From Thermoanaerobaculum sp. (lineage in GTDB: Bacteria > Acidobacteriota > Thermoanaerobaculia > Multivoradales > UBA5704): a stretch of 49,789 nucleotides of DNA. Below the pieces are notes generated by a model. That model ran no database searches and was not told the origin of the DNA. It was given only the letters and a program-made list of their open reading frames with translations. The stretch covers positions 65,559 through 115,347 of the forward strand of contig JAJKHS010000055.1 of the NCBI GenBank assembly GCA_021154885.1, in the 5' to 3' direction. A program made the position numbers and the translations under genes. Positions 1 through 49,789 of this stretch are shown here, piece after piece (position 1 is the first letter of the stretch; each line of letters opens with the position of its first letter).

Positions 1-267
1 GGTGGTGACCAGCACGCCATGGCCCTCGAGCGGGCCCTCGAGCTCGAGCCGGTCCAGCGGCCGGTCGAGCAGGCGCACCCGCACACCCCGGGCCTCCAGG
101 TAGCGGCGGGCGGCGAGCCAGCCGCCCGGCCCCCGCGACAGGACGCTGCCGCGCGCCTCGCTCTGGCGGGAGGCCATCAGGGCGAGGGCCACCAGGACGG
201 TCAGCCCGGCGGCCGAGACGACGAGCCAGCGGCGGCCCGCCACGGTGGGGACGGTGAGTCGCCTCAC
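1..267 (-). CDS. DUF4350 domain-containing membrane protein (partial, runs off left edge)
   Basis: Only the first 89 residues are inside the window. They begin with a GTG start (265-267) that overlaps the TGA stop of the upstream DUF4129 gene in a GTGA arrangement, implying translational coupling. The N-terminus carries one hydrophobic helix (about residues 14-31), followed by a segment ending in GGWLAARRYLEARGVRVRLL, the kind of start seen in DUF4350 proteins, where a helix is followed by a conserved 'aL..lLe..G..V' segment. DUF4350 genes commonly sit beside DUF4129, MoxR ATPase and DUF58 genes in a membrane-associated cluster of unsettled function. The position as last visible gene of the operon fits that, so a MoxR-type ATPase may lie just beyond the left edge. 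No enzymatic activity can be assigned. Confidence 0.65.
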   Translation of the reverse strand, partial: MRRLTVPTVAGRRWLVVSAAGLTVLVALALMASRQSEARGSVLSRGPGGWLAARRYLEARGVRVRLLDRPLDRLELEGPLEGHGVLVTT

Positions 268-902
268 GTCAGGGCCTCCTCCAGGCGGGCCACGAGGCCC
301 CGCACGTCCTCCAGAGCGGGCCGGCGGGGGCCGTAGATGAAGGCGTCGAGCCGGCGGACGAGGCCGGCCAGGTCCGGCCTCCCCGCCTGGGTCATCAGGT
401 CGCGGCTGGTCCAGTCGGGCTCGGCACGGCTGCCGGCGAGCGAGCGGGCCAGCCACCACCAGGCCGCCTCCAGGGCCTCGGCCGTGCGCCCGGCGGCCAG
501 GCGGCGTTCGAGCTCGGCTCGCCAGCCGGCGGCGTCGAGCTCGCGGCCCGGCGCAGTCGCCGCCACTCCGGCCAGCGCCTCCGACGTCCCCGGCCGGCGC
601 CCGCGGCGCAGGCGCGGCAGCAGCGCCCGGGCCACCAGGAAGAGGGCCACGGCCGCGGCCACCAGGGCGGCCATGATCAGCGCCTGCCGCGACAGGTGCA
701 GCATCCTGGCGCCTCGCGTCACAGCCCCCATCAGAGCGTCCACGGCAGCGCGGACCAGCTCCCCGAGGTACGAGCTCTCCGGCGGCGCCGGCGTGCGCTC
801 GACGCCGCTCGACGCCAGCACCCGTGCGAGCAGGGCGCGGTCCGCGGGCACGACGCGCTCCACCGCGAGCGCCGGTGTTAGCGAAGTCAAGGCCAGCGGC
901 AT
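264..902 (-). CDS. DUF4129 domain-containing membrane protein
   Basis: A 212-residue protein. The ATG at 900-902 overlaps the stop of the preceding gene (ATGA). Residues 1-14 form a short hydrophobic leader. A strong transmembrane helix lies near residues 60-80 (IMAALVAAAVALFLVARALL) and is followed by a basic, cytoplasmic-looking linker. The C-terminal 90 residues (EAAWWWLARSL...DLMTQAGRPDLAGLVRRLDAFIYG) match the DUF4129 pattern: helical, with a late aromatic 'Y/F-G' and an acidic tail. DUF4129 domains occur at the C-termini of transglutaminase-like and MoxR-linked membrane proteins, and no catalytic activity is established. Its place between a multi-pass protein and a DUF4350 gene supports the family call. 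Confidence 0.7.
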   Translation of the reverse strand: MPLALTSLTPALAVERVVPADRALLARVLASSGVERTPAPPESSYLGELVRAAVDALMGAVTRGARMLHLSRQALIMAALVAAAVALFLVARALLPRLRRGRRPGTSEALAGVAATAPGRELDAAGWRAELERRLAAGRTAEALEAAWWWLARSLAGSRAEPDWTSRDLMTQAGRPDLAGLVRRLDAFIYGPRRPALEDVRGLVARLEEALT

Positions 903-1798
903 CAGGGCCAGGGCTCCCCCGCGGGGGGCGGCGTCGACGCGGGGAACAGCGCGTCGATCTCCGGGCGCAGGTCGATCCCCTCCTTGCGGCCGCGGACGTC
1001 GGCGTAGAGCAGCGCCATGCCGAAAGCGGTGTAGACGTAGATCGCCGTGCGGGCGAGAGAGGAGAGGAACTGGGCCGGGATCTGCAGCCAGATCCAGCGG
1101 GCCATGACGCTCGTGACGTCCTGATCTCCCGCCATGGCTTTGCGGAAAAGGTCGATGAACATGGGGAGCTGGAACGGCAACGCCACCAGCAGTCCCGCCA
1201 GGTAGCTGATGAGGGTGGTCACCACCATGAGGAGGAGGACCTTGACGATCGGATGCTCCATCAGCCGCCGCGACGGATTGAAGAGCGCCAGCTCGGCACT
1301 GCGGGAGAGGGCCCCCGGACCGTACCGGTCCTCCTCCGCCATCACCGGCACCGCGAACGCGAGCAGCGGAGCGACGAAGAACACCGGCAGGACGCAGAGG
1401 ATCAAGGCGACGACGAGGGCCAGAAACGACAGCAGGAGCGTCCCCCATACGGCGGGACGGGCCGCGAACCTCCAGGCCCGCCCCATGTCCACCGGCCGTC
1501 CGGCCAGGGCGTCCAGGGCGGCCACCTGGCCGGCCACGTAGGCCACCGCGGAGAGGAGGCCCAGCAGGAGGGCCAGCACGAGGACCTGCGGCGTCCAGAG
1601 CAGAGAGGGGGTCCCGCCCTTGAAGAGGCTCTGGAAGTTGATCGCCTGCACGACCCCGGCAAGCGTGGAGACCACGGCCACCGGCACGGCCACCGCGGGG
1701 AAGATGGCGCGGAAATGAGCCCGCGTCAGCCGCAGCCCCTCGTCGAGAAGGAGGAAGAAGGGCATGGGGCCCGGGCGCGCAGGGACGAGATCGGTCAT
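902..1798 (-). CDS. multi-pass membrane protein of the SpoIIM/RDD operon
   Basis: A 298-residue polytopic protein whose ATG (1796-1798) overlaps the stop of the SpoIIM gene. About six hydrophobic segments are visible: near residues 30-52, 65-90, 110-150 (two helices around a short loop), 185-210 and 245-275. There is no signal peptide or catalytic motif. It resembles the DUF4013 or glycerophosphodiester-phosphodiesterase membrane-domain type of helical bundle, but I cannot assign it to one of these from sequence alone. The 4-base overlaps on both sides mean it is co-translated with SpoIIM and DUF4129, so it probably acts in the same inner-membrane complex or pathway. Confidence 0.6.
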   Translation of the reverse strand: MTDLVPARPGPMPFFLLLDEGLRLTRAHFRAIFPAVAVPVAVVSTLAGVVQAINFQSLFKGGTPSLLWTPQVLVLALLLGLLSAVAYVAGQVAALDALAGRPVDMGRAWRFAARPAVWGTLLLSFLALVVALILCVLPVFFVAPLLAFAVPVMAEEDRYGPGALSRSAELALFNPSRRLMEHPIVKVLLLMVVTTLISYLAGLLVALPFQLPMFIDLFRKAMAGDQDVTSVMARWIWLQIPAQFLSSLARTAIYVYTAFGMALLYADVRGRKEGIDLRPEIDALFPASTPPPAGEPWP

Positions 1799-2778
1799 AT
1801 CGCCGGCTCCGACGATTCCTGTTGAGAAGGGCGCAACGCCAGGGCCAGGAACGCCCCCTCCAGCGCGAGGCCCAGGATCAGCTTGACGCCGGCGGGCACC
1901 TCCGGCGACGGCGAGACGAAGACCTCCACCAGCGCCAGGACGACGAACCACGGCAGGCAGCCCAGGAGCACGGCGAGGGAGTCGCGGCCGGCCTCCCTCG
2001 CTGCCTGGGCGCGCGGCCGGTCGCCCGCCGCCACCAGCGCCCGGCCGAGGGAGAGGCCCGCCGTGGCCGAGACCAGGATCAGCGTCAGCTCCAGCATGCC
2101 GTGGGCGGAGATGAACCGCAGCAGCTCGCCCGCCATGGAGTAGTGCAGGGTCACCCCGAGGATCGCTCCCAGCATCAGGCCGTTGAGCAGGACGACGTAG
2201 AGCGGCACCAGCCCGGCCAGCACGCCGCCGCTCCACGCCGTCAACGCCACCGTGAGGTTGTTGGTGGCGATGCCCGAGGACGAGAGCGCGGGCGGCACGG
2301 TGGTCACCAGGGAGCTCGTCCACAGTTGCCCCTCCTCCAGGCCGCGGATGGCTTCGGGCCCGAGGAAGGCGAAGCCGATCTCCGGCCGCAGCGCCGCCAT
2401 GGTGAGCCCCCACACGGCGGCGAGGAGGAACAGGGCCACGACGATTCCCAGCAGGCCGAGCTGGCGCTGGAAGGCGCTGGGGAAGGTGCGATTGAAGAAG
2501 GTCCGCAGCCCGGCCGGACGCTGCCGCCCTTCGCCGGTGAGCCGGCGGGTGCCTTCGAGGGCCAGGGACTGCAGCCGCCGGGCCGCGGCCGTGCCGGGAA
2601 AGCGGGCGCCGGCCAGGGCGTGGTCGTGGAGCACCTGACGGTAGCGCAGGGCCATGTCCTCCAGCGTGCCATAGCCCGCCCGGCGCAGGCGGCCGCGGAC
2701 ATCGCGGATATCGGCGAGCTGGGCCTCGAAGGCCTCCCACACCGGCCGCCGCAGGCGCACGAAACGGGCGTAGTCCAT
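1795..2778 (-). CDS. stage II sporulation protein M (SpoIIM) family protein
   Basis: A 327-residue membrane protein. A soluble helical N-terminal region of about 100 residues (DYARFVRLRRPVWEAFEAQL...) is typical of the non-sporulating SpoIIM family. It is followed by a core of five or six membrane helices. The segment SGIATNNLTVALTAWSGG (near residues 170-187) is the characteristic SpoIIM/DUF95 motif of an asparagine pair next to a glycine-rich helix, and ISAHGMLELT fits the family's conserved 'HG..E' motif. A strong ribosome site (GGAGGGG) lies in the 3' end of the RDD gene six bases away. In non-sporulating bacteria this family pairs with RDD, MoxR and DUF58 genes. A role in membrane organisation is suspected but not proven. 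Confidence 0.85.
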   Translation of the reverse strand: MDYARFVRLRRPVWEAFEAQLADIRDVRGRLRRAGYGTLEDMALRYRQVLHDHALAGARFPGTAAARRLQSLALEGTRRLTGEGRQRPAGLRTFFNRTFPSAFQRQLGLLGIVVALFLLAAVWGLTMAALRPEIGFAFLGPEAIRGLEEGQLWTSSLVTTVPPALSSSGIATNNLTVALTAWSGGVLAGLVPLYVVLLNGLMLGAILGVTLHYSMAGELLRFISAHGMLELTLILVSATAGLSLGRALVAAGDRPRAQAAREAGRDSLAVLLGCLPWFVVLALVEVFVSPSPEVPAGVKLILGLALEGAFLALALRPSQQESSEPAI

Positions 2779-2784
2779 GAGTCC

Positions 2785-3480
2785 CTACCCCTCCTCCGCC
2801 TGCAGGGCCTGGCGGACCGCGGCCACGGGATCGGCGCCCGGGTCGAGGCCGGCGAGCAGCTCGGGAGCGTCGCGACGGATGCGCAGGAGGATGCGCTCGG
2901 CCATCTCCCGCGCCACGGCCGGATCCCCCAGGGTGCGGGCGCGGGCGAGGAAAGCCTCCACCACGGCCAGCTCGCGGGCCCCCCAGCCGGGCGGCACCCG
3001 CCCCAGGAGCGGCGCCGCCTCCCGCTCCCGCTCGTGCACCACCAGGGTGCCGGCCAGGCGGTCGCCCAGCCGCCGCGAGAGGGGATCGAGAGCCATCAGC
3101 AGGGGGCCGCAGAAGAGGTCCAGGCTGCGCACCAGGTTGCGGATCAGGAGGGGGCCGGCGCCCGGTGTCCCACCCTCAGCCGTGACCACCCGGAGCTTGA
3201 GCAGGCGCTTGCCCAGGGTGCGGCCACCGCCGAGGATCTCCTGCACGGCGAAATAGCCCCAGTCGAGCAGGAAGAGACCGGCGACGACGAAGACCGGGGT
3301 CCACCCCCTCGCCACCTGCGTCCCCAGGACGACCGAGACCACGATCCAGGCGAAGCCCACGACGCCGAGGCCGAGATAGTCGAGGAACGCCGCCAGCGAC
3401 CGGCTGCCCAGACCCGCCACCGGCAGGTCGAGACGGATGTTGTCCAGCCCCAGGATGCTCTCACGCCGGATCTCGGCCAC
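2785..3480 (-). CDS. RDD family membrane protein
   Basis: A 231-residue protein with a GTG start (3478-3480). Residues 1-150 form an RDD domain. The helix-1 arginine and aspartate are present in LGSRSLAAFLDYLGLG, and later LGKRLLKLRVV and RNLVRSLD reproduce the usual 'G.TlGKrllglrVv...R.l.R' block before the third helix. The last 80 residues are soluble, helical and charged (ERILLRIRRDAPELL), an extension seen in RDD proteins encoded next to SpoIIM. It is the first gene of a five-gene minus-strand operon, and a TACGCT box about 25-30 bases upstream may be the -10 element. RDD proteins include Na+/H+ antiporters, but no transport role can be inferred for this subtype. Confidence 0.85.
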   Translation of the reverse strand: MAEIRRESILGLDNIRLDLPVAGLGSRSLAAFLDYLGLGVVGFAWIVVSVVLGTQVARGWTPVFVVAGLFLLDWGYFAVQEILGGGRTLGKRLLKLRVVTAEGGTPGAGPLLIRNLVRSLDLFCGPLLMALDPLSRRLGDRLAGTLVVHEREREAAPLLGRVPPGWGARELAVVEAFLARARTLGDPAVAREMAERILLRIRRDAPELLAGLDPGADPVAAVRQALQAEEG

Positions 3481-3545
3481 GTAGGTCCGCTCCCTTCCCC
3501 GAGCCCCCTAGCGTATGTGGCCCCCGGCGGGGCGTCAATGTGGAC

Positions 3546-3690
3546 CCCTCATCACCCCGACCCTCTTCTCCCATCGCCCTCCCCCCAACCGGGAGAAGAG
3601 GGAGAAAAGCGAGAACGGCTCGGGCTGCGTTCCCCTCTCCCGGTCGGGGGGAGGGCGGTGGGAGAGGGGTAGGGGTGAGGGTCTTGGGGC
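3546..3690. repeat. dispersed CCCTCATCACC...GGGTGAGGG hairpin repeat, copy A
   Basis: The 218-base gap between the RDD gene and the methyltransferase is mostly a repeat-derived double hairpin. It opens with CCCTCATCACCCCGACCC, contains CTCTTCTCCC...GGGAGAAGAGG and CCCCTCTCCC...GGGAGAGGGG stems, and closes with GGGGTGAGGGTCTTGG, the inverted counterpart of the opening. It is related to copies near 10.1, 16.9, 21.7 and 25.1 kb. It may also act as a terminator for the methyltransferase operon. Confidence 0.8.
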
Positions 3691-3698
3691 GGGGGCTG

Positions 3699-4427
3699 TT
3701 ATTTCTGCTTCTGCGCCTCGCCCGTCATCGGCACGAAGAGCACGGGCATCACCTGGGCCTTGTCGAAGCCGCCGTCGGCCCGCTTGGTGAGGACGAGGAG
3801 GTCCTGGAGGGTGTGGCCCACGGGAATCACCATCCTGCCGCCGGTCCTGAGCTGGCCGAGGAGCGGATCGGGGATGGCCGGCGGCGCCGCGGTGACGATG
3901 ATTGCGTCGAAGGGGGCGGCGTCCGGCCAGCCCTTGTAGCCGTCGCCGATGCGGACGTGGACGTTGCGGTAGCCGAGATCCGCCAGGGTGACCTGGGCCC
4001 GCTTGCCCAGGGGGGCGAGGATCTCGATCGTGTACACGTCCCCGGCCAGCCGCGAGAGGACCGCCGCCTGGTAGCCCGAGCCCGTGCCCACCTCGAGCAC
4101 CCGCTGGCCGGGCCGCACGCCGAGCAGCGAGGTCATGAGGGCCACCATGTAGGGCTGGGAGATGGTCTGACCGTCGCCGATGGGGAGGGGGTGGTCGGCA
4201 TAGGCCTCCCGGCGCTCGCTCTCGGGGACGAAGAGGTGACGGGGGACCGCCGCCATGGCGGCGAGCACCGCCGGATCGGTGACGCCGCGGGCCCGGATCT
4301 GTTCCTCCACCATCCGCCGGCGGGCCACCGCCAGCTCGTCCCCCTGCGGATCGGGGGGCGCCGCCGCGGTGCTCGCGAACGCGGCCAGAACGAGGAGGAT
4401 CGCCGGCCACGACCTTCTACCCGCCAT
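3699..4427 (-). CDS. pcm: exported protein-L-isoaspartate O-methyltransferase, copy 1
   Basis: A 242-residue SAM-dependent methyltransferase that methylates L-isoaspartyl residues as the first step of protein repair. The SAM motif I VLEVGTGSGYQAAVLSRL, the family-specific PRHLFVPES and GDGQTISQPYMVALM segments, and the C-terminal GGRMVIPVG are all intact. Unlike the usual cytosolic enzyme of about 210 residues, it starts with a signal peptide (RSWPAILLVLAAFASTAAAP), so it should act in the periplasm or outside the cell. Its start overlaps the end of a second exported paralogue by 11 bases. SAM availability outside the cytoplasm is a puzzle for this class. Confidence 0.9.
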   Translation of the reverse strand: MAGRRSWPAILLVLAAFASTAAAPPDPQGDELAVARRRMVEEQIRARGVTDPAVLAAMAAVPRHLFVPESERREAYADHPLPIGDGQTISQPYMVALMTSLLGVRPGQRVLEVGTGSGYQAAVLSRLAGDVYTIEILAPLGKRAQVTLADLGYRNVHVRIGDGYKGWPDAAPFDAIIVTAAPPAIPDPLLGQLRTGGRMVIPVGHTLQDLLVLTKRADGGFDKAQVMPVLFVPMTGEAQKQK

Positions 4428-5160
4428 CCTGCACCTTCCCCTTCATCGGCGACAGGCGCACGGGGATGACGGTCCGCTTCTCGATGCCATCCGCCGCCTT
4501 GGTGATCACCAGCAGATCCTGAAGCAGGCGGTCGCCCACCGGCACCACCATCCTCCCCCCCACCCGGAGCTGTTCGATCAGCCGCTTGGGGGGGTGGGGC
4601 GGCGCCGCCGACAGGAGGATGGCGTCGAAGGGCGCCTTCTCGGACCAGCCCCTGTAGCCATCCCCCACCCGGATCTCCACGTTGTGGTAGCCCAGCACGG
4701 AGAGGCGCTTGCTGGCCTGGTTGGCGATGGTCTCCTCGATCTCGACCGAGTAGACCGAGCGGGCGATGCGGGAGAGCACGGCGGCGTGATAGCCGGAGCC
4801 GGTGCCGATCTCCAGTACCTTGTCGCCCTTCTTGAGCTCGAGCAGCGAGGTCATCAGCGCCACCATGTAAGGCTGGTAGACCGTGCGCCCGGGGCTCAGC
4901 ACCAGCGGCCGGTCGCTGTAGGCGTCGGCGCGCAGCGAGTCCGGCACGAAGAGATGACGCGGCACCTGCTCCATGGCCGCCAGCACCTCGGGCTGCGTGA
5001 TCCCCCGCTGCTTCACCTGCTGCTCCACCATGGAGTGGCGCAGCCCGTCGAGGTTCTCCCCCGCCCGCGCCGGCCCGGCGAGCGACAGCACCACCGCGAG
5101 CCCCAGTGCGAGGCCCCGCGGGATGCTGGTCCGGCCGCCCCGGAGGGCGCGCAGTCTCAC
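4417..5160 (-). CDS. pcm: exported protein-L-isoaspartate O-methyltransferase, copy 2
   Basis: A 247-residue paralogue of the adjacent gene with the same fold and motifs: MVEQQVKQRGITQPEVLAAM, PRHLFVPDS, VLEIGTGSGYHAAVLSRI and GGRMVVPVG. It also has a signal peptide (GLALGLAVVLSLAGPARA). I chose the GTG at 5158-5160 because it overlaps the amidohydrolase stop (GTGA), the coupling used throughout this window; longer frames upstream are antisense artefacts inside the amidohydrolase gene. The two copies are clearly diverged, for example SPGRTVYQPY against GDGQTISQPY, so this is an old tandem duplication maintained by selection rather than a fresh repeat. Confidence 0.88.
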   Translation of the reverse strand: MRLRALRGGRTSIPRGLALGLAVVLSLAGPARAGENLDGLRHSMVEQQVKQRGITQPEVLAAMEQVPRHLFVPDSLRADAYSDRPLVLSPGRTVYQPYMVALMTSLLELKKGDKVLEIGTGSGYHAAVLSRIARSVYSVEIEETIANQASKRLSVLGYHNVEIRVGDGYRGWSEKAPFDAILLSAAPPHPPKRLIEQLRVGGRMVVPVGDRLLQDLLVITKAADGIEKRTVIPVRLSPMKGKVQDGG

Positions 5161-6854
5161 CGGCCGCGCCCCCTCTGTTCCCGCTGAAAGACCACCTGGC
5201 CGTCGACCACCGTGTAATCGATCGCCGCCTGCGGGATCGCCGGCTCCGGCAGCGTCATGGGATCGCGGCCGAAGACCACCAGGTCGGCCCGCTTGCCCAC
5301 CGCGAGCGAGCCCACCTCCTGGTCCAGGAACAGGGACCAGGCGGCGTCCAGGGTGAAGCCCCGCAGGGCCTCCTCGCGGGTCAGCCGCTCGCCCGGCAGC
5401 CACCCCCCCGGCGGATTGCCCTGGAGGTCCTGGCGGGTGACGGCGGCGTAGAGCCCCAGCCGCGGGTCCGCGGACTCCACCGGAAAGTCGCTCCCCAGGG
5501 CCAGGCGGCCGCCGGCGTCGAGCACCTTGCGCCAGGCGTAGGCGCCCGCCAGCCGCGCCTGACCCAGACGGTCGCCCGCCCAGGGCATGTCGGAGGTGGC
5601 GTGGGTGGGCTGCATCGAGGCGATGATCCCCAGCCGGGCCATGCGGTGAATGTCCTCCACGCGCAGCACCTGCGAGTGCTCCAGGCGGAAACGCGCCTCG
5701 GGCCGGGGGCCGCCCAGGGCCTTCTCCAGAGCATCGAGCGCCACCAGGCCGCCGCGGTCGCCGATGGCATGGATGGCCACCTGGAAACCGGCGGCGAGGG
5801 CGCGGCGGGCGACGTCCTCCAGGTGGGCGCCGGTCGACACCAGCAGCCCGAGATTGTTGGCGTCGTCGTTGTAGGGCTCGATCAGGGCGGCGCCGCGGCT
5901 GCCCAGGGCGCCGTCGATGTACATCTTGACGCCGCGCACGGTGAGCCGGGCCTGCGGATCGGTCTCCGGGCCGCGCGCGAACCAGCGGGCGAGGAGGGCC
6001 TGGTCGTCGCCGAGGAACACGGCGGCGCGCAGGGGGAGCTTCCCTGCCCGTCGCAGGGCGTCGTAGGCCCGGTAGTCGGCGTCGCCGATTCCCATGTCGG
6101 TCACCGTCGTCAGCCCCAGCGCCACGCAGTGGCGGGCGGCGAGGAGCAGGGCCCGCTGGCGCTCCTCCGGCGAGGGCTCCGGCAGGCGCGCCTCCATCTC
6201 GCCCTTGGCGTTGTCGATCATCACGCCCGTGGGCCGCCCCGCCGCGTCGCGCAGGAAACGGCCGCCGGCCGGGTCCTTCGTGCTCGCGTCGAGCTTCAGC
6301 ACCGCCATCGCACGGGCGTTGACCAGAGCGGCGTGGCCGTCGACGCGGGTGAGCCACACGGGGTGGTCCGGCACCGCCGCCGACAGCGCCTCGTGGGTGG
6401 GGAACCGCTTGTCGGGCCAGCGGTTCTGGTCCCAGCCCCGGCCGCGGACCCAGGCCCCCGCCGGCGCCCGGCCGGCCGCCTCCCGCACCCGCTGCACCAC
6501 CTCGTCATAGGTGGCCGCGCCCGTGAGGTCCACCTGCTGCAGGGCCTGGCCCAGCCCGCCGAGGTGCGAGTGGGCGTCGATCAGCCCCGGGGTGACGGCC
6601 CGCCCGGCGAGATCGATCAGCCGCGTCTGCGGCCCGCGCAGCTTCTCTGCGCCGGCGTCGGCGCCGAGGTAGACGATCCGCCCGCCGCGCACGGCCAGGC
6701 TCCCCTCGACCCGCCCCGGGGGCGCCACCGGATAGAAGACCCCGTGCCCCAGGATGAGGTCGGCACTGTCCTCTGCAAGGGAGGGTCGCGCTCCGGCGAG
6801 CCCGGCGGCTGCCAGCAACAGGAATCCAAATAACCTTATAAGCCTCGGTGTCAT
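5157..6854 (-). CDS. exported amidohydrolase, YtcJ-like family
   Basis: A 565-residue metal-dependent amidohydrolase. A signal peptide (LIRLFGFLLLAAAGLAGARP) is followed by a small beta domain ending in LIDLAGRAVTPGLIDAHSHL, which carries the HxH metal ligands. The barrel contains VKMYIDGALGSRGAAL, FQVAIHAIGDRG and LALGSDFPVE, the last with the catalytic aspartate. This arrangement is characteristic of the YtcJ/exoenzyme-regulatory branch. The start at 6852-6854 has a good GGGAGAAAACGAG ribosome site. Substrates of this branch are mostly unknown amides or carbamates. It is the first gene of an operon with the two exported isoaspartyl methyltransferases, so a role in turning over extracytoplasmic peptides is possible but unproven. 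Confidence 0.85.
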   Translation of the reverse strand: MTPRLIRLFGFLLLAAAGLAGARPSLAEDSADLILGHGVFYPVAPPGRVEGSLAVRGGRIVYLGADAGAEKLRGPQTRLIDLAGRAVTPGLIDAHSHLGGLGQALQQVDLTGAATYDEVVQRVREAAGRAPAGAWVRGRGWDQNRWPDKRFPTHEALSAAVPDHPVWLTRVDGHAALVNARAMAVLKLDASTKDPAGGRFLRDAAGRPTGVMIDNAKGEMEARLPEPSPEERQRALLLAARHCVALGLTTVTDMGIGDADYRAYDALRRAGKLPLRAAVFLGDDQALLARWFARGPETDPQARLTVRGVKMYIDGALGSRGAALIEPYNDDANNLGLLVSTGAHLEDVARRALAAGFQVAIHAIGDRGGLVALDALEKALGGPRPEARFRLEHSQVLRVEDIHRMARLGIIASMQPTHATSDMPWAGDRLGQARLAGAYAWRKVLDAGGRLALGSDFPVESADPRLGLYAAVTRQDLQGNPPGGWLPGERLTREEALRGFTLDAAWSLFLDQEVGSLAVGKRADLVVFGRDPMTLPEPAIPQAAIDYTVVDGQVVFQREQRGRGR

Positions 6855-6984
6855 CTCGTTTTCTCCCGGCCCCATGCCGGTCAGCAGAAGCCATGGGGTG
6901 CAAAGTCCAAGCCATGGGGAAACCCTTGTAAACGCTGCATTTTGACGATGATCGCGCCGATCGCGACAAGCGCGCCAATCGATG

Positions 6985-6990
6985 TAGACT
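6985..6990 (+). promoter_or_regulatory. TAGACT -10-like box for the TldE-like gene
   Basis: TAGACT ends 7 bases before the GTG start at 6998, so a normal transcription start would fall at the start codon. No Shine-Dalgarno sequence is present. The pattern matches other genes here and suggests a leaderless mRNA. Confidence 0.45.
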
Positions 6991-6997
6991 CGCCAGC

Positions 6998-8344
6998 GTG
7001 TTTCCCGACGGTCCAGTCCCCCTCGCCGAGATCGTGACACGCCTCGAACGGCTGCTCGCCGGCTCGCCGGCCGACGCGACGGAGATCTCCTGGCTGGAGG
7101 TGCGCCGCGGCCAGGAGAGCAACGGCAAACGCCGGCGCGACACCTACGAGCTGCACGAGCGGACGGTGCTCTTCCGGGTCCGCGAGTCGGGCCGCACGGG
7201 ACTGCACCGCACCAGTGTCTCCACCCTCTCGGACCTGGAGAACGCCCTGCGCGACGCCCTCGCCCAGGCCCGCCTGTCGCCGCCCAGCCCCGACCTGCTG
7301 GCCATCCCCGGCGGCGACGCCGCGCTGGCCCCGGCGGCCCCGGCGGACACCCGCGGGGTGTGCGACCCCGAGCTCGCCCGGATGACGCCCGGCGCGGCCC
7401 GGGACCTGCTCCAGCGCCTGGCGGCCCGGGGCGAGACGGCCCGCATCGGCTGGTCCGAGGGGCGCATCGCCGTGGTCAACAGCCGCGGCCTGCGGCGCGC
7501 CGCCGACGTCACCTCCGGCTGGATGGAGGTGATCTGCGCCCGCCAGCCCGGCGCCGGCCGCGCCGCGGCCGCGTCCCGGTCGCTGGCCGGGCTCGATCCC
7601 CAGAAGGTCTTCGCGCGGGCCCGCCGGCGCAGCGGCCCGCCCGAGGTGGTGCGCCCGCCCGAGGGCCCGGCCCCCCTCGCACTGTCGCAGGAGGCCACCG
7701 CCGCCCTGCTGGAGGCGCTCAACCGGCAGGCTTTCACGTCCGAGTCGTTCCACTCCGGCGTCTCCTTCCTCCGCGAGAGCCTGGGGCAGCGGGTGTTCCA
7801 CCCCGCCGTCAACCTGCGCGACGATCCCACCGATCCCCGCGGTCTCCCCTTCCCCTTCGACCTGTTGGGAGCCGCGACCCGTCCCATCGACCTGGTGGCC
7901 GGCGGGGTCGCGATCACCCCGGCGATCGACGACCGCCTCTCCCGCGCCCTCGACCTGCCGCCCACCGCGCAACGGGTGGCGACGGATGAGGTCGCCCCCA
8001 CCCACCTCTTCCTGCTCCCCGGCAAGTCTACCGAGGCCGAGCTGTTCCGCGCCGCCGACGGCGGGATCTGGGTGGCGGCCCTCGAGCCGCTGGAGGTCTA
8101 CGATCCTCAAGACCTGCGCTTCCGGGCCGTGGCCCGCGGCGTCCGCCGGATCGACGGCGGCGCGCTCGGCCGTTCGCTACCCGACCTGATCTGGGAAGAC
8201 GACCTCAAGCGCGTCCTCTCGCGGGTGCTGGCCGTCGGCTCGGAGCTGGTCCCCATCGCCACCGGCGCCGGGCTCTTCCGCGCCACCACCGCGCCGATGC
8301 TGGCGGTGGCGGACGTCGGCGGCCTGCGCTTCGCCCTCGATTGA
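6998..8344 (+). CDS. TldE/PmbA-like protein of the TldD family
   Basis: A 448-residue protein with the length and C-terminal organisation of TldD/TldE (PmbA) proteins. GQRVFHPAVNLRDDPTDP corresponds to the family's 'G..vf...v.l.DdP' block, GGVAITPAIDDRL to the substrate-channel loop, and LFRATTAPMLAVADVGGL to the C-terminal strand motif. No HExxxH zinc motif is present, so it resembles the TldE (non-metal) partner rather than the TldD protease. TldD/TldE heterodimers degrade small unfolded peptides and mature antitoxins and RiPPs. No TldD gene is seen nearby, so it may partner with a distant subunit or act differently. The start is GTG and transcription diverges from the amidohydrolase. Confidence 0.75.
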   Translation: MFPDGPVPLAEIVTRLERLLAGSPADATEISWLEVRRGQESNGKRRRDTYELHERTVLFRVRESGRTGLHRTSVSTLSDLENALRDALAQARLSPPSPDLLAIPGGDAALAPAAPADTRGVCDPELARMTPGAARDLLQRLAARGETARIGWSEGRIAVVNSRGLRRAADVTSGWMEVICARQPGAGRAAAASRSLAGLDPQKVFARARRRSGPPEVVRPPEGPAPLALSQEATAALLEALNRQAFTSESFHSGVSFLRESLGQRVFHPAVNLRDDPTDPRGLPFPFDLLGAATRPIDLVAGGVAITPAIDDRLSRALDLPPTAQRVATDEVAPTHLFLLPGKSTEAELFRAADGGIWVAALEPLEVYDPQDLRFRAVARGVRRIDGGALGRSLPDLIWEDDLKRVLSRVLAVGSELVPIATGAGLFRATTAPMLAVADVGGLRFALD

Positions 8345-8356
8345 CCCACGATCGAT

Positions 8357-9364
8357 CTACTCCCAGATCTTCACCTCGAAGCGGCCGCCTGAGTCCGCGG
8401 CCCCCCGGTACATCCCCTCGGAGTTGAAGACGAGGGCGATCGAGCCGTCGCGGCCGACGCCGATCACCCCGCCGTCCCCGGGCTTGAGCTTCTGGTGGAT
8501 CACCCGGTCCGCCGCCTGTTGCAGCGTCAGGCCGCCGTACTCGACGAGCGCCGAGATGTCGTGGGTGACCGTGTGTTTGATGAACTCCTCGCCGATGCCG
8601 GTGCCCGAGAGCGCGGCCGTCCGGTTGTTGGCGTAGGTGCCGGCGCCGATCACCGGCACGTCGCCCAGCCGGCCGAAGCGCTTGTTGGTCAGTCCGCCGG
8701 TGGAGGTGGCGGCGGCCAGGTTGCCATGCGTGTCGAGCGCCACGGCCCCCACCGTATCCTTGTCCTTCTTCTCCCGTTCCTCCTTCAGCGCTTCCTGGAG
8801 CTGCTGGTAGCGGAAGGGGGTGTCGAACCAGTCGTTCTTCACCCGCTCGACCTTCATCTGGGTGGCGAAGGCCTCGGCGCCCTCTCCCACCAGGAAGACA
8901 TGGGGCGACTTCTCCTTGACGAGGCGGGCGAGGGTGACCGGGTGCTTCACCGTCTTCAGGCCCGCGACCGAGCCGCACGACAGGTCCCGTCCGTCCATGA
9001 TGGCGGCGTCCAGCTCGTGCGTCCCCTCGTGAGTGTAGACGGCTCCCTTGCCGGCGTTGAACAGCGGATCGTCCTCCAGGAAGCGCACCACCTTCTCGAC
9101 CGCGTCGAGACTGGTGCCGCCCCCCTTCAGCACGTCGCGGCCGATCTCCAGCGCCCGGGTCAGCGACTTGAGATACTGCTGCTTCTGCTCCTCGGGAAGG
9201 TTCTTGGGGATCGTGCCCGCGCCGCCATGGATGGCCAGGGCCCACTTTGGAGCGGCCGCGGAGTCGCGGCTGAGGATGACGTCGGCCGTCTGGGCCGCCG
9301 CCAGCACGGGGAGGAGGAACACGATCAGAGAAAGAGCGAGATTTCGCGTCATGGGCTGGATCAT
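8357..9364 (-). CDS. exported isoaspartyl peptidase / L-asparaginase (Ntn hydrolase)
   Basis: A 335-residue plant-type asparaginase precursor. After a signal peptide (LALSLIVFLLPVLAAAQ) comes WALAIHGGAGTIPKNL, the family N-terminus. The autoproteolysis site is DTVGAVALDTHGNLAAATSTGG, in which T of DTVGAV becomes the N-terminal nucleophile of the beta subunit. GAGTYANNRTAALSGTG is also conserved. The enzyme cleaves isoaspartyl dipeptides and asparagine, and export places it where the two exported isoaspartyl methyltransferases act. I chose ATG 9362-9364 over 9350-9352 because a TACAAT box ends 8 bases before it. Confidence 0.88.
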   Translation of the reverse strand: MIQPMTRNLALSLIVFLLPVLAAAQTADVILSRDSAAAPKWALAIHGGAGTIPKNLPEEQKQQYLKSLTRALEIGRDVLKGGGTSLDAVEKVVRFLEDDPLFNAGKGAVYTHEGTHELDAAIMDGRDLSCGSVAGLKTVKHPVTLARLVKEKSPHVFLVGEGAEAFATQMKVERVKNDWFDTPFRYQQLQEALKEEREKKDKDTVGAVALDTHGNLAAATSTGGLTNKRFGRLGDVPVIGAGTYANNRTAALSGTGIGEEFIKHTVTHDISALVEYGGLTLQQAADRVIHQKLKPGDGGVIGVGRDGSIALVFNSEGMYRGAADSGGRFEVKIWE

Positions 9365-9372
9365 GACAGGGG

Positions 9373-9378
9373 ATTGTA
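9373..9378 (-). promoter_or_regulatory. TACAAT -10-like box for the isoaspartyl peptidase gene
   Basis: Read on the minus strand, TACAAT is followed by 8 bases and then the ATG at 9364. No ribosome site is visible, consistent with a leaderless transcript. Confidence 0.45.
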
Positions 9379-9429
9379 GCGCGGCCGCCGCCGGGAGAGA
9401 GGGAGAGGTTTGCCTGGAGACAGGTGTGG

Positions 9430-9435
9430 TAGCGT
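9430..9435 (+). promoter_or_regulatory. TAGCGT -10-like box for the small PHA-system-like gene
   Basis: TAGCGT is followed by 7 bases and then ATG at 9443. There is no Shine-Dalgarno sequence. It is one of a set of similarly spaced TANNNT boxes in the window. Confidence 0.4.
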
Positions 9436-9442
9436 TTCGCCC

Positions 9443-9727
9443 ATGAGCGACCTGACCATCGAGGTGAAGACCAGCAAGGCGTCCATGGGGGAGATCCGGC
9501 CGGCGCTCGACTCGGCGCTCAAGGAGGCTTTTCCGGGCGGCATGCTGAAATGGCACTGGGAGAAGGACGTCATGCACCTCTCCGGCCCGGGGGCCCAGGC
9601 CACCATCGTCCTGGAGGACGGCCGGCTCATCGGGAGGGCTCACCTCAAGCCCCCTGCCAACCTGATGAAGCCGGTGATCGAGCAGAAGATCGCCGCCGTG
9701 ATGAAGAAGGTCGCCGGGCATCTCTGA
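9443..9727 (+). CDS. polyhydroxyalkanoic acid system family-like small protein
   Basis: A 94-residue cytosolic protein. Its layout matches the small 'polyhydroxyalkanoic acid system' (PHA granule region) family: an N-terminal strand (MSDLTIEVKTS), an amphipathic helix (EIRPALDSALKEAF), a tryptophan-containing strand (LKWHWEKDVMHL), two strands around GAQATIVLEDGRLIGRAHL, and a C-terminal helix ending KPVIEQKIAAVMKKV. Family members are about 90-100 residues and are found near PHA or fatty-acid genes, with no defined activity. The neighbouring AMP-binding-like, thiolase and CoA-transferase genes fit an acyl-CoA setting, but no PHA synthase is present here. Confidence 0.5.
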   Translation: MSDLTIEVKTSKASMGEIRPALDSALKEAFPGGMLKWHWEKDVMHLSGPGAQATIVLEDGRLIGRAHLKPPANLMKPVIEQKIAAVMKKVAGHL

Positions 9728-9742
9728 CCGCGGGCGCGCTCC

Positions 9743-10603
9743 GTGCCCCCAGCCCCAAGTCCATACTCCGCCCTGCTGCGCCGCGCCGGTCTCGGCGAGA
9801 TCGCCGGCGAGGAGCCCTGGCTCTTCCGCAGCGAGGGATGGGACTGGCGCTGGTCCTCCTGGGGCGAGCTGGCCCGCCAGGCGGCCGCCTGGGCCGGCGA
9901 GCTCGCCGGGCTCCCTCCCGCCTCCCGCGCCGCATTCCTCTATGCACCTCGCCCTGAATCGGTCGCCCTCGACCTCGCGATTCAGGGAGCGGGGCTGGTG
10001 TCGGTGCCGGTCAGCGGGGAGCGGGAGGCGGTCGCGGCGTGGGGGTACAGGTGGATCGAACTCCCAAGACCCTCATCACCCCGGCCCTCTTCTCCCGCCC
10101 CCTCCCAACCCCCCTCCCCGGGAGAAGAGGGAGACCAGCAAGACCGCTCCAACCCGGGCGGGGCGGTGGTGGTGATCGGGGGGGCTCCGGTGGAGGTTGG
10201 GATCAGGGAGCTGATGGGGATGGCGGAGCGGGTTCAGGCGGAGATCGCTCCGGCGCGGCGGGCGGGCGAGCGGGAGATCGTGGTTCTGGGCGGACCTCTG
10301 GAGCAGCCCGCAGAGCGGGCGATGCTCACCTGGGCGACGGTGACGGGGGCCGCCGTGGCCCTGGAGCCCACGCCGGGAATGCGGATGGCCACCGCGGCCT
10401 GGGTGCGACCCACGGCCTTCCACGGCACGGGGGAGGAGATCGCTGCGCTGCGGGCTTGGGTCAAAAAAAAGCGCGGCCTTCCCTTCGGGCGGCTGCGGAC
10501 GGTACTCGTGGTGGGCGAAGGGCTCAACGAGGAGGAGACGGCGTTCTGGCAGGAGCTGGGGGTGAGGGTCGCGGGTCTGCCGGTGCAGGTTCCTACTTCG
10601 TAG
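9743..10603 (+). CDS. degenerate AMP-binding (acyl-CoA synthetase N-terminal-like) protein carrying an in-frame repeat
   Basis: A 286-residue protein with a GTG start 15 bases after the preceding stop. Residues 30-95 (WSSWGELARQAAAWAGELAG, then AAFLYAPRPESVALDLAIQG and GLVSVPV) match the N-terminal subdomain of AMP-forming acyl-CoA ligases. A later part (FHGTGEEIAALRAWV...LRTVLVVGEGLNEEETAFW) resembles the segment before the ligase 'YG.TE' motif. The ATP-binding P-loop (TSGTTGxPKG) and the C-terminal lid domain are absent, so it is unlikely to be catalytic. Residues of about 108-139 are encoded by dispersed repeat copy B and are proline/serine-rich. It could be a remnant or a repurposed binding domain. 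It ends tail-to-tail with the LOG gene, overlapping by 11 bases. Confidence 0.55.
   Translation: MPPAPSPYSALLRRAGLGEIAGEEPWLFRSEGWDWRWSSWGELARQAAAWAGELAGLPPASRAAFLYAPRPESVALDLAIQGAGLVSVPVSGEREAVAAWGYRWIELPRPSSPRPSSPAPSQPPSPGEEGDQQDRSNPGGAVVVIGGAPVEVGIRELMGMAERVQAEIAPARRAGEREIVVLGGPLEQPAERAMLTWATVTGAAVALEPTPGMRMATAAWVRPTAFHGTGEEIAALRAWVKKKRGLPFGRLRTVLVVGEGLNEEETAFWQELGVRVAGLPVQVPTS
10064..10160. repeat. dispersed hairpin repeat, copy B, inside a coding sequence
   Basis: The stretch from CAAGACCCTCATCACC to GACCGCTCCAACC is essentially identical to the first part of copy D near 21.72 kb. Its core stem is CCTCTTCTCCCG...CGGGAGAAGAGG. It keeps the host reading frame open and adds about 32 residues. 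Confidence 0.85.
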
Positions 10604-11444
10604 CCCCCGCCGACTCCGTCTTCTGCATCCCCGACTCGCCCAGGTACCAGCGCGGCGACGGCTCCCAGACGAGGCCGAACTCCTGGGTGGCCGCGCTCAG
10701 GATGCGTTCCATGGCCTCGTCCAGAGAGTCGGTGAACAGCAGGCGATCACAGTCCGCTGGCAGGATGGTGGCCTCTCCGACCATGCCACGGCAGATGAAC
10801 TCATGCAGCGGCCGCCAGTAGTCGGTGCCCATCAGGATGAGGGGGAAATGGCGGATCTTCCCCGTCTGGATCAGGGTGGCGCATTCGAAGATCTCGTCCA
10901 TGGTGCCGAAGCCGCCGGGGAAGACCACGAAGGCGTAGGAGTACTTGACCAGCATCACCTTGCGGACGAAGAAGTAGCGGAACTCCAGCCAGCGGTCGAC
11001 GTAGGGATTGGGCTTCTGCTCCTGGGGCAGGACGATGTTGCAGCCGATGGAGCGGGCCTTCACGTCGCGGGCGCCGCGGTTGGCGGCCTCCATGATGCCC
11101 GGCCCGCCGCCGGTCATGACGGTGAAGCCGGCACGGCCCAGGCGCCGGCCCATCTCGCGGGCCATCTCGTAATAACGATGGTCCTCCTTGAACCGGGCCG
11201 AGCCGAAGACGGTGACGCACGGCCCCACGAAGTGCAGGCCGCGGATGCCGCGGATGAAATCGGCGCCGATGCGCAGCAGCCGGCGGAGCTCGGACGACCG
11301 CGGGTGAGGCCCTTCGAGGAAGTGGCCGTCCTCGGCGAGCTCGGTCCCCTTGCCCCACCGCGGCGCCTGACCGGCCTCCGCCGCGGCCTGTTTCTCGACG
11401 GTCGGCGCAGGGCCGGGGGTCTTCTCGGGCCGGATCTCGTCCAT
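10593..11444 (-). CDS. LOG family protein (lysine decarboxylase-like Rossmann fold, TIGR00730 type)
   Basis: A 283-residue protein. An N-terminal extension of about 75 residues precedes the Rossmann domain. The LOG signatures GGGPGIMEAANRGA and FPGGFGTMDEIFE (PGGxGTxxE) are both intact, which in this family form the nucleotide-binding and catalytic site for hydrolysis of cytokinin-type or other nucleoside 5'-monophosphates to base plus ribose phosphate. The GFxFFVRKVML-like segment (FRYFFVRKVMLVKYS) is typical of the longer bacterial subgroup of about 250-350 residues. ATG 11442-11444 is preceded by a TACGCT box at 7 bases, supporting this start. It is divergent from the thiolase gene. Confidence 0.85.
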   Translation of the reverse strand: MDEIRPEKTPGPAPTVEKQAAAEAGQAPRWGKGTELAEDGHFLEGPHPRSSELRRLLRIGADFIRGIRGLHFVGPCVTVFGSARFKEDHRYYEMAREMGRRLGRAGFTVMTGGGPGIMEAANRGARDVKARSIGCNIVLPQEQKPNPYVDRWLEFRYFFVRKVMLVKYSYAFVVFPGGFGTMDEIFECATLIQTGKIRHFPLILMGTDYWRPLHEFICRGMVGEATILPADCDRLLFTDSLDEAMERILSAATQEFGLVWEPSPRWYLGESGMQKTESAGATK

Positions 11445-11451
11445 GCCCGGG

Positions 11452-11457
11452 AGCGTA
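11452..11457 (-). promoter_or_regulatory. TACGCT -10-like box for the LOG-family gene
   Basis: On the minus strand TACGCT is followed by 7 bases and the ATG at 11444, with no ribosome site between them. This is a leaderless-type arrangement. Confidence 0.4.
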
Positions 11458-11516
11458 GCAAAGATGAGGCCGCCCGCGGCGCCCGCCCTCATTGCCGCAG
11501 AGCGGCGTAACCGTGG

Positions 11517-11537
11517 TATATAACGCCAGGAAGGAGA
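11517..11537 (+). promoter_or_regulatory. TATATAAC -10 region and GGAAGGAGAG ribosome site of the thiolase gene
   Basis: TATATAAC at 11517-11524 is a good -10 candidate. It is followed by a strong Shine-Dalgarno GGAAGGAGAG (about 11529-11537) upstream of ATG 11547. A TTGCCG at 11492 is too far away for a confident -35. Unlike several neighbours, this gene has a conventional leader. Confidence 0.45.
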
Positions 11538-11546
11538 GATAAGCGA

Positions 11547-12995
11547 ATGCCCGAGAACTCCACCCTGGAAGCCCCACCGCCCGCGCCGCTGCGGCCGCCG
11601 AACATCGCGTCGGCCCTGGAGGAGGTCGCCGAGCGGGCCGATACCGTCTGGACCCGCGAGGCGGGCAAGCCGCTCAAAGTCGAGGTCTCCGGCCGCCGCG
11701 AGCTGAAGGGCTCCCGCGGCCGCGTCGCCATCGTCGACGGCTGCCGCACGCCGTTCATCAAGTCCGGCACCGACTTCCAGAGCCTGGACGTGATCGACCT
11801 GGCGAGCATCGCCGCCGCCGAGCTGGTGGCGCGCCTGGCGATCGATCCGGAGGAGATCGGCCTGTCCGTCTTCGGCGTCGTGGTGCCGGCGCTCCACGCT
11901 CCGAACCTCGGCCGCGAGGTGGTGTTCCGCACGTCGCTCCCCATGCGCATCCCCGGGGTGACGGTGAACCTCGCCTGCGCCTCCTCGACGCGGGCCATCA
12001 CCTTCGGCGCCGGGGCCATCCTCACCGGCGAGGCGGACGTGATCCTCGCCGGCGGCGCCGAGTCGCTGTCCAACGTCCCCATCCAGTTCTCGCGCAAGGC
12101 GGCGAAGACGTTCGTGGACCTCTCCCGCGCCAAGACGCTGCCGCAGAAGGTGGGCACCCTCTCCAAGCTCCGCCCGGCGGACCTGGCGCCGGTGGCGCCG
12201 GCCATCGCCGAGTACACCACCGGCCAGTCGATGGGCGAGTCGGCGGAGAAGATGGCGAAGGAGAACGACATCTCGCGCCGCGCCCAGGACGAGATCGCCC
12301 TCCTCTCCCACCACCGCGCCGCCGCGGCCACCGAGGACGGCCGGCTGACGGCGCAGATCGCTCCGGCCTTCCCGCCGCCCGGCTACGACAAGGCCGTGAC
12401 CCGCGACAACGGCATCCGCGCCGACTCCTCCCTGGACGCGCTGGCCAAGCTGAAGCCGGTCTTCGACAAGCGCTACGGCAGCCTGACGGCGGGCAACTCG
12501 AGCCCGCTCACCGACGGCGGCTCGGCCGTGATCCTGATGAGCGAGGAGAGGGCCAAGGCGCTGGGCTACACGCCGCTCGGCTACATCCGCTCCTACGCTT
12601 TCACGGCCCTCAACCCGGGGGACCAGCTCCTCCAGGGACCGGCCTACGCCGCCCCGGCGGCCCTGGACGCGGCGGGCCTGAAGCTCCAGGACGTCGACCT
12701 GGTGGAGATGCACGAGGCGTTCGCCGCGCAGATCCTCTCCAACATGAAGGCCTTCGCCTCGAAGAAGTTCGCCGAGCGCGAGCTGGGCCGCGCCGAGCCC
12801 GTGGGCGTCGTCGACTTCGAGCGCTTCAACGTCACCGGCGGCTCGATCGCCATCGGCCACCCCTTCGGCGCCACCGGCGCCCGCGTCGTCACCCAGCTCC
12901 TCTACGAGCTGCGCCGCAGGGGCCAGAACCTGGGGCTGTTGACGATCTGCGCGGCCGGCGGGGTGGGGTTCGCGATGGTGGTGGAGCGAGAGTGA
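11547..12995 (+). CDS. acetyl-CoA C-acyltransferase (thiolase, FadI-like)
   Basis: A 482-residue thiolase of fatty-acid beta-oxidation. The nucleophilic cysteine is C144 in NLACASST. The other conserved blocks are GGAESLSNVPIQFSR, VEMHEAFAAQ, NVTGGSIAIGHPFGATGAR (catalytic His) and TICAAGGVGFAMV (second catalytic Cys). The first 55 residues are an extra, low-complexity and charged extension before the thiolase start (RGRVAIVDGCRTPF), making the protein longer than usual. The length and the HEAF and GHPFGATG blocks place it with FadI-type subunits of trifunctional complexes. No FadJ partner lies in the window; the downstream CaiB-type transferase could be co-expressed. Confidence 0.9.
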   Translation: MPENSTLEAPPPAPLRPPNIASALEEVAERADTVWTREAGKPLKVEVSGRRELKGSRGRVAIVDGCRTPFIKSGTDFQSLDVIDLASIAAAELVARLAIDPEEIGLSVFGVVVPALHAPNLGREVVFRTSLPMRIPGVTVNLACASSTRAITFGAGAILTGEADVILAGGAESLSNVPIQFSRKAAKTFVDLSRAKTLPQKVGTLSKLRPADLAPVAPAIAEYTTGQSMGESAEKMAKENDISRRAQDEIALLSHHRAAAATEDGRLTAQIAPAFPPPGYDKAVTRDNGIRADSSLDALAKLKPVFDKRYGSLTAGNSSPLTDGGSAVILMSEERAKALGYTPLGYIRSYAFTALNPGDQLLQGPAYAAPAALDAAGLKLQDVDLVEMHEAFAAQILSNMKAFASKKFAERELGRAEPVGVVDFERFNVTGGSIAIGHPFGATGARVVTQLLYELRRRGQNLGLLTICAAGGVGFAMVVERE

Positions 12996-12999
12996 GATG

Positions 13000-13097
13000 A
13001 TTTTAGATTTTGGATTTTGGATTGGGGCTCGGGCCGCGATTCCCGATCCAAATCCAAGCCTTTCTTTTAATCCAAAATCTAAAATCCAAAATCCAAA
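13000..13097. repeat. AT-rich ATTTTGGATTTTGG inverted repeat
   Basis: Between the thiolase stop and the next start lies an AT-rich island. The left arm is ATTTTAGATTTTGGATTTTGGATT (13000-13023) and the right arm (13069-13097) is its approximate reverse complement, built from AATCC-AAAAT units. The right arm ends exactly at the ATG of the CoA-transferase gene. It contrasts sharply with the surrounding composition and looks like an inserted repeat. Confidence 0.8.
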
Positions 13098-14264
13098 ATG
13101 CCTTCTCCGCTCTCCGGCACCCTCGTCGTCGACCTCTCCCGCCATCTTCCCGGGCCGCTCGCCGGCCGGCTGCTGGCGGATCTGGGGGCGCGGGTGGTGA
13201 AGGTGGAGGAGCCGTCGCTGGGCGATCCGATACGGACGTCGCCGCCGGTGCGCGAGGGGGTGGGCGCGCTGGGCGCGATCCTGCTGGCGGGGGTCGAGAG
13301 CCTCGCCCTGGACCTCAAGGACTCAGGCGCCAAGGAGGTGCTGGAGCGGCTGCTGGCGCGGGCGGACGTGCTGCTGGAGAGCTTCCGCCCCGGCACCCTG
13401 GCGCGGCTGGGCTTTCCGCCGGAGGAGCTGCGGCGGCGTTTCCCCGGGCTCGTGATCTGCTCGCTGACCGGCTGGGGGCAGTCGGGACCCTACGCCGCCC
13501 GGGCCGGGCACGACGTCACGTATCAGGCGGCGGCGGGGACGCTGGCGTCCACGGCCTCCATGCCGGCCGTGCCGGTGGTGGACCTGATCGGCGCCTGGAG
13601 CAGCGTCACCGCCATCCTCGCGGCCCTGGTGGAGCGGGAGCGGACGCGGAAAGGACGGTGGATCGACGCCTCCCTCTACGATGCCGGCCTGCACGCCAAC
13701 CTGGTGGGCTGGGCGATGGAGGCCGGGGGGACGAAGGGCGTAGGGGAACGGCTCCCCCTGACCGGCGCCCTCCCCTGTTACGACCTCTATGAGACGGCGG
13801 ACGGCCGGCTGCTGGCGCTGGGCGCCCTGGAGCCCCATTTCTGGAAACGCCTCTGTCACGCCGTCGACCGGGGAGACCTCGCGCGGCGTCAGTACAGCGC
13901 CTCCCGGCGGGTGCGCCGGCAGGTGAAGGAGCTGGTCCGCGGCCGGACTCTCTCTCAATGGATGGAGATCCTGGGCCGGGTGGACGTGCCGGCCGAGCCC
14001 GTCCTCTCCGCCGCCGAGGCGCGCTCTCATCCCCAGGCGATCGAGCGGGCCCTCCTCTCCACGGGACCGGACCGCCTCCCCCGCGTCGCCTTCCCGGCAC
14101 GGTTCGATGGCGAGCGGCCCCGGCCCGGCGGCTCCACCCCCGAGCTGGGCGAGCACACCAGGCCCATCCTCGCCGAGCTCGGCGTGCCCAGGAACGTCGA
14201 GACCTCCCCCGGCGTCGGCCGCCGGTTCAGCCTCAAGCGCTGGCTGCTGACGGTTCTGCGCTGA
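13098..14264 (+). CDS. CaiB/BaiF (family III) CoA-transferase or acyl-CoA racemase-like protein
   Basis: A 388-residue family III CoA transferase. Diagnostic segments are VVDLSRHLPGPLAGRLLADL, GARVVKVEEPSLGDP, DVLLESFRPGTLARLGF and LVICSLTGWGQSGPYAARAG. GHDVTYQA follows, whose His and Asp positions recall the alpha-methylacyl-CoA racemase branch, and then VVDLIGAWSSVTAI with the catalytic-region aspartate. ALYERERTGKG-like ALVERERTRKGRWIDASLYD is also present. It is likely to transfer CoA to, or epimerise, a branched acyl-CoA. There is no ribosome site: the ATG abuts the AT-rich repeat. The 3' end overlaps the SpoIIE phosphatase gene on the other strand by 32 bases. Confidence 0.88.
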   Translation: MPSPLSGTLVVDLSRHLPGPLAGRLLADLGARVVKVEEPSLGDPIRTSPPVREGVGALGAILLAGVESLALDLKDSGAKEVLERLLARADVLLESFRPGTLARLGFPPEELRRRFPGLVICSLTGWGQSGPYAARAGHDVTYQAAAGTLASTASMPAVPVVDLIGAWSSVTAILAALVERERTRKGRWIDASLYDAGLHANLVGWAMEAGGTKGVGERLPLTGALPCYDLYETADGRLLALGALEPHFWKRLCHAVDRGDLARRQYSASRRVRRQVKELVRGRTLSQWMEILGRVDVPAEPVLSAAEARSHPQAIERALLSTGPDRLPRVAFPARFDGERPRPGGSTPELGEHTRPILAELGVPRNVETSPGVGRRFSLKRWLLTVLR

Positions 14265-15402
14265 ACAGCCTCAGCCGCGCGATGACCTCCAGCGTCAGGT
14301 CGTCGCGTAGCGGCTCGTCCCCCACGTGGCGGTCGAAGGCGTGGAGGATGCAGTCATGGACCTCCTGCGGCGGGCCGCCGAGCTCCAGGGCGGCGCGGAT
14401 GCGCTCGTAGCCGAAGGCCGTCTTCCCCAGGCTGTCCACGGCTTCAGGGAGGCCGTCGGTATAGAGCACCAGGAGGTCGCCGGGCTCCAGGGTGACGTGG
14501 CGGGTGACGAGCGGCAGCGGGTCGCGGATCCCCAGGGGGAAGCCGCCGTTGCCCAGCTCCTCGATGCGGCCGCCGGCGCGCCGCAGCAGGGGGTAGGGGT
14601 GGCCGGCGGAGGCGTACTCCATCTCGCCGGTCGCCGGCTCCAGCACGGCGTAGAAGACGCTCATGAAAGTGCGCTTCGTCCCGGTGCGGCAGAGGGTGCG
14701 GTTGAGCACGGCGAGCACCCGCTCCGGCGCGGGATCAAGGTCCAGGGCCGTCTTCAGGATGGCGTTGGCGATGGCCATCACCAACCCTGAGGCCATGCCG
14801 TGGCCGCTGGCGTCTCCCACCACCAGCGCGAGGCGGCCGTCGGGCAGGGGCATGACGTCGTAGTAGTCGCCGCCCACCTCGTTGGCCGTGCGATAGGAGT
14901 GGGCGAAGCTGTAACCGGGGACCGTGGGCAGATCGTGGGGGAGCAGCTCGGACTGCAGCTCGCGGGCGACCTCCAGCTCGTCGCGCACGCGGACGCGGTC
15001 CACCAGCTCCAGGGCGAGGAGGAAGATCAGGCCGCCGACGCTGACGGCGAACCAGAACGGGGAGAACTCGACGTAGATCCGGGTCTGGTGATGCGAATAG
15101 GAGAAGTTGGCGTTGCCGACCAAGCCGAGGGCGAAGGCGAGGAGGGAGCCGGCGAAGAGGAGCCGGCGCGGCGGTGTGAGCTTGTAGGAGAGGCCGAGGA
15201 AGGCGAGCTTGGCCCGGAAGAGAAAGCGCCGCAGCCCCTTCGCGGGCTCGGCCTCCTGGCGGTGCTCGCGGGTGAGCACGTCGTAGGCCCGGCCCGCGTC
15301 GCGGTCGAACAGGCGCCGCACGTCCCGGGGTTTCAGCCCGTCGGTGTACTCGCGGACGAAAGTGTGCAGGCGCTCGACGGCGCCGGGGGTGGAGCGTCTC
15401 AT
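14233..15402 (-). CDS. SpoIIE-type PP2C serine phosphatase with membrane segments
   Basis: A 389-residue protein. An N-terminal cytosolic helical part is followed by two transmembrane helices (near residues 80-97 and 115-135) and a short coiled linker containing VARELQSELLPHDLP, the usual lead into PP2C-SpoIIE domains. The phosphatase domain shows GGDYYDVMPL, VVGDASGHGMASGL and the C-terminal LYTDGLPEA and DDLTLEVI, giving the metal-binding aspartates. It probably dephosphorylates an anti-sigma-factor antagonist or similar partner. No STAS or HPK domain gene is adjacent. The GAAGGA ribosome site lies just before the ATG. Confidence 0.88.
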   Translation of the reverse strand: MRRSTPGAVERLHTFVREYTDGLKPRDVRRLFDRDAGRAYDVLTREHRQEAEPAKGLRRFLFRAKLAFLGLSYKLTPPRRLLFAGSLLAFALGLVGNANFSYSHHQTRIYVEFSPFWFAVSVGGLIFLLALELVDRVRVRDELEVARELQSELLPHDLPTVPGYSFAHSYRTANEVGGDYYDVMPLPDGRLALVVGDASGHGMASGLVMAIANAILKTALDLDPAPERVLAVLNRTLCRTGTKRTFMSVFYAVLEPATGEMEYASAGHPYPLLRRAGGRIEELGNGGFPLGIRDPLPLVTRHVTLEPGDLLVLYTDGLPEAVDSLGKTAFGYERIRAALELGGPPQEVHDCILHAFDRHVGDEPLRDDLTLEVIARLRLFSAEPSAASA

Positions 15403-15435
15403 TCCTTCTTAGATACGCGGGGCCGGGTTGAGGGT

Positions 15436-16848
15436 TTAGGCACCGTTGAGATGCGCGATCGAGTTGGCGTAGTACCGCATCACGTGCATCTCCTCCGGCC
15501 GGGCGGTGTAGAGGCCATCCTTCTCCTCCACCAGATGGCGCAGGGTGAGCATCCTCAGGCCGGCGTCGATAGCATAGTCCTGATCCCCCCGGGGGATGTA
15601 GACGTGGGCGCCGGCGGTCTTCAGCTCCTCCATCAGGCGGAGGGTCCGGGCCTTGAGCTCCAGCTCCGAGAGGGGCTCGCCGGCGTGGACGAGCACGGTC
15701 GCCACCAGCGGCACCGGCAGCGCCGGGATCACCGCGCCGATCGCCGTCATCAGCTCCGCCCCCAGTCGCTCCAGGTGGCCTGCCCGCTCCTCCCGTGAGA
15801 GGTTGCGCAGGTCGAGCCCCCGCTCCCCGAGATGCTGGCGCATGGAGATCGGGCTGCCGAAGCTCACGCAGGCGTAGCCGAAGCGATGCCAGCGGCTGCG
15901 CGCCATCAGGGAGAGATTGCGCCGGACGAAGCGCAGCGTCGTGGCCGCGGCGCGCAGAGGCCCGGGCTTCACCGCTCCCGGCGCCAGCTCGAGCAGCAGT
16001 GTACGGTCCTCCAATACGCGGTCGTAGTTGATCCCCACGGGGATGAACACCAGGTCGCGGTCGCCATGCCGGGGATCGAAGGAGCGGAGCATGTAGTCGA
16101 GGATGCCGAGCTTCGGCGGCCGCAGCCGGCCGTCCCGCGACAGGCCTCCCTCGGGGTAGACGGCCTGGGGGACGCCGGCCGCGGTCGCCATGTGGATGTA
16201 GCGCTCCAGCACCCGCCGGTACAGGGGATCGCCCGAGCTGCGGCGCACGAAGTAGGCGCCGGTCGAGCGGATCAGCGTCTGGAGCGGCCAGACGCGCGCC
16301 CACTCGCCCACGGCGTAGGAGAGAGCCGTGCGGTCCGCCGCCAGGTAGGCCACCAGGACGTAGTCCATGTTGCTGCGATGGTTCATCAGGAAGACCACCG
16401 TCGAGCCGGGGGCCACGGCGGCGAGCCCCGCCTCGTCCGAGAAGCCCAGGCGCACGCGGTAGAGGAGGCGCGCCACCCGCTTCGAGAGCCAGTAGCCGAC
16501 GCGGAAGTAGAAGTAGGCGTTGAAGGCCGGCACGATCTCCCGGGCGTAGCGCTCCACCCGCGCGGCGAGCACCGCCCGGGGGACCCCCTGCTCCCGCGCC
16601 TGGACGTCCACCGTCTCCACCACCTTGAGGTCGTAGACCAGCCGGTCGATCAGCACCCGCCGCCGGGTGCGCTGGAAGGCCGGGATCTCCAGCTTCAGCC
16701 GGGTGTTCAGCTCGTCGATGACGCGTTGCACCCGCCGCCGCAGGTACCAGCGGGCGCTGGGCACCAGCAGGCGATCCAGCGCCGCCCAGGCCGCCAGGAG
16801 GAAGAGCAGGACGGCCACCCAGAGAGGCAGGCTGACGAGGCGGGTCAT
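15436..16848 (-). CDS. glycerol-3-phosphate acyltransferase-like (PlsB family) membrane protein
   Basis: A 470-residue acyltransferase with an N-terminal membrane helix (WVAVLLFLLAAWAALDRLL). The HxxxxD catalytic motif is present as NHRSNMDYVL (H157, D162), followed by GAYFVRRSSGDPLYRRVL, VYPEGGLSRDGRLRPPKLG (the PEGxRSRxGK-like block) and VFIPVGINYDRV. Together these four blocks identify the PlsB/glycerol-phosphate acyltransferase superfamily, which makes lysophosphatidic acid at the inner membrane. It is shorter than E. coli PlsB (about 800 residues) and corresponds to the mid-length bacterial homologues. The gene is 33 bases upstream of the SpoIIE gene and may be co-transcribed with it. 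Confidence 0.85.
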   Translation of the reverse strand: MTRLVSLPLWVAVLLFLLAAWAALDRLLVPSARWYLRRRVQRVIDELNTRLKLEIPAFQRTRRRVLIDRLVYDLKVVETVDVQAREQGVPRAVLAARVERYAREIVPAFNAYFYFRVGYWLSKRVARLLYRVRLGFSDEAGLAAVAPGSTVVFLMNHRSNMDYVLVAYLAADRTALSYAVGEWARVWPLQTLIRSTGAYFVRRSSGDPLYRRVLERYIHMATAAGVPQAVYPEGGLSRDGRLRPPKLGILDYMLRSFDPRHGDRDLVFIPVGINYDRVLEDRTLLLELAPGAVKPGPLRAAATTLRFVRRNLSLMARSRWHRFGYACVSFGSPISMRQHLGERGLDLRNLSREERAGHLERLGAELMTAIGAVIPALPVPLVATVLVHAGEPLSELELKARTLRLMEELKTAGAHVYIPRGDQDYAIDAGLRMLTLRHLVEEKDGLYTARPEEMHVMRYYANSIAHLNGA

Positions 16849-16906
16849 AAGGCTTGAGGGGATGATAGCAGCCTGCTTCGTCAGATTGCGTTTCCGAGCC
16901 GTTGGC

Positions 16907-17062
16907 CCTCATCACCCCGGCCCTCTTCTCCCAGCCTCCCCCCCGGCCGCCGGGAGAAGAGGGAGTGGTTAGTCTAAAAACAAGCACGGCTGTTTTAGCC
17001 CTCTCTCTCCCGGCCGGCGGGGGGGAGGCTGGGAGAGAGAGGGTTGGGAGAGTGAGGGTCCG
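16907..17062. repeat. dispersed hairpin repeat, copy C
   Basis: The gap between the HDAC stop and the acyltransferase start is dominated by this copy. It opens with CCCTCATCACCCCGGCCC, followed by two nested stems, CTCTTCTCCCAG...GGGAGAAGAGG and CCCTCTCTCTCCC...GGGAGAGAGAGGG, with a short AT-rich spacer (TTAGTCTAAAAACAAG) between them. The spacer and stems could also terminate transcription. Confidence 0.8.
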
Positions 17063-17090
17063 CCCCGAAGGGGCGCTCCCAGGGGGAGCG

Positions 17091-18929
17091 CTACGCCTCC
17101 AGCCGGAAGGCGTGGCGCCCGGCTTCCGTGACCACCTTCCCCTCGTACTCCTCGCCCTCCACCAGGGTGCGCAAGCGATCAGTCACGGGCATCACCATGG
17201 GCATGGGGCGCCAGACGAAGGGCTCGCCGGTGCGGGTGTCCACCACCCGCTTCTCGGCCACGGCCCGAGTGGCCTCCGAGAGTGGAAGGCCGTGGAGGGC
17301 CTCGCGCAGGGCGCGAAACACGCCCTCGTCGCGCGGCGCGAGAAAGCGCAGCCACTTCCGCCCCTGAGAGGCGCTGTGGTAGTAGGCGGGCACGAAGACC
17401 AGGCCGTCGAGCTGCAGGCGGTCGCAGGCCAGGATCAGCAGGGCCACGATGTCCTGCGAGATCCCCAGCCCCGGGTGGCTTTGACCCGGCAGGCGCGGCC
17501 GGTCGGCCGTGAACTCCGCCCGCGGGTTCTGGAGCAGCAGCCACTCGACGCGCAGCAGGGCGAGGCCGGGGAGAGTGCCGCGGTCGATGCGCGCCCGGGC
17601 CTCGATCAGCAGCTCACGCCGGGCCGCGCCGCCGTACAGGCGGACGGTGTCGCCGGTCGGATTGTCCAGGTCCATCTCCAGGGTGAGCGGCTCGAAGCCC
17701 AGCCCCCGCAGCCGGTCGAGGAGGCCGGCGCGCTCGAGGGCCAGCTCCAGCCCCTGCGGGGAGTAGTAGCCCAGGAAGCGGCGCGGCCCGTGGAGCTCCC
17801 CCACCGAGCCGAGGTCGTCGGCGGTGAGGCCCCAGTCGTCCGTCCGCCGCGGCTCGCCCGTCAGCTCGTGGGGCTCCAGCTCCCGCGCCAGCCGGCGGTA
17901 GCGGGTGAGCAGGGCCTCCTCGGTCGACGGCGGCTCGAGGGCCCGCCCGCCATTGAGCAGGCAGGAAAAGAAACGGGCGCTGTAACGCCAGGCGTTGAGG
18001 CCATAGCCGCCGGCCAGGGTAATCACCAGCGGCAGCCGCCGGTCGCCGTCGCGCACACAAGAGAGCACGAAGAGGTCGCGCTCCAGCAGGGCGGCGGCCG
18101 AGATCTTCCAGTCGCCGATCTGGTCGTCCGCCGCCGGATCGGCGCCCGCCAGGTAGAGGACCAGCGCCGGCTGGAACGCCGCGAAGACGGGCGGCAGCCG
18201 CGAACGCACGGCGTCGAGGTAGGTGGCGTCGTCGACACCGAACCCCAGCTCGATCGTCGTCGCCTCCACGGTCTCCACGGCCTCGACGTTCTCGGAGGTG
18301 CGGTTGTGGATGGAGAAGGTGTGGACCGTAGGATCGCGGGCGAAGATCGCGCGGGTGCCGTCGCCGTCGTGGACGTCGAGGTCCACCACCAGGATGCGGG
18401 AGTCGAAGCCCAGGGCGCGCAGCTCGGCGATGGCGGCCGCCACGTCGTTGTAGACACAGAAGCGCTCCCCCTTGTCCGCGAAGGCGTGATGGAGCCCGCC
18501 CCCGAGGGTGACGGCGAGGCCCCGCGATTTGAGCGCCAGGGCGGCGGCCCGGATCGTCCCCCCCGCCATGAACCGCTGGGTGGCGAGGACGCGGTCGGCG
18601 AGCTCCTCGGAGAGCGTCAGGCCGACGACCCGGGTGAGGGCCCCCGGCAGGTTGAGCGAGTCCAGGTAGTCGTCCGTGTGGACGCGGCGGAGCTGGCGAA
18701 AGGTGGCTGGCGATGGCGCGTGCAGGGAGCGCCGGCCGAGGAGACCCGTGGAGTCCAGGAAGGCGAGGATCTGCTCCCCCCGGCGCGGGTCGTAGAGCAC
18801 GCCCGGCAGCTCGACCTGGTAGCGCCGGGTGTGGACGAAGTCCACGGTCGAGCGCCCGAGAAGCTCGCCGAGACGGCGGCGCCCCCGCCGGACCGTCCTG
18901 GCCACCGCCCCACCCGGGAGGCCGGTCAC
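17091..18929 (-). CDS. histone deacetylase family protein fused to an unassigned C-terminal domain
   Basis: A 612-residue protein. Residues of about 30-350 form an acetylpolyamine/acetyl-lysine deacetylase domain: GGGLHHAF carries the His pair (H147/H148), VVDLDVHDGDGT the zinc ligands D185 and H187, AGADPAADD the third aspartate near 264, and LAGGYG the transition-state tyrosine (Y309). Residues of about 380-612 are an additional domain not found in the typical HDAC of 310-400 residues. It contains LTLEMDLDNPTGDTVRLY, RPRLPGQSHPGLG and LVFVPAYYHSASQGRKWLRF, with some flavour of an acetyltransferase-like fold. The GTG start (18927-18929) overlaps the stop of the Smr gene (GTGA). Confidence 0.85.
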   Translation of the reverse strand: MTGLPGGAVARTVRRGRRRLGELLGRSTVDFVHTRRYQVELPGVLYDPRRGEQILAFLDSTGLLGRRSLHAPSPATFRQLRRVHTDDYLDSLNLPGALTRVVGLTLSEELADRVLATQRFMAGGTIRAAALALKSRGLAVTLGGGLHHAFADKGERFCVYNDVAAAIAELRALGFDSRILVVDLDVHDGDGTRAIFARDPTVHTFSIHNRTSENVEAVETVEATTIELGFGVDDATYLDAVRSRLPPVFAAFQPALVLYLAGADPAADDQIGDWKISAAALLERDLFVLSCVRDGDRRLPLVITLAGGYGLNAWRYSARFFSCLLNGGRALEPPSTEEALLTRYRRLARELEPHELTGEPRRTDDWGLTADDLGSVGELHGPRRFLGYYSPQGLELALERAGLLDRLRGLGFEPLTLEMDLDNPTGDTVRLYGGAARRELLIEARARIDRGTLPGLALLRVEWLLLQNPRAEFTADRPRLPGQSHPGLGISQDIVALLILACDRLQLDGLVFVPAYYHSASQGRKWLRFLAPRDEGVFRALREALHGLPLSEATRAVAEKRVVDTRTGEPFVWRPMPMVMPVTDRLRTLVEGEEYEGKVVTEAGRHAFRLEA

Positions 18930-19225
18930 TGCAGCCGCACCCACGTGGCGCCCCAGCCGCCGGCCTCGGCCGAGGCGTCACCGAAGCCCGCCACCCGCGG
19001 ATCGCGGCCCAGCAGCGTGCGCACCGTCTGCCGCTGCACGCCAATCCCCCGGCCATGGATGATCCGCAGCTCGCGCAGCCCCTTCGCCCAGGCGGCGTCG
19101 AGATACTCCCGCACCACGTCCGCCACCTCCGCCGGCCGGAAGCTGTGGAGGTCGAGGACGTCCGTGATCGGCAGCTCGACGGGGGCGGTGGGATCCGGGA
19201 GAGGGTCGTCGTCTTCGTATTCCAT
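18926..19225 (-). CDS. Smr domain protein
   Basis: A 99-residue stand-alone Smr domain. LDLHSFRPAEV is the LDLHG-type motif (serine replaces the usual glycine), and IIHGRGIGVQRQTVRTLL contains the HGRG active loop and the helix that follows. Smr domains are DNA- or RNA-nicking endonucleases found at the end of MutS2 and as small proteins; some cleave stalled-ribosome mRNA. The acidic N-terminus (EYEDDDPLPDPT) is short. Its stop overlaps the start of the HDAC gene, so the two are translationally coupled. A functional link between an Smr nuclease and a deacylase is unusual. Confidence 0.85.
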   Translation of the reverse strand: MEYEDDDPLPDPTAPVELPITDVLDLHSFRPAEVADVVREYLDAAWAKGLRELRIIHGRGIGVQRQTVRTLLGRDPRVAGFGDASAEAGGWGATWVRLQ

Positions 19226-19238
19226 GAAGGTGTCTTGC

Positions 19239-19359
19239 TTAGGGTAGGGGCGGGTCTGGAGGGGTGGAAGGGGGCTCGACCCGCCCTGAGGATCGGTGCC
19301 GCCTCGAACCAGGGCGGGTCGAGCCCCCGCCCGCCGTCCAGACCCGCCCCTACCCTAAA
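19239..19359. repeat. 50-bp inverted repeat with GGGTAGGGGCGGGTC arms
   Basis: The left arm (19239-19288) starts TTAGGGTAGGGGCGGGTCTG and contains GGGGGCTCGACCCGCCCT. The right arm (19311-19359) is its near-perfect reverse complement, ending CCCCTACCCTAA, around a 22-base centre. It fills the gap between the divergent Smr and histidine kinase genes, and its composition and symmetry suggest a small non-autonomous repeat element. Confidence 0.85.
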
Positions 19360-19381
19360 CCGCCAGATACTCCCGCCCCGC

Positions 19382-19387
19382 TATACT
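19382..19387 (+). promoter_or_regulatory. TATACT -10 box of the histidine kinase operon
   Basis: TATACT lies 12 bases before ATG 19400, predicting a transcription start about 6 bases before the codon. GAGG at 19390-19393 is at Shine-Dalgarno distance but would fall at or before the mRNA 5' end. Confidence 0.5.
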
Positions 19388-19399
19388 ATGAGGCTTCCC

Positions 19400-20476
19400 A
19401 TGTCCACCGACACCTTGCAGGCCCTGATCAGCCGCTCGGCCCTGGAGTGGCGTCTCACCTTCGACGCCCTCGAGTTTCCCTTGCTGCTGTTGGAAATGGA
19501 CGGCCGCATCGTGCGCATGAACGAGGCCGCCCGCGCCCTGGCCGGCGTCACCTTCGAAGAGGCCATCCACCGCCTGCTGGAGGTGCTTGGGAACGGCCAG
19601 CCGTGGAGCGTCCTCCGCCTCCTCCTCTCTCAGGTGGCGGCGACGGGCGAGCGCGCCGGCACCCAGACGCGGGAAGAGCACGGCCGGGTGTGGGACGTGG
19701 CCATCAGCCCCGTGGTCGGCCCCGACGGCGACCGCTGGGGGATCGTCGTCATCCTCGACATCACCGAGCGGGTGCGGCTCCAGGAGTCCCTGCGCCGCAG
19801 CGAGACCATGTCGGCCATGGGGGCCCTGGTGGCGGGCGTCGCCCACGAGGTGCGCAACCCGCTGTTCGGCATCTCGGCGACGCTCGACGCCTTCGAGGCC
19901 CGCTTCAAGCGGCGCACCGAATACCGGCGCTACCTCGACGTGCTCAAGGAGCGGGTGGGCCGGCTCAACGAGCTGATGCAGCATCTCCTGGACTACGGCA
20001 AGCCGGCGCGTCTGGACCTCGCTCCGGCCGTCCTCCGCGTGGTGATGGGGGCCGCCGTCGTCGCCTGCGCTCCCCTGGCCGTCCGCGCGGGGGTCGAGCT
20101 CGTCCTCGACGCGCCCCCCGACCTGCCGGCGCCTCTGCTCGACCGCAACCGCGCCGTCCAGATCTTCCAGAACCTGCTCGAAAACGCCATCCAACACTCG
20201 CCGCCGGGGGGGCGCGTCCTCTTCCGGGCCGGCCGGGCGGCGGACGGCGCCGCGGTGGAGATCACGGTGGAAGATGACGGACCGGGTTTCCGGCCCGAGG
20301 ACCTGGACCGCGCCTTCGAGCCGTTCTTCACTCGCCGCCGGGGCGGCACCGGCCTCGGTCTCTCCATCGTGCAACGCATCGCCGAGCAGCACGGCGGCGC
20401 GGTGGCGGCGGCCAACCGCCCCGCAGGCGGAGCCGTGATGACGGTGACGCTCCCCCTTGTATCCGGACGCCGATAG
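19400..20476 (+). CDS. PAS-containing sensor histidine kinase
   Basis: A 358-residue soluble sensor kinase. Residues 15-130 form a PAS domain (FPLLLLEMDGRIVRMNEAAR and GDRWGIVVILDITERVRLQE). A HisKA domain has the phospho-accepting H149 in GVAHEVRNPL. A HATPase_c domain has the N-box NLLENAIQHSPPGG, the G1 box EDDGPGF, FEPFFTRRRGG and GTGLGLSIV. No membrane helix is present, so it senses a cytosolic signal. A second in-frame ATG lies at 19388, but the TATACT box ends just before it, so 19400 is preferred. A receiver and an EAL protein follow at once, which points to a phosphorelay feeding c-di-GMP. Confidence 0.92.
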   Translation: MSTDTLQALISRSALEWRLTFDALEFPLLLLEMDGRIVRMNEAARALAGVTFEEAIHRLLEVLGNGQPWSVLRLLLSQVAATGERAGTQTREEHGRVWDVAISPVVGPDGDRWGIVVILDITERVRLQESLRRSETMSAMGALVAGVAHEVRNPLFGISATLDAFEARFKRRTEYRRYLDVLKERVGRLNELMQHLLDYGKPARLDLAPAVLRVVMGAAVVACAPLAVRAGVELVLDAPPDLPAPLLDRNRAVQIFQNLLENAIQHSPPGGRVLFRAGRAADGAAVEITVEDDGPGFRPEDLDRAFEPFFTRRRGGTGLGLSIVQRIAEQHGGAVAAANRPAGGAVMTVTLPLVSGRR

Positions 20477-20549
20477 AGGGATGATAGAGAGAACTCAGAA
20501 AAGCTGAAGAGGAGGATCGTCCGGCGGGACCTCTGCGCCGGGCGCCGCA

Positions 20550-20927
20550 ATGAGCACGCGAATCCTCGTCGTCGACGACGAAGAGCCCATCCTGTCCGCG
20601 GTCCGCGAGTACTTCGAGCCTCTCGGGTATGAGGTGGACTGCGCGCGGGAGCTGGAGGAGGCCGAGGCCCTGCTCGCCCATGTCCGCTACGCCCTGCTGA
20701 TTGCGGATCTGCGGCTGACCGGCAGCCAGAGCGCCGAAGGGCTGGAGCTGGTCCGCTTCGTCCGCGAGCGCTCGCCGTGGACGCGCACCATCCTCCTCAC
20801 CGGCTTCGGCTCGGTGGAGGTGGAGACCGAGGCCCTGGGCCGCGGCGTCGACGCCTTCCTCCAGAAGCCCCAGCCCCTCGGTCACCTGGCGTCGATCGCC
20901 GAAGAGCTGATGAGGACCGCCGGATGA
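20550..20927 (+). CDS. single-domain response regulator (receiver)
   Basis: A 125-residue receiver with no output domain. The acidic pocket is D10/E11 (VVDDEEP), the phosphorylation site is D53 (IADLRL), and the switch residues are T84 (LLTGFG) and K106 (LQKPQP). It is the obvious partner of the kinase 73 bases upstream. Its stop overlaps the start of the EAL gene (ATGA), so the receiver and the EAL protein are co-translated and may work as a split response regulator in which the output enzyme is a separate polypeptide. Confidence 0.92.
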   Translation: MSTRILVVDDEEPILSAVREYFEPLGYEVDCARELEEAEALLAHVRYALLIADLRLTGSQSAEGLELVRFVRERSPWTRTILLTGFGSVEVETEALGRGVDAFLQKPQPLGHLASIAEELMRTAG

Positions 20928-21889
20928 CGTCCGCGGGGGGCGCGGGCGGAGCGGAAAGCGCGGGGAGCGGACGGCTCTGGGACCGCATCTTCGAGCCCGA
21001 GTCGCTCACCACCGTCTTCCAGCCCATCTTCGAGATCCACGGCGGCGAGCGGTCGGTCTTCGCCGTGGAGGCCCTGACCCGCGGGCCCCGGGGCACCAAC
21101 ATCGAGCGCTCGGATGTGCTCTTCGAATACGTGCGGCGCAAGCACGGGGAGGCGCGGGTGGACCGGCTGGCCATCGCCTCGGCCCTGCGGGAGGCGCGGG
21201 CGTTTCAGGGCTCGGGGGACCTGCCGGGGCTCTGCCTCAACATCCATGCCGCGACGCTGGAGCAGGACCGCGACCTTCCCTGCTGGCTCCACGGGCTGGC
21301 CGGCGAGAGCCAGATCCCCGGCGAGCGGCTGATCGTCGAGATCGTCGAGCACGCGCCGCCCTGGTCCGGCCGCGGCTTCCTGGACAGCCTCGACCGCCTG
21401 CGCGCCCTGGGGCTGCGCATCGCCCTCGACGACGTGGGGCTCGGCCAGTCCAACTTCCGCATGATCCTCGACTGCCGGCCCGACCTGCTGAAGATCGACC
21501 GTCACTTCGTGGCCGGCGCCGGGCGCGACGACCACCGCCGCGCCGTGCTCGAATCGATCGCCGGCCTCGCCCGCCGCCTGGGAGGGCGGGCCGTGGCCGA
21601 AGGCATCGAGGAGGAAGAGGACCTCGCCGCCGCCGCCGCCGCCGGCATCGACCTGTTCCAGGGATTCCTGCTGGCGCGGCCCTCTTCACCCCGGAACGGC
21701 CCCTGCCAAGACCCTCATCACCCCGGCCCTCTTCTCCCGCCCCCTCCCAACCCCCCTCCCCGGGAGAAGAGGGAGACCAGCAAGACCGCTCCAACCGGGT
21801 TCCCCTCTCCCGGGGAGGGGGGTTGGGAGGGGGCGGGAGAGGGGACAGGGGTGAGGGCCCTCGGGCGGGGGCGCTCTGGGGTCAAGTAA
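20924..21889 (+). CDS. EAL domain protein (c-di-GMP phosphodiesterase) with a repeat-derived tail
   Basis: A 321-residue protein. The EAL domain spans about residues 25-255. The signature is VEALTRGP. LCLNIHAATLE holds the metal-binding Asn, LIVEIVEHAP the catalytic-loop Glu, IALDDVGLGQSN the DDFG-equivalent loop (valine for phenylalanine), LLKIDRHFV the catalytic Lys, and AVAEGIEEEEDL with DLFQGFLLARP completes the core. Key residues are present, so hydrolysis of c-di-GMP to pGpG is plausible. The last 60 or so residues (after LLARP) are encoded by dispersed repeat copy D and are proline/glycine-rich, hence a recent extension. The natural stop was probably lost to the repeat. Confidence 0.9.
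   Translation: MTSAGGAGGAESAGSGRLWDRIFEPESLTTVFQPIFEIHGGERSVFAVEALTRGPRGTNIERSDVLFEYVRRKHGEARVDRLAIASALREARAFQGSGDLPGLCLNIHAATLEQDRDLPCWLHGLAGESQIPGERLIVEIVEHAPPWSGRGFLDSLDRLRALGLRIALDDVGLGQSNFRMILDCRPDLLKIDRHFVAGAGRDDHRRAVLESIAGLARRLGGRAVAEGIEEEEDLAAAAAAGIDLFQGFLLARPSSPRNGPCQDPHHPGPLLPPPPNPPPREKRETSKTAPTGFPSPGEGGWEGAGEGTGVRALGRGRSGVK
21714..21862. repeat. dispersed hairpin repeat, copy D, forming a gene 3' end
   Basis: The sequence from AAGACCCTCATCACCCCGG to GACCGCTCCAACC is near-identical to copy B for about 90 bases. It is followed by the second stem CCCCTCTCCCGG...GGGAGAGGGG and the closing GGGGTGAGGG. It supplies the C-terminal codons of the EAL gene. Confidence 0.85.
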
Positions 21890-21920
21890 GTTAGCGCGTA
21901 TGAAGGCCAGCGGTGAGGGC

Positions 21921-23783
21921 CTACCGCTGTGCCACCGGCCGTGAGGCCGACGCCGCCTCGCGCACCGTCGCCACCAGGCCGTCCTTGCTGGGCAGCTCGC
22001 TGAAGACGTGGGGATCGCGGCCCGGACGATAGAGGAGATAGAAGGGGATGCCGTAGCGGCCGTACTCCTTGAGGAAGGCCGCGATGTCGGCACTCTGGTT
22101 GGTCCAGTCCGCCCGCATCGGCACCACGCCGTGCTCCGCGAACGCCTTCGCCACCTCCGGCGTGTTCAGGATCAGCCGCTCGTTCACCTTGCAGGTGAAG
22201 CACCAGTCCGCCGTCACGTCCACGAACACGAGCTGGCCGCCGGCGTTCAACGACTCCGCCTTGGCGCGGTCGAACGCCACCCAGGGGATCAGGCCGGCGG
22301 GTTGCGCCGCGGCCAGCCGCGACTCAGCCTCGCTGCGGGTCCCCCCGGCCGCCACCACCAGGGTGACGGCCACCGCAGCCACCAGTCCGGCGAGGGCGGC
22401 GCCGCGGCCGGCCCGGCCACTGGCGACCCGGTGCTGCAGCCAGGTGAAGAGGGCGATCCCCAGCAGCCCGATCTGGATGGCCGCAAGCTGCTCGCGCGAC
22501 ACCTGCGACGACAGGACGTAGAACAGCCACACCGCCGAAGCCGCGAGCAGGAAGCCCATGGCGCCCCGCACCGTCTCCATCCAGGCGCCGGGCCGCGGGA
22601 AGGCGCGGGCGATGCCGGGCGCCGCCGCCACCAGCAGGTAGGGGAAGGCCATGCCGAGGCCCAGGGCGGTGAAGATGGCGAGCACCACCGGCCCCGTCTG
22701 GGCCAGGGCGAAGCTGATCGCCGTGCCTAAAAACGGCGCCGAGCAGGGGGTGGCCATCAGCGTCGCGAACAGACCGGAGGCGAAGTGGCCGGCGATGCCC
22801 TCGCGGGGGCCGGAGCCGGCGAGGTTGGCGAGCGCCGCGGGCAGCGGGATCTCGAACAGGCCCCAGAGGTTGAGACAGAAGAGGACGACGATCACGGCCA
22901 GGAAGGCCACGAAGCCCGGCCGCTGGAACTGCACCCCCCAGCCCACCGCCGAGCCCGCCGCCCGCGCCGCGATGGCGGCGAGGGCCAGAGCCCAGAACGA
23001 GGCCAGGATGCCCGCCGAGGTCGCGAGCGCGCCGCGCGTCACCTCCGCGCGGCCGTGGCCGGCGCTGCGCACCAGGCCGAAGATCTTCAGCGACAGCACC
23101 GGCAGCACGCACGGCATGGCGTTGAGGATGAGGCCGCCCAGCACGGCCAGGAGCAGCATGACCGCCAGGCTCGTACCGCCCGCAGCGTTCGCGGCGCTCC
23201 TGGGGCCGGCCGTGCTCCTCGAGCCGCCATCCGCCGCCCCCGTGAAGAGCTCCGAATGCTGCGGCTTGCCGCCGGGGCCCACGGTGAGCTGGACCTCCGC
23301 CTGCGCCGTCACCGGCGGCAGGCATTGCGAGTCGTTGCAGGCCTGATAGCGCAGCGCGGCCTGCACCGGATAGGTGCCCGCCTTCGTGCCGGCGGGCACC
23401 TGGACCTGCGCCACGATCACCACGTCGCCGGCATAGACGGCCAGCGGCACTTTCTCGAAGGAGAACGTCTTCATCTCCGCCTTCGGATACCTCGTCTCCT
23501 CCGGCGGCCAGCCGGCGGGCAGCGTCAGCTTCAGCACCGTGGGGATCAGGTACTCGAACGTCGGCTTGTGCGCGTTGACGTGCCAGCCGGGCTCGATGCT
23601 CACCAGGGCGGCGACGCGGGCCGGCTTGCCGGCGTCGTAGGCGGTGCGGTCCGCGTTGAGCACGAACGAGGCCTTCTTCTGTTTCCCGAGCTGCGCCCCG
23701 GCGGGAGCCGTCGCCAGCGCCAGCCCCAGGGACAAGCAGAGGAATTGCAGGACAACGGATCGCAGGATGTGCCGGCTCGCCAT
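21921..23783 (-). CDS. DsbD-family thiol:disulfide interchange protein
   Basis: A 620-residue inner-membrane electron carrier. A signal peptide is followed by a periplasmic N-terminal domain (residues 35-170) with the Cys pair C149/C154 (YQACNDSQCLPP). The membrane domain has about eight helices with the two buried cysteines C225 (NAMPCVLPVLSLK) and C347 (MATPCSAPFLGTA). The C-terminal thioredoxin domain has C528/C531 (TADWCFTCKVNE). It passes reducing power from cytosolic thioredoxin to exported proteins, which suits a genome region full of CxxCH cytochromes whose cysteines must be reduced before haem attachment. GAGGG serves as ribosome site before ATG 23781-23783. The family symbol would be dsbD/scsB-like. 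Confidence 0.92.
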   Translation of the reverse strand: MASRHILRSVVLQFLCLSLGLALATAPAGAQLGKQKKASFVLNADRTAYDAGKPARVAALVSIEPGWHVNAHKPTFEYLIPTVLKLTLPAGWPPEETRYPKAEMKTFSFEKVPLAVYAGDVVIVAQVQVPAGTKAGTYPVQAALRYQACNDSQCLPPVTAQAEVQLTVGPGGKPQHSELFTGAADGGSRSTAGPRSAANAAGGTSLAVMLLLAVLGGLILNAMPCVLPVLSLKIFGLVRSAGHGRAEVTRGALATSAGILASFWALALAAIAARAAGSAVGWGVQFQRPGFVAFLAVIVVLFCLNLWGLFEIPLPAALANLAGSGPREGIAGHFASGLFATLMATPCSAPFLGTAISFALAQTGPVVLAIFTALGLGMAFPYLLVAAAPGIARAFPRPGAWMETVRGAMGFLLAASAVWLFYVLSSQVSREQLAAIQIGLLGIALFTWLQHRVASGRAGRGAALAGLVAAVAVTLVVAAGGTRSEAESRLAAAQPAGLIPWVAFDRAKAESLNAGGQLVFVDVTADWCFTCKVNERLILNTPEVAKAFAEHGVVPMRADWTNQSADIAAFLKEYGRYGIPFYLLYRPGRDPHVFSELPSKDGLVATVREAASASRPVAQR

Positions 23784-23844
23784 GGGATCGCCCTCTCGGT
23801 CTGTGACGGGAAACAGTGGATGACGGGATTTTATTCGCTGATGA

Positions 23845-23850
23845 TACGAT
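23845..23850 (+). promoter_or_regulatory. TACGAT -10-like box of the aminotransferase gene
   Basis: TACGAT is followed by 8 bases and a GTG at 23859, with no Shine-Dalgarno sequence. The spacing supports the GTG as start and a leaderless mRNA. Confidence 0.4.
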
Positions 23851-23858
23851 CCGCCCCC

Positions 23859-25028
<1,170 letters not shown>

Positions 25029-25054
25029 GCAGCCCTTTTCTTTTTCAGACAAAC

Positions 25055-25117
25055 CACTCCCTCTTCTCCCGGCGGAAGGGGGGGAGGCTGGGAGAAGAGG
25101 GCCGGGGTGATGAGGGC
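25055..25117. repeat. dispersed hairpin repeat, short copy E (inverted orientation)
   Basis: CCCTCTTCTCCCGGCGG...GGCTGGGAGAAGAGGG followed by CCGGGGTGATGAGGG is a single-stem copy of the family, in the opposite orientation to copies A-D. It lies between the aminotransferase stop and the M2 peptidase promoter. Confidence 0.75.
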
Positions 25118-25122
25118 TCCGC

Positions 25123-25128
25123 TATACT
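25123..25128 (+). promoter_or_regulatory. TATACT -10 box of the M2 peptidase gene
   Basis: TATACT lies 22 bases upstream of ATG 25151. A strong GGAGGA ribosome site at about 25142-25147 sits in between, so this transcript should have a normal short leader. The upstream -35 region overlaps repeat copy E. Confidence 0.5.
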
Positions 25129-25150
25129 CACCCTTTTTGCGGAGGAACCC

Positions 25151-26998
25151 ATGAAGAATCCGTTCGAATCATTCCGCCTTCCCGCCGCGATGCTGGCGGG
25201 CGCGGGGCTCCTGATGGCGCTCGTCGCCATCCCCTCCCTCGCCTCGTCCCAGACCGCGACCGCCAAAAAGCCCACGGTCGAAGACGCCCGCAAGTTCCTC
25301 GCCGACGCCTCAACGCGCCTGCTCGACCTGAGCATCGAGTCCGGCCGCGCCCAGTGGGTGCAGGAGACCTTCATCACCTACGATACCGAGACCCTCGCCG
25401 CCAAGCGCAACGAGGCCCTCCTCGGCGTCAGCGTCGACCTCGCCAAGAAGGCTGCCCGTTTCGACGGCGTCCAGCTCCCGGCCGACGTGCGGCGCCAGAT
25501 CGACCTGCTCAAGCGCGCCCTGACGCTGGCGGCGCCCAGCGATCCCGCGAAGACCGCCGAGCTGACCCGCCTCGCCGCCTCCCTCGACGGGCAATATGGC
25601 GCCGGAAAGTATTGCCCGCCAGGAGGAGGCGCGTGCAAGACCCTCCCCGACCTCGAGGAGGTGATGACCAACAGCCACGATCCCAAACAGCTCCTGGAGG
25701 CCTGGGCCGGCTGGCACTCGATCTCGCCCCCGATGCGCAAGGACTACGTCCGCCTGGTCGAGATCGCCAACGAAGGCGCCCGCGAGCTGGGCTACAAGGA
25801 CACCGGCGCCCTCTGGCGCTCGAAGTACGACATGCCGCCCGACGCCTTCGCGGCCGAGCTCGACCGGCTGTGGGGACAGGTCAAGCCGCTCTACGACTCC
25901 CTCCACTGCTACGTGCGGGCCAAGCTCAACAAGCAGTACGGCAACGACGTCGTGCCGCTCGACAAGCCCATCCCGGCCCACCTGCTGGGCAACATGTGGG
26001 CGCAGACCTGGGACAACGTCTACTGGCTCGTGGCGCCGCCCAATGCCGACCCTGGCTTCGACCTCACCCAACGGCTTCAGGAGAAGAAGGTGGATGCCAA
26101 GGGGATGGTCAAATACGGCGAGAGCTTCTTCAAATCCCTCGGCTTCGCACCGCTGCCCGCAACCTTCTGGGAGCGCTCGATGTTCACCCAGCCGCGGGAC
26201 CGCGACGTCGTCTGCCACGCCAGCGCGTGGAGCATCGACTTCCAGGACGACCTGCGGATCAAGATGTGCATCAAGATCAACGACGAGGACTTCCGCACCA
26301 TCCATCACGAGCTGGGACACAATTTCTACCAGCGGGCCTACGACAAGCAGCCCTTCCTTTACCAGGACAGCGCCAACGACGGTTTCCACGAGGCGGTGGG
26401 CGACACCATCGCGCTCTCCGTCACGCCCGACTACCTGAAGCAGATCGGCCTCATCGACCGGGTGCCCGACCCGTCGAAAGACCTGGGCCTGCTGATGAAG
26501 AAGGCGCTCGACAAGGTGGCCTTCCTCCCCTTCGGCCTGATCATCGATCAATGGCGCTGGAAAGTCTTCTCCGGCGAGATCAAGCCGGACCACTACAACC
26601 AGGGCTGGTGGGACCTGCGGGTGAAGTACGAGGGCATCATGCCGCCGGTGGCCCGCAGCGAGAAGGACTTCGATCCCGGCGCCAAGTACCACGTGCCGGG
26701 CAACACGCCCTACATGCGCTACTTCCTGGCGGACATCCTCCAGTTCCAGCTCCACCGCGGCCTCTGCCAAGCGGCCGGCTACAAGGGCCCCCTCCACCGC
26801 TGCTCGATCTACGACAACAAGGCCGCGGGCGAGCGTCTGGCGAAGATGCTGGAGATGGGGCAGAGCCGGCCCTGGCCCGAAGCCCTCAAGGAAGTCACCG
26901 GCCAGGACAAGATGGACGCCACCGCCATCCTCGACTACTTCGCCCCCCTGAAGACCTGGCTCGACGAGCAGAACAAGGGCCAGAAATGCGGCTGGTAG
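25151..26998 (+). CDS. exported M2 family (angiotensin-converting-enzyme-like) zinc dipeptidyl carboxypeptidase
   Basis: A 615-residue single-domain peptidase. A signal peptide (MLAGAGLLMALVAIPSLASS) precedes the M2 catalytic domain. The zinc site is HHELGHNFYQRAY (H386, E387, H390) with the third ligand E414 in FHEAVGDTIALS. LWRSKYDMPPDAF, PIPAHLLGNMWAQTWDNV and YNQGWWDLRVKYEGIMPP are family blocks that line the ACE substrate pocket. Two Cys pairs (YCPPGGGACKT and LCQAAG...RCSIYD) may form disulfides outside the cell. It should release dipeptides from peptide C-termini. Bacterial members occur in Xanthomonas, Acidobacteriota and others. It appears to be a single-gene transcription unit. Confidence 0.92.
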   Translation: MKNPFESFRLPAAMLAGAGLLMALVAIPSLASSQTATAKKPTVEDARKFLADASTRLLDLSIESGRAQWVQETFITYDTETLAAKRNEALLGVSVDLAKKAARFDGVQLPADVRRQIDLLKRALTLAAPSDPAKTAELTRLAASLDGQYGAGKYCPPGGGACKTLPDLEEVMTNSHDPKQLLEAWAGWHSISPPMRKDYVRLVEIANEGARELGYKDTGALWRSKYDMPPDAFAAELDRLWGQVKPLYDSLHCYVRAKLNKQYGNDVVPLDKPIPAHLLGNMWAQTWDNVYWLVAPPNADPGFDLTQRLQEKKVDAKGMVKYGESFFKSLGFAPLPATFWERSMFTQPRDRDVVCHASAWSIDFQDDLRIKMCIKINDEDFRTIHHELGHNFYQRAYDKQPFLYQDSANDGFHEAVGDTIALSVTPDYLKQIGLIDRVPDPSKDLGLLMKKALDKVAFLPFGLIIDQWRWKVFSGEIKPDHYNQGWWDLRVKYEGIMPPVARSEKDFDPGAKYHVPGNTPYMRYFLADILQFQLHRGLCQAAGYKGPLHRCSIYDNKAAGERLAKMLEMGQSRPWPEALKEVTGQDKMDATAILDYFAPLKTWLDEQNKGQKCGW

Positions 26999-27009
26999 GG
27001 TGATTCCCC

Positions 27010-27034
27010 GGGCCGCCGGAAGCGCCGGCGGCCC
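27010..27034. terminator. bidirectional hairpin terminator
   Basis: Perfect 10-base arms GGGCCGCCGG and CCGGCGGCCC around a 5-base loop AAGCG, located between the convergent ends of the M2 peptidase gene (26998) and hicB (27042). There is no long T-tract, as is common in GC-rich genomes. Confidence 0.65.
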
Positions 27035-27041
27035 CTCTCGC

Positions 27042-27263
27042 TCAAGCGACCTCTTGCATCGGCCGGACGCGGGGAGCAGGAAGGGGTCGTCCTTCGGCCT
27101 CGAAGTGACGGATGACGTCCGCGACAACCTCATGGAGCTCCGCGTAGAGCTTCACCGGATCCTCTCCATGGATCCCCGTAATCAGATCCGGACACTTGCC
27201 GAGGTAGGTGGCATCCTCCTCGCTCCATTCGATCCACTTATGGTATTGGTCGCTCAGCTTCAT
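27042..27263 (-). CDS. hicB: HicB family antitoxin
   Basis: A 73-residue protein with the partial RNase-H fold of HicB. YHKWIEWSEEDATYLGKCPD is the strand-turn-strand start, DLITGIHGEDPVKLYAEL leads into the helix, and a basic tail follows. No C-terminal ribbon-helix-helix or HTH is seen, so it is a short antitoxin. The ATG overlaps the hicA stop (ATGA). It should bind and neutralise HicA and, with an unseen DNA-binding mode, may repress the operon. Confidence 0.8.
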   Translation of the reverse strand: MKLSDQYHKWIEWSEEDATYLGKCPDLITGIHGEDPVKLYAELHEVVADVIRHFEAEGRPLPAPRVRPMQEVA

Positions 27264-27463
27264 TTCTGAACCTCCTCGATCGCCCGCCCGACTTGCCTTT
27301 CCTGATAGGGCTTCGCGTCATCGCCAGGGTTCCCGCTGAGGGTGACTGCACCCGCATACCTGATATGCGTGAACTTTCGATGAGATCCTTTCCCGCCGCC
27401 GGAAATCTCGTAGAAGTTGGCATCGAGCAGATCCCTGACCAATTCTCTGACCTTTCTTGGCAC
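27260..27463 (-). CDS. hicA: HicA family mRNA interferase toxin
   Basis: A 67-residue double-stranded-RNA-binding-fold toxin. RKVRELVRDLLDANFYEISG followed by GKGSHRKFTH contains the catalytic histidine (GSH), and VTLSGNPGDDAKPYQERQVG is the C-terminal strand and helix. I chose the GTG at 27461-27463 because a GGGGGGA ribosome site precedes it and it gives the normal HicA length; longer frames read into upstream non-coding repeats. A TATACT box at 27491-27496 on the minus strand lies about 27 bases upstream. The order hicA-hicB with a 4-base overlap is the usual one. Confidence 0.8.
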   Translation of the reverse strand: MPRKVRELVRDLLDANFYEISGGGKGSHRKFTHIRYAGAVTLSGNPGDDAKPYQERQVGRAIEEVQK

Positions 27464-27490
27464 AGTCCCCCCAACTCGGCCGACGCTATC

Positions 27491-27496
27491 AGTATA
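27491..27496 (-). promoter_or_regulatory. TATACT -10 box of hicAB
   Basis: The plus-strand AGTATA reads TATACT on the minus strand, 27 bases before the hicA GTG and with a Shine-Dalgarno sequence between. This is a normal leadered promoter candidate; no good -35 was found. Confidence 0.4.
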
Positions 27497-27536
27497 GATC
27501 TGGCTACAGCCTGATCCGGTGAGGGCGGACGCGCCC

Positions 27537-27756
27537 GCGGCCCTCTCTTGGCCCTGGTAGTATAGCCGGGCCAGGAGTTGCGTTGGGGAGGGTTCTGGGT
27601 GGTGTGATCTCGCGACCCGGCGAGGAGGGTGGTGCCGGATCATCCGGGTAGGAGTTTGCCGGCGGCCCCTCTCTCAGGGCTGGCCGTGTTAGCATAGAGG
27701 GGCGAGGAGTTGCGTGCACCGGGTTTTCGTGGTGTGATCTCGCAACCCGTCGGGGA
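27537..27756. repeat. duplicated leader / direct repeat upstream of the Uma2 genes
   Basis: Two related units, about 27537-27625 and 27662-27756, share GCGGCCC(C)TCTCT, a TAGTAT or TAGCAT box followed by AG, CAGGAGTTGCGT or CGAGGAGTTGCGT, and TGGTGTGATCTCGC(G/A)ACCCG. They lie 125-132 bases apart. The second unit directly precedes the first Uma2 start. The first unit now precedes nothing, so it may be the leader of a lost third gene copy or a tandem regulatory duplication. No coding region is seen in this 300-base gap. Confidence 0.7.
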
Positions 27757-27769
27757 AAGGCAGGCACGT

Positions 27770-28501
27770 ATGGGCGCTCTTCCGCTGGAACAGGAGATCG
27801 ACTACCCCACCTCCGACGGCCAACCCATGGCCGAGACCACCCTGCACCGGAAGGTGATGAACGCCCTCATCGTCGGTCTGGAGCGCCGCTATGCCGCGGT
27901 GCCGGACGTCTGGGTAGGGGGCAACCTCTTTCTCTGCTACGAGAGGGGCAATCCGGCTGCCATCGTCGCGCCGGACGTTCTGCTGGCGAAGGGCGTGACC
28001 AAATGGGACCGCCCCAACTATCTCCTCTGGGAGGAGACGCCTCCGAGCCTGGTGGTGGAAGTCACGTCGCGGAAGACTCGGCGAGAGGACCAGGGCAAGA
28101 AAAAGCTGCTCTACGAACGGCTGGGCATCGAAGAGCTCGTCCTCTTCGATCCCTATGGGGAGTACCTGCGGCCTCGGCTCCAGGGATACCAGCTCGAGCG
28201 GGGGCGCTATCAGTTGATCCCACTGGAAAGGGACGGCTCGCTGCTGAGCCGAACCACGAGCCTGCGGTTCCAGCCAGAAGGGGAGAAATTGCGGCTGGTG
28301 GACGCCGTCACCGGGGAGTTGATCCTGTGGCCGGAGGAGGAGACGGCTGCACGGCAGGCTGCAGAGGCGAGGGCCGCCGAAGAGATCGGCGCGCGCCAGG
28401 CCGCGGAGGCGAAGGCCGCCGAAGAAGCTGCCGCGCGGCGCGAAACCGAGGCCAAGCTCCGGGCTCTGGAGTTGGAGCTGGAACGTCTGCGGAAGGTCTA
28501 A
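27770..28501 (+). CDS. Uma2 family (DUF820, PD-(D/E)XK nuclease fold) protein, copy 1
   Basis: A 243-residue protein. The restriction-endonuclease-like fold shows VAPDVLLAKG (D69), PSLVVEVTSRKTRRED (E97 and following polar residues) and the helix KLLYERLGIEELVLFDP; these make up the PD...ExxS/T...K-like Uma2 signature. The C-terminal 55 residues are an alanine/glutamate-rich coiled coil (ARQAAEARAAEEIGARQAAE), a common Uma2 tail. Uma2 proteins are widespread in cyanobacteria, Chloroflexota and Acidobacteriota in multi-copy tandem arrays, and their biological function is not established. ATG 27770-27772 follows a GGCAGG ribosome-site-like sequence. Confidence 0.88.
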   Translation: MGALPLEQEIDYPTSDGQPMAETTLHRKVMNALIVGLERRYAAVPDVWVGGNLFLCYERGNPAAIVAPDVLLAKGVTKWDRPNYLLWEETPPSLVVEVTSRKTRREDQGKKKLLYERLGIEELVLFDPYGEYLRPRLQGYQLERGRYQLIPLERDGSLLSRTTSLRFQPEGEKLRLVDAVTGELILWPEEETAARQAAEARAAEEIGARQAAEAKAAEEAAARRETEAKLRALELELERLRKV

Positions 28502-28514
28502 TGGGCATACAAGC

Positions 28515-29309
28515 ATGAGTGCGCTTCCACGTAAACGGGAAATCGAATACCCCACCTCCGACGGCCAGCCCATGGCCGAGACCCAGAATCACGTGCTGGT
28601 GATGTTGGATCTCATCTTCGGCTTGAAGCTGCGCTATGCCGCGGCGCCGGACGTCTGGGTGAGCGGCAACTTCTTCCTTTACTATGAGGAGGGCAATCCC
28701 AAGGCCTGTGTAGTTCCCGACGTGCTGGTAGCCAAGAGGGTGGTGAAGTGGGACCGGCCCAATTACCTCCTCTGGGAGGAAAGGCCGCCGAGCCTCGTGG
28801 TGGAGGTGACGTCGCTCAAGACCCGGCGGAAGGACCAGCGCAAGAAGTCGCTCTACGAGCAGATTGGCGTCCAGGAGCTCGTCTTCTTCGATCTCTATGG
28901 GGAATATCTGATACCGCGTCTTCAGGGGTACCGTCTCGTCAAGGGGAATTATCGGCCCATCCCCCGGAAGGCGGACGGCTCGCTGCTGAGCCGGACCACG
29001 GGCCTGTGGATGAAGCCCGAGGGGGATGGATTGCGGTTGGTAGATGCCGAGACGAAAGCGCCGATCCTGTGGACAGAGGAGCGCTGGGCGCCCAACAAGG
29101 CGGTCGTCGCGCGGCAGGCTGCGGAGGCGAAAATCTCTGAAGATGTAGCCGCACGGCGGGCTGCGGAGGCGAGAGCCGCCGAAGAGACCGCCGCATTGCG
29201 CGAAATCGAGGAGCGAATCCGGGCTCTGGAAAAGGAACTGGGACGTCTTCGGAACGAGCGCAGTTCCTCTTTATCCCTGCTTCCTACAGCGGAAGAATAC
29301 CAGCCCTGA
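28515..29309 (+). CDS. Uma2 family (DUF820) protein, copy 2
   Basis: A 264-residue paralogue of the preceding gene. They share YPTSDGQPMAET at the same residue positions, VVPDVLVAKRV (D69), PSLVVEVTSLKTRR (E97) and GSLLSRTTGLW. The coiled-coil tail is similar but the protein ends in a different, longer C-terminus (ERSSSLSLLPTAEEYQP). The two genes are 13 bases apart and form an operon. The high similarity of the N-terminal 20 residues against the divergent middle suggests tandem duplication with partial gene conversion. Confidence 0.88.
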   Translation: MSALPRKREIEYPTSDGQPMAETQNHVLVMLDLIFGLKLRYAAAPDVWVSGNFFLYYEEGNPKACVVPDVLVAKRVVKWDRPNYLLWEERPPSLVVEVTSLKTRRKDQRKKSLYEQIGVQELVFFDLYGEYLIPRLQGYRLVKGNYRPIPRKADGSLLSRTTGLWMKPEGDGLRLVDAETKAPILWTEERWAPNKAVVARQAAEAKISEDVAARRAAEARAAEETAALREIEERIRALEKELGRLRNERSSSLSLLPTAEEYQP

Positions 29310-29321
29310 GATAACAGCGTC

Positions 29322-29516
29322 ATGAAACGAACCGCATTGCAGCAGCGAGTGGTCGCAGATTCCGAAATCCATCACGTGGAGCCCTGCATCGCAGGCACCC
29401 GCATCCCTGTGCGGATGACCGTGGGGAGCCTGGCGGATGGCATGACGGTCGAACAGGTCGTGGCGGAGTATCCGCAGTTGGAGCCCCTATCTCCGGAGCC
29501 GGTCCAAGTGGCCTGA
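29322..29516 (+). CDS. DUF433 antitoxin-like protein, probably C-terminally truncated
   Basis: A 64-residue protein. RVVADSEIHHVEPCIAGTRIPVRMTVGSLADGMTVEQVVAEYPQL follows the DUF433 (VapB45-type) consensus 'I..dpei..GkP.I.GTRi.v..il..l..G.s.eei...yp.l'. The family normally continues with a helix of about 12-20 residues (DI.AAL.YAA), which is replaced here by the unrelated EPLSPEPVQVA. The usual partner DUF5615 (PIN-like toxin) is absent; instead the reading frame runs 30 bases into the convergent TIR-CHAT gene. It looks like an orphan remnant stranded next to the STAND gene. Confidence 0.7.
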   Translation: MKRTALQQRVVADSEIHHVEPCIAGTRIPVRMTVGSLADGMTVEQVVAEYPQLEPLSPEPVQVA

Positions 29517-32500
29517 GAAGACCCGAACCATCCCAGGATCCTTGATCGCCCGCCCGATCGCCAGGCCCTGCTCCAGATACCCGATGGCTTTCTCGGCCTC
29601 GCCCAAGGCCGCGTAGGCGATCCCCAGGTTCCCTAGATCTTTACCTTCCCCCCTTCGGTCATCGATCTCGCGACTGATGACCAACGCCTGCTCGAAGTAC
29701 CCGATGGCGTTTTCGACCTCGCCCAACTGCGCATTGGCGGTCCCCAGGTTGCCCAGAAGGTTGCCTTCCCCCTGCCGGTCACCCATCTTGCGAAGGATGA
29801 CCAACGCCTGTTCGTAGTACCCGAGGGCCTTCTCGACCTCGCTCAGGTTCGCGTAGGCTAGGCCCAGGTTGCCCAGAGCTTGGCCTTCTCCCAATCGGTC
29901 ACTGATCTCGCGGGCGATGCCCAATCGCTGCTCGTAGTACCCGATGGCCTTCTCGACCTCGCCCAAGTCCGCGTAGGCCAGACCCAGGTTGCCCAGAGCT
30001 CTGCCTTCCCCCCGTCGGTCGCCGATCTCGCGAACAATGACCAGTTGCTGCTCGTAGTAGCCGATGGCCTTCTCGGCCTCGCCCAAGTCCGCGTAGGCTA
30101 GGCCCAGGTTGCCCAGAGCGTTGCCTTCCCCCTGTCGGTCACCGATCTCGCGAGCAATCACCAGTCGCTGTTGGTAGTACCCAATGGCCTTCTCGACCTC
30201 GCCCAGCCGATAATAGACTGAACCTATCGTACCTAGAAGCCGGCCCATACGTTCGGCCGACATCGCTTCTCGCGCCTCTTGGCTTAGGAATGGCGCCAGG
30301 ATCTGCAGACCCTCCCGAACCCGGCCATGGTCCCGCAGCCAGTCCGACGCCGATCCCAGCAGTTCATAGGCCCGGTCGTACTCGCCAGCCTCGAAGAGGT
30401 GGTGCCCGGCTTCAATATCTACGTTGATATAAGACGATTTTTCGGCCTCCGCCTCCAAGTGCTCCCCCAGCCGACGGTGAGCCGCCTTCCGGAGCTGCTC
30501 GGCTTCCCCGAAGCGCTGGCGGACGAATTGGATTGTTGCCGGATGGAGCGTGTAGTGGCGCACCGGGGCGACCTTGCCACCAGGTTTATTAACCAGCAAA
30601 TCCACCTGTTCCAGCAGCGACGTCCTCCGTAGCCGCTCGGCAGTCTCGAAGGCCGCTTCCTCTCCTTCTCCTTCCTCTCCCAGCACTGCCATGAGATCCG
30701 ACTCCCACGGTCGCCGCAGAAGGGTCATGCGGTAGAGCATGCGACGGGCGTGGTCGTCCAGGACGCGGTCCCACATCTCGCCCAGCAGCAGGTTGGCCCA
30801 CAATTTGTCCTGGACCTTGGGCAGTACCGGCGCGATCAGATCCGCCCATTCCCGCTCGGGGTCCTCGCCCTCTTGCCAGGGACCATGGCGATCCTCCCAG
30901 ACGGCCAGAGCGTGGGCGAGCAGATCGTTCGCGTACTCCACAGCCCGCGGGTGGCCGGCGAGGAGCCCGACGAGCCGCGCCCGATTCTGCGGGCCGAGGC
31001 GCCGCAGCGCTGGAAACCAGCTCATCAGGCGGAAGAGGGCGTCGGGCGGCAGGGGTGAGACCGGCAACAGAGCCCCGGCGAAATCAGGATTCCGATAGCG
31101 GCAGCTCGCTACGAGGTAGAGCCCGTCGCCGTCCTGCGCCAACGAGGTGAGGATCTTCCAGAGCTGCGCCAGATCGGGCGAAGCCCAATCCCCGATCGCT
31201 GTGTCGTCGTTCTCAGCGTTCGTATCCTTGGGACCGACGAGCAGCGACTCCAGGTTGTCCAGATAAAGGACGAGGCGCGGCAGGTTCTGCAGCAGGATTT
31301 GGAGGAATGCCGAGAACCGTTCGACGGGATTACCTCCTACTTCGCGATCTACGTAGTTCACGACCGGCTCCCACTCCAGACCGAACTCTTTACGAGAGGC
31401 GTCGAGGAGTTGGGCGACGAGCGCTGCGACGCGATCTGGACGGTCCTCGGTCTCCTGGCACCAGAGGGTGATGGCCAGGCCTTCGCCGCGGAGGAGCATG
31501 GGCAGGACCTGGAAGGACAGCGTGCTCTTGCCGAGTCCTCCCAGGCCCTGGAAGACGTAGATTCGCTCTCCTTCGCGGATGCGCCGCCGCACCCGGTGGA
31601 GCTCAGTCCGCCGGCCGATGAAGCCGGTGGTGAGGATCCGGCGGTCGCCCTCGACTTCGAAGGTGCGGCGCAGCTCCGCCTCGGGCGGGCGTACTCCTTG
31701 GGCTGCGGGGAGGCTCAGGGAGAAATCCGGTCCCCGGTGATAGAGGACGAGCTGAGCCCAGGCGAAGGGGTGACTCTGTTGATCCACGGCGAGTCCCGCT
31801 CGAACCTCCCCGGGCTCGGCCACGGCTCGTGGACGATGGCGAGCGTCCGGAGCCGCGAAGGGCCTGGCCAGCGCCTCCCGCGCCTGGCGGATGGCATAGC
31901 GCGTCGTCTCCCCCTCGGCCAAGGCGCGATAGAACGCCACCTCGGCGCGGGTGGACAGCTCGTCGACGATGGGGCCGTAGTAACCAACCACCTGCGGCAC
32001 TCCCTCGCGGTGCAGGCGGGCGGCTGAGCTTTCGGCGCCCGCTTTTCCAGCCTCGGGATCGGCGGTCCGCGGCGCGCCAGGGTCGTTGCCGTGGCAGCTT
32101 GCGAGATAGAAGAGCGGCGGCAGCGCGCCGTCGATCCGCTGGCGCAGCTTGGACAGGAGGTCGTGGATGGACACCACGGCCTCCCGCCCCTCCTCGTCCT
32201 CGAAGGCGAGCGCGCCGGGAGCGCCGTGGCCGGAGAAGTGGATGGCCGTCGGGCGCTCGGCGCGCACCGTGTCCGCCAGGTCCTCCAGGGTCCCCAGCTC
32301 CGTGGGCACGAAGTGGCACTTCTCGGAGAGGGCCTTGGTGATGCGATAGCTTTCCCCTTCGTAGTCGAGACCGCTTCCCGCCGGCGCCGAGACGTTCACG
32401 ACCAGTTTCAGATAGCCGTCCGGCTCGCGCAGCAGGGCCTCGGGGCCGACCTCCCCGGGCGTCGAGCGGGCCAGGTCTACGCGGGCGTCGCGCAACAGGA

Positions 32501-33302
32501 AGGAGCTCTCGTGGTACAGCAGCTCCCAGGGGAGTGAGAGGAGGAGGTCGTCGTCGCTGCGGAGGGTGATCAGAGGCCGCGGCCGGCCCGGCACCATGGC
32601 CTTGCGCAGTCGCTCGAGACCGTCGGCGTCGAAGAGGAGGTCGAAGAGCAGGCTTCCCAGGGTCGTGGCGCGGCTCACCAGATCGGCCCGCGCGGCGTCG
32701 GTGGTGACCGGCTCGCGGGTGAGGCGGCTGTAGAAATGGAGGGCGATGCCGAAGCGGTTGTCCACCTTCCAGGGCGGCGTGACCGTCCGCGTGGTCCCCA
32801 GCGGATCGGTGATGCGGAGGTCCTCTCCCTCCCTTCCCAGGACGAACGCCAGATCCTGGCCGAGGACGAGCCGGCGGACGTCCCCTTCCTTCAGCTCCCC
32901 GGGCCGGCCGGCGATGCGCGCGATCTCCCGCGCCACCCGCCCCGCGTCGCGGTCGGTGGCGTCGATGCGATGGAGGGCGGCGAGCAGGGCCGGCACCTCG
33001 GTAGGCTCCAGCATCACCGGCAGGAGCCGCCCTCGGGGACCGTGATGGGCGAGGAACGAGGGCCACTCCAGGCTCACCCAGTCGCGCGCCGAGTGGGGCG
33101 ACAGGACGAGCACCAGGAACCGGCTGGCCGCGATGGCATCGCTCAGGACGAGGGGAAAATTCGCCGCCGGCTCGATGGCGCGGACATCGAGGAACGGCTT
33201 GAGCCCGAGCCCTTCGAGCTCGCGAGCCAGGGTCTCCACCCACGGCTGGTCCGGGCTGCCGTGGGAGAGGAAGACGTCGTAGACCTGGGACGGCTCGGGC
33301 AT
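29487..33302 (-). CDS. TIR-CHAT-NB-ARC-TPR multidomain protein (NLR-like immune or cell-death receptor candidate)
   Basis: A 1271-residue protein with four modules. (1) Residues of about 7-135 are a TIR domain: VYDVFLSHGSPDQPWVETLA, a VLVLSPHSARDWVSLEW stretch with the W75..E79 pattern of NAD-cleaving TIRs, and LLPVML. (2) Residues of about 200-525 are a CHAT caspase-like protease with the His/Cys dyad H359 (IHFSGHGAPG) and C403 (YLASCHGND). (3) Residues of about 555-930 are a STAND ATPase: FIGRRTELHRV, P-loop GLGGLGKST (586-594), Walker B LVLYLDNLE (D682), then a winged-helix-like region. (4) Residues 1021-1260 are six 40-residue TPRs. ATG 33300-33302 has an AAGGTG ribosome site and a TAGAAT box 10 bases upstream. 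The inferred mechanism is TPR sensing, ATP-driven assembly and effector release. Confidence 0.9.
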   Translation of the reverse strand: MPEPSQVYDVFLSHGSPDQPWVETLARELEGLGLKPFLDVRAIEPAANFPLVLSDAIAASRFLVLVLSPHSARDWVSLEWPSFLAHHGPRGRLLPVMLEPTEVPALLAALHRIDATDRDAGRVAREIARIAGRPGELKEGDVRRLVLGQDLAFVLGREGEDLRITDPLGTTRTVTPPWKVDNRFGIALHFYSRLTREPVTTDAARADLVSRATTLGSLLFDLLFDADGLERLRKAMVPGRPRPLITLRSDDDLLLSLPWELLYHESSFLLRDARVDLARSTPGEVGPEALLREPDGYLKLVVNVSAPAGSGLDYEGESYRITKALSEKCHFVPTELGTLEDLADTVRAERPTAIHFSGHGAPGALAFEDEEGREAVVSIHDLLSKLRQRIDGALPPLFYLASCHGNDPGAPRTADPEAGKAGAESSAARLHREGVPQVVGYYGPIVDELSTRAEVAFYRALAEGETTRYAIRQAREALARPFAAPDARHRPRAVAEPGEVRAGLAVDQQSHPFAWAQLVLYHRGPDFSLSLPAAQGVRPPEAELRRTFEVEGDRRILTTGFIGRRTELHRVRRRIREGERIYVFQGLGGLGKSTLSFQVLPMLLRGEGLAITLWCQETEDRPDRVAALVAQLLDASRKEFGLEWEPVVNYVDREVGGNPVERFSAFLQILLQNLPRLVLYLDNLESLLVGPKDTNAENDDTAIGDWASPDLAQLWKILTSLAQDGDGLYLVASCRYRNPDFAGALLPVSPLPPDALFRLMSWFPALRRLGPQNRARLVGLLAGHPRAVEYANDLLAHALAVWEDRHGPWQEGEDPEREWADLIAPVLPKVQDKLWANLLLGEMWDRVLDDHARRMLYRMTLLRRPWESDLMAVLGEEGEGEEAAFETAERLRRTSLLEQVDLLVNKPGGKVAPVRHYTLHPATIQFVRQRFGEAEQLRKAAHRRLGEHLEAEAEKSSYINVDIEAGHHLFEAGEYDRAYELLGSASDWLRDHGRVREGLQILAPFLSQEAREAMSAERMGRLLGTIGSVYYRLGEVEKAIGYYQQRLVIAREIGDRQGEGNALGNLGLAYADLGEAEKAIGYYEQQLVIVREIGDRRGEGRALGNLGLAYADLGEVEKAIGYYEQRLGIAREISDRLGEGQALGNLGLAYANLSEVEKALGYYEQALVILRKMGDRQGEGNLLGNLGTANAQLGEVENAIGYFEQALVISREIDDRRGEGKDLGNLGIAYAALGEAEKAIGYLEQGLAIGRAIKDPGMVRVFSGHLDRLRR
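29523..30242 (-). repeat. six tandem 120-bp TPR-coding repeats
   Basis: Six consecutive 40-codon units of the form '(N/Q)ALGNLGLAYADLGEVEKAIGY' followed by 'YEQ.L.I.REIGDR.GEG'. Units 2-4 are highly alike at the DNA level (repeated CCCAGGTTGCCCAGAGC and CGATGGCCTTCTCGACCTCGCCCA on the plus strand), pointing to recent expansion or gene conversion. Units 5 and 6 are more diverged. Confidence 0.9.
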
Positions 33303-33312
33303 CGCACCTTCT

Positions 33313-33318
33313 ATTCTA
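33313..33318 (-). promoter_or_regulatory. TAGAAT -10-like box of the TIR-CHAT gene
   Basis: On the minus strand TAGAAT is followed by AGAAGGTGCG and the ATG at 33302. A transcription start 6-7 bases downstream would leave almost no leader. Confidence 0.4.
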
Positions 33319-33403
33319 CGGGCCCGCCCCCTGCGGCGGCGGATCGGCGGCGCAGCCAGGAAATCGGCTGCGCCGGCGGCGCAGCCGAAATTTGCCCGGC
33401 CCA

Positions 33404-33640
33404 ACCGTTGATCTGACTGGCCCAGCCAAAATTTGAGTCAAAAATCCGGTGATCTGACTATTTCGGTGAAAATTTGCTCAAATCTCCGGAAATTTGCTCA
33501 GCCCACCCGATGATCTGATCAAATCTCTGGTGATTTGCTCAGATCTCTGGTGATTTGCTCAGATTGGCCCAGATTTGCTCAAAAAATCCAATGCGCTGGA
33601 TTGCGCAGCGAAATTTTACCTTAAAAATCCAATTTCTTGG
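33404..33640. repeat. AT-rich region with imperfect 20-bp tandem repeats
   Basis: The 470-base gap upstream of the TIR-CHAT gene has no gene. Its first half is AT-rich compared with everything around it and holds repeated AATTTGCTCA/GATTTGCTCAG words. Two near-identical 20-base units lie at 33521-33540 and 33541-33560 (AAATCTCTGGTGATTTGCTC), a degenerate third at 33561-33580 and a related unit at 33478-33500. GATCTGA words alternate with them. Confidence 0.75.
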
Positions 33641-33660
33641 AGACGCAGCGGCTGGAGAGA

Positions 33661-33771
33661 GGGACAGCAGGGACGGCAGGGACAGCAGGGACGAAAAAGC
33701 CGCCAGAGAGGCTCCGGTCTTTTCTTCACTGTCCCTGAAGTCCCTGTTGTCCCTACTGTCCCTGCTGTCCC
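33661..33771. repeat. GGGACAGCAGGGAC tandem/inverted hairpin
   Basis: The left arm (33661-33692) is built of GGGACAGCA/GGGACGGCA units and the right arm (33729-33771) of CTGTCCCTG units, forming a long heptad-to-nonad hairpin. It begins two bases after the stop of the last cytochrome-operon gene (33773, minus strand), so it may serve as that operon's terminator or mRNA 3' stabiliser. Confidence 0.8.
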
Positions 33772-33772
33772 T

Positions 33773-35998
33773 TCACCTCACCGGCAGGCACCCGCGCAGA
33801 TTCTCGTAGCCGCGCGCCTTCAGCTCCTCCAGCCGTGGCGCCGCGCCGGTCTGGGTGCGCAGGAGGTCGGCGGCGTGCTGGCGCAGGAGGAGGAGGTCGG
33901 GGTTTTCCGGCCACTCCACGGGCTCGAGGTGGAGGCGGCGCAGGGCGTGGACGGGCGGCATGGCGGTCTTCGGCCGGTCTTCGCGGGGAAGCTGCCACAT
34001 GCCGAGACGGAAGTAGATCCGCTCCGCGCACTGCGCAAGCTGGCCGCGCACCTCCGCCGGCTCGCCATGCAGGAAGTTGGGCGGCGACGACTGCCCGGTG
34101 GCATGGCAGGTGGCGCAGTAGCGGAAGAAGGTGCGCAGGGCGGGCTCCTGGAAGCGCGCCGCCAGCCGCTCGGCCTCCGCCGCCTCCGGACCCGCTCCGC
34201 CTCCCAGGACGTCGAGCATCGCCTGGGGCATGCCGGCCTCGCGGGGTGGGGTCGCGGGCGCGGCCCCGAGCTGCGCGAGGAGGGCTGGGACGAGCGCCGA
34301 CCGGCGGAAGGGCCGGTCCGCAAAGGCGTCGCTCTCCCCCGCCGCCGTGCTCCGCACCAGGGTCTCGATCGCCCGGTCCACGGCGGCGAAGTCGGAGAGG
34401 AAGGTCAGCTCGGCGCGGCCGTTCTGGGCGGCGCCCCCGGAGTCGCGCCAGGTGAGGTCGAGCCCCTCGACCGCGTCGCCGTTGGGCCGCCGGGCCCTCA
34501 AGGCCGAACCCTTCTGAAGCAGCGCCAGATGGATGCCGCCGGCTGCCGGCTCTCCGGCCTGGACCGCGAGGTCGGCGAGCTCGGTCGCGCCGCCGATCGT
34601 CACCTTTTCGATCTCCCCGCCCGTCACCCGGCCGCCGGCGAGGTAGATCCGACCCTGGAGGGTAAAGTCGCCCTGGCAATCAAGCTTCAAACGGTCGGTT
34701 TCCCCCGAAGCGCCGCGCCGCGCCACGAGGTGGCAGTCGGCGGCCAGCCGGCGGCGCGGGGCGGCCGGGGCGCTGCCGGCGGCGAAGAGCCGCGCGTCGA
34801 GGTCCCGGACGTCGCTTTCGGCGAGGAAGGCGGCGAGGCCTGAGACCAGACGCTCGAATCCGCCGTCGAGCGACCAGGTCTCCAGCGGCGGCCGGGGGTT
34901 CAACGGCTCGAAGACGGCGGGGATGGACGAGTGGAGGACGACGCCGCCGAGGAGCGTCGTCTGCTCCGGCGTGAGGCTCCCCGGCACGCTGGCCTGGCGG
35001 GGGCCGGACACGTCGCCGGCGAAGGGGTCGCGGTTGGGGAGGTCGGGGTCGGGGACGGCGAGGCCGCGGGGGAAGCGCTCCTTGATGCGCGGCGCGAAGG
35101 GGGTCAGCCGGTTTTCGTCGAAGCGGCTGCCGAGACGGTATTGGAGGGCGGCTGTGAACAGGGCCGCCCGGCACCGGGGCGCCTGCTCGCGCGCGGCCGC
35201 GCACCCCTCGCGCCAGAGCCGCTGATCGAGGGCGAAGCGGTTGGCGCGGTCCGCCGCCGCCTGCACGGCGTAGGGCGCGTCGGGCCCGAGGTCGATGGGA
35301 AAGCCGTAGAAATCGCGCTTCTCGTCGCGCAGCAGGCCGGCGATCTTCGGATTGGCGTTGGTCTCGTCCCACACCTGGCGGGCGAAGATGGGCGCCGCGT
35401 TCTGGTGGCAGGCGGTGCAGAGGGCGCGCGAGGCGTAGAGCACGCGCGGCTGGCCGCCCGGCCGGTAGTCGCGCACCACCTGGAACTCGAAGCGGCCGGC
35501 CGTCTCGTTGTAGCTGATCACTTCGAGGATGGCCGCCGTCTCCTGGTAGCCCATGTAAAGGCGGTCCTTGAGCAACGGCACGCCCTGCCGGCTGGCATCC
35601 CCCGTCACCGCCAGGACGGCGCGGGGGGCGCGAAAGAAGTGCGGGGCGGCCGCGTTGCGCTGGAGCGACCGGCCGAGCGGGATGAGAACGCGCTCGAAGG
35701 GCTGGGGATCGGCTTTCCCTCCCAGCTCCTGCTCGACCCTGCTCACCAGCGCGGCGAAGGGGAAGGGGACGTCGTAGACCCGCTCGCCGCCATGTTGCAC
35801 GGTGACCAGGAAGTCGAACAGCGACCGGCCGGCCGGCGGCAGGTCCTCGCCAGGGTCTTCTGGATCGACGGCCCAGGGCGGCGGCGCGGGACCCGCCGCC
35901 GTGGCCAGCGCCGCGAGGGCGAGGAGCACGGCGAGGAGCAGGAGATGGAACGGGCCGGCGATGCGCCGCCGGCCCGAGTTGCTGCGGTGAGGAGACAT
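33773..35998 (-). CDS. exported protein with two CxxCH haem motifs (fifth gene of cytochrome operon)
   Basis: A 741-residue protein with an N-terminal signal or anchor helix (HLLLLAVLLALAALATAAG). Two c-type haem sites are far apart: CTACH (194-198) and CATCH (628-632). The long region between them contains IYLAGGRVTGGEIEKVTI and GRAELTFLSDFAAVDRAIE, a beta-rich insert with no family I can name. The C-terminal part around the second haem (FFRYCATCHATGQSSPPNFL) resembles a cytochrome c domain with a candidate distal Met (MWQLP or TAMPP). It is probably periplasmic or outer-surface. It starts 5 bases after the lipoprotein gene and closes the operon. No enzyme function can be assigned; peroxidase-like or electron-transfer roles are possible. 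Confidence 0.75.
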   Translation of the reverse strand: MSPHRSNSGRRRIAGPFHLLLLAVLLALAALATAAGPAPPPWAVDPEDPGEDLPPAGRSLFDFLVTVQHGGERVYDVPFPFAALVSRVEQELGGKADPQPFERVLIPLGRSLQRNAAAPHFFRAPRAVLAVTGDASRQGVPLLKDRLYMGYQETAAILEVISYNETAGRFEFQVVRDYRPGGQPRVLYASRALCTACHQNAAPIFARQVWDETNANPKIAGLLRDEKRDFYGFPIDLGPDAPYAVQAAADRANRFALDQRLWREGCAAAREQAPRCRAALFTAALQYRLGSRFDENRLTPFAPRIKERFPRGLAVPDPDLPNRDPFAGDVSGPRQASVPGSLTPEQTTLLGGVVLHSSIPAVFEPLNPRPPLETWSLDGGFERLVSGLAAFLAESDVRDLDARLFAAGSAPAAPRRRLAADCHLVARRGASGETDRLKLDCQGDFTLQGRIYLAGGRVTGGEIEKVTIGGATELADLAVQAGEPAAGGIHLALLQKGSALRARRPNGDAVEGLDLTWRDSGGAAQNGRAELTFLSDFAAVDRAIETLVRSTAAGESDAFADRPFRRSALVPALLAQLGAAPATPPREAGMPQAMLDVLGGGAGPEAAEAERLAARFQEPALRTFFRYCATCHATGQSSPPNFLHGEPAEVRGQLAQCAERIYFRLGMWQLPREDRPKTAMPPVHALRRLHLEPVEWPENPDLLLLRQHAADLLRTQTGAAPRLEELKARGYENLRGCLPVR

Positions 35999-36003
35999 CG
36001 CCG

Positions 36004-36858
36004 TCAGTGGACGTCGGCCACCTGCTGGGATTCCGGGTTGTCCTTGCCGTTCCAGCAGTCCTCCGCGGCAGCCCCGCCGGCCTTGGCCGCGGCCTCGTTG
36101 TAGAGCGTGAAGTTGAGGACGAAGATCTTGCCCATGTAGGCCCGCCCGAGGTAGAAGCCGGGGCGGACCCGGCGGATCTCGTCACGCACCTGGAGGCCGT
36201 TGCGGCCGGCGACCGAGTCGGCCTTGGGCAGATAGCCGTCGACGTCGTCGCCGAAGGCGTAGTCGATGATCACCGACTCGCGCCGGCTGTCGAGATTGCT
36301 CTGGCCGCAGAAGAGCTTGGCGGGGAAGAGGAGCGCGACCGTCTTGCCGTTGAACTGGCCGGTGCGAAAGGAGTTGACGTCGACGTCGAACAGCTTGGCG
36401 ACCAGGGCGCGGTCGTCGATCATGTTGCGCAGCTCGCGCTTGTCGCGGTAGAAAACCTTGCCTTTCCACAGCAGCCGGACGACGAGCCGGAGCTGGTCGA
36501 GCACAAGGTCGTTGGCGAAGCCGCGGGCGCCGCCCATGACCTTGGAGATGCGCTCCAGGCCGCCGTCGTCGGCGAAGAAGAGGTCGCCGGTGTAGGCGCC
36601 GTCGGGGATGGGCCCGGCGGTCAGCCGGGCATAGATCTGGTCGACCTTCTCCTGCGGCAGGGCGCGCAGGTTCTCCGGCGTGATCTTCGCCCGGTCGGCC
36701 GCCGAGAGCGGATGATCGAGCTCGACGCGGGCGAAGTCCGGCTTGGTCGCGTAGGGCGCCTTGTAGTCGGAGAAGGGGATGGGCGGCGGCGCCGTCTTGC
36801 ACCCCACCCCGAGGACGAGGACGGCAAGGACGGAGAAAGTGAAGGATCGAATTCGCAT
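36004..36858 (-). CDS. lipoprotein of the cytochrome operon
   Basis: A 284-residue protein with a lipobox (FSVLAVLVLGVGC, lipidated Cys about 20), so it should be anchored to a membrane. The mature part starts KTAPPPIPFSDYKAPYATKP and contains DHPLSAADRAKITPENLRAL and VFYRDKRELRNMIDDRALV. It has only two more cysteines and no haem motif. I do not recognise a family. AGAGGAGA gives a good ribosome site, and the gene lies 20 and 5 bases from its operon neighbours. A role as a tether or assembly factor for the exported cytochromes is inference from position only. Confidence 0.7.
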   Translation of the reverse strand: MRIRSFTFSVLAVLVLGVGCKTAPPPIPFSDYKAPYATKPDFARVELDHPLSAADRAKITPENLRALPQEKVDQIYARLTAGPIPDGAYTGDLFFADDGGLERISKVMGGARGFANDLVLDQLRLVVRLLWKGKVFYRDKRELRNMIDDRALVAKLFDVDVNSFRTGQFNGKTVALLFPAKLFCGQSNLDSRRESVIIDYAFGDDVDGYLPKADSVAGRNGLQVRDEIRRVRPGFYLGRAYMGKIFVLNFTLYNEAAAKAGGAAAEDCWNGKDNPESQQVADVH

Positions 36859-36879
36859 GGCTCGTCTCCTCTCGCGGTC

Positions 36880-39309
36880 CTAGAAAGTGGCCAGGTAGGC
36901 GATCAGCGCCTTCTTGTCCGCCGGCGGCAGGTTGCCGCCGAAGGGGTGGCCGCCGTTCTCAAAGTCGGCGGTGCAGTTGCCGTAGAGCCGCAGGAGCCTG
37001 CTGGCCTCCGGGCGGCCGACCTTGTAGATGTCGCCGTCGTCCAGGTGGTGCGGCAGTGCGTCGGCCAAGTGTCCGAGAAGGGCCGCGTCCGCGGCGCCGT
37101 GCTCCTTGTCGTGCGCCACGAGCCGGGCTTTCAGCGCGCCGGGGTCGGCCTTGGCCGCGATCAGGTCGTCCACCAGCCGCTTGTAGTCCAGGCTCACCAG
37201 CAGGCCCGCCGGCTCGCCCTCGGGGATCTGGAGCTTGAGGGTCTTGATCTTGTGGTTGCCGATCGAGCGCAGCCCGACCTCGATGCGGATGTCGTCGTCG
37301 AGCAGCGTGACCTTGGGCACTCGCTGATCCGGGTTCAACAGCTCCTCCATCGAGGCCTTGTAGAGCGCGTAGCGCCCTTCGACGCTGGGGTCGTAGGGCC
37401 AGCACTTCGGGGCCTGCTCCGGCGGCAGCCGGCGGTAGCCGTCGGCCGTCTTCTCGACGTAGGAGGAGGCATAGAAGTCGGGGGCCGGGGCGGCCGGCTG
37501 GCCGCAGATCTCGGGGCCGAGGGCGTTGTTGTGCATGAAGGGCGCGGTGGCCCAGACGTTGATCAGCGAGATGTTGCGGTAGTAGCCGCGGCCGCCGCCC
37601 GTGGTGTCCGCGACGTTGGAGTCGCCCGCCCGCTCGTGATAGCTCTCCGAGCCGTACTGGCCGAAGACGTGCCCCTTCATGTGGTTCGAGTGCAGGGCGC
37701 GGCAGCGGTAGGTGCCGACCTCGGAGGCCAGGGTCGGCTTGTCATTGCCCAGCCAGTCGATGCGATTCCCCTTCTCGTCCTTGGCCAGGAAGTCGCGGTT
37801 GTCGAACGGCTCGGACTGGCTGGAGTGGCAGCGGGCGCAATTCTGCGCGAAGACCATCCGGCCGCGGTCCACGGCGCCCTTGCCGAGCTCCTTGTCGAGC
37901 TGCTCGACGAGGTCCCGCGGGTCCTCGAGGCCGCGCGCCTGCCAGAGATCGGTCGGCTTGCGCGAGAGGAAGAACTGCAGCACGTCGTCCAGGCGGTCCT
38001 CGATGGCGCGCAGGTTGGGGCAGTCGCGCCGGCACTGGCCGATCTCGAACTCGGTCTGCCCGAAGTTGCGCTGTTGCGGATCGATCTGGCGCGCGTCGGT
38101 GAGGTGGTTCAGCCAGCACGGCTCGGCGCAGGAGCCGATGTTGAAGTAGACGCGCTGAATGGCCTCGCGGACGCCGATCGAGTCCTCGCCGCCCTTCAGG
38201 ATGTGGTGCACGGTCTCGACCTGGAGCTTGCGCTCCTTGCACTTGCCCGGCTTGCCCGGCTCGCACCAGCAGACGTCGGGGTCGGACTTGTCCGGACAGC
38301 TCGCCACCGGCCGCCATTTCAAAACCTTTTCATTCGGGAAGGTCGGCCGCTGCGCGATGTTGATGATGGCGTTCATGGTGCCGGGGTTGTGCACCGAGTC
38401 GTTGGGCATCGCCGAGGTGTCGACGGTGCCCGGCCGGTCGTGCGCGAAGAGCTGCCACTCGGGGCTGTCCCTGGGCATGCCGGAGGCGAAGACCTCGGAG
38501 ATCCGCTGGTACTGGTTGCCCACCGCCCCCTTGAGGTTCTCCCAGCGCGGATTGGCCGGGTCCTTGGGCGGGTGGAGCGGGTCGAAGGCGATGTGGCAAA
38601 CGCCGCAGGCCATGCCGATCAGGTACGGCGGCTCGATCGACGCGTCGGCCAGGTGACTGACCTTGAAGTCCGGATGCTTGGGATCGTCGGAGAGCCGCTT
38701 CGTGAAGCCCTCCCAGGTGCCCAGCCGGCCGCCGTTGACCTTCTGCCACTTCGCGGCATCGAAGCGCGGGTTGGGGAACTTGCGCAGGCCGAGCGCCCCG
38801 GTCGAGGTGCCGAACTGCAGGTCGCAGGGGCTCTGCTTGTCCCCCCGGCCGCCAGGGTCCTTGAAATCGCAGGCCGGATCGCGGTAGCCCGGCTTGCCGA
38901 CGTGGCTCAGGAGCTGGTCGTCGCCCCGGCAGTATTCGAAGCCGTAGGTCTCGTCCAGGCTCTTCGCCGGGCAGCCGGCGGAGCCGGGGACGCAGCAGTC
39001 GGGGTCGTGGATCAGGCCCCAGGCCTTGAACCGCTCGCCCTGCTGATCGGCGCGCAGCACGCGGTACCAGTCGATGAGCACGCCCAGCCGCTGCTGGAAG
39101 GTGTAGGTGGTGAAGCGCGCCGAGCCGGCGGTCGCCTTGTACCAGATCTCCGCGCCGGCGATCTCGGTCGGCGAGAGCCCGGCTTCGGCGGTGGCGAAGC
39201 CGTCGTCACGGTATGCGCCGGAGTCCCCGGGGCCCGCGGGCGCCGAGGAGACGGTGCTCGTGAGAGCGAGCACCAGGATCAAGCCCAGGAAAGTCGAGGC
39301 CCGTTTCAT
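36880..39309 (-). CDS. large exported dihaem cytochrome c protein (third gene of cytochrome operon)
   Basis: An 809-residue protein with a cleavable signal peptide (STFLGLILVLALTSTVSSAPA). Haem motifs are CGVCH (235-239) and CARCH (490-494). The N-terminal region is rich in extra cysteines (HDPDCCVPGSAGCPAKS, EYCRGDD, DPACDFK, SPCDLQFG) likely to be disulfide-bonded, pointing to an extracytoplasmic location. HMKGHVFGQYGSESYHERAG and PFMHNNALGPEICG after the second haem could supply distal ligands. The final GGHPFGGNLPPADKKALIAYLATF is the tail found at the end of many dihaem peroxidase-like cytochromes ('L....K..Li.YL.tl'). An AGGAGG ribosome site precedes the ATG. The specific substrate is unknown. 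Confidence 0.8.
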   Translation of the reverse strand: MKRASTFLGLILVLALTSTVSSAPAGPGDSGAYRDDGFATAEAGLSPTEIAGAEIWYKATAGSARFTTYTFQQRLGVLIDWYRVLRADQQGERFKAWGLIHDPDCCVPGSAGCPAKSLDETYGFEYCRGDDQLLSHVGKPGYRDPACDFKDPGGRGDKQSPCDLQFGTSTGALGLRKFPNPRFDAAKWQKVNGGRLGTWEGFTKRLSDDPKHPDFKVSHLADASIEPPYLIGMACGVCHIAFDPLHPPKDPANPRWENLKGAVGNQYQRISEVFASGMPRDSPEWQLFAHDRPGTVDTSAMPNDSVHNPGTMNAIINIAQRPTFPNEKVLKWRPVASCPDKSDPDVCWCEPGKPGKCKERKLQVETVHHILKGGEDSIGVREAIQRVYFNIGSCAEPCWLNHLTDARQIDPQQRNFGQTEFEIGQCRRDCPNLRAIEDRLDDVLQFFLSRKPTDLWQARGLEDPRDLVEQLDKELGKGAVDRGRMVFAQNCARCHSSQSEPFDNRDFLAKDEKGNRIDWLGNDKPTLASEVGTYRCRALHSNHMKGHVFGQYGSESYHERAGDSNVADTTGGGRGYYRNISLINVWATAPFMHNNALGPEICGQPAAPAPDFYASSYVEKTADGYRRLPPEQAPKCWPYDPSVEGRYALYKASMEELLNPDQRVPKVTLLDDDIRIEVGLRSIGNHKIKTLKLQIPEGEPAGLLVSLDYKRLVDDLIAAKADPGALKARLVAHDKEHGAADAALLGHLADALPHHLDDGDIYKVGRPEASRLLRLYGNCTADFENGGHPFGGNLPPADKKALIAYLATF

Positions 39310-39340
39310 GAACGCCTCCTATGGAAAGGTTTCTTTTGTC

Positions 39341-40828
39341 TCATAGCGTCTTCAGGTACTCGATCAGGTCGTCCTTGGCCGGCGCGGCGAGCTGGGTGCC
39401 GAAGAGATGGCCGCCATTGCCGTTGCCGCGCTGCCGGGTGTCGTAGAGGAAGAACTTGCGCCCCTTGACCTGGGCGAGGTTCGAGATGAAGCCGAGGTTC
39501 TGCGCGTCGATCACGTCGTAGCCGCGATAGAAGGTCTGCGGCCGGCGCGCGGGCGGCTCCAGCAGGTCGCGCACCGTGGGCACCGAGCCGTTGTGCAGGT
39601 AGGGCCCGCGCAGCCAGGTGCCATCGAGCTGCACGGCGATGTAGCCCTCGGTCTTGACCATCGGCGTGCGAGTGATTCCCAGCGACGCCACCTTGGCGTT
39701 GGCGCCGTCCGCCGCCGCCTTCGTCCAGGCGTCGAGGCGCGCGCGGTCGGTGTCGACCTCGGCAATGGGGATCACGGTGCCCATCCGGTTGTCGCGCTGG
39801 GAAGCGTGGCAGGCCGCGCATTCGGTTTCGAACACGGCCTTGCCGCGCGCCGCTTTCTGGGCGTCGACGGGCAGCGGGTAGGCGGGCGGCCGGAACTCCC
39901 GCAGCCAGTCCAGGAGCTGCGGAATGCGCCGGTTGAAGAACGGCGTGTTCTTCGCCCCGAGGCCGAGCGCCGAGTCGATGAGCACCGAGCGGAACGAGGT
40001 CGTGGCGCCGTCCAGGTTCATCAGCATGGTATGGGCGGGAATGGGGTTGGGCGTCTTGTCGCTCCAGGTGCGCCCCGCCTGCTCGCGGGCCGCGAGGTGC
40101 CAGATGGCCGGGAAGTCGGTGTTGTCGACCGTGTCATCCGCGGGCATCTGGAGGAGGTTGAACTTGGTCAAGTTCATCGGCGCGTCGCGGCCGGGCCCCC
40201 ATTGCGGCAGGCGCGCCGTCCAGGCGAAGCCCTTGCCCTGGTCGAGCAGGGCCTTCTTCACCTGCGGCACGGCGAAGCGGTAGATCAGGCGGTCGACGAA
40301 CGAGAGCTTGGTCACCAGGTCGATCTGGGCCAGCAGGTCGTCGGCGGTGAAGCGCGGATCGCCGGCGCAGCGGGTGAAGAAGAGGATCAGCCCCTGGATG
40401 TCGGCGGTGTGGCCGGGGCCGGCGGCGACGACCTTCGGCACCTCGTCCTCCTTGGTGCGGTAGGAGGTGGAATGGCAGATGGCACAGTTTTCGCCCACGC
40501 GGACGAAGCCGATGGTCTTCTTCGAAAAGCCGGCCGGCATCTCCCTGCCCTGCTCCCAGGAGATCCCCAGCGAGGCGTAACCGCCCGGTCCCGGGAGGTA
40601 CTCCGGGAACATCCGCGGCAGCACCAGCCAGATCCAGTAGGGGATGCCGGCGTCCGCCTCGCCGCCGATCGAGCCGTAGAGGAAGTTGTCGCTCTGGTTT
40701 TTCGTGATCCATTCCGGCTGCGGCACGTCGCGGAAGATCTTGTACCAGACCGTGATGCCCACGATGACGCCGAGCACGGCGAGGACGGCGACGGCGATCA
40801 GGATCTTTCTCTTTTTGCGGGCGTCCAT
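39341..40828 (-). CDS. membrane-anchored dihaem cytochrome, RoxA/dihaem-peroxidase-like, paralogue 2
   Basis: A 495-residue protein with an N-terminal anchor (KILIAVAVLAVLGVIVGITV). Haem motifs are CAICH (115-119) and CAACH (337-341). Shared with the upstream paralogue are GIPYWIWLVLPRMFPEYLP with GYASLG, WGPGRDAPMNLTKFNLLQM, GTWLRGPYLHNGSVPTVRDL, FYRGYDVIDAQNLGF and the terminal KDDLIEYLKTL. The WGPGR..D block, the YLHNGSVP loop and the dihaem spacing recall RoxA-type rubber oxygenases and NCBI 'di-heme cytochrome c peroxidase' proteins, which are exported. Assignment to that superfamily is an inference. Activity (dioxygenase, peroxidase or electron transfer) cannot be read from sequence. 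Confidence 0.78.
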   Translation of the reverse strand: MDARKKRKILIAVAVLAVLGVIVGITVWYKIFRDVPQPEWITKNQSDNFLYGSIGGEADAGIPYWIWLVLPRMFPEYLPGPGGYASLGISWEQGREMPAGFSKKTIGFVRVGENCAICHSTSYRTKEDEVPKVVAAGPGHTADIQGLILFFTRCAGDPRFTADDLLAQIDLVTKLSFVDRLIYRFAVPQVKKALLDQGKGFAWTARLPQWGPGRDAPMNLTKFNLLQMPADDTVDNTDFPAIWHLAAREQAGRTWSDKTPNPIPAHTMLMNLDGATTSFRSVLIDSALGLGAKNTPFFNRRIPQLLDWLREFRPPAYPLPVDAQKAARGKAVFETECAACHASQRDNRMGTVIPIAEVDTDRARLDAWTKAAADGANAKVASLGITRTPMVKTEGYIAVQLDGTWLRGPYLHNGSVPTVRDLLEPPARRPQTFYRGYDVIDAQNLGFISNLAQVKGRKFFLYDTRQRGNGNGGHLFGTQLAAPAKDDLIEYLKTL

Positions 40829-40849
40829 GACAAGTCCTCGCCGGATCGA

Positions 40850-42439
40850 TCAGAAGGTTTTGAGGTACTCGAGCAGGGCCTGTTTCTGCTCGGCGGGAAG
40901 ATAGGTGCCGAAGGCTTCACCCTCGTGGCCCCAGTTGCCGTTGCCCGGCTGGCCGGTGTCGAGTTTGAAGAAGCGGCGCCCGCCCTGCTCAGGGACGTTG
41001 AAGACGAAGCCGACGTTCTGCGGATCGTAGACGTCGTTGCCGCGGTAGACAATTTTCGTCCGCGCGGCCGCCGGCTCGAGCAGCTCGCGCAGGTTGGGGA
41101 CCGAGCCGTTGTGCAGGTAGGGGGCGCGCAGCCAGAGGCCGTCGAGCGGCGTGTTGGCGTAGCCGTAGGTCTTGTGGTAGCGGGTGAAGCGCCGGGGATA
41201 GGGTTTGTCGAAGCCCCAATCCGGCTCGAAGCCCGCGTAGTTGGTGCCCAGGTTGACCGCCAGCTCCCAGGTGAAGGAGTCGAGGCGGCGGCGGTCGGTG
41301 CCAATGGCGGCGATCGGCACCACCTCGCCCACGTGCTCGCCCGGCTGCCGCTGCTGGTGGACGAAGGGCGGGGCCTTGGTGCCGTGGCAACCGGCGCAGT
41401 AGTGCTGATAGATCGGCGCGCCCCGGGACGCGAGGGCCGCGTCGACGGGAAAGAGATCGGAGAATGGCACCGGCCTGGCGGTCTCCAGCCACCTGGCGGT
41501 GCGCTGGAGACTGTCGGCGTCGATCGACGGCGGGTAGGCGCCGGTGCCGAAGGCGGCGTTCAGGTTGCGCTCGGTGACGTGGTCGTTGTTGCCGTCCCAG
41601 TGCAACGCCATGTGCGCGTCCTGCCGCGGTCCCTGGTTCCAGATCGACGGGAAGTCGGCGAAACCGGTGAGCTCCTCCGGATCGGCGTGCGTCATGTTGA
41701 AGTTGAAGAACGCCTTGTTGGGGCCGAAGGTATCGTCCCGGCCCGGACCCCATTTCGCGAACTCGATGAAGCTCAGGCGCTGCGGCAGGCTGAGCGTCTG
41801 CTCGCGCATGCGATAGACGGCGATGTAGCGGAAGATCAGCCGGTTGATCAGGTCGGGCTTGTCGACCAGGCGGTGGGAGTCGTTCTCCATCACCCGGATC
41901 TGGTCGAGCAGCCGCTGCGGCGTGAACTTCGTGTCGCGGGCGACGTTGGTGAGGAACTGGCCCCAGGCGCCGATGTCGAAGGTGTTGGCGGGCATGCCGA
42001 GGACCACCCGCGCTGGCGCACCGGGCGCCGTGCGCACCGTGCCGGTGTGGCAGACGGCGCAGTTCAGATACACGCTGTCGATGCCCCGCACGTTGCGCCG
42101 CGACATGCCCGCCGGCAGGTCGTAGCGCGGGTCCTTCCCCGCCTCGTAGACCATGCCGAACGAGGCGTAGCCGTGGCCGGGCCTCTTGTCCGGCAGGTAC
42201 TCGGGGAAGACCTCGGGGAGGGCCACCCAGAGCCAGTAGGGGATCCCCGTCAGCCGGTCGCCGCCGGTGGAGCCATACTTGAAATGGGCGGCGTCGTCGG
42301 CATAGTCGACGGGCTCGTCGCGGGTCAGCCGCCAGGCCAGGTAGAGGCCGGCGACGACGAGCAGGGCAACGCAGGCCACGAGGGCGATCCGCAATGCCCT
42401 GGCCCACTTGCGACGGGACGGTCTCGCAGCAGCGTTCAT
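40850..42439 (-). CDS. membrane-anchored dihaem cytochrome, RoxA/dihaem-peroxidase-like, paralogue 1 (first gene of operon)
   Basis: A 529-residue protein starting at ATG 42437-42439 with a GAGGAGAG ribosome site; a possible upstream ATG at 42499 overlaps the -10 box and is rejected. The N-terminal anchor is ALRIALVACVALLVVAGLYL. Haem motifs are CAVCH (127-131) and CAGCH (348-352). It carries the same blocks as paralogue 2: GIPYWLWVALPEVFPEYLP, KWGPGRDDTFGPNKAFFNF, LWLRAPYLHNGSVPNLRELL, VYRGNDVYDPQNVGF and KQALLEYLKTF. The 221-residue haem spacing matches the 222 of its neighbour. The pair were probably produced by tandem duplication and may act as a heteromeric pair or on related substrates. 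Confidence 0.8.
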   Translation of the reverse strand: MNAAARPSRRKWARALRIALVACVALLVVAGLYLAWRLTRDEPVDYADDAAHFKYGSTGGDRLTGIPYWLWVALPEVFPEYLPDKRPGHGYASFGMVYEAGKDPRYDLPAGMSRRNVRGIDSVYLNCAVCHTGTVRTAPGAPARVVLGMPANTFDIGAWGQFLTNVARDTKFTPQRLLDQIRVMENDSHRLVDKPDLINRLIFRYIAVYRMREQTLSLPQRLSFIEFAKWGPGRDDTFGPNKAFFNFNMTHADPEELTGFADFPSIWNQGPRQDAHMALHWDGNNDHVTERNLNAAFGTGAYPPSIDADSLQRTARWLETARPVPFSDLFPVDAALASRGAPIYQHYCAGCHGTKAPPFVHQQRQPGEHVGEVVPIAAIGTDRRRLDSFTWELAVNLGTNYAGFEPDWGFDKPYPRRFTRYHKTYGYANTPLDGLWLRAPYLHNGSVPNLRELLEPAAARTKIVYRGNDVYDPQNVGFVFNVPEQGGRRFFKLDTGQPGNGNWGHEGEAFGTYLPAEQKQALLEYLKTF

Positions 42440-42497
42440 CGGGGAGCTCTCCTCGGTACGCCGAAAAGCTGACGGCTCGTTGTCAGGCTGACGGTTC

Positions 42498-42526
42498 ATT
42501 TTAAGGCTTCCGTATTACACTTGCAA
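42498..42526 (-). promoter_or_regulatory. sigma70-type promoter of the cytochrome operon
   Basis: On the minus strand TTGCAA (42521-42526), a 17-base spacer and TAAAAT (42498-42503) form the best promoter match in the window. The predicted start near 42491 gives a leader of about 50 bases to the ATG at 42439. Confidence 0.7.
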
Positions 42527-42658
42527 GCATCGATCTCGAACGGCTTGGGTAACTCTCGGGTCATTGGGCGATCCGCCCACCGGATTTGTTACTTCGTAAT
42601 GAAAGAGGTCGCTGGCACGCCTATGGAGGAAGAGCGAACCTGTTCCCGGAGGTGGCTG

Positions 42659-43564
42659 ATGCGAACTAGGAATGGATGGCGGAGTTTCCTGCTGCTGTGG
42701 GCCGCCGCGGGATCGTGCGGGATCCTGGCCGGCTGCTCGGGCCCGGATCTCGTCCGGCCCGTGACGGGCAAGGCGGTCAGCGCGAGCCTGCAGGCGGTCA
42801 ACGAGCCGGAGAACCGCAAGCGGATCGAGGAGCTGCTGACCTCCGAGCCGGTCGAGAAGTCGATGCGGGAGCTGACCCGCGCCGCGGTCGACGCGGCCCT
42901 CGCCGATCTCGCCAGCGACGAGCGCCAGGCGCGGACGAAGAAGCTGGCGGCCGACTTCGTGCGCGACCTGGGGCCGGCCCTGGGCACGATGCTCGACAAG
43001 GACGTCCTGCCGCGGGTGGAGAACGAGCTGACGGCGAGCGTCCAGAGAGTCCTCGAGGCTACTCTGAGCGAGGCGAACCAGCGGCGGGCCGGCACCTTCG
43101 TGGCCGGGGTCGCGCGCCAGGCCATGGACGGCGTGGGACCGCAGGTCGCGAAGTCCATCTCGGACGGGGTGAGCTCCGGCATCGAGCGGTCGGTGCGGAC
43201 GATCCTCGCTCGCGACCTCTCACCGGCCCTGGGCAAGGCCCTGGAAGGCAACGCGCCGGCGATCTCCCAGGTCACACGCGCCGCGACCGCCGGCGCCCTC
43301 CAGGCCGTCACCGAGGCGATGAACGGCCCCTTCGGAGAGATGATCCGCAGCGAGCGCCGGGCGGTGATCCGGGACGCGGGCGACGTGGCGGCGGTGGAAC
43401 GCAAGGCCCTGCTCCAGAAACTGGACGAGCAGATCGACGAGACGCGGCGCTGGCTCCGCGGCCTGGTCGTGGTGGCCGCCGTGGCCGGGGTGCTGCTGGT
43501 CGGGTTGGGGCTCCTGCTCTGGCGGCAGATGATGGAGAACCGGCGCCTGCGGACGGGGGGGTAG
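42659..43564 (+). CDS. lipoprotein with C-terminal transmembrane helix
   Basis: A 301-residue protein. ATG 42659 has a GGAGGT ribosome site. Residues 1-26 form a lipoprotein signal ending CGILAGC (C26). The mature region of about 230 residues is almost entirely helical and charged (RKRIEELLTSEPVEKSM, LADFVRDLGPALGTML-like repeats), with alternating 'APALGKALE' and 'SDGVSSGIERSVRTIL' segments but no cysteine. Residues of about 268-290 form a second hydrophobic helix (LVVVAAVAGVLLVGLGLLLW) followed by a basic tail. An N-terminal lipid anchor plus a C-terminal membrane helix would tie the protein to two membranes or twice to one. I do not recognise a family. It is divergent from the cytochrome operon. 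Confidence 0.75.
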   Translation: MRTRNGWRSFLLLWAAAGSCGILAGCSGPDLVRPVTGKAVSASLQAVNEPENRKRIEELLTSEPVEKSMRELTRAAVDAALADLASDERQARTKKLAADFVRDLGPALGTMLDKDVLPRVENELTASVQRVLEATLSEANQRRAGTFVAGVARQAMDGVGPQVAKSISDGVSSGIERSVRTILARDLSPALGKALEGNAPAISQVTRAATAGALQAVTEAMNGPFGEMIRSERRAVIRDAGDVAAVERKALLQKLDEQIDETRRWLRGLVVVAAVAGVLLVGLGLLLWRQMMENRRLRTGG

Positions 43565-43586
43565 AGCGTCTCGCCGGACGCTCTAC
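43561..43586. terminator. bidirectional hairpin terminator
   Basis: GTAGAGCGTC (43561-43570) and GACGCTCTAC (43577-43586) form a perfect 10-base stem with a 6-base loop. It overlaps the stop of the lipoprotein gene and lies before the convergent end of the small exported-protein gene at 43597. Confidence 0.7.
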
Positions 43587-43596
43587 CGGCTCCACC

Positions 43597-44109
43597 TCAG
43601 GGCTTCGAAGAGCAGTTGCTGGACGGCAGGGAGGTGATCGTCTCGGGGACGACGGCGAGATACCCCTGGCTGTCCGTCCAGAGGTGCCCGACCACCTCGA
43701 CGCAGGCGCCGTAGGTGTGCGGGGCGGAGCAGTAGTAGGTGCTGTAGACGCCGCCGCTGAAGTCGATCGACGCGGACGACGAGGCGGGCGTACAGCCGCT
43801 GGAGAGCCACCAGGAGTCGTAGCAGCCCATGGCCGCCGTGCACTCCATGGCGACTTGCAGGGGGGTCGTCACACCGCCGGGCATTCCGGCCAGGACGGCG
43901 ATCGCCATCCCGGTTTTGGTGGGCTTGCCAGGAGACGTCGTCTGGTTGACGCTGGTGACGTTGCCCACCAGGGTCAGAGAGTTGCTGTCCATGGCCGAGG
44001 CAGGCGCCGAGGCGAGCAGGGCGAAGCAGGTAAAGGCTGCGAAAGCGCAGGCGGTGGCGGGCCTGCAGGTCTTCAGGAGATTCATCCGGCTGGCGGTTGT
44101 TTTCACCAT
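43597..44109 (-). CDS. small exported cysteine-rich hypothetical protein
   Basis: A 170-residue protein with a signal peptide (ACAFAAFTCFALLASAPASA, cleavage near 39). The mature protein of about 130 residues has six cysteines (in MECTAA, MGCYDSW, SGCTPAS, YYCSAPH, GACVEVV and SNCSSKP), suggesting three disulfides, and a mostly beta composition (SLTLVGNVTSVNQTT, GHLWTDSQGYLAVVPETI). I do not recognise a family. A GAAGGGAA ribosome site precedes the ATG at 44107-44109. Its AT content is a little higher than its neighbours. It lies downstream of a 230-base leader with several hairpins. Confidence 0.7.
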   Translation of the reverse strand: MVKTTASRMNLLKTCRPATACAFAAFTCFALLASAPASAMDSNSLTLVGNVTSVNQTTSPGKPTKTGMAIAVLAGMPGGVTTPLQVAMECTAAMGCYDSWWLSSGCTPASSSASIDFSGGVYSTYYCSAPHTYGACVEVVGHLWTDSQGYLAVVPETITSLPSSNCSSKP

Positions 44110-44341
44110 GATGTTCCCTTCCCAATGTCTCCGGAACCATATCCGGAGTCAGGAAGGGCTAAGGCACATCTCCTGCCAAGCTGGCGCGACCGCCGGCTTG
44201 CCGCCGGTAACTCCTGATCTTTCTTGCGTTTGGCAACGGAAGGCGGCGGCCGGCTCCGGTGCCGGGCCGCCGCTGTGCAGGGATGTTGGCCATAAGGCTA
44301 TGGCAAATTTGCCCAACCCGGCCGCGAGGCCGCAGCCGATT
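44110..44341 (-). other. structured 5' leader of the small exported-protein gene
   Basis: This 232-base gap holds no gene. Read on the minus strand it contains a hairpin CTCCGGA...TCCGGAG (44129-44148) close to the start codon, a GCCA/TGGC hairpin (44175-44185), CCGGC/GCCGG (44193-44207) and a long GC hairpin (44242-44273) just after the P450 stop. The last could terminate P450 transcription; the others make a folded leader. No known riboswitch consensus was recognised. Confidence 0.4.
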
Positions 44342-45724
44342 TCACACCCGATCCGGGATCATCCACATCCCGCCCTTGGCCCGCAGCGAGGTGCCCACCT
44401 TGGGGACCACGAAGCAGCCGGGAGCGAGGCGCGGATGGTAGCGCTGCGCCACCATGGCCAGGATGAGCTGCAGCTCCAGCATGGCGAGGTGGCGCCCGAC
44501 GCACATCCTCTGGCCGGTACCGAAGGGGACGTAGGCGTGGCGCGGCCGGCCGGCCACCTGGGAGGGCTCGAAACGCTCGGGATGAAACGCCTCGGGCACC
44601 TTCCAGAAATCCGGGTGGCGGTGGGTCGCATACGGGCAGATCAGGATCTGGGCGCCGGCCGGGATGCGGTAGCCGCCGATCTCGTCCTCGCTGCGGGCCG
44701 TGCGGTTGTAGAACCAGAAGGGTGGGTAGAGACGCATCGACTCCTGGGCCACCTGCGCGGTGTAGGTGAGGCGGGTGATCTCCTCGAACGTCGGCGGCCG
44801 GCCGCCGAGCACGGAGGCGACCTCCTCGCGCATGGTTTCGTCCACGGCCGGGTGCTCGTCCAGGAGGTGCCAGGTCCAGGTCAGGGCGTCGGCCGTGGCC
44901 TCGTAGCCGCCGAACAGGGTGACCATGACCTCGTCCCGGATCTCCAGATCGGTCATCCCCTCCCCCGTCGCCTCGTCCCGCGCCGCGAGCAGCATGCCGA
45001 GCAGGTCGTCCACGTCCTGGCCGCTCTCCCGGCGTTCCTTGATGATGCGGTAGACCATCGCGTCGAGCGTCGCGACCGCCTCGCGGCAGGCGCGCTTGTG
45101 CGGCAGGGGGAACCACTCCGGCAGGAAGTAGGTGGCCATGCGGATCGTGATCTGTTCCAGGGCGGTGTTGAAGCAGTGCGACATCACCGCGAGCTCCCGC
45201 TCGTCGATGCTCAGGCTGAACATCGTCTTGACGATGATCCCCAGGGTGAGGGACATCATCTCCCGGCCGATCTCCAGCGGCTGACCGGCGGCGCTCGGGG
45301 CCTCCCAGGCGGCCAGCCGCTGCTGCACGACGCCGGCCATGATGGGCAGGAGGGCGGCGACCCGGCGATGGGCGAACGCCGGCTGCATCAGGTGCCGCTG
45401 GCGCCGCCAGCTCTCCCCTTCGTTGACCACCAGCCCGTTGCCGAAGAGGAACCGGGTGCGCTCGAAGACATCGCCCTTCCAATAATTGTCATGGTTCGCC
45501 ACCATGACGTGATGGATGTGGTCGGGCAGAGTGACCAGGTAGATCGAGCCGAATCCCAGGTCGAGGCGCACCAGGTCGTTGTACTCGAGCATCATCCGGG
45601 TACAGAACCGAGGGGCGTCCGGCAGCATGCGGGGTAGAGCCCCGACCAGAGGATACCCATGGGGGCTGGGCGGAGCCCCGCCAGCCCGGCGATCCAGCAC
45701 CAAACTCTCGATTCGCGTAGTCAT
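44342..45724 (-). CDS. cytochrome P450
   Basis: A 460-residue soluble bacterial P450. The I-helix oxygen-activation motif is FGGYEATADALTW (GGxxAT type), the ExxR motif is QESMRLYPP, the PERF-like motif is FHPERFEPS, and the haem loop is PFGTGQRMCVGRHLAMLE with the thiolate ligand C408. NDNYWKG-like NHDNYWKGDVFERTRFLFGN and WRRQRHLMQPAF are typical of the CYP102/CYP110/CYP4-like fatty-acid or terpenoid hydroxylase branch. There is no membrane anchor, so it needs separate redox partners, and none is adjacent. The ribosome site is AAGGAGGGG. Regulation may involve GTGTCA palindromes upstream at 45871-45957. Confidence 0.92.
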   Translation of the reverse strand: MTTRIESLVLDRRAGGAPPSPHGYPLVGALPRMLPDAPRFCTRMMLEYNDLVRLDLGFGSIYLVTLPDHIHHVMVANHDNYWKGDVFERTRFLFGNGLVVNEGESWRRQRHLMQPAFAHRRVAALLPIMAGVVQQRLAAWEAPSAAGQPLEIGREMMSLTLGIIVKTMFSLSIDERELAVMSHCFNTALEQITIRMATYFLPEWFPLPHKRACREAVATLDAMVYRIIKERRESGQDVDDLLGMLLAARDEATGEGMTDLEIRDEVMVTLFGGYEATADALTWTWHLLDEHPAVDETMREEVASVLGGRPPTFEEITRLTYTAQVAQESMRLYPPFWFYNRTARSEDEIGGYRIPAGAQILICPYATHRHPDFWKVPEAFHPERFEPSQVAGRPRHAYVPFGTGQRMCVGRHLAMLELQLILAMVAQRYHPRLAPGCFVVPKVGTSLRAKGGMWMIPDRV

Positions 45725-45870
45725 CGGACCCCTCCTTGGAGCTCGGCACCGCGCCTCCTCGGTGCTGATCAGCCCTTCATAGCTGTAACTTCAACTTCCC
45801 GCTGGGCTTTTTCGCAATCAGCGTGCCACCACCCCTGCCGAGGGGAGAGGGCGGCGCGGAGGGGCTCTGG

Positions 45871-45957
45871 ACGTGTCAGAGCTGGCAAGCGGCTACAGAT
45901 TCTGTGTTTCTGACACTCCTCCAAAAAGTGTCAGAACGGGCTGACACAGTGTGTCAG
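45871..45957. promoter_or_regulatory. array of GTGTCA/TGACAC palindromes upstream of the P450 gene
   Basis: GTGTCAG occurs at 45873-45879. A perfect 10-base inverted repeat TTCTGACACT/AGTGTCAGAA occupies 45908-45917 and 45927-45936, and a second, CTGACAC/GTGTCAG, 45941-45947 and 45951-45957. The half-site is repeated five times within about 85 bases of a gene-free 340-base gap. It looks like a regulator-binding array. The rest of the gap (45725-45870 and 45958-46067) shows nothing I can name. Confidence 0.6.
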
Positions 45958-46067
45958 TGAAAGCTCAGGATTCGGCCGGCCTCCCGGGGTGACGCGGGTG
46001 TCCTCGGGGTAGGGCGCCTCAGAACGAGCCAGGGGAGGTCTGACGAGCGAGCCAAAGAGACCCGAGC

Positions 46068-46626
<559 letters not shown>

Positions 46627-46724
46627 CTAATACGGCGGGCGTGGGGCCCTACTCCTCGTTGGTTTCACGATCCTCCTGGTGTATCCTCCCCCCGCTGAAC
46701 AAACCCCAGTTGGCGGAGGTGACG

Positions 46725-49700
46725 ATGAGCTCCAGGCGGGCTTTGTGGTCCTTGGTCGTTCCTGTCGCGGCTTGTGCCGTGGCGCTCTTCGCACTGCGGC
46801 CGGCGTCACCGGTGCGGGCCGCCCAGGAGGCGCGTCCGCCGGTGCCGGCGACGGCTCCGGATTGCGGGCGTCCGCTGCCTCTGCCCAGCCAGTTTCCCTT
46901 CGCCAAGTCGCAGTACGAGATCATCCTCGGGCGATTCCTCAGGGCGGGGTGCTACGCGGACTGGCACCACGACAAGGAGGTCCGGCCCACCGGCCCCACC
47001 GTGGCCGCCCTGGGCGGCAGCGATCCCCACGTGCCGCAATGGATCACCACCACCCTCGGCACCCACAACACGGTCGTCGTCTACTACTCGCCGGACGTCT
47101 ACCGCTGGATGTGCGAGCAGGATGCGGCACACGAGAAAAAGTTCGTCGCCGAGTGCCGCAAGGCCTGCCCGGACTGCCGCCTGAAGGGCAAGGCGCCCGT
47201 CCGCCCCATCGCCGACGGCTCAATGATCCTCAAGCTGATGTACGGCAACACCACGGCGCAGCGCCTCGAGCAGCCGTCCGTCCCTAAAGGCGAGCCGCAC
47301 ATGTTCGCCCTCATGGTGCGCGACAGCCACGGCTCGAAGGACGGCTGGTACTGGGGCTCGTGGGACCCCCAGGCGACCGAGGCCTCGCAGCTCGACTGGC
47401 CGCCGCCGGTCAACCTTCCCTATCCATGGATGGGCTTCGGCTACTACTGCGTCAACTGTCACGCCTCGGCCAGGGACGAATTCACCTTCTCCAGCCTCAA
47501 CAACGTCCTGGGCAATCCCGACACGTTCCTCAAGTTCTACTTTCAGGACCAGCCGCCCATCCTCGGCGAGCCGAAGCAGCCGGCGGTGGAGACGCTGTCG
47601 GCCCACGAGCGGTTCGAGACTCTCCAGGACCTCCTGTCGAGAGTGCGCAGCGCCGGCCCGACGTGGAACAAGGTGCCATGGCCGAACCCGCAGGTGAACC
47701 GCGTCAGCCAGCCGTTCTCCAGCTATTCGGACGACTTCCTGGAGACGTTCGGCGCCAAGGCCGTCACGCAGCCGGACTCACGGGAGATCACCCGGCTCTT
47801 CATGCCGCCCGAGGTTTACGATCACGTTTTCTCGGGGGCGGACTTGCCGCCCCTCTTCCTCACCTCGGACCAGTGCGTGGGGTGCCACGCCGCGGGCTCG
47901 ACCGGCCTGCACTACGACATGACGCTGCAGCAGATGGCGCAGCCGGCGTACGCCAATCTCCTGAACCTCGCTCCCTATGGCGAGTGGCGGGGCTCGCCCA
48001 TGGGCCTCGCGGGGCGTGATCCCATCTTCTTCTCGCAGCTCGAGACGGAGCAGACCGCCCACCCGGCGCTCGCCAAGCTCGCGCCGGACCTCTGTCTCCA
48101 CTGCCACGGCGTCATGGGGCAGCGGCAGTTCTGTCTCGATCAATTCAAGGGCGATCCGAAGAAGGGCAACGCGGTCTGCAACAACACGGATCTCCTGGGG
48201 CTCGATGAGGACTCCCAGCCCATCGTCCCCCGCCAGCTCTTCTCGCGCGAGATGGTGAAGGCCATCCCCTTCCTGGCCACCACGGAGCAGCAGAAGAAGG
48301 ACGCGAAATACGGCGGCCTGGCCCGGGACGGCGTCTCGTGCACGACCTGCCACCATATTGAGATCGACGACAAGGAGCCCATCGGCAACACCTTCACGGG
48401 GGACTTCCGGGTGGGCGCGGCGGACGCGATCCACGGCCCGTTCAACACTCCCCAGCAGGTGCCGATGAATCACTCCCTGGGCGTGAATCCGATCGAGTAT
48501 CCCCCGCTGGTCCATTCGTCCAAGGTCTGCGGGAGCTGTCACAGCGTGGTGCTGCCGGTGTTCGACGGCGACAAGCCCTGGGTGCGGCCGGGGGCGAAGA
48601 AACCGGAGGTCATCATCGAGCAGGCGACCTATCCCGAGTGGGTGTTCAGCGAGTTCCGGGACGGCGGGAGCAACGCCCAGTCCTGCCAGGACTGCCACAT
48701 GAGCACCTCCTACCCGGGCGCGCCGGAGCGGCCGCTCAACTTCAAGATCGCCTCCATCCAGGAGGCGAGCAACATGCCGCAGACCGAGAACCGGCAGCCG
48801 CAGAAGGATATCGACCTCCAGCCCCGCTCGCCCTTCGGCCGGCACACGCTGGTGGGCCTCAACGTCTTCTTCAACCAGTTCGCCCAGCAGTTCCCAGATA
48901 TTCTTGGCATCCGCATCCAGGACCCGATGCTGGGGGGCAAGGGTGTCGCGCCCCTGACGACGACCTTCAACTCCATGATCCAGCAGGCGGACACGGCGAC
49001 GGCCCGCGTGTCGGTGACCAGGGTCCGGACGACGCCGGACCAGCTCGTGGCGGACGTCCAGGTGGAGAACCTGGCCGGGCACAAGTTCCCGTCGGGCGTG
49101 GGCTTCCGCCGCGCCTTCCTCACCTTCGAGGTGCTGGACGCGAGCGGCAACGACCTGTGGGCCTCCGGCCGGGCGACGCCCACCGGGGTGCTGGTGGACG
49201 CGAACGGCCAGCCCATCGCCGGGGAATTCATGTGGAAGAGCGAATGCCAGCCGAAGACCAAGGCGGAGCAGACGTTCCAGCCCCACTACGAGACCATCAC
49301 CCGCCAGGACCAGGCGCAGATCTACCAGGAGCTGATCCGCGATCCGCGCGGCAGGCTCACCACGAGCTTCCTGTCGCTGGCCGACGTGATCAAGGACAAC
49401 CGCCTGCTCCCCCGCGGCTGGACGCCGACTATGGAGCTGGCGCGGAGCGAAGGGCTGGGGAGTGCCAAGCTGAGCGTCGAGAACCTGGTGCGCCGGGTGT
49501 TGCCCGACCTGCCGGACGGTCACGGGGGCGAGGTCCACGATCCCTGGTACGAGCCGAAATCGCAGGGCGGCCTGGGCGGCGGCGGGGACGCGCTGACCTA
49601 CGCCATCCCCTTGGCCGACCTCAAGGGTGCCCAGCCCGCGAGCGTGCGGGTGACGCTCTACTATCAGGCCATTCCGCCCTCCTATCTCCAGGACCGCTTC

Positions 49701-49789
49701 TGCTCGACTCCCGCCCAGCCGGACACCGCGCGCCTCTTCTTCGTCGCCGGCCATGCCAACCTCGACGGCACGCGGGCCGAGGGGTGGAA
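46725..49789 (+). CDS. large exported multihaem c-type cytochrome (partial, runs off right edge)
   Basis: At least 1021 residues are visible, open to the right edge. A signal peptide (residues of about 5-36, ending PVRAAQ) follows a perfect GGAGGTGA ribosome site. Six CxxCH motifs lie in one frame: C242 (CVNCHA), C384 (CVGCHA), C457 (CLHCHG), C539 (CTTCHH), C602 (CGSCHS) and C654 (CQDCHM). The first 200 residues contain ADWHHDKEVRPTGPTVAALG and WYWGSWDP, a region that recalls P460-type domains. After the haems, residues of about 730-1021 are beta-rich (VSVTRVRTTPDQLVADVQVE) and end in VRVTLYYQAIPPSYLQDRF. It probably belongs to the multihaem cytochromes used for periplasmic or extracellular electron transfer. 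The exact role is unknown. Confidence 0.85.
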   Translation, partial: MSSRRALWSLVVPVAACAVALFALRPASPVRAAQEARPPVPATAPDCGRPLPLPSQFPFAKSQYEIILGRFLRAGCYADWHHDKEVRPTGPTVAALGGSDPHVPQWITTTLGTHNTVVVYYSPDVYRWMCEQDAAHEKKFVAECRKACPDCRLKGKAPVRPIADGSMILKLMYGNTTAQRLEQPSVPKGEPHMFALMVRDSHGSKDGWYWGSWDPQATEASQLDWPPPVNLPYPWMGFGYYCVNCHASARDEFTFSSLNNVLGNPDTFLKFYFQDQPPILGEPKQPAVETLSAHERFETLQDLLSRVRSAGPTWNKVPWPNPQVNRVSQPFSSYSDDFLETFGAKAVTQPDSREITRLFMPPEVYDHVFSGADLPPLFLTSDQCVGCHAAGSTGLHYDMTLQQMAQPAYANLLNLAPYGEWRGSPMGLAGRDPIFFSQLETEQTAHPALAKLAPDLCLHCHGVMGQRQFCLDQFKGDPKKGNAVCNNTDLLGLDEDSQPIVPRQLFSREMVKAIPFLATTEQQKKDAKYGGLARDGVSCTTCHHIEIDDKEPIGNTFTGDFRVGAADAIHGPFNTPQQVPMNHSLGVNPIEYPPLVHSSKVCGSCHSVVLPVFDGDKPWVRPGAKKPEVIIEQATYPEWVFSEFRDGGSNAQSCQDCHMSTSYPGAPERPLNFKIASIQEASNMPQTENRQPQKDIDLQPRSPFGRHTLVGLNVFFNQFAQQFPDILGIRIQDPMLGGKGVAPLTTTFNSMIQQADTATARVSVTRVRTTPDQLVADVQVENLAGHKFPSGVGFRRAFLTFEVLDASGNDLWASGRATPTGVLVDANGQPIAGEFMWKSECQPKTKAEQTFQPHYETITRQDQAQIYQELIRDPRGRLTTSFLSLADVIKDNRLLPRGWTPTMELARSEGLGSAKLSVENLVRRVLPDLPDGHGGEVHDPWYEPKSQGGLGGGGDALTYAIPLADLKGAQPASVRVTLYYQAIPPSYLQDRFCSTPAQPDTARLFFVAGHANLDGTRAEGW

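Follow-up and report, generated by a model that had tools for sequence, protein, structure and literature searches.

Few RoxA-type di-haem proteins have been characterised, namely the rubber oxygenases and a fatty-acid pair from Pseudomonas aeruginosa, and many relatives have undefined functions. In the part of PMC10837239 available, Trp302 and Phe317 of RoxA were said to be strictly conserved among active rubber oxygenases. For the P. aeruginosa pair, an oleate-diol synthase system of the FadCcp subfamily, the available part of PMC4496055 described PA2077 (W251, F269) as a dioxygenase and PA2078 (S243, F260) as a diol synthase. In this study, five genes (A to E) in the window, the whole stretch of 49,789 nucleotides analysed, were compared with these systems. 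With a probability of roughly 40%, ABCD(E) would encode an oxygenase system, attached to the membrane outside the cytoplasm, that acts on a lipid-like substrate and contains three RoxA/CCP-type di-haem proteins.

In the ORF listing, genes A to E were five minus-strand reading frames at 33773-42439. The gaps A-B, B-C, C-D and D-E were 21, 31, 21, and 5 bases, respectively, which confirmed the first-pass annotation of five same-strand genes 5-31 bases apart. The proteins had 529 (A, from ATG 42439), 495, 809, 284, and 741 residues and contained 2, 2, 2, 0, and 2 CxxCH motifs, giving the eight counted earlier. The promoter previously proposed upstream of A, the sigma-70-like TTGCAA-17-TAAAAT (42498..42526, minus strand), was present as a consensus match only; three sites of this type occurred in the 9,451 bases scanned, compared with a mean of 0.5 in shuffles. 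Because its -10 box overlaps ATG 42499, the start of a longer ORF for A, and the ribosome-site-like stretch GAGGAGAG lies before ATG 42439, the latter, which the annotation had already chosen, was the better start. The export signals, membrane anchors and lipoboxes of A to E were assigned by eye.

The set A-B-C-D was found in seven genomes: the window genome, one relative, and five of an alphaproteobacterial class. This recurrence in two lineages is new here. Gene order, the conservation of which had been suggested as a check, was conserved as blocks in these genomes, in either of two orders, ABCDE or CDEAB. E accompanied the other four genes in six of the seven genomes and was missing from the operon in G524. 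All five genes also adjoined in G003, L031, L051, L052, and L054, and four in L053. Chance clustering of A to E was rejected, given the conservation in seven genomes. Eight D loci were found, seven of them with A; at the eighth (G038), the A/B profile found neither A nor B. Judged from these loci, D is a marker of the cassette. No relatives of D, C or A/B were found in viral contigs scanned with these queries. Plasmids searched by tblastn contained no D and no E; 64 plasmid records had a match for A and 21 for C, three of which records were examined in detail. The operon is rare and has probably spread horizontally.

Gene A (40850..42439, minus strand) encodes a RoxA-like di-haem protein, membrane-anchored by eye, with CxxCH at 127 and 348, the MauG/Rox motif PYLHNGSVP, and GNGNWGH505, the presumed distal His of the C-terminal haem. 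Gene B (39341..40828, minus strand) encodes a paralogue of A with CxxCH at 115 and 337. The haem spacing was 221 residues in A and 222 in B. A profile of eight A/B sequences matched RoxA of Steroidobacter cummioxidans (PDB 4b2n) at E=7e-24 through the GNDNGGH region, which points to a common di-haem core. Furthermore, A and B exceeded the gathering score (26.7) of PF21419, RoxA-like cytochrome c, with 52.5 and 51.1 bits, respectively; the Pfam and NCBIfam scores of A were computed on the longer ORF, to 42499. The earlier description of A and B as RoxA/di-haem-peroxidase-like with matched haem spacing thus held. The functionally undefined subfamily NF040606 (CytoC_perox, cut-off 150 bits) gave a divided answer, with A above the cut-off (168 bits) and B just under it (149.5 bits); the genome's own C116 paralogue was much nearer the model (502.9 bits). 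PF03150 (CCP_MauG) matched none of A to E (up to E 0.1), nor anything in the genome. The RoxA, RoxB and RoxC models, with NCBIfam equivalog/exception cut-offs of 1000, 900, and 900 bits, gave 42.9, 62.4, and 74.9 bits for A, and 48.5, 61.1, and 58.1 bits for B.

Since A and B scored far below these cut-offs, polymer cleavage was unsupported. The undescribed oxidative system suggested earlier, for a polymer or a lipid, was retained for a lipid-like substrate, which fits the context of some relatives, and not for the polymer. RoxA-like cleavage of rubber or an isoprenoid polymer would be consistent with the retention of both Trp302 and Phe317 in A, and with a polyprenyl synthetase gene about 1 kb upstream of A in G003. 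However, it is highly improbable in view of the scores and of the replacement by His of Phe301, which is needed for O2 stabilisation. In addition, no activity on rubber was seen with two RoxC proteins after partial purification (unpublished data cited in the available part of PMC10837239).

In the alignment with RoxA, H280-W281-D-G of A corresponded to F301-W302-D-G, and F297 to F317. A therefore resembled RoxA in the xWDG inter-haem Trp and Phe317, as well as in PYxHNGSVP and the GNxNxGH His of the C-terminal haem, but had His for Phe301. Window B had Asn for Phe301, Leu for Trp302, and Leu for Phe317. A and B also differed from RoxA in being shorter, membrane-anchored by eye, and placed in a multi-gene operon with C, D and E. 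HWDG was present in 11 of 11 A sequences, thus placing His at the Phe301 position in all of them. The A proteins of the seven operons with D (D-operons) kept the equivalents of both Trp302 and Phe317, and the F317 position was Leu (three) or Ile (one) in the four others. At the Trp302 site, the seven D-operon B proteins had Ala (four), Leu (two), or a retained Trp next to an Ala in place of Asp303 (one, L031). Among A, B and C, the intact motif was seen in A only. In B proteins linked to GMC oxidoreductases, HWDG was intact in 3/3, two of these being close relatives. Three own-genome paralogues on C116 were included in the tree and left out of the A/B counts.

PA2077 and PA2078 are likewise tandem RoxA-like paralogues of which only one has the inter-haem Trp, a trait shared by A (Trp) and B (Leu). 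According to the available part of PMC4496055, they are also exported and have the PYxHNGSVP motif and a His distal ligand, a likeness drawn from the published description. They differ in haem spacing (245 and 235 residues), in Gln at Phe301 in both, and in Phe317 in both compared with Leu in window B; counterparts of C, D and E are not mentioned in that part of the source.

In the proposed lipid oxygenase, the N-terminal haem of A, together with Phe297 and an unusual distal residue, His280, would bind O2 (or peroxide). The C-terminal haem would supply electrons to this haem through Trp281, and the substrate receiving the oxygen would be unsaturated and hydrophobic, most likely a fatty-acyl compound. 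B, in which the inter-haem Trp motif was altered in all seven D-operons, is proposed to be a redox-uncoupled haem enzyme; it might, for instance, rearrange the hydroperoxide of A, like PA2078 for PA2077. The Trp loss in B was not universal (L031), and the B of L053 kept Phe at the F317 position. The invariant His280 of A could be a ligand or an acid-base catalyst; as a ligand of the haem, it might block O2 binding. Hexacoordination of both haems in all homologues, raised in the first-pass annotation, was not shown: in the seven D-operon B proteins, no His that could be a distal ligand of the N-terminal haem was invariant, although four had His at the Phe301 position.

The same pocket bears on periplasmic peroxide reduction, in which A would be a large CCP with a distal His, C, B and E would be electron carriers, and H2O2 or lipid hydroperoxides would be removed. 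Classical CCPs have FWDG, which the HWDG of A resembles. A distal His offers acid-base chemistry absent from RoxA, and the NCBIfam name of NF040606 is di-heme-cytochrome C peroxidase. Nevertheless, this explanation is unlikely, considering the lack of any PF03150 match among A to E or in the genome, the Phe kept by D-operon A at the RoxA F317 position, and the lipid enzymes beside some relatives. Moreover, three di-haem paralogues and a lipoprotein seem too many for peroxide removal.

Gene C (36880..39309, minus strand) encodes an exported (by eye) di-haem protein. Its description as an 809-residue Cys-rich protein was correct, with 18 non-haem Cys, 16 of which were invariant across seven orthologues. 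It was related to A/B by hhalign (99.2%) and, on this comparison, is a remote paralogue of them, scoring below the PF21419 (17.3 bits) and NF040606 (33.7 bits) thresholds. Lys372 occupied the Trp302 position, and around the C-terminal haem A, B and C all showed a bis-His-like pattern. Tyr was rejected as a firm distal ligand in C, position 388 being Tyr in 14 of 15 sequences and Phe in L054; the C-like sequences of G002, G016 and G040 were left out of the alignment. C also has relatives, the C-like proteins, whose genes stand next to those of GMC oxidoreductases. In the oxygenase system, C, probably disulphide-rich, would relay electrons or perform a further step.

The C-like match and a GMC domain were 1.8-2.2 kb apart in 7/8 clusters of the window's taxonomic order, and GMC adjoined the C-like gene in both rhizobial plasmids examined (out of 21 records matching C), while none was found inside the seven D-operons. 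This pattern would suit a dehydrogenase-type chain in which C would serve as cytochrome to a dehydrogenase, flavin-dependent or other, with D/E replacing the GMC of D-less C-like genes. Such a chain is quite unlikely: D, with no invariant His or flavin-fold match, is no obvious dehydrogenase, the conserved pocket of A is left unexplained, and in G595 a GMC gene lies about 4.4 kb from the operon on the opposite strand. The rhizobial pRL11-type cluster (OYE, A, small protein, B, C, GMC, patatin) likewise has homologues of A, B and C within a single series of genes, but it lacks D and E and adds GMC, OYE and patatin-like genes; its B keeps HWDG, and the 16 extra Cys are absent from its C. No published function for it was found in the literature searched.

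Gene D (36004..36858, minus strand) encodes a protein with a lipobox Cys20 (by eye). The earlier label, a lipoprotein of no known family, was right for the window: no match was obtained in Pfam or NCBIfam, including PF21419, nor in a Pfam search with eight D sequences. However, the L031 orthologue has a membrane-anchor-like N-terminus in place of the lipobox-like Cys. With no CxxCH and no invariant His, D was rejected as a haem protein. Trp131 and five Tyr were invariant in seven D sequences, and D stood with A at 7/8 loci. These features, and a superfamily shared with MauG/MbnH, would be compatible with a maturase in which A would make an oxidative change to a residue of its partner protein, D or C, B and E being auxiliary. 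This is very unlikely, as D occurs without detected A/B in G038, the presumed C-terminal haem ligand is His and not the Tyr of MauG, and the single MbnH-family match was weak (19.5 bits, L031 B). In the lipid oxygenase, D would hold or present the lipid at the membrane. AlphaFold2 gave mean pLDDT values of 33.8 for D and 36.1 for E, both from two-row alignments (window and L031).

Gene E (33773..35998, minus strand) encodes an exported (by eye) protein with CxxCH at 194 and 628. Of the earlier description, the 741 residues and two CxxCH were verified, but a separate large insert was not shown. The N-terminal CTACHQ...WDETNANP domain was conserved in six genomes; the C-terminal haem domain was seen only in the window genome and G003. 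In the four alphaproteobacterial operons with E, this protein had one CxxCH and lacked the latter domain, which therefore looks like an add-on. No match was found to PF21419 or, with the E profile, in the PDB. E was rejected as a RoxA-like enzyme, hhalign aligning just 13 residues round one CxxCH. It may be an accessory haem partner that can be absent from the operon (G524).

Some D-less A/C relatives lay near GMC oxidoreductase, OYE and phospholipase genes, and once near a fatty-acid alpha-dioxygenase; an alpha/beta hydrolase was also among the lipid-related neighbours. For instance, L040 had a patatin neighbour, L042 a Tle1-like phospholipase near the operon, and L041 the fatty-acid alpha-dioxygenase (match to 4kvj at E=3.7e-109), in a stretch where no B and no C were found. 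Besides these three D-less loci, one D-operon (L051) had a Tle1-like phospholipase beside B, and none of these neighbours was present in the window. Apart from L051, the Pfam check covered part of the neighbours of the D-operons other than L031 and L053.

A tentative and rather doubtful extension is an oxylipin-type extracytoplasmic pathway of three RoxA-derived di-haem proteins (A as dioxygenase with a distal His, B as redox-uncoupled hydroperoxide converter, C as disulphide-armoured relay) with D and E, carried as a cassette across lineages and having D-less sisters in rhizobia and the window's order. If true, the D-less sister pathways would combine A/B/C with OYE and GMC, joined in rhizobia by phospholipases, much like the lipases, dioxygenases and OPR reductases that work together in plants. 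Both D and E are conserved and lack a library match, and the residues singled out are His280, Trp281 and Phe297 of A and, in B, the Leu that replaces the Trp. The Trp split between A and B would be a second case of oxygenation separated from product rearrangement.

The five minus-strand genes of the operon were A (40850-42439), B (39341-40828) and C (36880-39309), encoding di-haem proteins, D (36004-36858), encoding a putative lipoprotein, and E (33773-35998), encoding a haem protein. The gaps between successive genes from A to E were 21, 31, 21 and 5 bases, and eight CxxCH motifs were counted in total. The close-packed five-gene operon, the eight motifs and the promoter TTGCAA-17-TAAAAT described in the first-pass annotation were all found again, the promoter as a sigma-70-like match before A. 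The start of A is most likely at 42439, because the -10 box of this site overlaps the ATG of the longer A ORF and GAGGAGAG lies 5' of the ATG at 42439.

Several other genes of the window were also characterized. Downstream of the operon, a 1305-aa TIR + CHAT + TPR protein (29487-33404, minus) had an AAA_16 match under its cut-off. It weakly resembled SAVED_TIR and SAVED_CHAT in PADLOC and is a defence- or signalling-like protein. A cytochrome P450 (44342-45724, minus) was located upstream on the operon's strand, with other ORFs between; its closest NCBIfam models, albaflavenone and pentalenene oxygenases, were far under cut-off. In addition, a full-length angiotensin-converting-enzyme (Peptidase_M2) homologue was encoded at 25151-26998 on the plus strand (763 bits).

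The RoxA/di-haem-peroxidase-like nature proposed earlier for A and B was borne out. Both passed the Pfam model RoxA-like_Cyt-c (52.5 and 51.1 bits, respectively; cut-off 26.7), and an eight-sequence A/B profile matched the rubber oxygenase RoxA (4b2n) with E=7e-24. In this comparison, the GNxNxGH His of A/B was aligned onto the C-terminal GNDNGGH of RoxA. In PMC4496055, H195 and H641 are named in the RoxA haem sites, and the ligands of the Pseudomonas aeruginosa RoxA-like fatty-acid enzymes PA2077/PA2078 are given as H611/H603. These comparisons establish A and B, by sequence, as members of the RoxA-type di-haem family. Neither approached the NCBIfam cut-offs of RoxA, RoxB or RoxC, and cleavage of a polymer by the operon is very unlikely. 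For NCBIfam CytoC_perox, A scored 168 bits, above the cut-off of 150, and B 149.5 bits, half a bit under it (the longer 549-aa ORF was the A query in the Pfam and NCBIfam searches); PF03150 had no match among the five operon proteins or in the genome. A peroxidase function is unlikely, yet it is the strongest of the alternatives to a lipid oxygenase.

The same genome carried a second cluster (C116:126000-145000; 3890-13863 of that stretch, plus), in which a tryptophan-halogenase-like FAD protein precedes three RoxA-like di-haem proteins of larger size. The only one tested of the three (9956-11722) scored 502.9 bits to NF040606, and all three formed a clade separate from A/B.

The active sites of A and B were compared in a 24-row alignment. 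According to PMC6797691, the O2-binding haem of RoxA has F301-W302-D-G and F317, and bound O2 is stabilised by F301 and F317. HWDG was present in 11/11 A sequences. At the F317 position, A had Phe in all seven copies from D-operons (A-B-C-D clusters with or without E), and Leu (3) or Ile (1) in the four others. In D-operon B, the Trp302 position was occupied by Leu in two (this genome and G003), Ala in four and Trp in one, the alphaproteobacterial L031, which kept Trp but had Asp303 replaced by Ala; the F317 position was Leu except for Phe in L053. The B of GMC-linked operons kept HWDG intact (3/3). All B sequences formed one clade (support 100/99), inside which D-operon B formed another (99/98). 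In C, the equivalent stretch was LKxGxDSxG: 14 of 15 sequences carried Lys, and the remaining one, with Trp (LWDG), anchors the position. Among A, B and C, only A thus keeps the whole motif in every copy seen, as HWDG is found in all A, D-operon B is altered and most C have Lys. The same Trp contrast as between A and D-operon B is described in PMC4496055 for PA2077 (W251, 10S-dioxygenase) and PA2078 (S243, 7,10-diol synthase), where it is suggested that the Ser may alter inter-haem electron transfer. Furthermore, all three di-haem proteins (A, B and C) showed a bis-His-like pattern at their C-terminal haem, with invariant His at CxxCH and at GxGH or GGH.

By profile comparison, C is related to A/B (hhalign 99.2%, E 1.8e-19, covering the second haem and a MauG-like motif); its own Pfam score showed no such relation. 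That the operon encodes a maturase seems quite unlikely. Sixteen non-haem Cys were common to seven C orthologues and absent from eight aligned C-like sequences of D-less relatives. C536 and C779 were jointly present or absent in 14/15 sequences, as would be expected of a disulphide; the exception was a G001 sequence with Thr/Cys. D had no Pfam match, and the window's D none in NCBIfam. By eye, a lipobox-like Cys was seen in D of the window, G003, L051, L052, L054 and L055, and not in L031 or L053, the start of the latter being one chosen in this analysis. E had no match in PDB and none above cut-off in Pfam or NCBIfam. Its sole invariant His in six sequences was that of the N-terminal CxxCH, and its C-terminal haem domain was seen only in the window and G003.

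The operon was rare. Matches to C occurred in 8/59 genomes, own included, and the only other full-length orthologue was in G003 (64%). D was found by single sequence in 1/297 phylum genomes (own; G003 lay outside the sample), and E likewise by sequence and profile. A scan of genome contigs gave one named relative, the Alphaproteobacteria MAG L031. Profile searches detected D in 1/147 relatives of the L031 genome (L031 alone), in 5/385 members of the L031 class (L031 and four others) and in 3/72 genomes of the window's order (own, G003 and G038). Gene-order conservation, which the earlier annotation had proposed checking, was confirmed: the order was A-B-C-D-E in the window and G003, and C-D-(E)-A-B in 5/5 class genomes with D, the genes overlapping or near-touching; at the G524 operon locus, E was not between D and A. 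The cassette occurs in distant lineages, two in number, with its blocks in two different orders, and most near relatives lack it, which suggests that it may have spread by horizontal transfer. In G038, D stood apart from A/B/C-type genes, and the A/B profile found no match in that genome. This stand-alone homologue (L055, 9230-10300, minus; ~46% identical) lay next to a kinase-WD40 gene and a gene for a sigma-factor-like protein that scored just below its Pfam cut-off.

Among relatives without D, a GMC oxidoreductase domain was located 1.8-2.2 kb from the C-like match in 7/8 clusters of the window's order, the eighth being on a 7.2-kb contig without GMC. The rhizobial plasmids pRL11 and pSF45436e had the order OYE, A, a 143-aa hydrophobic protein, B, C, GMC and a patatin-like gene (43.6 and 21.4 bits, respectively, the latter under the cut-off of 27.7), and G015 had OYE, two C, GMC, A and B. 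In Qingshengfaniella, A occurred without B or C within the stretch examined; an alpha/beta hydrolase came next, and upstream, on the opposite strand past two small-to-medium genes, was a full-length fatty-acid alpha-dioxygenase match (4kvj, E=3.7e-109). No GMC gene was inside a D-operon (0/7); in G595, one lay ~4.4 kb away on the opposite strand. A dehydrogenase chain is a doubtful reading, slightly less so than a maturase. A Tle1-like phospholipase adjoined the L051 D-operon; some neighbours were Pfam-tested in L032, L052 and L054. Such neighbouring genes point towards lipids; because they lie mostly beside D-less relatives, a lipid role for the window's operon would be an extension from these relatives.

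A 137-143-aa hydrophobic membrane-protein-like ORF adjoined A in three D-less relatives (L040 11518-11949, minus; L042 10389-10820, plus; L041 8458-8871, plus); neither of the two searched against Pfam, L040 and L041, had a match. In the G003 stretch L032, a polyprenyl synthetase (15819-16937, minus) was encoded ~1 kb upstream of A and in the same orientation; it was absent from the tested neighbours of other operons.

Among the papers listed by full-text searches of open-licence PMC literature, none described the A-E cassette or the rhizobial cluster in its title or abstract. What is established for the operon is the RoxA-type family of A/B, the C-terminal bis-His-like pattern, the Trp contrast and the co-occurrence of the genes. 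It is very improbable that none of the readings considered here applies. The operon as a whole is tentatively read as a lipid-oxygenase system (probability about 0.4), in which A would carry out oxygen chemistry at its N-terminal haem, B would convert the product of A, C might act as a relay and D may present the lipid.
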